Shown: one piece after another, positions 1 through 31,825 of the stretch
Layout of the letters: each line of letters begins with the position of its first letter
How positions within the stretch are numbered: position 1 is the first letter of the stretch
Origin: a virus
IMG/VR virus record: IMGVR_UViG_3300048067_000332
Location: 1 to 31,825 of that record
DNA length: 31,825 nucleotides
Strand: one strand, 5' to 3'
Notes under the pieces: generated by a model
The model's input: the letters and a program-made list of their open reading frames with translations, nothing else
What the model was told of the DNA's origin: nothing
Database searches by the model: none
Made by a program: the position numbers and the translations under genes

Positions 1-232
1 CTATTTCCTTTAATAATTGCGCACCCATGTTTTCAAATGGATTTTCTAAATTTATTTCTTTTGAAATTGTTACCCCGTCATTAGTTATTACCGGCATACC
101 CTTTTTTTTGTCTATAACAACGTTATTACCATTCGGACCTAATGTAGACCCTACTGAATCAGAAACTTGCTGTATACCGGCTGCTAATAGCTCCCAAGCC
201 TCTGGTCCGCTTTTGATAATTTTAGCTGTCAT
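1..232 (-). CDS. groEL: Chaperonin GroEL, N-terminal part (gene continues at the other window end)
   Basis: This is the first 77 codons of a group I chaperonin subunit, the ATP-driven folding chamber. Residues fall on E. coli GroEL numbering: T30 in the STLGP motif, D52 in NDGVTISKE, and FENMGAQ at 66-72, all ATP-site or equatorial-domain signatures. The ATG at 232-230 has a GGGAG ribosome site 10 bases upstream (247-243). The frame runs off base 1 and resumes at 31825: counting the shared terminal 'ct' once gives KEI-ASKTNE-VSGDGTTTA, a normal GroEL junction, and a 546-residue protein against 548 in E. coli. It lies downstream of the lysis-like genes in the same direction. The 96 bases before it hold no convincing promoter, so it is probably read with the late genes. 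Identity is secure; that the ends are adjacent in the real genome is a strong inference. Confidence 0.95.
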   Translation of the reverse strand, partial: MTAKIIKSGPEAWELLAAGIQQVSDSVGSTLGPNGNNVVIDKKKGMPVITNDGVTISKEINLENPFENMGAQLLKEI

Positions 233-328
233 ACTTCTTATACTCCCATTTTTATTATAAAAATAGTATGAAATAAATTTCGTGTTTTGTAAATATTTTG
301 TACAAAAACTATTTAATAAAGATAATTA

Positions 329-529
329 TTATTTAATTTTATTAAAGTATCTTCTTCTTAAATAATTTATAGGTATAGACAAAAATTGACCTTGCGCCCA
401 TAGCATAAAACTATTTTGTATAGGTATTTTAAAAATGTATATTGCTTCAAAAACTAGAATACAATTTATTAAATTTGCTAATAATATATCAATAAATGTT
501 TCAACCAGTGATAATTTTCTTGATTGCAT
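329..529 (-). CDS. Small phage membrane protein, QSR-motif (DUF7220-like)
   Basis: This is a 66-residue protein starting MQSRKLSLVE, followed by one or two hydrophobic segments (about 12-31 and 38-55), and ending in a basic LRRRYFNK tail. This arrangement (QSR..S..E start, two hydrophobic stretches, Leu-Arg-Arg end) matches a family of small phage membrane proteins of unknown function that I recall as DUF7220. The ATG shares its A with the TAA of the gene before it, so translation is probably coupled. The position just before groEL and after a coiled-coil membrane protein suggests a lysis or membrane role. That role is inference only; membrane character is visible. Confidence 0.7.
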   Translation of the reverse strand: MQSRKLSLVETFIDILLANLINCILVFEAIYIFKIPIQNSFMLWAQGQFLSIPINYLRRRYFNKIK

Positions 530-1071
530 TATATTAAAAATGATACTGCAATTTTTATTAAATTTTCAATATCTATTGTTAAAAGTTTTGTGTAAACTAA
601 AATTGATATAGCTACAATTGCTATTAAACTATTTTTAAATCGTTTTAATTTTTTATCTATTGAGTTATTAAAGAATAAAATCTTTTGTATTAGATAATAG
701 TCGTTTGTTAATTGCATTTGTTTTGCTGTTAGTGCGTTATATCGACTCTGTAAATCTTCGATTGTTTTCGTACTTCCTAACCGCTCTTTTAACTTTATTT
801 TTTCAAGTTCTTCGGCTCTTTGCATTTCATCTATTTTGTCAAATCTAAAATCAATTTTTTCAAGTCTTTCAGTATTATATTTTAATGACTGTTCCATATT
901 TTTAATGCTTTGACATATGCTTGGTAAAGTTTTTGATTGCAATGTGTCAAACTCTTTCCACTTGCTTATTGAGTTTTCAGCTTGTGGCCTTAAAACTTCG
1001 TCAATAATTGTTTCTAGGCGTGTTAATGTCTGTTTTATGTCTTCATTTCTTTGTGCCATGACAGTACCCAT
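529..1071 (-). CDS. Coiled-coil protein with C-terminal membrane anchor
   Basis: This 180-residue protein is not a family I recognise. Residues 1-140 are highly charged and rich in heptad-like Leu/Ile, predicting a long coiled coil. Residues about 148-163 and 168-180 are hydrophobic after a KKLKRFK stretch, so the protein is probably held in the inner membrane by its C-terminus, with the coil in the cytoplasm. The architecture resembles XhlA-type or other lysis-cassette accessory proteins, but no signature proves it. The start at 1071 overlaps the preceding gene by 29 bases; the in-frame ATG at 1059 (MAQRNED) is an alternative and neither has a strong ribosome site. It is coupled by one base to the next small membrane gene. 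Confidence 0.7.
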   Translation of the reverse strand: MGTVMAQRNEDIKQTLTRLETIIDEVLRPQAENSISKWKEFDTLQSKTLPSICQSIKNMEQSLKYNTERLEKIDFRFDKIDEMQRAEELEKIKLKERLGSTKTIEDLQSRYNALTAKQMQLTNDYYLIQKILFFNNSIDKKLKRFKNSLIAIVAISILVYTKLLTIDIENLIKIAVSFLI

Positions 1072-1522
1072 TATAGAAACTTTCAGCCTTCAATAAGACT
1101 TCTTTGGGCGATAAGTTAGTATACACAAAACTTTTTTTTGATAAGTAGCGACTAAAATACAGGTCTGCAAGCTCACTACAAAAAAACTTTTTTTTGTTTT
1201 GTATTTTTATACCAAAAAAACCCAATAATACCCCTACAAAATCATAAGAAATATTTTGTTTTACAAGTTGGTCCAAATATTGAATAAATTCTTTACCTGC
1301 AAACGATTCTTTATTAAATGGCAATTTTATTGTAACAATAGGCTTTGCTAACTGTTTTTTTGTTTTTGTTACACCTTTACGTGATAAAGCCTGGTATATA
1401 CCTACTTTAGGTATTTCAATACTTACATGATTCACTTTTGAATTGGTTTTCAATTTAATTATACTAGCAAATAAGTAGTATAGTTTATTAGAATATCCGT
1501 GTATGTATATGTGTTCTGTCAT
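1043..1522 (-). CDS. Permuted papain-fold (NlpC/P60, YiiX-like) cysteine hydrolase
   Basis: This 159-residue protein carries the pattern of circularly permuted NlpC/P60 hydrolases: an early histidine in NHVSIEI (H32), a YDFVGVLLG segment (93-101) and the late catalytic-type cysteine in FFCSEL (C115). In that family Cys and His form the active site and cleave peptide or amide bonds, often in peptidoglycan. No signal peptide or membrane segment is visible. It starts two bases after the short fibre gene and overlaps the following coiled-coil membrane gene. It could be a virion-associated or lysis enzyme. Family assignment is from motif spacing; substrate is inferred. Confidence 0.75.
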   Translation of the reverse strand: MTEHIYIHGYSNKLYYLFASIIKLKTNSKVNHVSIEIPKVGIYQALSRKGVTKTKKQLAKPIVTIKLPFNKESFAGKEFIQYLDQLVKQNISYDFVGVLLGFFGIKIQNKKKFFCSELADLYFSRYLSKKSFVYTNLSPKEVLLKAESFYNGYCHGTKK

Positions 1523-1524
1523 TT

Positions 1525-2553
1525 TTAGACTTCAACTAAAACAAATTGTATTGATCTAATTATGTAAGCTCCTGAGCCGGATGAGCCGCTTGATCTTTTG
1601 GCCATGAGTGTCCATCGACTAGAAGTTGAGCTACTGGTTGTAGTTAGATCAAGTAGCGGCGTGCTCCCCATATTTAAATTTGTAGAATTGCCAGAATTTA
1701 AATCATAATGCAAGCTATATATTGTAGTGCCACCAGGGTTACTTAATGTAGTGCCAGTTTTTAGAAAAATTGCTGTACCACTATCGTCTATAATTCTTAG
1801 ATCAAAACCGTCGCCACCACTTCCGCCTCCATTTATTTCAATGTTGAGATAAACTTTGTAAATTCCATCAATTATTTTCTGCGTAGGCCATAAAAAAGGG
1901 TTAGGTCCCGAAACGCGTTCGGGTGTCACGTCTATCCAAGTTGAATTCGAGTTAAAAGATGTTCCTGTTGACCAATAAGTTCGCCTGTCAATAATTTTGT
2001 ATCTATCCGGTTCTTTTATATCAATATTTATTCTTGTTGCACTTACTGCTGTTCCAATTTCCAGTGGGTAATTAGTTGGTTTTGTTTCGGTAACACCACC
2101 CGATGTTCCTACATAATATTTATTACCAACTGTTAAAGAGCTAAAAGCATCATAAAAACCATAATCAATAGTGACTGTTCCACCACTGGATACAGTAGTT
2201 TTACATACACCTACAACGTTTGTAATTCCAGCACTGGTAGTATTATCTGCTTTATAAACTTGACCACTAGCTATTCTAACAACATCACCTGCCGTTAGGT
2301 TTTCACCAGCTGTTAAAGTTGAAAATGTTTTTCTTACATCTCCAGTTACATCACCAGTTACATTACCAGTTACATTACCAGTTACATCACCAGTAACATC
2401 ACCAGTAACATCACCAGTTAATGAATTAACTGTAATCTCATAAGTACCATCGGTTAAATAAGCAACAATTTGGTCACGGGAATTATTCCATTGTGCTCCT
2501 GTTAATTTTTCACCTGTATACAAGTCAAAATCATTTCTATTAGGTACTGGCAT
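1525..2553 (-). CDS. Tail fibre-like structural protein with TGDV repeats
   Basis: This 342-residue protein begins with a short conserved-looking virion-attachment stretch (MPVPNRNDFD...TGEKLTGAQWN), then seven tandem four-residue TG[D/N]V units (about 46-73). A 'LTAGENLTAGDVV' beta domain typical of phage fibres follows, and then a Ser/Thr/Gly-rich beta-strand C-terminus ending IRSIQFVLVEV. Repeats of this kind form trimeric beta-helical shafts in tail fibres. It lies between the ejection proteins and a cysteine hydrolase. ATG at 2553 shares a base with the upstream stop. A receptor-binding or accessory fibre role is likely; the ligand cannot be read from sequence. Confidence 0.75.
   Translation of the reverse strand: MPVPNRNDFDLYTGEKLTGAQWNNSRDQIVAYLTDGTYEITVNSLTGDVTGDVTGDVTGNVTGNVTGDVTGDVRKTFSTLTAGENLTAGDVVRIASGQVYKADNTTSAGITNVVGVCKTTVSSGGTVTIDYGFYDAFSSLTVGNKYYVGTSGGVTETKPTNYPLEIGTAVSATRINIDIKEPDRYKIIDRRTYWSTGTSFNSNSTWIDVTPERVSGPNPFLWPTQKIIDGIYKVYLNIEINGGGSGGDGFDLRIIDDSGTAIFLKTGTTLSNPGGTTIYSLHYDLNSGNSTNLNMGSTPLLDLTTTSSSTSSRWTLMAKRSSGSSGSGAYIIRSIQFVLVEV
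2341..2424. repeat. 12-bp tandem repeat inside the short fibre gene
   Basis: There are seven consecutive 12-base units of the form accagttacatc, with one to three changes each. They encode the TG[D/N]V shaft repeats on the minus strand. Unit length is a multiple of three, so slippage would lengthen or shorten the fibre without breaking the frame. Confidence 0.9.
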
Positions 2554-4109
2554 TATAATCCTCTCTCTTTTTTAATTTGCTCTAATGTTCTTAATTGACC
2601 AACATTTTGACTTTGACGTCGTTGTTGCATTAATTCTTCTCGTGTTTGTGGCATATCATCTTGTGGTTTTGCTGATTGTATACCAGCCTGTTTACTTAAT
2701 AATTTAGACAACATTCCTATATCAGTTCCACCAGGCCTCTGTGCTTGTTGTGCTTTTGTTAATAATTTAGTTGCAATCGGTTCTGTTTGTAAAGCTGCTT
2801 TACCTAATTGCCCTGCTAACAATGTCCCCCCAAGTAAAGGGTCAACGACACCTGCCCCAACTATTCCTCCACCGGTTAATAAGTTTGTAATCGGGCTACT
2901 ATTTTTCTCAATAGATTTTCTTAAGTCATCTTGTATTGCAGAGGCTTTTATCTGTTTGCTCAAACTTGTTGTATAGCCTGTTCTACCTGTATATTTATCT
3001 AATTTTTCAATATCCTTAAATAACGATTCTTTAGTCTGCCGTCCAGGCTTTTTGAGTTTTTTTATGTAATCAGCTTGCAACGATTGCATAGTGCTTTCAG
3101 TTTTTATTTTTTTAAGCCGGTTTATTAAATCTATGTTTTTGGCATATTCTTTATTAGCCTTTAAAAGGTCCGGGTGTGATTTTTTTAACCCTTTTTCTAA
3201 TACGTCTTTAATATTAGATAAATCACGTTTTTCCAATGGTGTTAAACTTGTATCTCTCATTGCTGTACTAAGTGACGAATTTACCCTTTTTGCTTGGTCA
3301 AATGTCATATCCATACCACCGAAAAATGTGTCTAATGCAATTTGCAATTGAGTTGAATCTTTTGTTTTTGGACCTGTACCTATAAGTAACCCTTTTGTTG
3401 CATCAAAATCAACTGCGTCGTCACCTTTTGTTAAATTTTGTAATCCTTCTGTAATTACCTTTTTTTCGTCTTTAGGCTTTAATTTTTTAAGAGCACTATT
3501 AAAACCCTTACTGTTTTTTCTTTGTGCTCTAAATAACAAATCGTTTAAGTCAAATAATTTATCCGCATTAGTCGTTGTTTCGACTTTTGTTAGTGGGCTG
3601 TCTTTAATAGCTACATCAACAATTTTCTTGTCTGCTTTTGTAGCAAATTTAGACAATAGTTTTAAGGCTGGCTTTGTTACTGCCTTTATACCGCCCCCTA
3701 GTACACCTTCGGTTGCTGCTGCCGTCAATCCGCTTGTCGCTGCCTCTTGTCCGGTTTCTCCTTCTAAAAGCCCTTGTAAAACCCGTGATCCACCTGTTAG
3801 TGCTGCTCCGGCTGCTATTCCTGCATAAGTTCCGGGAAATGCTAATGACGCATAGGGCGCAACCTTAGCTGCGCCAATTGCTAATTCTTTTGCTGTTGCT
3901 GGCTGCAATTGTTCAAAATCTGGCTGACCACCAACATCTTGTATATATTGCTCTTGTGGTGTTTGTTCTAGTGATGTGGCATCAAATTCAATTTGTTGTT
4001 GATATTGTGGATATTTAGAAATAACTTTATTAGCTAGTTCTAAGTCATCTATATCTTGATACTGTGGGTACTTATTTTTTATTCGTTGTGCAAATTGTGT
4101 ATAATTCAT
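2553..4109 (-). CDS. Internal virion / DNA-ejection protein
   Basis: This 518-residue protein starts with a duplicated short motif, IKNKYPQYQD and VISKYPQYQQ (about 10-39), seen at the N-terminus of many podoviral ejection or internal virion proteins. Alanine/glycine-rich hydrophobic segments lie near 74-107 and 395-430, separated by a long lysine-rich helical region. This alternation suits proteins that leave the capsid and insert into the host envelope during DNA delivery. The C-terminal 40 residues are Gln/Arg-rich. It is the third of four consecutive genes of this style, each almost touching the next, between the nozzle gene and the fibre gene. Role is from layout and composition, not from a catalytic motif; no transglycosylase signature was seen. 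Confidence 0.75.
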   Translation of the reverse strand: MNYTQFAQRIKNKYPQYQDIDDLELANKVISKYPQYQQQIEFDATSLEQTPQEQYIQDVGGQPDFEQLQPATAKELAIGAAKVAPYASLAFPGTYAGIAAGAALTGGSRVLQGLLEGETGQEAATSGLTAAATEGVLGGGIKAVTKPALKLLSKFATKADKKIVDVAIKDSPLTKVETTTNADKLFDLNDLLFRAQRKNSKGFNSALKKLKPKDEKKVITEGLQNLTKGDDAVDFDATKGLLIGTGPKTKDSTQLQIALDTFFGGMDMTFDQAKRVNSSLSTAMRDTSLTPLEKRDLSNIKDVLEKGLKKSHPDLLKANKEYAKNIDLINRLKKIKTESTMQSLQADYIKKLKKPGRQTKESLFKDIEKLDKYTGRTGYTTSLSKQIKASAIQDDLRKSIEKNSSPITNLLTGGGIVGAGVVDPLLGGTLLAGQLGKAALQTEPIATKLLTKAQQAQRPGGTDIGMLSKLLSKQAGIQSAKPQDDMPQTREELMQQRRQSQNVGQLRTLEQIKKERGL

Positions 4110-5239
4110 TAGAAAATACCTAATGGGTCATCAAGGGGTTGTGTTTGTGGTGTCGAAACGTCATTACCTACACTTGGAACTTGCAAACCATCTGTCATAG
4201 TTGCTTCATCAGTATCATCTATTTTATATTTTTTTCTAATTATACTACCAACCGAGTTTTGTGACTTTCTAATACCTTCATTAAGATCTTCTCTTAATTC
4301 TATTAACTTTAATAACATATCATCTGACAACATACCTGCCTGAAGTGCTGAACCTGCTGCAATTAGCAAATCAAGTTCTCGTTCATTTACACCTCCAAGT
4401 GCTCCACCTGTAGGACTAGCCGCCCTCATAGCTTGCAACTCTTCAAATGCTTTAGCACCCTGTACCGCTTTTAATGAAGTCATAGCTGATTTTGATCTTG
4501 GGTCTAAGCCACTTTTTCTTTTAGCTCCTTCGACAGCACTTTCTAATACACCATCAGCCGAAACGGCTTTTCCTAAGTCTGATAAAGCATATTTTTTTGT
4601 TTTTTCGTCAAATACTAATAGCTTATCAATATTTTTCACAATAGTTCCAAAAGTTTTTGCTTGAAAGTCTTCCATTTTTTTTGTTTGACTTGCTTCTTCT
4701 AAATCTTCTTTATATTGTTTCTCATTAAAAAATGTTTGATCGCCTTCACCTACTGGCAAGTTTACCTTATACAATGAACCTAATTCTTGAGGCATTTGTG
4801 CCGGTTTTTTTTGGCTATACCCCTGCACTTGTAAAGTTCTAATGTCTTTTTGTTCTTGTTTCTTTAATTTTTTATTTTCCTCAGCTGTTTTCATTTGTTG
4901 GTTAAATAAATCTTTCATTATTTTTTGTTTCTGTAATAGTTGTTGGTTTTGTGTTGTTAAATCCCTTTCATATGCACGTGTTGCGCCTTTGCTCATTTCA
5001 GCGGTAACTGTAGGGCTTGCCCCTAACGCTGCAGCTCCACCTGTAATTATACCCGATAATAATCGTCTACCTTCCGGTGTTTGTGAAAGTTCAAGTATTT
5101 TGCTTCCTGTTTTTTTTATTCCAGTTGTTACACCTTGTTGCAAACCAGATAAAAACCGACCAAATGACCGTTGTTTTATATCAGGTGCTTTATACTTGTT
5201 TTCTAGTGAGTTTATGTCAATTTCGTTGTATAGTGCCAT
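4109..5239 (-). CDS. Internal virion / ejection-type structural protein
   Basis: This 376-residue protein has a short glycine/alanine-rich hydrophobic stretch (about 60-78), a strongly charged coiled-coil region (about 95-140), and a C-terminal helical domain containing GALGGVNERELDLL and LQAGMLSDD. The 'GG.[VN].[EG][RE]EL..L..A' pattern recurs in phage internal structural proteins. It overlaps the start of the 518-residue gene by one base, so the two are probably made in fixed ratio. Function is inferred from neighbours: podoviral ejection proteins are encoded between the tail nozzle and fibre genes. No enzymatic motif seen. Confidence 0.7.
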   Translation of the reverse strand: MALYNEIDINSLENKYKAPDIKQRSFGRFLSGLQQGVTTGIKKTGSKILELSQTPEGRRLLSGIITGGAAALGASPTVTAEMSKGATRAYERDLTTQNQQLLQKQKIMKDLFNQQMKTAEENKKLKKQEQKDIRTLQVQGYSQKKPAQMPQELGSLYKVNLPVGEGDQTFFNEKQYKEDLEEASQTKKMEDFQAKTFGTIVKNIDKLLVFDEKTKKYALSDLGKAVSADGVLESAVEGAKRKSGLDPRSKSAMTSLKAVQGAKAFEELQAMRAASPTGGALGGVNERELDLLIAAGSALQAGMLSDDMLLKLIELREDLNEGIRKSQNSVGSIIRKKYKIDDTDEATMTDGLQVPSVGNDVSTPQTQPLDDPLGIF

Positions 5240-5253
5240 GTCTTTACCTTTAC

Positions 5254-5811
5254 CTATATATTACCAGTTACCGGCTGTAAACTACGACGATACGCTTCCA
5301 TAGCTTGCTCTTGGCGCAATCTACGCATTTGGTCACGCTCTGCCAATTCTTTTTGAGCTTTTACATTTGAGGCTTGTTGCGCTAATGCTTGATTTAAAAC
5401 ATTTTGCGATTTCATCTGCATTCGGGCTGCTTCTGGGCCTCGTACACCGGCACTAGTTAACCTTGTTAAATTTTGCATTAATGCAGGTTGTTGCGCTCTA
5501 ATATTTTGCGCTCTAATTATATCTTGTAAATTTTGTACTTGCTCTTGACCGGTAGTTTGACCAAGGCTAGACATACTTCTTCCAAAACGCAATTTTGCAA
5601 GCGGCAACGCCTGGGCTTGTCCTTCTGCTTGCTGTTCAAATATTCTACGTGCTAACTGTCTCTTTTGTTCTTGCAACGCTGCTTGTTTATCTGCGCCATA
5701 TTTTAATTGTTTTTCACGTTCTTTCATCTCTTTTTCTGTTGCTTTTCCAGAAAAGTAAAGTCCAGACATATCCCCGGCTATATTCGCTAAACCTTTATAT
5801 GATTTATCCAA
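5254..5811 (-). CDS. Gln/Ala-rich virion protein, paralogue of its upstream neighbour
   Basis: This 185-residue, highly charged protein is rich in Gln, Ala and Arg and predicted mostly helical. Its second half contains AGVRGPEA (about 121-128) and EQAMEAYRRSLQPV (about 168-181). Both motifs recur in the same order in the 217-residue protein encoded four bases upstream, so the two are tandem paralogues. Such small helical proteins are typical of podoviral internal cores or ejection sets. No signal peptide or membrane segment. The start ATG at 5811 follows the upstream stop at once. Structural role is inferred. Confidence 0.7.
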   Translation of the reverse strand: MDKSYKGLANIAGDMSGLYFSGKATEKEMKEREKQLKYGADKQAALQEQKRQLARRIFEQQAEGQAQALPLAKLRFGRSMSSLGQTTGQEQVQNLQDIIRAQNIRAQQPALMQNLTRLTSAGVRGPEAARMQMKSQNVLNQALAQQASNVKAQKELAERDQMRRLRQEQAMEAYRRSLQPVTGNI

Positions 5812-5815
5812 TTTA

Positions 5816-6469
5816 CTAACCTCCTATAAATGGTTCATTACCAAGTTTTCTAGTTGCGCCTATAGTAGGTTGTAACATCCTGGCATACGCATCCATTGCT
5901 TGTTGTGCTTTTACTTGTCTTGCTTCTTCAATCTCTTTTAATTTTTGCTGTTCTTTTAATTTAGAAACTTCTTCTAAAAGTCCTTGTTTTAAACTTCCTG
6001 CTGATATTTTTTTTCTCAATTCAGCTTCGGGTCCTCTAACTCCTGCTTGTTGCAACGATAATTCAGATTGTGCCAATCCTCTTTGTTGCTCTGGTGTTTG
6101 CCCTAAGTTTATTAACCTTTGCATATTCGTGATAGCTGCCGGCGTCCCACTCATTCCTGCTAACCCCATGTTTGCTTGTAGTAATGCTTGTTCGGCACGT
6201 TGTTGCGCTTGTTGTCCCCCTAATGCTTTCCCTGCTGCTATATCCCGTTCTAAACCTAATTGTTTTTGCCCTTGTTGAATTGCTATATCTGTTATATATC
6301 TTTGTAAGTCAGATTCTCTTTTTGCTAATTTTTCTTTCTCTTTCCCTTGAAAGAACGGGTCGACTACATCGCCAACAATTGGCGTGCTTCTTAATGCATA
6401 TTCCCCTACTTTACCTACTGCTTTTCCTACTGACTTGGTTGCTTTCCATGCATCGCTAAAAATACTCAT
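5816..6469 (-). CDS. Gln/Ala-rich virion protein, paralogue of its downstream neighbour
   Basis: This 217-residue protein has an N-terminus (SIFSDAWKATKSVGKAVGKV) resembling the short amphipathic start of many phage internal virion proteins. A helical Gln-rich middle follows, then AGVRGPEA (about 142-149) and QQAMDAYARMLQP (about 189-201), shared with the next gene. It ends TRKLGNEPFIGG. Ribosome site GGAAGG lies about 10 bases before the ATG. An 82-base AT-rich gap separates it from the nozzle gene upstream, the largest gap within this structural block. Probable ejection or core protein; the paralogy is directly visible, the role inferred. Confidence 0.7.
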   Translation of the reverse strand: MSIFSDAWKATKSVGKAVGKVGEYALRSTPIVGDVVDPFFQGKEKEKLAKRESDLQRYITDIAIQQGQKQLGLERDIAAGKALGGQQAQQRAEQALLQANMGLAGMSGTPAAITNMQRLINLGQTPEQQRGLAQSELSLQQAGVRGPEAELRKKISAGSLKQGLLEEVSKLKEQQKLKEIEEARQVKAQQAMDAYARMLQPTIGATRKLGNEPFIGG

Positions 6470-6551
6470 ATTAATTCACCTTCCAATTATACATTAAATT
6501 TATAACAGTTTTTTTATAATTTTTTATCATTTTTTTAAATTTTTTATTAAT

Positions 6552-8324
6552 TTACGGTAAAGTACCTTCACCAAGTATTTTCCAACCTCTAAAACTCAAT
6601 TGGCTTTCAGTTTCTAGCCTAAATCTAATCCATCGCCCATATTGATTGATATAAAACACATTGTAATCTTCTTCGTCGTCATTAGTTTCAAAATCGTTTT
6701 CGTCAAAATCGTCAAAACTAAACGCTGCGCCCTCATAATTAAATGAACCTTCTTTGGTTCTAACTGAGTTAATTGTAACATTTATGTTTACAGTATTATC
6801 ACCATCTTTGTCGTAATAGATAAATAACTTTGAGAATAGTTTAAAATCTTCGGTAGCTGCTATTTCTGGTATTTCAAGATATGCTTTTATCGTTTCTCCT
6901 CTATAAGTATCGGATTGATACATATGCTCAACAATTCCAGCATTCTTTTGACCTATAAATAATTTGTTATCAAATTGGCCAAACGTCCAATATCGTGGCG
7001 TATAGTTTTCAGTCTTTATAAAATACTTTGTCCATCCAGCTATACGAATGTCATAAACATAAATATAGTCCCCTACAATTAAATGATATTTGTAATCATA
7101 AAATGCTGCATGTAAATCATTATTTTTTAGTGAAGTTATAAAACCCTGATTATTTAGAGGCGAACTATAGTTTTGTGTTTTCAAGTTGTCAAAACTTGTA
7201 CTTAAATTAGTCGCAATATTACCGCTAAAAATACGTACGTCATATAAGTTTGAAACAAACATAACCCCACCAGTAACAATGTCATTTTCTGGTATACGTG
7301 CAATTGTAAATCCATCTGCACAACCGACATTTGACGTTGTTTGTTGTATCGTTGTAGTTGCACCCGATATGTCTGCTATATATATATGTTTTTCAGAAAA
7401 AACAATAATTTTGTCATAATCTGGTATTAATCCAGTCAAGCGTGTGTTATCGTTTCCAATACCACTGACGTCATATACACCACTTGTGTTAAAAAAAACT
7501 TCTATTTCGGGTTCTGTCACATATAAATAGTTAGGGCGCAATGGGTTTACACACCCTATAATTTTTTCATTTTTGACCGTTATAAATTGAGGTGTAGGGC
7601 AACTACTGTTAACACTTGGAATAGTTGCTCCCAATGAGCCGTCTGCAATATTGTCTACATATGAAGTCGTCACGTTATCCGCTATTGTCGCAACCAATTT
7701 AAGCTCTGACCCACCTGCGGTAGTCCTATATATTTTTCTTTGTGAAACTTCACTATTACCAACGGGTAAACTTAATGTAACAGAATTGCTTGTAACTGTT
7801 ACCGAGTTACTAATTGTTCCTAATATTATTTCCACGCCCGATATTTCATAAGTTAACGCGTAATAATATGTTCCTGTTAATAAACCAGGGTGAGCTAAAT
7901 CTTTAGCGGTAGGCGATCCCATTTGTTTTACATAAGAACCGTCATAAACTAACGGGTAATCGACACCATTAGATATAAATAATTTGTCATTTAGTATTGA
8001 AAACGTGCATTTTTTGCTAGGGGTCAATCCTTGATATATTACTACTGGTGTAACTAAAAAGTTTTTTATAACTTCGCCATTTCTTACAATAATATCTTCA
8101 GAAACAAAAGTTGAACTTGCATTTATATATCTAAAACGTGTTATACCATCTATAGGGCCGTCACCTACGTTATAACTAATTGATGGGACTTTAATCTTTT
8201 TACACCCTGTAACGGTGTCATAATTCATGTTTTCAATATTATAAAAGTAATCGCTAGGTATAAATTTACGACCTTTATCGTTTCTTAAACCTTTGGATTG
8301 AAAACTTTGTATTTCGAATGCCAT
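6552..8324 (-). CDS. Tail nozzle / packaged-DNA stabilisation-type protein
   Basis: This 590-residue protein is beta-rich with repeated blade-like segments (for example NDKLFISNGVDYPLVYDG near 110-128, DKIIVFSEKHIYIADI near 305-320, DNKLFIGQ near 455). This is the appearance of the propeller-containing nozzle proteins that follow the adaptor in P22/T7-like tails (T7 gp12, P22 gp10 type). The N-terminus has the usual opening (SFQSKGLRNDKGRKFIPSDYF...NMNYDTVTG). An acidic patch DDFDENDFETNDDEED lies near 539-554. It begins 25 bases after the adaptor gene. Placement and fold support a short-tail role; exact family membership is not proven by eye. Confidence 0.75.
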   Translation of the reverse strand: MAFEIQSFQSKGLRNDKGRKFIPSDYFYNIENMNYDTVTGCKKIKVPSISYNVGDGPIDGITRFRYINASSTFVSEDIIVRNGEVIKNFLVTPVVIYQGLTPSKKCTFSILNDKLFISNGVDYPLVYDGSYVKQMGSPTAKDLAHPGLLTGTYYYALTYEISGVEIILGTISNSVTVTSNSVTLSLPVGNSEVSQRKIYRTTAGGSELKLVATIADNVTTSYVDNIADGSLGATIPSVNSSCPTPQFITVKNEKIIGCVNPLRPNYLYVTEPEIEVFFNTSGVYDVSGIGNDNTRLTGLIPDYDKIIVFSEKHIYIADISGATTTIQQTTSNVGCADGFTIARIPENDIVTGGVMFVSNLYDVRIFSGNIATNLSTSFDNLKTQNYSSPLNNQGFITSLKNNDLHAAFYDYKYHLIVGDYIYVYDIRIAGWTKYFIKTENYTPRYWTFGQFDNKLFIGQKNAGIVEHMYQSDTYRGETIKAYLEIPEIAATEDFKLFSKLFIYYDKDGDNTVNINVTINSVRTKEGSFNYEGAAFSFDDFDENDFETNDDEEDYNVFYINQYGRWIRFRLETESQLSFRGWKILGEGTLP

Positions 8325-8349
8325 TTAGCTATTACCTTTTAACGGTTCT

Positions 8350-9261
8350 TTACAAAAATTCATACATATTTCCCGTTTTGATGTCTGTACTAGTGTTGTC
8401 ACTAGCGTATCCGTTTTCAATTGCAATGTTTGCATCGGCAAAAAATGACGCTGCATCAATTTTGTATCGTTCGGCTCTTGCTGCATCTATTTTAAGCAGC
8501 AATTTATACGCTACTAAATCGCTTATTGGTTCTATATGCTCGTCTGGTATTTCCATAACTTTATCTAATTGTTCTTGGCTTATATTATCGTTAGCATCCA
8601 CCGTAATTACGAAATGTTTACGGTAATAATAAATAACTAAATTATTATTAGTAACAGTATCATCATTGGAATGTGAGGTTGCAGTTGTATTTTCAGATCC
8701 CCGTACACACCCTGTAAATGTTGTACTTGTTTTAGCTGTATATCTAATTTTTTCTGTTCCTATTGTTATATTGCCTTGTGACCTAGGATAACCATCTGTA
8801 GAATCCACAGTAATAGTGGTATCAGTACTGTTAATGCCGCCATTTAATTGAGTAGTCTTAGCTGTGAACGAATTTAACGGGTATATGGAAATTTCATTGT
8901 TCCAAACGGTGTATGATTCCGGTATACCACTTATATTTGACATATCATATATTCTATTTGCTTCAATGACATTTAAATATTTTAATTCATATTTCATTGT
9001 TCCATTGTAAAGATAAACAAATTTGTAACCTTGCCCACGGATCATGTCTGTAGGTCCAACACCCAAACGAACATTATTACCCATCGGCACTGAATGAATT
9101 GCTTCTATACCTTTTACATTAGCAGCGTATAAATCTAAAGAGTTTTTTAATTGTTCGACAATTAAGGAATTTTTAAACAAAACATTGCTAGCCTTACCGG
9201 TTAAATCATCTGGTTCATTAATTGCATTTTTTATTCGTATTAATACTTCAGATACCTTCAT
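8350..9261 (-). CDS. Head-to-tail adaptor with inserted beta domain
   Basis: This 303-residue protein is alpha-helical at both ends, as expected for podoviral adaptors (T7 gp11 / P22 gp4 type): the start VSEVLIRIKNAINEPD is the usual opening, and the end has DLVAYKLLLKIDAARAERY (about 248-266). Between about 138 and 208 sits a compact beta domain (STDTTITVDSTDGYP...IGTEKIRYTAKTSTTFTGCVRGSENT), a small module found as an insertion in many phage structural proteins. It overlaps the end of the upstream 90-residue gene by 14 bases and precedes the nozzle gene. It would sit between portal and nozzle. Confidence 0.8.
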   Translation of the reverse strand: MKVSEVLIRIKNAINEPDDLTGKASNVLFKNSLIVEQLKNSLDLYAANVKGIEAIHSVPMGNNVRLGVGPTDMIRGQGYKFVYLYNGTMKYELKYLNVIEANRIYDMSNISGIPESYTVWNNEISIYPLNSFTAKTTQLNGGINSTDTTITVDSTDGYPRSQGNITIGTEKIRYTAKTSTTFTGCVRGSENTTATSHSNDDTVTNNNLVIYYYRKHFVITVDANDNISQEQLDKVMEIPDEHIEPISDLVAYKLLLKIDAARAERYKIDAASFFADANIAIENGYASDNTSTDIKTGNMYEFL

Positions 9262-9520
9262 GATTCACCTCTATTGCTGTTTCAAAGCTTGGATTGACGT
9301 TTAATTTATCTAGTTCTTTTCGTAATGCTTCAATGTCCTCTTTTTCTTCTATAGTAGCATATTTTTGAAACTTCACATTGTCGCGTAACCATTCAATACT
9401 GACCATAAAATCATGTAAATTGTTTTTGGTTGTGTCATTATTGTACATATCCTTTTGATGGAAAAACCGTCTTATGTCATGCAATAATTTTTTATCTACT
9501 TTAGAACTAAATAGGCTCAT
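9248..9520 (-). CDS. Small protein of unknown function in the tail cluster
   Basis: This is a 90-residue charged helical protein with no recognised family. It has a basic N-terminal half (DKKLLHDIRRFFHQKD) and an acidic helical segment (TIEEKEDIEALRKELDKL). It overlaps the preceding gene by four bases and the adaptor gene by 14, so all three are probably translated together. Tail assembly chaperone or minor head-tail protein are possibilities suggested only by position. Confidence 0.6.
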   Translation of the reverse strand: MSLFSSKVDKKLLHDIRRFFHQKDMYNNDTTKNNLHDFMVSIEWLRDNVKFQKYATIEEKEDIEALRKELDKLNVNPSFETAIEVNHEGI

Positions 9521-9786
9521 TGTGTAACTTCGTCGAAAATTGTTTGTATTTGATTTTTTTCATCTTCTGAAGCATTTGCATCGAAATTTTTGTTTGCACG
9601 TAAAGTGTCAATACTGCTTTTTAGCTCATTTTTTTGTGACAACAATTCTTTTTCTTGACTTTTTTTAAATTGACCAAGCGCAGCCTCTTGCAAACTAAAA
9701 ATGTCTCTATAATTTTGCAAATTTAGTTTATAATTTTTGTAGTTGTTTACTAACTCGTGATTATTGTCGATATTTTCTAATGTCAT
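9517..9786 (-). CDS. Small coiled-coil protein in the tail cluster
   Basis: This 89-residue, largely helical protein has a long Lys/Glu/Gln-rich coil (about 10-75). It is not recognised. It starts two bases after the large fibre gene ends and overlaps the next gene by four bases. Its place directly after the fibre gene is where some phages encode a fibre assembly chaperone, which is a guess. Codon use and spacing match its neighbours, so it is likely real. Confidence 0.6.
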   Translation of the reverse strand: MTLENIDNNHELVNNYKNYKLNLQNYRDIFSLQEAALGQFKKSQEKELLSQKNELKSSIDTLRANKNFDANASEDEKNQIQTIFDEVTQ

Positions 9787-9788
9787 TT

Positions 9789-12700
9789 TTATTTCTCCTT
9801 ATTTGCTTTGTATTCTACACCGAACTTTTCAAATTCCTGCATTGCTATAGCATCTTTTCGATCACCAAAAATCAGAATATTATATATTCCACTCTGATCT
9901 ACAACAATTTTTGCTCGTTTTCCCCCTTCGATTACCTCACCCCACGCCCTACCAAAATGTTTAAATGGATTTGCCCACACTAAACTGTCTTTGTTTAAAT
10001 GCTCAAAATAGTCGGGCAAGTCAATATAATTATCGCCTTCACTACACTTAAGCTGGTACTTGTATATATTACCCCCCGCACTTGGTGTTTCCACAAAGTA
10101 ATGGCGCAATCTGTGGGTGTCGGTTTTTGCTGGGTCTGGGTGTGCAATGTCAAATGAGCCTGAGCCTTTGGACATCGCCCCCGTAACATTTAAACTACCG
10201 TAAATGTAGGTATTCTTTGTACCTCCGCCGTGAATGTTAAATCGCATAATTAAATCGTCACTATTCCACCCGTGCGGTACGTGAATGTCCATTGCCCCAT
10301 TTACATTTGAGTATCCGCCCCCATAGCTTCCATACGCATAGCCATAATACCGCATCCAATTATGAGTTCCGGTTCTAAACCCAGAATTTCTACGAATCTT
10401 AATGTGCTCATCTAGCACTATATGGCTTAATTCAGAAGTTCCCCCAGCATCAAGGTATCTTGACGTATTGTTTGAGTCAACAAATCGGGGGCAATAAAAA
10501 AAACCGTCATTAAGATCAAACCAACTCCATTCACCCCCCATTTGATCCCACCCACCTGAAAAATCATCGGCTTGGTTATTTAAATGGGGTAAAAAATAAG
10601 CTTTATTACTATTTACATGAATGGTAAATTCACGATTGCTGTCGGTATCATTAAAATGAATTGACGGGCTAGTGCCTCGGATATTAATTCCATCGTCACA
10701 CTCAAAGTTGCCGTCAATGATAAAATCACCATTTTGATTCATCCTTGCCATTTGGGAATTATCGTTTCTAAACAGAATGTCACCATCCCCAAGTGCATTA
10801 ATATATGTGTGAGAGTTTGCTTGAAACAAGAATCTATAATGATTTTCACCGTTGATCCATACTCCGCCATAGGTTGAATAGATAGGGTGCTGGCCTATAT
10901 TGACATCAACGTTAGACGTTGTCCCTGCCCTAATATTACCCAACACCTGTAAACGCTCGCTAGGCTGAAATGTCCCTATGCCAACGTTACCAGAATCGGT
11001 AAGCGTAATCCCCTGAATACCCGAATCGTCTAATATTGATATCCCAGCGTTGCTTCTGGCACGAATCCCATCTGTCGCTATGTATTGCCCTGAATTTTGA
11101 GTAAACAAATCTCTCGGGTCCACGACCCCAGTATTAGCGTCTACATACGCCTTAATTGCTTTAGCACTAGCCAACGTATCATCGCTTGAGCTTACCGCTG
11201 TTAAATCTGTATCTAACACACCTGACTTTAGATTATCAACCTCTAAATCACTTATTGTTGTATTATCTGCGCTTATCGCTGGAAGTCTCGCTTCTGCCAA
11301 AGTTCCACTTGATATATTGCTTGCATCAGTAGTGTCTGCATTTGCAACATTATTTAAACCCACATCTGATTTTGTTAAGTTTAAAGCTGATTTTAGAGTT
11401 GTATCAATATCCAAGTCTTCCACATCGCCTGTACCTGCTGTCGTTCTACCTTTGACAGTCCCAGTTGCAACGTGTGCCATTTTTGCATTGGTTACGGCTT
11501 CATCTGCAATAGTTAAGGTCGTAGCACCTGTAACATCACCTGTGTGTGTTGCATTGGTCACTTTGGCGTTGTTGGTTGTAATGTCAGATTCCATCGTGTC
11601 TAGGTCTACGGCTTGTGTAACAGATATGTGACCTAGCTTAGTTTGCTCTGCACTTGTTATCGTCGTGGGTTTGTTAAGTATCTGAGCATCGCCACTAACA
11701 GCGTTCCAATCGGCATTTGCATTAACTTCTGCTCCTTCTGCAATTCCAGAAAGTTTTGTTTTTTCAGCGTCCGTAAATACATTTGTGTCTGCATTGTTTT
11801 CATAGGCTGTTTTTATTTCAGCATCTGTTTGATCGGCTGTTGCCCCAGATTCAATTCCGTTTAATTTTGTTTCATCACTTGCTGTAAAATGCTTGTTTGT
11901 CGCTGTTTCTGAAATATCATCAAGTGTTAATGATCTAGTCTCGGCTTGGTTTGAGGCATTACCGATGAAAACATTTCCATCGTTAAGGTTAGGTACGTCA
12001 TTGGTACGCCCTGCGCCACCTACCTTAATACTACCTGCGCTTGCATGACTTCTCATCACCTTACCAATGTTTTGGATAAGTGATGATTGACCACTTGGCT
12101 TTGTTGCCGTTAGTGTTCCAGTAGTTGATATATATAAAATATCGCCTTGAGTATATGATGATGTATCTAAACCAGTAATGGTGCCAAACGTCACCACGTT
12201 AACATTGGCATTTGCGCTTACTGTTTCGTTAGCCAATCCAAAACAAGGCATTTTGTTTGCATCGTCTGAATCAGCAATAGATACAATTGGTTTATTCCCA
12301 GAAATATCGTCACCTGATATATACACTGGATCACCTTTAGTTAATGCCTCACCAGCCTTTGCTTGAAATATTGTTGCGCCACGCATATTCCCAATCAGTG
12401 TTGTGGCTGTAATCTCACCTGTAATATCAATATTACCTGTACCTGTAATATCTTGACTGTTTAAATCTAAATTGCCACCTAGCTGTGGCGTTAGGTCTTC
12501 TATGATATTTTCCAAGTATCTACCATCTAAATCAACGGTAACTGTCGAGGAATCATTTAGTGTAAGTGTTAATACGCCATCGCTCGTATTAAAACTCGCA
12601 CTTGTTACATAAGTATTATTGCTTGAAGTTGGAAAATTAACAATTATGTTTCCATCAGTTTTAACAAGCGTTAAATTACCAGTATTAGAATCGTAACTTG

Positions 12701-12935
12701 CGCTTGTAATTTCCTGACTATCAATGGTTTCTTTAATAAGTTTTTCGCTAACAACATTTGTATCGCTTAATGGATCACTCCATCCCGTTGTTGTATCAAC
12801 ATCTGGCGCAACTTGAATACCTACAACTGGAACATAAGGGTTTTGTTCGGTTCCTTCCCCTACTGTTTTAAATCTTTTAAAACCTGCATTTCCGTCTTGT
12901 ATATTATAACTTGGCATAATTTTGTAATTTCCCAT
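9789..12935 (-). CDS. Large tail fibre protein
   Basis: This is the largest gene, 1048 residues. The N-terminal 20 residues (MPSYNIQDGNAGFKRFKTV) look like a virion-binding tip. Residues about 85-160 are beta repeats. Residues about 340-460 hold the common phage fibre repeats (TKLNGIESGATADQT, TKLSGIAEGAEVNANADWN, DAQILNKPTTIT). Residues about 620-900 are a beta-helix-like region ('GISILDDSGIQGITL', 'GNVGIGTFQPSERLQVLG', as in S74-type fibres). The C-terminal 130 residues (SGSFDIAHPDP, LRHYFVETP, AWGEVIEGGKRAKI) resemble a fibre-tip or intramolecular-chaperone domain. Two starts are possible, at 12935 and at the ATG seven codons later; neither has a clear ribosome site. A strong hairpin precedes it. 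Probable host-receptor binding. Confidence 0.85.
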   Translation of the reverse strand: MGNYKIMPSYNIQDGNAGFKRFKTVGEGTEQNPYVPVVGIQVAPDVDTTTGWSDPLSDTNVVSEKLIKETIDSQEITSASYDSNTGNLTLVKTDGNIIVNFPTSSNNTYVTSASFNTSDGVLTLTLNDSSTVTVDLDGRYLENIIEDLTPQLGGNLDLNSQDITGTGNIDITGEITATTLIGNMRGATIFQAKAGEALTKGDPVYISGDDISGNKPIVSIADSDDANKMPCFGLANETVSANANVNVVTFGTITGLDTSSYTQGDILYISTTGTLTATKPSGQSSLIQNIGKVMRSHASAGSIKVGGAGRTNDVPNLNDGNVFIGNASNQAETRSLTLDDISETATNKHFTASDETKLNGIESGATADQTDAEIKTAYENNADTNVFTDAEKTKLSGIAEGAEVNANADWNAVSGDAQILNKPTTITSAEQTKLGHISVTQAVDLDTMESDITTNNAKVTNATHTGDVTGATTLTIADEAVTNAKMAHVATGTVKGRTTAGTGDVEDLDIDTTLKSALNLTKSDVGLNNVANADTTDASNISSGTLAEARLPAISADNTTISDLEVDNLKSGVLDTDLTAVSSSDDTLASAKAIKAYVDANTGVVDPRDLFTQNSGQYIATDGIRARSNAGISILDDSGIQGITLTDSGNVGIGTFQPSERLQVLGNIRAGTTSNVDVNIGQHPIYSTYGGVWINGENHYRFLFQANSHTYINALGDGDILFRNDNSQMARMNQNGDFIIDGNFECDDGINIRGTSPSIHFNDTDSNREFTIHVNSNKAYFLPHLNNQADDFSGGWDQMGGEWSWFDLNDGFFYCPRFVDSNNTSRYLDAGGTSELSHIVLDEHIKIRRNSGFRTGTHNWMRYYGYAYGSYGGGYSNVNGAMDIHVPHGWNSDDLIMRFNIHGGGTKNTYIYGSLNVTGAMSKGSGSFDIAHPDPAKTDTHRLRHYFVETPSAGGNIYKYQLKCSEGDNYIDLPDYFEHLNKDSLVWANPFKHFGRAWGEVIEGGKRAKIVVDQSGIYNILIFGDRKDAIAMQEFEKFGVEYKANKEK

Positions 12936-12948
12936 TTAACTAAAGGTA

Positions 12949-12965
12949 GGGGGCGCAATGCCCCC
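12949..12965 (-). terminator. GC-rich hairpin between capsid and fibre genes
   Basis: Perfect stem GGGGGC/GCCCCC with a five-base loop, striking in such AT-rich DNA. It lies after the decoration-type gene and 13 bases before the fibre ATG. No U-run follows, so it is more likely an attenuator, RNA-processing or stability element than a full rho-independent terminator. Confidence 0.55.
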
Positions 12966-12999
12966 ATTCCTATAGTATGTTTGCGATTTGGCTAAAATA

Positions 13000-13497
13000 T
13001 TATGATGCTGCTACTTGTACCCCTTTACCAGAAAGAACAATAGTTTGTGCACCTGATCCTGCAGTTACCGCAATTCCAACCGATGTTGCAGCTTCTACGG
13101 TAGATCCAGAAACACCGCCATCAAGTTTTAGTCCTGTACCAGCGTTGATAACTTCTACAAAGTCACCAGCGGCCACAGTATCAGTACATAAAACAGACGC
13201 TTTTCCGCCATACTGTAACCAGACATAATCGCCTGAGCTTACACTAACAGACGAAACACCTATGCAAGCACCACTACCAATAGTTGCAGGCGCTTTTGAA
13301 ATTACTTCAGATCCTACAGTATTTGAGTAGCTTACTTGGTAAGGCTGGCTAGCTGTTAATGCGCCATGTGATTTTACATACACATACTTAGGCTTAATCG
13401 AGTCTGTTGAAGAATAATCTACATAAACTTCGCCTAGGCTGTATTTTCGTGAACTAGATGGTCTAGTTAAATCGTCTTTATCAATAGAAATACCCAT
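13000..13497 (-). CDS. Probable capsid decoration / minor virion protein
   Basis: This 165-residue, beta-rich, Ser/Val/Gly-rich protein has few charged residues after the first 30. It has the look of small head-decoration proteins: repeated short strands such as SSGDYVWLQYGGKASV and TVAAGDFVEVINAGTGLKL, and an alternating pattern of Val/Thr and Gly. It follows the capsid gene by 24 bases and precedes the hairpin, the usual place for a decoration or head-stabilising protein. Its C-terminus ends GKGVQVAAS. I do not recognise a named family; the role rests on composition and position. Confidence 0.65.
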   Translation of the reverse strand: MGISIDKDDLTRPSSSRKYSLGEVYVDYSSTDSIKPKYVYVKSHGALTASQPYQVSYSNTVGSEVISKAPATIGSGACIGVSSVSVSSGDYVWLQYGGKASVLCTDTVAAGDFVEVINAGTGLKLDGGVSGSTVEAATSVGIAVTAGSGAQTIVLSGKGVQVAAS

Positions 13498-13521
13498 TAG
13501 TATTAACCTCCTTATTTTTTC

Positions 13522-14526
13522 TTACGACTCTTGTACATTAGTGAATACACCGTTGTAACGTCGTCCCATACAAACAAGTTGTAAACCTAGGTAAGACTTA
13601 GCCGTGATAATTGGCTGATTAGGTAAAATTGCTTGCCCATCCATAGGCGACTGTTTACCGTTAAAACCATATCTGTGACACATTTTAAAAGTGTTTGTGC
13701 TAAGTACATACACATGATTATCTTTTGAATAATCGTCGACAATGTAATCAATTCCGCCAAACTTTAATGCTTCAAAACCAGCAAACGCAGTTTTTTCTTG
13801 TCCAAAACGTTTTTGGTCTTGCAACGAATTTTCAAAAGCTGTGTGAATGATGGAATTAGATAGTATTAAGTTAGGTTTAAATGTTTCACCGTACTCATTA
13901 CCGAATTTGCTTCCTCTTGCTTTTAGCTTGTTTACCAAAGAACTAAAAGCGTCATAGTTAATGTCTGCAAACGCAATTGAAGTAGTATTTCTTTCAGAAA
14001 GGTATGCATCGGCAGGAAAATCGGTATCCAATAAACCAGCGTATGCAGTTCCAGAAGCACCAAGTACATCCTCTAAACCTGAAATAGATAGTTCATTGTT
14101 GTCTGTAGATGAACCAAAAAAGGATTCAGACAAAACTCTTACAGTTTTATTTTTAGACGCGTTCATTGTCTGTTTTATCAAACTGCGAACTGCTCCACTG
14201 TCATCGCCAGCTTCAGCAAAATCTTTTAATGAATTTGAATATTTCTGTGCATAATAAGCCATCTCTAACTGACCAAAGCTATGTGTCTGCTCAACATCAC
14301 TTGACTCAACAGTGTTGATACCATTTGTCCAACCGTTTGTTGAATTTTCTGCCAATTCTACTGGAAATCGAATGCTTGTTCCACCGGCAACGTATTGTAA
14401 TTGCTCATTAGCAACCATTCTCGAATATAGTGGGTTTGCTTTGCTGAAATTGTCCACGTTTGATTCTAAAAAGTGAGGACCAATTAGCGCCGCGGCTTTG
14501 TTTAATTGTTCATTTGTTAAAGCCAT
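13522..14526 (-). CDS. Major capsid protein (HK97 fold)
   Basis: This 334-residue protein is the typical length for a short-tailed phage capsid subunit without a cleaved delta domain. Segments such as GGTSIRFPVELAEN (about 48-61), an E-loop-like QLEMAYYAQKYS (about 86-97) and the C-terminal AGFEALKFGGIDYIVDDYS (about 247-265) followed by KMCHRYGFN are characteristic. It lies directly after the scaffold gene and before a decoration-like gene. No maturation protease gene is visible nearby, so the head probably matures without cleavage or uses the scaffold as in P22. The ribosome site aGGAG precedes the ATG. Confidence 0.9.
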   Translation of the reverse strand: MALTNEQLNKAAALIGPHFLESNVDNFSKANPLYSRMVANEQLQYVAGGTSIRFPVELAENSTNGWTNGINTVESSDVEQTHSFGQLEMAYYAQKYSNSLKDFAEAGDDSGAVRSLIKQTMNASKNKTVRVLSESFFGSSTDNNELSISGLEDVLGASGTAYAGLLDTDFPADAYLSERNTTSIAFADINYDAFSSLVNKLKARGSKFGNEYGETFKPNLILSNSIIHTAFENSLQDQKRFGQEKTAFAGFEALKFGGIDYIVDDYSKDNHVYVLSTNTFKMCHRYGFNGKQSPMDGQAILPNQPIITAKSYLGLQLVCMGRRYNGVFTNVQES

Positions 14527-14564
14527 TTTTTTACTCCTTTAAATTTTCTAATACTTTATACAAC

Positions 14565-15416
14565 TTAACCACCGAAAATACTGTCAATTTGTTTTGCAAA
14601 ACTTTGACCTTTTCCAGTGTTTCCAACTGACTTTGATATGTTAGGTGCGAATGAGGTTGAATTAACATTACGTTTCATCGCATTTTCTGCGCCTTTTGTA
14701 GCTGCGTTTCGTTGAATTGTGCTCATAGCCTCTTTTGTAAAGACTGCTCCCCACAAATTAGGCGGGATTTTTTGGTCGATCATCATTTTTTCAAACGTTG
14801 CTTTGTTTTCTTCTGGAAAATGTACATTGTGTGTTTTGCAGGTCTCTTGAATCTCTGCATAAGCTGCGTTTTTTTGAGCTAACAATTCAGCGGCTTGCTC
14901 GCTTTCGTAATGTTTGTTCATGGTATCTGTTAATGAGTTTTTCCACTCCATAATATCGCTAAAAGATGATCTGAGATTGTTTAACTCATTATGTAGGTCC
15001 ACATTTTCAGGGGCAACTGAATTAGTCGTTTTTTCTGTATTATCATTGAATACGGATGACAATTTGTCTGCATATTCTGGACGACTAAATAGTTCCTCCA
15101 ATTGGTCATAATCAGTAGCCTTTTTTTTGTATGATTCCGTTTCATTTTTAAGCGTTTCATAATCACTTTTGAACTTCTCATATTCTGACTTCTGCTTTTC
15201 AAGATATCGTAACGATCCAAACATTTTATTTGGGTCTTTACCCCAATATGAATCATACCGTTTATCTTGCTCCCACGAACCAAAATCCTCACTGTTCTCA
15301 ACTTGTCCACTTGAGTCGCTTTGAGTGTCATCAGAATCGCCTTGCCCAAAAACTATTTGGGTGGGTTCTTGTTCGACTTGCTCTTCTGCAACATCTTCTT
15401 GGATGTCATCAAACAT
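14565..15416 (-). CDS. Capsid scaffold protein
   Basis: This 283-residue protein has a very acidic N-terminus (FDDIQEDVAEEQVEQEP), a central coiled coil (about 60-105 and 130-180) and a Lys/Ser-rich C-terminus ending AKQIDSIFGG. This acidic-coil-basic arrangement directly upstream of the capsid gene is standard for internal scaffolds, which bind the capsid subunit through the basic C-terminal end and direct shell assembly. No protease motif is seen. The ribosome site aGGAGG lies a few bases before the ATG at 15416, suiting high expression. Confidence 0.85.
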   Translation of the reverse strand: MFDDIQEDVAEEQVEQEPTQIVFGQGDSDDTQSDSSGQVENSEDFGSWEQDKRYDSYWGKDPNKMFGSLRYLEKQKSEYEKFKSDYETLKNETESYKKKATDYDQLEELFSRPEYADKLSSVFNDNTEKTTNSVAPENVDLHNELNNLRSSFSDIMEWKNSLTDTMNKHYESEQAAELLAQKNAAYAEIQETCKTHNVHFPEENKATFEKMMIDQKIPPNLWGAVFTKEAMSTIQRNAATKGAENAMKRNVNSTSFAPNISKSVGNTGKGQSFAKQIDSIFGG

Positions 15417-15453
15417 AAAAATTACCTCCTAACAAATTTTGTAATATAAAAGT

Positions 15454-15780
15454 TTAGTTAATCCCTAACTTGTTAAAAGCATAATCAAAGGAACTGAGCT
15501 CATTGTCCTTCTCATTCTCTGGTATTTTGCCAGATAAACGAATAATGCAGTTATCAAGTAGAGACATCGCCTCTTTTATATTACCTTTGCTAATTGCGTT
15601 ACGTGAGTCTTCTAACTTATCACGCAACATTGTCGGGGAGTAACCGCCATAATCTGTCATTGTATATTTGTTTTCTTCTGTTTTGCTGCTTTCTTTATCA
15701 TATGACATTTGCTTTGGCTCGGTTTTTTTGTCCTCGTTTTCTTTCCCAAACTTAATCACAATCATGTTTTCTTTATCCAT
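15454..15780 (-). CDS. Small charged protein upstream of scaffold
   Basis: This 108-residue hydrophilic protein has a Lys/Glu-rich disordered-looking N-terminus (1-40) and a more ordered helical half (SPTMLRDKLEDSRNAI... EAMSLLDNCIIRLSGKI). No family recognised. It overlaps the upstream AT-hook-like gene by eight bases and precedes scaffold and capsid. It may be an assembly or head protein; position is the only clue. Confidence 0.6.
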   Translation of the reverse strand: MDKENMIVIKFGKENEDKKTEPKQMSYDKESSKTEENKYTMTDYGGYSPTMLRDKLEDSRNAISKGNIKEAMSLLDNCIIRLSGKIPENEKDNELSSFDYAFNKLGIN

Positions 15781-16033
15781 TATCAGATGCCTCAGTTTTT
15801 TTGGGACGTCCTCTTTTTTTTACTTCAGTTTTTTCTGTAGGCAATTTAATTTTATCTGTAAACAACTGGTTCAGTGTTGATTCACTTAAAATAATTTGCA
15901 TATCGCCATTAATAGAAATTTGATAATGTGCAGTTTTATATTCAGATTGTCCAGCCGGATAATAACCGTTTAACATAAATGTATGTTTAACGTCATCTTT
16001 TAAAAAAAGCATTTTATCTTTTCTAAATTCCAT
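15773..16033 (-). CDS. Small protein with a C-terminal AT-hook-like motif
   Basis: This 86-residue protein is the first of the minus-strand capsid operon. The N-terminal 65 residues look like a compact beta domain (KHTFMLNGYY, HYQISINGDMQIIL). Residues 72-79 read KKRGRPKK, the core of an AT-hook that binds the minor groove of AT-rich DNA, followed by an acidic end. It could be a DNA-binding or packaged protein. The ATG at 16033 has no ribosome site and sits 7 bases after a TATATT hexamer, suggesting a leaderless message. AT-hook is a short motif and can arise by chance. Confidence 0.65.
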   Translation of the reverse strand: MEFRKDKMLFLKDDVKHTFMLNGYYPAGQSEYKTAHYQISINGDMQIILSESTLNQLFTDKIKLPTEKTEVKKRGRPKKTEASDNG

Positions 16034-16150
16034 ACATTCAATATAATCTAAATATTGTCATCTATCATTTAAATATAATCCTAAAAATTAGTATTTATTC
16101 CTAAAAAATTGTACTAAATTCAAATGTACTACTAATAAATATTATGTAAT
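16034..16150. promoter_or_regulatory. Divergent promoter region, capsid operon / portal
   Basis: 117 AT-rich bases separate two head-to-head genes, so both promoters must lie here or far upstream. On the minus strand, ATGATA (16068-16063), 17 bases, TATATT (16045-16040) puts the start near 16033. On the plus strand, TATTAT (16140-16145) would start transcription at about the portal ATG; its -35 is poor. Neither gene has a Shine-Dalgarno site. Confidence 0.45.
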
Positions 16151-18184
16151 ATGTATGTTGTGGAAAACGAATATTTAAAGTATTTAGACGAACTCAAAAA
16201 AATTGCAATCGCATATCATGGGGAAAAAGGTCTAAATTTAAAAAATAAAATAGAAAGATATCACGCATATAATTATAAAACTACAAATGCTAAAGGTGAA
16301 TTATATAACGCTAATCAACCTGATTATAATATAATTAAGCCTATAGTAGATACAGTTAAAACAATATCTTTAGACGCTTATATATCAACACAAGTAAAAA
16401 TAAAAAACCTTAACCATCAAAGTTTAGATCAAATAAATATCATAGAGTCTATTGCTGATATACTCGATGATGTTTGGTCCAACGTTAAAATAAATACACA
16501 ATTAGACAATAAATTGGCGCATGTTTTAAAAGATTCATTAGTTTACGGTTTTGGTGTAGTAAAAACATTCTGGTCTAAGTCGGCATCTGAGACAGGTATG
16601 GGAGATGTAAGCATTGAGCGAATAAACCCTCAAGATTTTTATCCTGAACCGAACGCAACCAGTATTGAAAATGCTAATTATATATTTGTTAAACGTGTAA
16701 TTTCTAAATTTGAACTAATTAAAGAATATAAAAACCAACCAAAAATTTTAAAGAAAATTGAAAAACTTACAACTTACGCAAGACATGAAAAAATTGACGA
16801 ACAAGCAAGCGGAAAACTTGTAAAATCAAATCATAAAAGTGGTGAAGGGCAACCGGAAAGCTCTGGAACGTCAATAAGTGAAGATAAATCTACAGTATTT
16901 TCACCTCAAAGCAATATAGTAATTTGGGAGTGTTATCAAAAAGATGATACCGTCCTAGTCCCTTTAGACAAAGACGATAGCAAAATTAAAACCATGAAAA
17001 CCGAAGAACGGTTCAAATACCCCAATGGGCGTGTGACTATATATAGTGGAAATGAAATTCTTGAAGATAAAGCCATAGATTATCCGTTTGGCTTCCCTTT
17101 TGATGTACTAAAAATAAATGAAAGTGACACTATCCATAGCGATGGTATCGTTCAACCACTTGCTAAAATACAAGATAGTATTTTTAAGTCATACGATAAA
17201 TTAAATACTTTAATTCAAAAATACCAAAGTTTTTTAGTTACCGACCCTATGTCTATAAATAAAAATGATATTGCTAATAAAAAGGACATTGTAGAAATAA
17301 AACCAGGGGGAAGGTTTAACGCCCCAGTTATTGTAACCAATAAACTTATTCAAGATATACAACTTTTGCGTGAACATATTGAGCAATTAAAACAAGATGC
17401 ATACAAAACAACACGTATTAATGAGATTATGCTCTACGGCGAACGTCCAACGGGTGTAAATAGCGGTAAAATGGTCAGAGACCTTATTGAGTCCCCTATG
17501 TCAGCAATTCGTGAAATACAACGGAATTATAAAACATTTCTTAAACAAGTTAGTGACAAGGCTATCATATTAATACAGTTATATTATAACCAAGATAGAA
17601 TTATTAGAATGACAAGCGGAAAAATGATATCTATTCAGCGTGACCAATTTGAAAATACATTTATAAACCAATATCAAAAAGACGAAAATAATAAACTAGT
17701 TACTTTAACTGAAGAAATCCAAGCTGATTTAACCTTAGGTGAATATGAAATTGAAATTACCACGGGATCGTCATTGCCACAATCTCAAGCGGCTATTGCT
17801 TCCACTACCGTTGAACTTGCCCAACAAGGCGTTTTTGGTGATATAAGTAACCCTGATGTTAAAGAACTAATACTAAAAACCCTCGATTACCCTAACTACC
17901 GTGCAATTGTTAATAAAATAAGAGATGAACAAGCACAAATGCAACAAATGGATGAGCCTGAACCAGAATTTCAAAATTATTTAAAGAATGTCAGTATGTC
18001 ATTAAAAGATATAACAGAGTTTATTCAGTTAATGCCAATTGAGAAACAACAAGGCGCAGTAAGCATTATCAGCGAATCTTTAGGAATCGGGTTACCAGAA
18101 ATGCCAATGACGCCAATGCCAGAACAAGAAATTATTGAACCTGTTATTGATGAAACTAACCCCCCTTTAGAAGTAACGTTTTAG
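16151..18184 (+). CDS. Portal protein (P22-like)
   Basis: This 677-residue protein forms the dodecameric ring through which DNA enters and leaves the head. Typical features are the N-terminal YNIIKPIVDTVKTISLDAY region (about 59-77), INPQDFYPEP (about 158-167), GFPFDVLKINESD (about 314-326) and, near 537-545, TGSSLPQSQAA, the usual C-terminal portal helix start. The long Gln/Met/Pro-rich tail (QMQQMDEPEPEF..., PEMPMTPMPEQE) suggests a barrel extension. It is the only large gene on the plus strand and is flanked by oppositely facing late genes. Its end overlaps the convergent zinc-ribbon gene by four bases. No ribosome site precedes the ATG; a GTG three codons later also lacks one. Confidence 0.9.
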   Translation: MYVVENEYLKYLDELKKIAIAYHGEKGLNLKNKIERYHAYNYKTTNAKGELYNANQPDYNIIKPIVDTVKTISLDAYISTQVKIKNLNHQSLDQINIIESIADILDDVWSNVKINTQLDNKLAHVLKDSLVYGFGVVKTFWSKSASETGMGDVSIERINPQDFYPEPNATSIENANYIFVKRVISKFELIKEYKNQPKILKKIEKLTTYARHEKIDEQASGKLVKSNHKSGEGQPESSGTSISEDKSTVFSPQSNIVIWECYQKDDTVLVPLDKDDSKIKTMKTEERFKYPNGRVTIYSGNEILEDKAIDYPFGFPFDVLKINESDTIHSDGIVQPLAKIQDSIFKSYDKLNTLIQKYQSFLVTDPMSINKNDIANKKDIVEIKPGGRFNAPVIVTNKLIQDIQLLREHIEQLKQDAYKTTRINEIMLYGERPTGVNSGKMVRDLIESPMSAIREIQRNYKTFLKQVSDKAIILIQLYYNQDRIIRMTSGKMISIQRDQFENTFINQYQKDENNKLVTLTEEIQADLTLGEYEIEITTGSSLPQSQAAIASTTVELAQQGVFGDISNPDVKELILKTLDYPNYRAIVNKIRDEQAQMQQMDEPEPEFQNYLKNVSMSLKDITEFIQLMPIEKQQGAVSIISESLGIGLPEMPMTPMPEQEIIEPVIDETNPPLEVTF

Positions 18185-18549
18185 TGAAATATTTCGTCAC
18201 ACATACTATCAACAAAATCTGAAGTTTTTTGTTCTTGTTCTCGTTTTATTCTTTCTTTACCCTTTTTAGCCTCAAGTTTAAAATCTTCGCTATTGGCATA
18301 TCTATAGCCTTCTTTTTCTTCTTTCTTTATATCTTCAATAGTTAGATCATATCTATCGTTATTCGGGTTGTAAAACGTCTTGGTTGGTAAATCGCCTTGT
18401 ATAGTTATTTTTTTATAACAACGTCCACAATCTTGAGACTTACAATCTTTAACTTTACATTGTGGTTGATATGACTCTATTTGATTTACTGAGCAATAAT
18501 GGTCATATACAAACCCGCATTTATTACATTTAAACCGATAACTAGGCAA
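18181..18549 (-). CDS. FmdB-type zinc-ribbon protein
   Basis: This 122-residue protein begins MPSYRFKCNKCGFVYDH, the FmdB-like zinc-ribbon start (C8, C11), with further cysteines at about 31, 36, 41 and 44. It then has ITIQGDLPTKTFYNP, a segment seen in many phage members of this group, and a charged helical tail. The function of phage FmdB-like ribbons is unknown; they often lie beside terminase or portal genes, as here. It follows the 208-residue gene (overlap eight bases) and collides tail-to-tail with portal. Confidence 0.75.
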   Translation of the reverse strand: MPSYRFKCNKCGFVYDHYCSVNQIESYQPQCKVKDCKSQDCGRCYKKITIQGDLPTKTFYNPNNDRYDLTIEDIKKEEKEGYRYANSEDFKLEAKKGKERIKREQEQKTSDFVDSMCDEIFH

Positions 18550-19168
18550 TTTTTTGCTCCTTTATTAAATCGGTTAAAAACTGCTTAATGCGTTGCCGTC
18601 TCATGATGTTATTGTCTGTGCATTGCATAGTACGATAAATAGAGTTTTTTTGTACAACGTCATTATGTTTATCTAAATATGACTTTATTTGCTCAATACT
18701 TGCCCCTGATTGGACGTATAAAACTTCTAAATCTTCCCGTGTAATATCCTTTTGAACGTATTTTTCACTTGTTAGGTTTAAAATTTCTTCATTTAATCGG
18801 TTATTCTCTTTTTTTAAATCTGTGAGTTTTGATTCTATTGTTTTAAAACGTTTCGTAATGTCGTGTATGTGTCTCATAAATTCATTTATATTGGTAGAGA
18901 CTTTGATATGGTTTAATTGCATCTGTAAGTTTTTGTATATTTCGGTCAGCTTTGCATTATCTAATGGTTCTTTACTTGTAATCTGTTCTATAGCTTCGGC
19001 GTGCATCTCAATACTATATTTCCGATTACCCTCTATTTGTTTTTGTATCAAAGTGGATATGCGGTTTTCTAGTTGATTGATAAACGATGACATTTCCCGT
19101 TGTACTATTGCATGTACATTTAATGTATTATTTGATTGCCTAGTTTCCTCAAATTCATTATTAAACAT
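18542..19168 (-). CDS. Coiled-coil protein between terminase and portal, unknown
   Basis: This 208-residue protein is mostly helical, with a coiled coil at about 75-135 (MHIHDITKRF region, then LKKENNRLNEEILNL). A small basic C-terminal domain (SGASIEQIKSYLDK, then NNIMRRQRIKQFLTDLIKEQ) could be a helix-turn-helix. Not recognised. Located just after the large terminase and a 53-residue gene, it may assist packaging. It overlaps the small gene before it by eight bases. Confidence 0.65.
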   Translation of the reverse strand: MFNNEFEETRQSNNTLNVHAIVQREMSSFINQLENRISTLIQKQIEGNRKYSIEMHAEAIEQITSKEPLDNAKLTEIYKNLQMQLNHIKVSTNINEFMRHIHDITKRFKTIESKLTDLKKENNRLNEEILNLTSEKYVQKDITREDLEVLYVQSGASIEQIKSYLDKHNDVVQKNSIYRTMQCTDNNIMRRQRIKQFLTDLIKEQKIA

Positions 19169-19322
19169 TTTTAAACCTCGCTTTTTTCTTTAATCTTTCC
19201 AGTGCAGTCATTTCTCTTTGAGTTAGTTTCGCAATTGGTTTCGCATTTAATTTATTAAACCTTTCAAATTCCTTTTGTTGGCATGTATATCGGCCTATGC
19301 CGGCTACTTTACTATGCTTCAT
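19161..19322 (-). CDS. Short basic protein after terL
   Basis: This is a 53-residue ORF, MKHSKVAGIGRYTCQQ... ending LERLKKKARFKNV, strongly basic. It begins five bases after the terL stop and its own stop lies inside the start of the next gene, so it fills the gap exactly. The terL end (AAGGATGTGAG) supplies a plausible ribosome site. Unknown function; the HNH-like or zinc motifs one might expect beside terL are absent. Confidence 0.6.
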   Translation of the reverse strand: MKHSKVAGIGRYTCQQKEFERFNKLNAKPIAKLTQREMTALERLKKKARFKNV

Positions 19323-19327
19323 AAATC

Positions 19328-20611
19328 TCACATCCTTAAATTGTACGGTTTCATAATAGGGGCAAATACTTTAGCAGGGCTATCGACCTCAATATTTTTT
19401 AAATATTGCACTGCATATTGTACGGCATCCACTGAGTGATCATCTTTTTTTACTACCTCCTCTCGACGGTTCTCAGTTTCATTTAATCTTGCCGGCTTAT
19501 ATTTGTACCCTTTGTGTTGTTTTATAACGTAATCTAGGGTATCAAAAATAAATAGCTTATTTTGATGAAATAATTTATTCACCAATAAGATATTATCAAA
19601 TTTACTCGCCTTGTTTGCCTCAAATAACCTAAAACCTTGCTGTTGCAAGTCCAGCCACCATGACCCTTGATCTCTGTCCGGTGTTTTCATTGAATAATCA
19701 GCAATGATATTTAAATTACCATGTCTTGTTAATGCTTGGCATACTTCATGGAATTGAGCTTGTGACTTGTGCCATTCATCGCATATGAACATATTGCCTG
19801 ACTCATCCTTAGCAACCCACACAAGGCTAGTATCATTAATGCCGGCATGGTCATACCCTATGCAAACATAAAAATGCTTTTGTATCCATATTTTAGGTGT
19901 AATGTGATGCGCTTTAAATGCCGTGTATACTCTATCGCTTGTTCTATCCCATCCACCATATATATACCGTTCTATATAGTCCTGGGGATAATCTCTTAGT
20001 AATCCCTCCATGTATTTTGGGTCCAAGTTTGCTTCATTATCTTGCATACTTCCATTAATAAAAAAAACATGTTCGGGTTTATTTTCTACGTACCGTTCTT
20101 TTGCCCAACTATCGGCTGGGTTGCCTTCCACTAATAAAAACCGTTTTGGTACAGCCTGCCCTGATAAACGGCCCAAAACCTGTAGAAATAGTTTGTGTGG
20201 TATTTCTTCAGCCTGGCAAAGTGTCGCTCCGTCATATTCGTTTGATAATATCTTGGTGTCTTTATCAAATGCTCTGAAATTAATTCGACTTCCATTGCTA
20301 AAGTTAGCATTTCTTTCTGATTTATTATATGTATAACCTGAAGTATCGGGGGGGAACAATTGCATAAACTGAGGAATAACGGAATCGTTTAATTCTGGAT
20401 ATGTCGACCGGCAGAATAACCAATTTACGTCTTTATATAAAGAACATAAATAAAATGTTATTAACATGGTAATTAATGACTTACCACAACGGAATGCACC
20501 AAAATAAGCCAATTCTTCCGGCGCATCGTCTCGAATCTGCATATCTTCCGTAAATATTTGGCTAAAGAATAAAGACTGTTTAGGATTTAAGACAATATTG
20601 AACCTATCCAT
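19328..20611 (-). CDS. terL: Terminase large subunit
   Basis: This 427-residue packaging motor couples ATP hydrolysis to DNA translocation and cuts the concatemer. ATPase: Walker A GAFRCGKS (38-45), Walker B with catalytic glutamates LCQAEE (131-136), coupling segment LLVEGNPAD (159-167). Nuclease (RNase H fold): D254 in GYDHAG, E279 in ICDEW, D305 in IADYS and D391/D395 in DDHSVDA. All key residues are present, so it should be active. The start shares a base with the upstream small membrane gene. Length is normal for podoviral or P22-like terminases. Headful or cos packaging cannot be decided here; ends that close into a circle fit either. Confidence 0.95.
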   Translation of the reverse strand: MDRFNIVLNPKQSLFFSQIFTEDMQIRDDAPEELAYFGAFRCGKSLITMLITFYLCSLYKDVNWLFCRSTYPELNDSVIPQFMQLFPPDTSGYTYNKSERNANFSNGSRINFRAFDKDTKILSNEYDGATLCQAEEIPHKLFLQVLGRLSGQAVPKRFLLVEGNPADSWAKERYVENKPEHVFFINGSMQDNEANLDPKYMEGLLRDYPQDYIERYIYGGWDRTSDRVYTAFKAHHITPKIWIQKHFYVCIGYDHAGINDTSLVWVAKDESGNMFICDEWHKSQAQFHEVCQALTRHGNLNIIADYSMKTPDRDQGSWWLDLQQQGFRLFEANKASKFDNILLVNKLFHQNKLFIFDTLDYVIKQHKGYKYKPARLNETENRREEVVKKDDHSVDAVQYAVQYLKNIEVDSPAKVFAPIMKPYNLRM

Positions 20612-20844
20612 TAAATAAGCGGTTTTGTATATGCTCTTTCCATTTCTTGTTCGGTGTATAATTCTTCGAGCTGTTGTTCTTTAGTTTTATATTTTACGGC
20701 TTTTAATGGGTCTCTGTTGTTTTTATAATAATAATGCATTCTAAAACTTAGTAATAAATTAACAAATACAATACCAGTTAAAATCAAGCCATACGATAGA
20801 ACAATAAATAACTTCCATAAATCAAAGGCGATTACTTCTTGCAT
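20611..20844 (-). CDS. Small single-span membrane protein upstream of terL
   Basis: This 77-residue protein has one clear hydrophobic segment (about 10-33, WKLFIVLSYGLILTGIVFVN) followed by a charged cytoplasmic-type tail (RMHYYYKNNRDPLKAVKYK). It is coupled by one base to terL and by one base to the gene before it. Unknown function; a holin- or packaging-associated membrane protein are both possible. Membrane segment is directly visible. Confidence 0.65.
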   Translation of the reverse strand: MQEVIAFDLWKLFIVLSYGLILTGIVFVNLLLSFRMHYYYKNNRDPLKAVKYKTKEQQLEELYTEQEMERAYTKPLI

Positions 20845-21062
20845 TATAACCCGCCCAAATCTGCCAGCTGATTATGTATGTCCGTTCGTTCCATTTCTAA
20901 CTTTTTAATCTTCAACGTTCTTTTTATATCTTCCAAAACGTTTACGGCTGTATCAAATTGTGTTTTCTGTTCCGCTGTTAAATCAAGAACTAAAAGGCTT
21001 TTTAGGTGCATAACTTCTGGCAATAAGACATCTACTCTACGATATTTTTCATCAAAATTCAT
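20844..21062 (-). CDS. Small helical protein, first after terS
   Basis: This 72-residue, helical, charged protein (MNFDEKYRRVDVLLPEV... LKIKKLEMERTDIHNQL) is not recognised. It has a strong ribosome site, GAGGGG, 4 bases before the ATG, and a promoter-like TTTACA-N17-TAATAT upstream, so it may head the terL unit. Its stop overlaps the next ATG by one base. Confidence 0.6.
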   Translation of the reverse strand: MNFDEKYRRVDVLLPEVMHLKSLLVLDLTAEQKTQFDTAVNVLEDIKRTLKIKKLEMERTDIHNQLADLGGL

Positions 21063-21093
21063 AAAACCCCTCTTTTAATAAATATTTTATGTA

Positions 21094-21122
21094 ATATTAT
21101 TTCATTAAAATACTTTTGTAAA
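21094..21122 (-). promoter_or_regulatory. Candidate sigma-70 promoter for the terL unit
   Basis: TTTACA (21122-21117), 17-base spacer, TAATAT (21099-21094) in the gap between terS and the 72-residue gene. The -35 matches 5 of 6 consensus bases, the -10 only 4 of 6; start expected near 21087, leaving a short leader with a good ribosome site. Confidence 0.4.
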
Positions 21123-21132
21123 TGTTTTTATG

Positions 21133-21525
21133 TTAGTTTAATTTTTTTACATCTTCACCAGTTAGAGTGATTACATGTTTCATTGGCTTAGGTTCTTGTT
21201 GTATGTGTGTATCATATATTGCCTGCTTTTCATCGTCGTCAGCTAATAACTTGTATAAGAATATCTGTCCGGCACTACTTGTCGTTTCTTCATCTAACCA
21301 CATTTTACGTAGCTTTTTTTTAATTTTTACACCGTTATTGCCTATCAATCTTTTTAGATTGTCGTATCTGTCGGACCCTACAGGGTAGTAAGTATAAAAA
21401 CTATCCTTCCCTATTGGTAAAGCTGCAATCAAATCACGTACGAATAAAATATCATCTTGTCTCTCTAATATCTTTAAAGCCATTTCATATACTTTAGTTT
21501 TATTAGCTTCTACCTTTTCGCACAT
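21133..21525 (-). CDS. terS: Terminase small subunit
   Basis: This 130-residue protein has a helical N-terminus (NKTKVYEMALKILERQDDILFVRDLIAALP) and then IGKDSFYTYYPVGSDRYDNLKRLI, which looks like the DNA-recognition helix-turn-helix of a small-terminase group (F-Y/W-x-W/Y-P core). A helical oligomerisation region with SSAGQIFLYKLLADDDEKQ follows. TerS binds the packaging start site and delivers DNA to TerL. It lies three genes upstream of terL and is the first gene of the minus-strand unit. No ribosome site; a TATAAA hexamer ends eight bases before the ATG, suggesting a leaderless message. Confidence 0.75.
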   Translation of the reverse strand: MCEKVEANKTKVYEMALKILERQDDILFVRDLIAALPIGKDSFYTYYPVGSDRYDNLKRLIGNNGVKIKKKLRKMWLDEETTSSAGQIFLYKLLADDDEKQAIYDTHIQQEPKPMKHVITLTGEDVKKLN

Positions 21526-21532
21526 ATAAATA

Positions 21533-21561
21533 TTTATACCCTAAGAACTTTTTTTATGCAA
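21533..21561 (-). promoter_or_regulatory. Candidate promoter for terS
   Basis: TATAAA (21538-21533) is preceded at 17 bases by TTGCAT (21561-21556), a weak -35. Transcription would start at or next to the terS ATG (21525). It faces the strong plus-strand promoter at 21596, 35 bases away. Confidence 0.4.
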
Positions 21562-21595
21562 ATTTTAAGGTATTAAACTTTATTATATTAAAGTA

Positions 21596-21624
21596 TTGAC
21601 ATAAAATAATTTACTATATATAAT
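21596..21624 (+). promoter_or_regulatory. Consensus sigma-70 promoter for the small plus-strand operon
   Basis: TTGACA (21596-21601), exactly 17 bases, TATAAT (21619-21624): all 12 consensus bases match at optimal spacing. Start expected near 21631, giving a leader of about 25 bases with AAGGAG (21643-21648) before the ATG at 21656. This is the strongest promoter visible and should fire immediately with host polymerase. Confidence 0.85.
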
Positions 21625-21655
21625 TAAGTCATATTAATAATTAAGGAGTTAAAAA

Positions 21656-21787
21656 ATGATACGAATAACTAAAATTAACAATAACTTATGGCTTAAGGTT
21701 TTTAACAATTCTAAACTTGTTTATGCTGGCGGTGGCTTTAAATCTATCAATGAAGCTTTTAAGACGGCTTCTTACTATTTAAAATAA
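21656..21787 (+). CDS. Small early protein, 43 residues
   Basis: The ORF starts MIRITKINNNLWLKVFNNSK and ends FKTASYYLK. It is the first gene behind the consensus promoter, with AAGGAG seven bases before its ATG. Short, basic, with alternating hydrophobic residues suggesting a small beta-hairpin plus helix. No family recognised. Phage genes placed like this are often host-takeover or anti-defence proteins; that is inference from position. Confidence 0.7.
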   Translation: MIRITKINNNLWLKVFNNSKLVYAGGGFKSINEAFKTASYYLK

Positions 21788-21801
21788 TAAAAGGAATAAT
21801 C

Positions 21802-22080
21802 ATGACAAAACAATATTTTAAGCATTTAGATTTAGAGTATTCAACTAAAGTAGGCATCGTAGAAAGAATTATCAATAATGAGGGTTTGACCGTTACCGAT
21901 GTTTCCAGTTGTGATGGCTTGCGAGATTTAACAATCGAAGATATCGATATTGATTATGTAAAATGTTTTATAAGCAAAAATTTAGAATTAGTAGTCGAAT
22001 TTAATGATGAAAGTTTTTTAATTAACCTTTTATCTATTAGTGACATACTAGATACATATGAGTACGATTTTAAAATTTAG
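21802..22080 (+). CDS. Acidic small early protein
   Basis: This 92-residue protein has 19 Asp/Glu against 8 Lys/Arg, a strongly acidic balance. It includes the runs IEDIDIDYVK and VVEFNDESF and ends DTYEYDFKI. It is the middle of three small plus-strand genes, with AAGGA six bases before the ATG. No family recognised. Acidic small early proteins include DNA mimics and anti-restriction or anti-CRISPR proteins, so this is a candidate for such a role, without direct evidence. Confidence 0.75.
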   Translation: MTKQYFKHLDLEYSTKVGIVERIINNEGLTVTDVSSCDGLRDLTIEDIDIDYVKCFISKNLELVVEFNDESFLINLLSISDILDTYEYDFKI

Positions 22081-22090
22081 AGGTTTAACA

Positions 22091-22219
22091 ATGAATAAAG
22101 AAAAACATATTACATTTGATACATGGGAATCGTTTGATAATTGGCTTAAAGGTGGTTTAATCAAAAAAACAAACCAAGATCAAGTTGATTATGTATTTAA
22201 CGAAGATCAAATTAACTAA
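22091..22219 (+). CDS. Small early protein, 42 residues
   Basis: The ORF starts MNKEKHITFDTWESFDNWLK and ends VFNEDQIN. It follows the 92-residue gene by ten bases with AGAGG as ribosome site, so it belongs to the same message. Rich in aromatic (F, W, Y) and acidic residues. Unknown function. It ends 20 bases from the convergent MORN gene with no hairpin between them. Confidence 0.65.
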   Translation: MNKEKHITFDTWESFDNWLKGGLIKKTNQDQVDYVFNEDQIN

Positions 22220-22239
22220 CTGATTAGGTATATAGCTTA

Positions 22240-22842
22240 TTAAAATACTCGTTCATCACCAATTTTTTGGTCATTGAACCAACGTTGAGTGTAAATTTTT
22301 TCAGTTATAAAATTCTCATATACACCATTCCCATGTTTTTTTGAGTCTTTCCATTCTCCCTGATAATTTCCATGTTTTTTTAATAAAATACCTTGCCCGT
22401 TAGGCTTGTTATATTCCCATTGTCCGTAGTATTCAGTACCATTTTTATATGTATACCTACCTACTCCATGCATTTTATTATTTTTAAACTGCCCAATATA
22501 CTTGTCGCCATTAAAACATTTATGAACACCTTCCCCATCGGCTTTCCCTTCTTTCCATTGTCCATAAAATATCCGGTTACCATTCCAAATATGACCACCT
22601 TCACCGTTAAATTTTCCATGCTCCCACTGCCCAATAAATGTATGGCCGTTTCTTAAAACTAAAACACCTTTTCCATGCTTTCTATTTTCTAAATCATATT
22701 GACCGGTATAAATTGCGTTAGTTTGTCGCATTTGTGTTGCTGCATTTTCTGCCTGTTGTCTAGGGTTTACGCTCATTAAATCTCTATCAGTATCCCTAGC
22801 AACTCTTTCTCTACGCCCTATAAAATTTAATAATGATCTCAT
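22240..22842 (-). CDS. MORN-repeat protein
   Basis: This 200-residue protein has six MORN repeats covering about 45-195: YTGQYDLENRKHGKGV, FIGQWEHGKFNGEG, FYGQWKEGKADGEG, YIGQFKNNKMHGVG, YYGQWEYNKPNGQG and YQGEWKDSKKHGNG. MORN repeats form elongated beta hairpins and mediate protein or lipid contact; they are abundant in eukaryotes and in bacteria that live in eukaryotic cells. The first 44 residues are basic and helical (LLNFIGRRERVARD) and could bind membrane or nucleic acid. It is the last gene of the replication operon, 12 bases after rusA, with an AAGGGA ribosome site. Its role in a phage is unknown. Confidence 0.9.
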   Translation of the reverse strand: MRSLLNFIGRRERVARDTDRDLMSVNPRQQAENAATQMRQTNAIYTGQYDLENRKHGKGVLVLRNGHTFIGQWEHGKFNGEGGHIWNGNRIFYGQWKEGKADGEGVHKCFNGDKYIGQFKNNKMHGVGRYTYKNGTEYYGQWEYNKPNGQGILLKKHGNYQGEWKDSKKHGNGVYENFITEKIYTQRWFNDQKIGDERVF

Positions 22843-22854
22843 TTTTTCCCTTTT

Positions 22855-23241
22855 TTATTTTATATATTGGCTATATTCAGCATTAATTTTTACTACTTGC
22901 CTGTCATCATAATATGCAATTTTGTTCAAAGCATCTTCAACACCTTTCCCGATGTTGACGACATCCGCTCTCCTATAATTAAATATTTTTACGAATAATT
23001 CTAGATCCCCCCTATAATCACAAAGATTATTACTTTCCGGCATTGGCTCATAATATTTTATTTCAACTATTACATAAGGGCCAATATCGTTTTCTAATTT
23101 CTTAGGCTTTTTAAATCTAATCTGAACTAATTTTTTGTAAGACTGATAGCGCATCCACTGTCTACAATAAAACTTCTGTTTTTGCGTAGTACGTACATAT
23201 GGTACTGGCTTTCCTTCTACTATAAATTCAATTTGTTTCAT
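22855..23241 (-). CDS. rusA: RusA-family Holliday junction resolvase
   Basis: This 128-residue protein has the family's N-terminal G-K-P-V-P-Y-V-R element (10-17) and the acidic core ADVVNIGKGVEDALNKI...YDDRQV (92-116). RusA cuts four-way junctions, in phages to debranch DNA before packaging. D93 and the DD pair at 112-113 match E. coli RusA D70 and D91; the place of D72 is V95 here, although E102/D103 may compensate, as I believe occurs in some phage members. It overlaps the helicase-loader-like gene by 14 bases. Confidence 0.85.
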   Translation of the reverse strand: MKQIEFIVEGKPVPYVRTTQKQKFYCRQWMRYQSYKKLVQIRFKKPKKLENDIGPYVIVEIKYYEPMPESNNLCDYRGDLELFVKIFNYRRADVVNIGKGVEDALNKIAYYDDRQVVKINAEYSQYIK

Positions 23242-23794
23242 TAAACATCAAGCCTATGGGAACCATATCTGCATCGCCTGTTTTTTTCTCTATTTTGTTA
23301 ATATTACACCCTATTAACTCCACATTATCATCCATATCTAACTCTCCACGCTCTAAACGCTCGCAATACGATTCAAACTCTTTTTTTATCCATTGCAAAT
23401 CCTTATTTTCACACTTTTCAACCCGTGAATTACCTATCAACCTTTTTATTTTAACTGCCCATGCTTCAAGTTCATACGGTAAATACATTGCGGGCTGAAA
23501 TGCGTTGGATTGAAAATAAATCCACTTCTCATCGATATTTTGGGCAATTTTCTTTTTTCTTAAGTCTTCATACTTTGTTGATACAATTTGTACGATATCG
23601 CTCAAATGAGGGGCATATCGTGACATTGTGCGATGCTGTCTTATGGCTATCACAATGTCTTCTGTTTGATATTCACTGTTTGCAAGGTCATCGATAATTA
23701 TCTTTTGGATTTTTTCTTTGTCTTCTTGTCCTGATAAGACGTAGGATTTAAATATTTCGCCTTTGATTAGGTTTCTTCGCTTAGATTCTGTCAT
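23228..23794 (-). CDS. Putative helicase loader / replication accessory protein
   Basis: This 188-residue helical protein has a TEDIVIAIRQHRTMSRYAPHLSDIVQIV segment (about 44-71) that resembles the G39P-type helicase loader or inhibitor fold: a helix, a 'hr....R.fP...di' turn, then another helix. A charged helical middle and an acidic C-terminus follow. It overlaps the replication initiator by 14 bases and rusA by 14, so the three are translated together. Bringing the host DnaB helicase to the initiator is the expected job, since no phage helicase or primase is present. Weak family signal; position is the main support. Confidence 0.6.
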   Translation of the reverse strand: MTESKRRNLIKGEIFKSYVLSGQEDKEKIQKIIIDDLANSEYQTEDIVIAIRQHRTMSRYAPHLSDIVQIVSTKYEDLRKKKIAQNIDEKWIYFQSNAFQPAMYLPYELEAWAVKIKRLIGNSRVEKCENKDLQWIKKEFESYCERLERGELDMDDNVELIGCNINKIEKKTGDADMVPIGLMFNETN

Positions 23795-24494
23795 ATATTT
23801 CCCTCAATTCGTTTATTTCTTTTTCTTTCTTTGGTTCTTGCTTTACGTTGTAGCTGTATGCATTTTTCTGTATATACTTTCTAGACAACCAACCTGTGGC
23901 CGCAGATTTCCAGCATTTCATTTTGTTTTTTCCTACTTGCCATCCGTTCGATTGATAGTACATGAAAAAAGATTCAGCATCTGGCATAGTGTCTATTTGC
24001 AAACCTTTTCCAGTAACATACTGTTTCATGTGTTCTAAAATTTGTTCAATAGTAGGGATTTTTAATTTTTCTTTTTTATTTATTTTTTCTTTATTAATAC
24101 TTGTAATATTATTCTTACTTGTATTATTATACTGGACATTTTTGTCTATAGGGGTATCGTCATTTTTGGCTATAGGGGTATAGCCATTTTTTTCTATACC
24201 TATAGACACTGTTTGGTTAAGATATATTTTTCTTTCGACTATCTCATTGTTCTCGTCTCGTATTAGAGTAGTTGTTATTAGGCTATTATCACAAAGCGTT
24301 GATATTGACCTGCTAATAGCTCTTATTGATTTATTAAAGACATTTGAAAAATACTTATTTGAGGCATTACAGTATCCGTTTTTGTTTGTTAGTGCGGTTA
24401 TGTCGCTATACAATAATTTATCAAATGGTGACAATTTATCTGAATAACGAACATCAGCGGTTAGGATACTGTAATAACTTGGTTTTTGTTCCAT
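23781..24494 (-). CDS. Winged-helix replication initiator (replisome organiser)
   Basis: This 237-residue protein has an N-terminal winged helix-turn-helix (about 20-92: LSPFDKLLYSDITALTNKNGYC, then VFNKSIRAISRSISTL), then a low-complexity linker (96-145). A C-terminal module (about 170-206: PDAESFFMYYQSNGWQVGKN, KMKCWKSAATGWL) is typical of phage replisome organisers. The protein would bind iterons and open the origin. The linker DNA itself carries three 24-bp iterons, placing the origin inside the gene as in lambda O. It is followed by the loader-like gene and preceded by SSB. Confidence 0.85.
   Translation of the reverse strand: MEQKPSYYSILTADVRYSDKLSPFDKLLYSDITALTNKNGYCNASNKYFSNVFNKSIRAISRSISTLCDNSLITTTLIRDENNEIVERKIYLNQTVSIGIEKNGYTPIAKNDDTPIDKNVQYNNTSKNNITSINKEKINKKEKLKIPTIEQILEHMKQYVTGKGLQIDTMPDAESFFMYYQSNGWQVGKNKMKCWKSAATGWLSRKYIQKNAYSYNVKQEPKKEKEINELREIYDRI
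24058..24208. other. Putative replication origin: three 24-bp iterons and AT-rich stretch
   Basis: Three head-to-tail 24-base units (24137-24160, 24161-24184, 24185-24208), each of the form cattttt-n-ctata-(gg)ggtat, the third the most diverged. They are followed by 79 bases almost free of G+C (24058-24136). All lie in the initiator gene's linker region. Iterons next to an AT-rich unwinding element within the initiator gene is the lambda-type layout. The repeat is partly forced by a protein repeat (TPIAKND/TPIDKNV). Confidence 0.6.
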
Positions 24495-24503
24495 CTCCTT
24501 TCC

Positions 24504-24854
24504 TTAAAATTCTGTATCAATTGATTTTTCTTTAGATATAGTACCTTTTAATAACCTATCTACTTTTTCCACGATGTAATCATTTTTGTATACTGTTTTA
24601 CCGTCTTTTTCATAGTTACTATTACAAATACGGCACCGTAGAGACAATAAATCCCCTTTATTAAAGTTTTTGTATATATAATCCGCTTGTTTACCAAATG
24701 CTTTTATATTAAAAAAGTCACTATCAACATTTTTTTTATTCGAAAAAACTGCAATTCGAATTACAATTATCATGTTTGTAGCATCGTCTTTTTGATAAAC
24801 TTTAGGTTCCTCAATATCTTTTGTAATTCTACCTACTGCACACCATGTATTCAT
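24504..24854 (-). CDS. ssb: Single-stranded DNA-binding protein
   Basis: This 116-residue OB-fold protein has the opening MNTWCAVGRITKDIEEP and the core segment IIVIRIAVFSNKK...SDFFNIKAFGKQADYI...NKGDLLSLRCRI, the usual SSB pattern (V.G.L..DPE, FDCV.WGK.AE...Y..KG). The C-terminal acidic tip of bacterial SSB (DDDIPF) is reduced to SIDTEF, still ending acidic-Phe, so partner binding may be kept. It sits between the annealing protein and the replication initiator in one operon. It should coat replication and recombination intermediates. Confidence 0.9.
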   Translation of the reverse strand: MNTWCAVGRITKDIEEPKVYQKDDATNMIIVIRIAVFSNKKNVDSDFFNIKAFGKQADYIYKNFNKGDLLSLRCRICNSNYEKDGKTVYKNDYIVEKVDRLLKGTISKEKSIDTEF

Positions 24855-24869
24855 TTTCTATTCTCCTCT

Positions 24870-25472
24870 TTATTTTTTGTCCTGTAATCTAATTAACGTA
24901 TCTTTTATTAAGTTTTTTTGATCTACATATTTTTCCTTTTCCTCCTTTGTAAACGATTCCCAAATATTCTGTAAGTCTTTCAAGTCTTTCGCGTTATCAA
25001 GTTGTTTTGAATATGTATCTAAAACAATAAGCTCAGGTGGTATTGATTCAGTAACAACGTTTTCTTTTGTAGGAGTATAGGTTTGTCGTTTCTTAACTTG
25101 ATTGTATTTTGGCTTTTGTTGTGTTTGATTAATAGCGTTTACAACCTCGTCGGCACTAGCCAAGCTTGAATTAATCCCAATACCAAAATTACCAAGGCAA
25201 CGACCAACCGCTGAAGTTTCGCAATTCTCTATGTATGACGTCTTATTTATAAATGTACTGGCTTCTTTCTCGTAGGCATGTCCATTTGATACAATCTTAT
25301 CATCAATCAGTAAGGTAGCTTTCATAACGCATACGCCATTATCGTTTGAAATAATATCAGTTAGTAATTGGGCATTTTTATAATTTTCTCTTAAAAAGTT
25401 AATACGCTCATGAACCTCAACATACTCTTTACCCTTAATATTAACCGTTTTCATTTTTTTCTCTTTAGTCAT
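24870..25472 (-). CDS. Single-strand annealing recombination protein (ERF-like)
   Basis: This 200-residue protein has the core SNGHAYEKEAS...NKTSYIENCETSAVGRCLGNFGIG...ASADEVVNAI (about 61-115), the hallmark of an ERF/Rad52-like annealing protein family in phages. There the 'E.cETSaiGRaL...GiG' segment is the most conserved. The remaining C-terminal 85 residues are hydrophilic linker and a helical domain, probably for contact with SSB. It lies directly upstream of ssb. Ribosome site GAGGAGG precedes the ATG at 25472. No exonuclease partner is visible. Confidence 0.85.
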   Translation of the reverse strand: MTKEKKMKTVNIKGKEYVEVHERINFLRENYKNAQLLTDIISNDNGVCVMKATLLIDDKIVSNGHAYEKEASTFINKTSYIENCETSAVGRCLGNFGIGINSSLASADEVVNAINQTQQKPKYNQVKKRQTYTPTKENVVTESIPPELIVLDTYSKQLDNAKDLKDLQNIWESFTKEEKEKYVDQKNLIKDTLIRLQDKK

Positions 25473-25477
25473 TTTCT

Positions 25478-25531
25478 TTATCCTCCTCGATCATTGCTTC
25501 TAATACTTGAATGGCAGGTTTTTTTATACAT
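25478..25531 (-). CDS. Possible leader micro-ORF, 17 codons
   Basis: A GGAGG ribosome site (25545-25541) precedes ATG at 25531 by nine bases; the ORF reads MYKKTCHSSIRSNDRGG. After a run of seven A, the next frame reads KKPAIQVLEAMIEEDKEND and ends inside the start of the annealing gene, which looks more protein-like. So this may be a leader peptide, a frameshifted small gene or a homopolymer error. Confidence 0.3.
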   Translation of the reverse strand: MYKKTCHSSIRSNDRGG

Positions 25532-25583
25532 TTGTCATTACCTCCAAGATTTTTTACCTTTATTCTCTTAAAATATTAAAACC

Positions 25584-25621
25584 TGTCGAATTCGACACCT
25601 TTAAACCGGTCGAAATCGACC
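25584..25621. promoter_or_regulatory. Paired palindromic operator-like sites
   Basis: TGTCGAATTCGACA (25584-25597, perfect 14-base palindrome) and GGTCGAAATCGACC (25608-25621, 6-base arms around AA). Both share GTCGA-NN-TCGAC and flanking AAACC...CCTTT, with centres 24 bases apart. They lie upstream of the annealing/SSB/initiator genes, where a repressor or the XRE-type protein at 26100 could act. Hairpin formation in RNA is an alternative. Confidence 0.6.
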
Positions 25622-25629
25622 CCTTTAGA

Positions 25630-25827
25630 TTAATAATAGCTAGGTGGCTCGCCTGTTATATCACTTTCACATGATGGACAGTATGGCTCAATACTATTTA
25701 TCTTATCGGCACAAATTTGACAAAGATTAACGTAATCATATGCTTTATGCGCGGGTACTTTAATCTTTTCGGTTTTGGTGGCTTTACTATTCCAAACGGT
25801 AGTATTGTTTTTTGTTTCATAATTCAT
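25630..25827 (-). CDS. Small zinc-ribbon protein
   Basis: This 65-residue protein has two CxxC pairs, LCQIC (about 35-39) and YCPSC (about 49-53), predicting one bound zinc. A basic N-terminal half and the end ITGEPPSYY complete it. Strong ribosome site AAGGAG (25838-25833) five bases before the ATG and a promoter-like element upstream. Small zinc ribbons in early phage operons are often transcription modifiers; here that is only a possibility. Confidence 0.7.
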   Translation of the reverse strand: MNYETKNNTTVWNSKATKTEKIKVPAHKAYDYVNLCQICADKINSIEPYCPSCESDITGEPPSYY

Positions 25828-25855
25828 TGCAACTCCTTGTTATTAATATACTCTA

Positions 25856-25884
25856 ATAATAACAAATATGATAGAAAAAGTAAA
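25856..25884 (-). promoter_or_regulatory. Candidate promoter for the replication operon
   Basis: TTTACT (25884-25879), 17-base spacer, TATTAT (25861-25856): 4 of 6 and 5 of 6 consensus matches. Start near 25849 gives a short leader to the zinc-ribbon gene and then the annealing, SSB and initiator genes. Confidence 0.45.
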
Positions 25885-25905
25885 GAGTTTATATAAAACT
25901 ATTTA

Positions 25906-26079
25906 CTATTTATTCGTATCAAGATTAAAAGTTGTATCTTTTGTAATTGGAACAAAAAGGTTATTAAGTAACGAATTAACTGAATTATTATCTAGGTTTA
26001 TATTATAGGTGTAGTAATTCTGTTTTAATTCATTAATGATATTGGATAAAGAATGTTGTTGTATGTATTTATTATTCAT
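25906..26079 (-). CDS. Small Asn-rich protein after the regulator gene
   Basis: This 57-residue ORF reads MNNKYIQQHSLSNIINELKQ... ending TTFNLDTNK, with AAGG about nine bases before the ATG. It lies 20 bases downstream of the XRE-type regulator in the same direction and probably shares its message. High Asn and Leu content, helical start. Unknown function. Confidence 0.55.
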   Translation of the reverse strand: MNNKYIQQHSLSNIINELKQNYYTYNINLDNNSVNSLLNNLFVPITKDTTFNLDTNK

Positions 26080-26099
26080 TTTGCTTACCTTTTTTTATC

Positions 26100-26294
26100 T
26101 TATTTAAAAATATCGTTAAATTCTAGATTTAAGATGTCCAAAAAAAGTTTAATTTGTTCTAATTTAGGTTCACTCTTTCCTAGTCTGTATTTGTAAAATG
26201 TAGGCGGGCTGGGTGGCGTCACATTATTTTCAAAACAATGTCTTAAAAACATTGTATAGGTTACTTGTCTAAAAATATCGGTATTAACTTTCAT
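26100..26294 (-). CDS. XRE-type (Cro/CI-like) DNA-binding regulator
   Basis: This 64-residue protein ends TFYKYRLGKSEPKLEQIKLFLDILNLEFNDIFK (about 32-64), matching the second half of the XRE helix-turn-helix consensus (..W..GKS.P.l..l..la..L.v....lf). The N-terminal helices are less typical. It is small enough to be a Cro-like repressor acting as a dimer. The ATG lies seven bases after the -10 of a good promoter with no ribosome site, so the message is probably leaderless, as for lambda cI from PRM. It may regulate the replication operon and the palindromes at 25584-25621. Confidence 0.75.
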   Translation of the reverse strand: MKVNTDIFRQVTYTMFLRHCFENNVTPPSPPTFYKYRLGKSEPKLEQIKLFLDILNLEFNDIFK

Positions 26295-26300
26295 AGTGAT

Positions 26301-26329
26301 ATTTTATTGTATAAAATTATTGTAGTCAA
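26301..26329 (-). promoter_or_regulatory. Promoter for the XRE-type regulator, leaderless start
   Basis: TTGACT (26329-26324), 17-base spacer, TAAAAT (26306-26301): 5 of 6 matches in each hexamer. Transcription is expected to start at 26292-26296, i.e. at the ATG (26294). Confidence 0.65.
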
Positions 26330-26342
26330 ACATGTACGATTT

Positions 26343-26870
26343 TTATTTATCATTTTTTACCCTTTTGAAATCCATTTCCTTAACCCATAAATTCGACATT
26401 TCTTTTTTTAGTTCCATACTTGCAAATCGGACTGCAAACCAATCCTGTTTCATAGCTTCCAAGACAACCTCACGATCCCCTTGCAATTCCTCACTGGCAT
26501 ACCACAACGCATCCCCATTTTGCTTGACTGCTTCCAAGACAACCTCTTTATCCCCTTTCAATTCCTCACTGGCCCTCCTCAACGCATGCCCATTTTTCTT
26601 GACTGCTTCCAAGACAACTTCTTTATCTTCTCTCAATTCCTCACTCGCATACTCCAACGCATGCCCAATTTTCTTGACTGCTTCCAAGACAACTTCTTTA
26701 TCTTCTCTCAATTCCTCACTCGCATGGTACAACGATAATCCATCCTGCTTTACCGCCTCCATGACAATTTCCCGATCATTACGCAACTTATCACTTGCAT
26801 ACCCCAACGCAAGCCCGAATTTCTTCACTGCTTCTATCACCTTTGCTTTTTTGCTATTTTTATTTATCAT
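26343..26870 (-). CDS. DUF4116 repeat protein 4
   Basis: This 175-residue protein is built of about six 25-residue DUF4116 units of the form DKEVVLEAVKKNGHALEYASEEL. Each unit is two short amphipathic helices with conserved V-EAVK, G-AL and YAS. It is the last of four tandem paralogues and ends with a divergent basic tail (MSNLWVKEMDFKRVKNDK). It starts MINKNSKK, like its sisters. DUF4116 is of unknown biochemical function and is expanded in bacteria such as Legionella and Chlamydia-like species that live in eukaryotes. Likely a repeat scaffold for protein contact. Confidence 0.85.
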   Translation of the reverse strand: MINKNSKKAKVIEAVKKFGLALGYASDKLRNDREIVMEAVKQDGLSLYHASEELREDKEVVLEAVKKIGHALEYASEELREDKEVVLEAVKKNGHALRRASEELKGDKEVVLEAVKQNGDALWYASEELQGDREVVLEAMKQDWFAVRFASMELKKEMSNLWVKEMDFKRVKNDK

Positions 26871-26878
26871 TTTATTTC

Positions 26879-27385
26879 CTACACTACCCAGAAACCAACG
26901 ATCATAACTAATATTAAAATCTGTAATATTAATATCTGATACGAAAATCTAACATGAGAACTATTTTGGCACTTACAAAAAAGTGAATTAAAAGTTTTTT
27001 CTACTGGTTTATCTTTGCGAATACATTCAAATAAAAGACGTAATATTTGCTTCAAAAACTTTTTATTACAATGCAATCTGTATGAGGCATTACTTAATAC
27101 ACGCAGAGACGCCTTAAATGTTTCTAACATAAATTCCGGATCATTACGCAAGCCAATACTCACACCAAACAACGAAAAATCCTTTAATTTTAACGCTTCA
27201 ATGACAATCTCTCTATCCCCCCTTAATAACTCTGAAGCAAACCGCAACGCCCTGCCATTCTGTTTTACCGCTGTCATTACGACTTTACGGTCCCCCCTAA
27301 GTTCCGCACTTGCGTACCTTAACGCATACCCATTCTGTCTAACCTTTTTCAATACCTCATCTCTTGTACTGTTTTCATTAATCAT
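26879..27385 (-). CDS. DUF4116 repeat protein 3 with C-terminal membrane anchor
   Basis: This 168-residue protein has three well-kept DUF4116 units (VRQNGYALRYASAELRGDR, VKQNGRALRFASELLRGDR and a weaker third, 1-80), then degenerate units. It then has a Cys-containing stretch (NSLFCKCQNSS) and a final hydrophobic segment of about 20 residues (SYQILILQILILVMIVGFWVV region, 147-168). The layout is that of a tail-anchored protein, different from its three soluble sisters. It lies 8 bases before the next gene. Where the anchor inserts (bacterial or host cell membrane) is unknown. Confidence 0.8.
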   Translation of the reverse strand: MINENSTRDEVLKKVRQNGYALRYASAELRGDRKVVMTAVKQNGRALRFASELLRGDREIVIEALKLKDFSLFGVSIGLRNDPEFMLETFKASLRVLSNASYRLHCNKKFLKQILRLLFECIRKDKPVEKTFNSLFCKCQNSSHVRFSYQILILQILILVMIVGFWVV

Positions 27386-27411
27386 TTTTTGTCCTCTTTT
27401 TTTTACTCCAT

Positions 27412-28083
27412 CTATTTTTTCTTTTTTAATTTGTTAAGTAAAATCATAAACTCTTTATCATTTTTCAAGTTTTTTGATGCGTATTGTAATGCGTAAACAT
27501 TTTGCTTAACCGCTTCAAAAACAACATCTTTATCGTTTTTTAAATTTTCTGATGCATAATACAATGCGAACCCACATTCTTTTGCCGCTTCCAAAACAAC
27601 ATCTTTATCATTTTGTAAGTTTTCTGAGGCGTATTGTAATGCGTACCCATTTTGCTTAACCGCTTCTAGCACAACATCTTTATCATTTTGTAAGTTTTCT
27701 GATGCATAATACAATGCGAACCCACATTCTTTTGCCGCTTCCAAAACAACATCTTTATCATTTTGTAAGTTATCTGAGGCGTATTGTAATGCGTAACCAT
27801 GTTTTTTAACCGCTTCTATCACAACATCTTTATCATTTTGTAAGTTTTCTGAGGCGTATTGTAATGCGTACCCATTTTGCTTAACCGCTTCTAAAACAAC
27901 ATCCCGATCATTCCTTAATTCATCACTGGCATATTTCAAAGCTCTGCCATGGTGCTTGACCGCTGCCATCACCACACCTTTATCCCTACGTAATTTCTTA
28001 GAGGCATACCGCAACGCCACTCCCCATCTATCCCTCTTCACTGCTTCTAACACTTCTTTTTTTGTACTTTCTTCATCAATCAT
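27412..28083 (-). CDS. DUF4116 repeat protein 2
   Basis: This 223-residue protein has eight DUF4116 units, almost the whole protein. The central units are nearly identical (VKQNGYALQYASENLQNDK alternating with AKECGFALYYASENLQNDK). Pairs recur every 50 residues, showing recent duplication of a two-unit block; at DNA level 77 bases repeat perfectly 150 bases apart. N-terminus MIDEESTKKEVLEAVKR matches the sister genes. Uniform repeats should give an extended superhelical scaffold. Second gene of the four-gene operon. Confidence 0.85.
   Translation of the reverse strand: MIDEESTKKEVLEAVKRDRWGVALRYASKKLRRDKGVVMAAVKHHGRALKYASDELRNDRDVVLEAVKQNGYALQYASENLQNDKDVVIEAVKKHGYALQYASDNLQNDKDVVLEAAKECGFALYYASENLQNDKDVVLEAVKQNGYALQYASENLQNDKDVVLEAAKECGFALYYASENLKNDKDVVFEAVKQNVYALQYASKNLKNDKEFMILLNKLKKKK
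27545..27771. repeat. 77-bp perfect direct repeat, 150-bp period, in DUF4116 gene 2
   Basis: 27545-27621 and 27695-27771 are identical. Each spans just over one 25-codon unit, and the 150-base period equals two units. The intervening and following units are close copies too. This is coding repeat DNA, prone to in-frame expansion and contraction. Confidence 0.9.
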
Positions 28084-28148
28084 TTTTTTTCCTCCATTAT
28101 TAATATGTTTTTATAATAAACAGTAAACTATTTTATATCAATGTTTTA

Positions 28149-29012
28149 TTAATCATCGAACTCGCTTAAAAGTTCATTTGAATAAGCATTTAAAACTTTG
28201 TCCACTCCTAAGTTTAAAATAGCTTCAGCTATAATTTCCCTATCTGCTTTTAATTCCTTTGATGCATACGCTAACGCAAACCCACATTTCTTAACTTGAG
28301 CCATAATTATTCTTCTATCTGATCTTATTTCCTCTGAGGCATACTCTAAGCGAGTATAATCCTGCATAACCGCTGTCATAACCAACTCACGATCACCCCG
28401 CAACCGCAGTGATGCATGCGATAACGCATAAGAATTTTTCCTCACCTCTTCCATCATCAGATCTTTATCATTTCTTATTTCCTGTGGGAGGTCATATAAG
28501 TCAAACTTATCATGCTTTAGTGATTCTATAACCAAACTACGATCACCTTTTAATTTCTGTGAGGCATAGTCCAACGCCTCCCCATTTTTCGTTACAGCTG
28601 CCATGACTATATCTTTATCGTCTCTTAATTTAACTGAGGCGTAACCTAAGGCACATCCATTCTGCTTAATAGCTTCCATGACAATTTCTCGATCATCCTT
28701 TAACTCCGTTGAGGCATGCTTTAACGCTTTCCAATTCTGTTTAACGGCTACCATAACCAACTCACGATCACCCTTTAAATCCGGTCTAGCATACTTCACC
28801 GCATATCCATCCTGCTTAACCGCTTCCATGACAACTTCACGATCTTGCCTAAGTTCCCTTGATGCATGCGCCAACGCATACCCTTTTTGCTTAACCGCTT
28901 CCAACACTATCTTTTTATCATTACTGAATTCTATTGAAGCTGCGAATAAATTATTCCAATCTTTCTTAACCGCTTTTAACACTTCCTCTTTTGTACTGTT
29001 TTCATTAATCAT
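28149..29012 (-). CDS. DUF4116 repeat protein 1 (first of the operon)
   Basis: This 287-residue protein, the longest of the four, has ten to eleven DUF4116 units of DR.VMEAVKQ.G.AL.YAS.EL type. They are more diverged from one another than in gene 2, so this copy is older. It ends with an acidic tail (YSNELLSEFDD). It starts MINENSTKEEVLKAVKK. The ribosome site AGGAG lies six bases before the ATG at 29012, behind a strong promoter. It is transcribed away from the 51-residue plus-strand gene. No signal peptide, no enzymatic motif. Confidence 0.85.
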   Translation of the reverse strand: MINENSTKEEVLKAVKKDWNNLFAASIEFSNDKKIVLEAVKQKGYALAHASRELRQDREVVMEAVKQDGYAVKYARPDLKGDRELVMVAVKQNWKALKHASTELKDDREIVMEAIKQNGCALGYASVKLRDDKDIVMAAVTKNGEALDYASQKLKGDRSLVIESLKHDKFDLYDLPQEIRNDKDLMMEEVRKNSYALSHASLRLRGDRELVMTAVMQDYTRLEYASEEIRSDRRIIMAQVKKCGFALAYASKELKADREIIAEAILNLGVDKVLNAYSNELLSEFDD

Positions 29013-29041
29013 TTATATCTCCTATTAGTAATTTACATTAA

Positions 29042-29070
29042 ATTATAGAGTATAAATATTTTTATTTCAA
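29042..29070 (-). promoter_or_regulatory. Sigma-70 promoter of the DUF4116 operon
   Basis: TTGAAA (29070-29065), 17-base spacer, TATAAT (29047-29042): near-consensus. Start expected near 29035 with a leader of about 23 bases holding AGGAG. The cargo operon can therefore be expressed independently of phage late genes. The stretch 29071-29216 is AT-rich with a 7-base inverted repeat TTAGGTA/TACCTAA (29120-29126, 29156-29162) and nothing else evident. Confidence 0.75.
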
Positions 29071-29216
29071 AGTATTACTAATGCAAAAAAATACCTTTTG
29101 ATTTTCAAAATGTTTGAATTTAGGTAAACAAACTTCTTTGTTATTAATTTTTTAATACCTAATTTGCTTGTATATTAAAAACAGCGTTTAAAATAATAAA
29201 TTATTTACATAAATTA

Positions 29217-29245
29217 TTGACATAGTAATTTTTTATTTACATAAT
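29217..29245 (+). promoter_or_regulatory. Sigma-70 promoter of the 51-residue gene
   Basis: TTGACA (29217-29222), 17-base spacer, CATAAT (29240-29245), 11 of 12 consensus bases. The 12-mer TTATTTACATAA occurs at 29201-29212 and again at 29233-29244 over the -10, bracketing the -35, which suggests regulated access. The flanking TATTGACATA is shared with the promoter at 21596. Confidence 0.75.
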
Positions 29246-29260
29246 GTTATCTTCAGTATG

Positions 29261-29273
29261 TCGAAATTTTCGA
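29261..29273. promoter_or_regulatory. Operator-like palindrome after the start site
   Basis: TCGAAA-T-TTTCGA: two perfect 6-base arms around one base, placed about ten bases downstream of the predicted transcription start. A repressor bound here would block the 51-residue gene. Its arm spacing differs from the GTCGA-NN-TCGAC sites at 25584-25621, so it is probably a different site. Confidence 0.5.
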
Positions 29274-29298
29274 ACAACTTAATAAAATGAGGTTAATA

Positions 29299-29454
29299 AT
29301 GGATTTAAATCAATTTGCATCACAAGTAAGTGAATTTGAGGGTGGGAAAAAAGAAACAGATATCGCCCAAATCAAAGAGGTTTTGCGTGTAACTAATGAC
29401 CAATTAGACGGTAAATTGTACGATTTAATTAATGAAGTAGAATTAAATATCTAA
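29299..29454 (+). CDS. Small protein of 51 residues with its own promoter
   Basis: The ORF starts MDLNQFASQVSEFEGGKKET and ends KLYDLINEVELNI. It is preceded by GAGG (29289-29292) seven bases from the ATG, by a near-consensus promoter and by an operator-like palindrome. Mostly helical, acidic. It converges on the transpeptidase-like gene 29 bases away with no hairpin between. Unknown function; an early regulator or anti-defence protein is possible. Confidence 0.65.
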   Translation: MDLNQFASQVSEFEGGKKETDIAQIKEVLRVTNDQLDGKLYDLINEVELNI

Positions 29455-29483
29455 ATTAATTTTTATTTAGTGGATTGGAAACT

Positions 29484-29846
29484 TTATGTATATTTTACCT
29501 TTAAAGTTATATGTTTATTGTTTTCAAAAAGGTTACACAACTCACTAAAACATTGTATATCATCTTCTAATATACCAATACAACCTTGTGTTCCAGGTAA
29601 ATTTCCATCCGGGTGTATATACAAACCATATCGATTAGTTTCAAATAAAGGGTCTAGTTTTGCTACCCATGGAAACTCTGTTCTGTGAAACGCTTCTGTT
29701 TTACCTTGCTCTATCTTCATTTTATACGGTCTATTTACTGCATATATGCCATTAGGTAATGGACCTTTTCCAAACCCACCAGTAACTACGTTATATTGTT
29801 TATCATTAAAGGTTAATATTCCTTCAGCCTTGTTTTTATCAGTCAT
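29484..29846 (-). CDS. L,D-transpeptidase (YkuD)-like peptidoglycan enzyme
   Basis: This 120-residue protein has YGLYIHPDGNLPGTQGCIGI (73-92): catalytic-type H78 and C89 with the family's H-P-D-G...G-T-x-G-C-I-G spacing. YkuD and DUF2778 relatives make or cleave L,D bonds in peptidoglycan; phage-encoded forms could act in lysis or cell-wall modification. Next to a holin-like gene, a lysis role is likely. The ATG at 29846 has no ribosome site. The frame stays open upstream for 28 codons with no ATG, GTG or TTG, back to a run of ten A inside the end of the holin-like gene, so it may be entered by -1 frameshifting. Confidence 0.75.
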   Translation of the reverse strand: MTDKNKAEGILTFNDKQYNVVTGGFGKGPLPNGIYAVNRPYKMKIEQGKTEAFHRTEFPWVAKLDPLFETNRYGLYIHPDGNLPGTQGCIGILEDDIQCFSELCNLFENNKHITLKVKYT

Positions 29847-29911
29847 AACAACATCACATGTTATTTGACTTTCTGTTTCACTTTTATCTGTGTTAGGCTT
29901 ACTATCCGTAT

Positions 29912-30418
29912 TTAGCGTTTTTTTTTTAATTTATCTATCGCACCAGTTGTAAACATTCTAAAGACATCTTTTAAACCCAAAGAGTGAATCAATATCCCAT
30001 ACATTGCAAACTCGAAAAATCTTGGTGCTTTGGCTAATGCATCCCATGCTATGTTAAAGTTAATACCCACAAAATCAGGATTAAATAAAATTATAAAAGG
30101 CTCTAAAAAGTGTAATAAAACGATAAACAAAATTGTATATACTAAGATATCGTCTTTTAATGTTTTTTCGGACGCTTTTAATACCGCTAAATCATACGCA
30201 TTATCTGACTTAGTAGTTGTTTCAATTTGTCTACTTTTTGCCTCTAGTTTGCAAATTTGTATTTTTTTTCTAGCCCTCTCTTTTTCTAAGTCTAATTTAA
30301 TCTTTTGCTGTTCCGCTTCAACTTTACCCTGGGCCCTAATTTGTTTAATCTCTTCTTTCTTTTTGTATATTTCAGTTATTTCACCAGCTGCTTTACCAAA
30401 AATCCCACTTAAAATCAT
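29912..30418 (-). CDS. GTA-type holin-like membrane protein
   Basis: This 168-residue protein has a coiled, charged N-terminal half (about 15-70, EEIKQIRAQGKVEAEQQK...), then hydrophobic segments at about 91-113 (ILVYTILFIVLLHFLEPFII) and 136-150 (FEFAMYGILIHSLGL). Between them is the ALAKAPRFFEF turn that matches the 'AL..lP.w' element of 3TM holins of the gene-transfer-agent release type. It would permit release of the wall enzyme next door. The ATG overlaps the groEL stop (ATGA), so it is coupled to groEL. It ends KLKKKR on a run of ten A. Confidence 0.75.
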   Translation of the reverse strand: MILSGIFGKAAGEITEIYKKKEEIKQIRAQGKVEAEQQKIKLDLEKERARKKIQICKLEAKSRQIETTTKSDNAYDLAVLKASEKTLKDDILVYTILFIVLLHFLEPFIILFNPDFVGINFNIAWDALAKAPRFFEFAMYGILIHSLGLKDVFRMFTTGAIDKLKKKR

Positions 30419-31825
30419 TCTTCATGCTCCTTTTTACTTCCAGGTACTCTAGCTATCAATACTGAAGTCGTTAATAACAATCCTACAATAGACGCTGCAT
30501 TTTGTAATGCACTTCGTGTAACCTTCGCTGGGTCAACTATTCCCGCCTCGAACATGTCTACAATTTCGCCCGTTCTGGCATTATAACCGTTTCCAGTTTT
30601 GCTTTTCTGTATTTTATCGATAATGACAGACGGCTCATTGTCCGAATTTTGGACAATTGTTTTAAAAGGTATAGACAATGAATTAATTAAAATATGATAC
30701 CCTACAAAGAAATCTGTTTCATCTTTAACCATACCGCCCATGTCCTCGATATGGTCTTTGTTTTTTATTCTTTCTTTTAATTTATTTTGACATAAAAGCA
30801 ATGTTGTCCCACCGCCTGGCACTATTCCTTCTTGTACCGCTGCTTGAGTAGCTGATAAAGCATCCTCAACACGGTATTTAGTTTCTTTCAATTCAGTTTC
30901 AGTTACTGAACCTATTTTAATAACCGCTACGCCACCAGATAATTTAGCCAATCGCTCACGGTATGTATCTATGTCATACGCTGAAGTTGCACTGTCAATC
31001 AAGTTTGTAAGTTCTCTTATTCTTTCTTGTATAGAATTCTGCTTACCTTTCCCATCAACAATAGTAGTATTGTTTTTAGTCGTTTTTATTTTACTTGCTC
31101 TTCCTAAATGTTCCAACTTTACCGATTTAAGGCCGGCACCCTTTTCGTCTGTTATGAACTCCGCCCCTGTAATTATGGAAATATCTTCTAATATGTTTTT
31201 TTTCTTAACTCCAAAACTAGGTGCTTTTATTGCCAATGCCTTTAATGAGCCACGCACGTTATTTACCACTAATGCTGATAACGCCTCACCCTCTATATTG
31301 TCCGCTATAAAAACAATTGGCTTTGATACTTTTGCAACTTGCTCTAATATTGGCAAAATATCTTTTAATGAGCTTATTGTTTTATCCGTTACTAATATAT
31401 AAGGGTCATTTAATTCTGAGATCATACTTTCTTTATCAGTAACCATATATGGACTAATAAACCCTTTATCAAAACTCATCCCCTCTACAAATTCCAATGA
31501 TGTCTGAATGCCAGTAGTTTCCTCAACACTTATAATCCCGTCATTTCCAACGGTATCCATTGCTTTCGCAATTAATTTCCCAATTTCTGTATCATTATTT
31601 GAAGATATTGTTGCAACTTGCTCGATCGCTTCTTTTGTATTTATTTCTTTAGCGTAACTTTTTATAATCTCACATACATCGGATACCGCTTTTTCTATCC
31701 CTTTTTTAATTTTTATAGGATTGTGACCAACATTAATTGCTTTCAATCCCTCTTTAAAAATTGCATTTCCTAAAATAGTCGCTGTTGTCGTTCCATCCCC
31801 GGACACTTCATTAGTTTTTGACGCT
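30415..31825 (-). CDS. groEL: Chaperonin GroEL, remainder (continues from base 1)
   Basis: This is the rest of the chaperonin whose first 77 codons lie at 1-232. Numbered from that start, the residues fall exactly on E. coli positions: D87 in GDGTTTAT, D398 in YRVEDAL, and apical-domain residues F199, Y203, M204, L234, L237, L259, V263, V264, the surface that holds substrate and GroES. GGVAVIKIG and EGIVPGGG are present. The C-terminus ends VPGSKKEHEE; the flexible GGM tail of cellular GroEL is missing. Total length 546. The ORF could be begun at a GTG (31806), but the frame is open to the window end. No groES is present, so it may use the host's or work without one. Coupled by ATGA to the holin-like gene. 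Confidence 0.95.
   Translation of the reverse strand, partial: ASKTNEVSGDGTTTATILGNAIFKEGLKAINVGHNPIKIKKGIEKAVSDVCEIIKSYAKEINTKEAIEQVATISSNNDTEIGKLIAKAMDTVGNDGIISVEETTGIQTSLEFVEGMSFDKGFISPYMVTDKESMISELNDPYILVTDKTISSLKDILPILEQVAKVSKPIVFIADNIEGEALSALVVNNVRGSLKALAIKAPSFGVKKKNILEDISIITGAEFITDEKGAGLKSVKLEHLGRASKIKTTKNNTTIVDGKGKQNSIQERIRELTNLIDSATSAYDIDTYRERLAKLSGGVAVIKIGSVTETELKETKYRVEDALSATQAAVQEGIVPGGGTTLLLCQNKLKERIKNKDHIEDMGGMVKDETDFFVGYHILINSLSIPFKTIVQNSDNEPSVIIDKIQKSKTGNGYNARTGEIVDMFEAGIVDPAKVTRSALQNAASIVGLLLTTSVLIARVPGSKKEHEE

Follow-up and report, generated by a model that had tools for sequence, protein, structure and literature searches.

A group I GroEL without a detectable GroES partner in a small phage genome

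The groEL locus and its phage

The window analysed here is a whole virus record, IMGVR_UViG_3300048067_000332, of 31,825 nt. It contains a groEL gene on the minus strand, which is split over both record ends, encodes 546 residues in total and accounts for 5% of the phage genome. The gene, its neighbours and the principal structural genes are as follows.

2..232, minus strand: groEL codons 1-77, the N-terminal part, running over the record end (Pfam match at 14-166; homologue in the related contig L003)
329..529, minus strand: 66-aa membrane-type protein directly upstream of groEL (Pfam DUF7220, E=1.3e-6; PHROG 4276, E=2.2e-7)
529..1071, minus strand: 180-aa coiled-coil protein with a C-terminal hydrophobic segment, judged from its sequence (80% conserved in L003)
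1043..1522, minus strand: 159-aa papain-like/NlpC-P60-type hydrolase judged by eye, a possible lysis enzyme (weak PHROG 1128 match, E=7.6e-6; no significant Pfam match)
9789..12935, minus strand: tail-fibre-type protein of 1048 aa, a candidate client (PHROG 24456 tail fiber, E=7.3e-15)
13522..14526, minus strand: major capsid protein, a candidate client (PHROG 9953 major head protein, E=6.3e-24)
16151..18184, plus strand: P22-type portal protein, a candidate client (Pfam P22_portal, E=3.4e-22; PHROG 156)
19328..20611, minus strand: terminase large subunit (PHROG 2, E=8.7e-33)
29484..29846, minus strand: YkuD/Tlde1-like protein of L,D-transpeptidase fold, a possible lysis enzyme (Pfam YkuD, E=2.9e-7, above cut-off)
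29912..30418, minus strand: holin-like gene, 168 aa (30% identity to the holin annotated in Pseudoalteromonas phages ACA1/ACA2; 93% conservation in the relative described below)
30415..31824, minus strand: groEL codons 78-546 and stop, the C-terminal 469 residues in open frame (Pfam Cpn60_TCP1, E=2.6e-56; PHROG 5725 chaperonin GroEL, E=3.8e-130)

The two parts of groEL are out of frame when the record ends are placed directly end-to-end, and in frame once the terminal 'CT' present at both ends is counted singly; the same 2-nt overlap is given by blastn coordinates against L003. At the junction the window ends read GAAATAG / AGCGTC..., the L003 homologue at the same place is GAAATAGCGTC, and the L003 sequence across the joint reads ...GAAATAGCGTCAAAAACTAATGA.... 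In L003 the gene is unbroken at 9770-11377 and spans both window parts. Because of the end overlap and this unbroken homologue, the record appears to be, effectively, a genome of ~31.8 kb (~31,823 bp) that is either circularly closed or permuted. The initial annotation had placed a full-length group I GroEL at 30415-31825. Its length of 546 residues and its class are upheld by a complete open reading frame over the record ends that passes the GroEL equivalog cut-off, but only residues 78-546 lie within those coordinates and residues 1-77 are found at 232..2.

The holin-like gene and groEL overlap in 4 nt (ATGA) at the start of the former and the stop of the latter, an AGGAG lies within the groEL 3' end, and the AlphaFold model of the holin-like protein is of low confidence (pLDDT 60). 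With this overlap and an annotated holin homologue, the earlier proposal that groEL is coupled to a holin-like gene stands. So does the proposed lysis-gene neighbourhood, which consists of the YkuD-like and holin-like genes on one side and the putative hydrolase on the other.

Two related contigs from another metagenome, IMGVR_UViG_3300019708_000023 (19.6 kb) and _000028 (16.0 kb), share an exact 123-bp overlap at their groEL/holin end, and their other ends both lie inside the portal gene (one reaching residue 510, the other starting at residue 561). They seem to be the two halves of a single related genome, whose groEL neighbourhood can be taken as complete because of the exact overlap. The order of the genes flanking groEL is the same in the window and this relative, and the two GroEL proteins are 82% identical. 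The dN/dS of groEL between them is 0.136, in the same range as that of the capsid and other genes, and the gene appears to be under purifying selection in both phages. Near-identical pieces of the window phage also occur in other metagenomes (L021, L024), which marks it, on sequence recurrence, as a real and recurrent phage.

The portal protein found no match among phage records, the major capsid protein is only 24% identical to those of Myxococcus Mx8/Mx9, and the terminase is ~23% identical to those of many phages. The portal gene lies on the strand opposite to nearly all others, including capsid and terminase, and this inversion is kept in L022 and L023/L025. Four DUF4116-repeat genes at 26343-29012, with many more in the relative (L030 1559-5490) and extensive internal duplication, make up a rapidly changing phage cluster of repeat proteins. 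A 71-bp patch of 93% identity between window 9291-9360, in the gene of a 90-aa protein of the structural region, and L030 4951-5021, at the end of a DUF4116 gene of the relative, suggests an exchanged short coding module. The early region encodes a five-copy MORN-repeat protein (22240-22842; Pfam E=5.9e-24). Shine-Dalgarno motifs precede 22 of 40 starts (background 9%); since frequent motifs of this kind speak against a typical Bacteroidota host, such a host is disfavoured. No tRNA or Rfam matches were found in the window, and promoter and terminator scans of it remained at chance level.

The chaperonin and the search for a co-chaperonin

Against the NCBIfam TIGR02348 GroEL equivalog, the window protein scored 690.7 bits (cut-off 582.1) over residues 3-538. 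In the PDB it matched bacterial GroELs and an ancestral reconstruction best, with the usual domain layout. Individual residues were checked in an alignment that included the GroEL of E. coli K-12 and 99 others taken from bacterial contigs. The ATP/Mg site (T30, D52, G86-T91, D398, G414-G415, D495) is canonical at 17 of 17 positions in the window phage and its relative alike. The classic apical substrate/GroES contacts, scored at positions 199, 201, 203, 204, 234, 237, 259, 263 and 264, all fall within the bacterial repertoire in both phages (9/9). In the window protein they read FSYMLLLVV, and the two changes Y199 to F and F204 to M also occur in bacteria. At the double-ring interface K105, E461 and V464 are kept, A109 is replaced by V and R452 by K, and E434 is without counterpart.

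Several statements of the initial annotation were therefore confirmed at the level of residues: T30, D52, D87 and D398 are all present at E. coli numbering, the apical contacts, described there as nearly all kept, are complete, and the GGM tail is missing, the protein ending ...VPGSKKEHEE. The claim of exact E. coli numbering holds up to about residue 428 and is shifted by 13 afterwards (window 467 = E. coli 454), by an insertion after residue 428 of net 13 residues relative to E. coli, 11 of which are lacking in the relative. Because the TIGR02348 cut-off is passed and every classic GroES/substrate contact is kept, the window GroEL looks GroES-dependent. The retained apical residues are no proof of GroES use, since the same residues are needed for substrate binding.

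A gene for such a partner was sought by several routes. The Pfam Cpn10 profile (PF00166) gave no match at E<=10 in the window and none in the two contigs of the relative. Every frame of at least 35 codons in the window was searched with hmmsearch --max, using a GroES profile made from 61 bacterial proteins with filters off, and nothing rose above chance. In profile-profile comparison by hhalign of window ORFs together with their orthologues from relatives, the best ORF reached 1.35% probability, whereas the positive controls, four GroES proteins annotated in phages, scored 52-99.6%. Similarly, no T4 gp31-like PHROG matches were found among the small window ORFs. The earlier observation that no window ORF resembles GroES thus withstood all of these searches, and the window phage, having no groES of its own, does not carry a groESL cassette. 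In terms of sensitivity, the crAss-like control genome cr108 gave only a sub-threshold match, and a co-chaperonin whose divergence puts it beyond the reach of profiles could still be present.

Proposed mechanism, alternatives and origin

We propose, with moderate confidence, that the gene encodes a canonical group I GroEL of a small tailed phage with a P22-type portal, made late and forming ATP-hydrolysing heptameric rings that are capped by host GroES. Expression would probably be late, from the strand on which tail, lysis and GroEL genes follow one another in that order, because groEL lies downstream of the tail and putative hydrolase genes, overlaps the holin-like gene and is followed by the YkuD-type gene. 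The subunits would assemble into heptameric rings which bind and hydrolyse ATP as E. coli GroEL does, and unfolded phage proteins would be captured on the conserved apical helices H/I. The ring would then be capped by host GroES; a host-supplied lid is suggested because the phage has none while the lid-binding surface is retained. Clients may be lysis enzymes and/or virion proteins, with capsid, portal and fibre as possible candidates.

A narrower role, which we regard as unlikely though deserving of attention, is that GroEL mainly keeps the YkuD-like enzyme and the 159-aa putative hydrolase soluble until the holin opens the membrane. The location of groEL between lysis-type genes, overlapping the holin-like start in an order kept in the relative, speaks for this role, but adjacency by itself is weak evidence, small lysis enzymes seldom need encapsulation, and phage GroELs are found elsewhere in tail (phiKT1024) and replication modules (phi38:1). 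The in vitro client reported for the chaperonins of EL and AR9 is endolysin (PMC9598537), and in L004, an unrelated contig, a gene of amidase endolysin type lies ~1.5 kb upstream of groEL, both of which again favour a service to lysis.

Lower in our estimation, and improbable, is an open ring of the EL/OBP/AR9 type that holds or refolds its clients lid-free. Such chaperonins are known from phages EL, OBP and AR9 (PMC7185714, PMC9598537), and neither the window genome nor its relative encodes a GroES. However, the window GroEL is only about 25% identical to that of AR9, its best structural matches are bacterial GroELs of the usual domain layout, and its apical sites are canonical at 9/9, compared with 3/9 in AR9 and in the Pseudomonas jumbo phage HHBS47_1, both of which are without a Pfam-detectable GroES. 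Members of this type share the absence of an encoded GroES with the window phage, but combine it with a divergence (about 22-25%) and degenerate apical contacts that the window protein does not show. The initial annotation had drawn an analogy to Pseudomonas phage EL, whose gp146 has about 22% identity to GroEL and shows no interaction with the GroES of E. coli (PMC7185714). The analogy does not extend to a protein that passes TIGR02348 and keeps the apical contacts. Further, EL is a poor model for it because the EL chaperonin ignores E. coli GroES and failed at rhodanese refolding (PMC7185714).

Mixed rings, in which phage and host GroEL subunits assemble together and the host chaperonin is thereby retuned toward phage clients, are very doubtful: the inter-subunit and catalytic residues are canonical, which speaks for co-assembly, but identity to any bacterial GroEL is about 50%.

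This distance also bears on the origin of the gene. The window GroEL is ~48-54% identical to bacterial GroEL, and no bacterial GroEL closer than ~54% full-length identity was found in non-exhaustive scans of 80 loci (a GTDB contig scan), 149 genomes from a single phylum, and plasmid records, some of them misfiled chromosomes. GC3 and codon usage of groEL match the remainder of the window phage. Trees group the window and relative proteins together with full support; the pair sits on a long branch (~0.53 substitutions per site), and its closest neighbour shifts between a Fusobacterium GroEL (support 0.37-0.88) and large-phage GroELs (0.55). A recent bacterial fragment nested inside one host strain, an outcome allowed for in the initial annotation, was not seen. 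In view of the lack of a bacterial GroEL above ~54%, the phage-matching codon usage and the dN/dS of 0.14, groEL appears to be long resident in this phage lineage. Recent host-gene capture and mis-assembly were ruled out by the intact L003 gene, the phage-like codons and the lack of a close bacterial GroEL in these scans. A chimeric joining of a host groEL fragment to a phage contig, which the straddling of the record ends might suggest, is scarcely credible given the same codon usage and sequence distance, and is in practice refuted by the L003 relative, with its intact, 82% identical groEL at the same place in another metagenome.

Comparison with other chaperonins

The initial annotation regarded phage chaperonins as rare, which is an overstatement: GroEL matches were found in 287 of 50,697 phage records, and a dedicated family, PHROG 5725, exists. 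Such counts are inflated by groEL matches that are probably or clearly host DNA in 'phage' records (OR848861.1, PQ520251.1, CAKLQH020000021.1 and AFYI01000007.1); in Acinetobacter phage MD-2021a, groESL is flanked by bacterial genes and is plainly host DNA. Among the records inspected, which were part of the 287, those that are genuine GroEL phages have genomes of about 60 kb or more. In work attributed to Marine et al. from 2017, virioplankton GroEL viruses reportedly have genomes inferred to be above 70 kb, as compared with 31.8 kb for the window phage. Marine and soil viromes hold many GroELs (PMC5332604, PMC8390657). The virioplankton GroELs (Nishimura et al., 2017, PMC5332604), being divergent viral group I chaperonins from marine viromes, resemble that of the window.

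Five of the six named phages tested that have a canonical or near-canonical apical surface (at least 7/9) carry GroES. These carriers, with 7-9 of 9 apical positions, are Bacteroides DAC16, Flavobacterium immuto, Vibrio 2.275.O, 207E48.1 and phiKT1024. Among the named phages, the 735-kb LR756501 (apical 7/9, with only a weak GroES match of E=0.05) departs from this pattern in part, giving at least one more possible exception, and the window phage and its relative have 9/9 without GroES. Judged from these sequences, the combination of a canonical apical surface, no GroES and a small genome is unusual.

Other viral contigs without a detected GroES were also encountered. L004, L005 and L006 are contigs of apparently larger phages with no GroES in the contig, and their groEL genes (~9773-11341, 9773-11344 and 5167-6756, respectively) are flanked by proteins resembling small heat-shock (Hsp20) proteins. 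In L122 (4998-6620), and likewise in L118, L124, L126 and L144, groEL lies beside genes resembling those of NAD synthesis/nicotinamide salvage and peptide deformylase; GroES was not found in these five contigs.

Like bacterial GroEL (TIGR02348; E. coli), to which it is about 48-54% identical, the window protein has the complete set of domains and canonical residues at 17/17 positions of the ATP site and at 9/9 apical positions. It differs in lacking both a groES partner gene and the GGM tail, in a net insertion of 13 residues and in its location in a phage late region. Phages with both GroEL and GroES likewise have a group I chaperonin in a tailed phage; unlike the window phage, Cellulophaga phi38:1 (72.5 kb), Flavobacterium elemo (60 kb), immuto (160 kb) and Bacteroides DAC16 (178 kb) have their own GroES and larger genomes. 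EL gp146, OBP gp246 and Bacillus phage AR9 gp228 are phage GroEL-like proteins reported to be active without a phage GroES, which they have in common with the window (PMC7185714, PMC9598537), but they belong to giant phages, are GroES-independent and are about 22-25% identical to GroEL, with an apical score of 3/9 in AR9.

The canonical lid-binding surface and the lid gene, which are paired in other phages examined, are here separated. A groEL gene can evidently be worth its cost in a phage of ~32 kb, which counters the view that chaperonin phages are large, and the window phage offers a clean test case in which to ask whether the clients of phage chaperonins are virion or lysis proteins. More tentatively, this lineage may have one of the smallest genomes known with GroEL, and may combine a GroES-dependent barrel without a lid with host GroES in a hybrid machine, possibly dedicated to the timing or folding of lysis proteins. 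The closest parallel to such a machine is offered by T4 gp31 and RB49 CocO (PMC9598537), which likewise supply one half of the GroEL-GroES machine and borrow the other. These phages supply the lid and the window phage would supply the barrel, as a mirror image.
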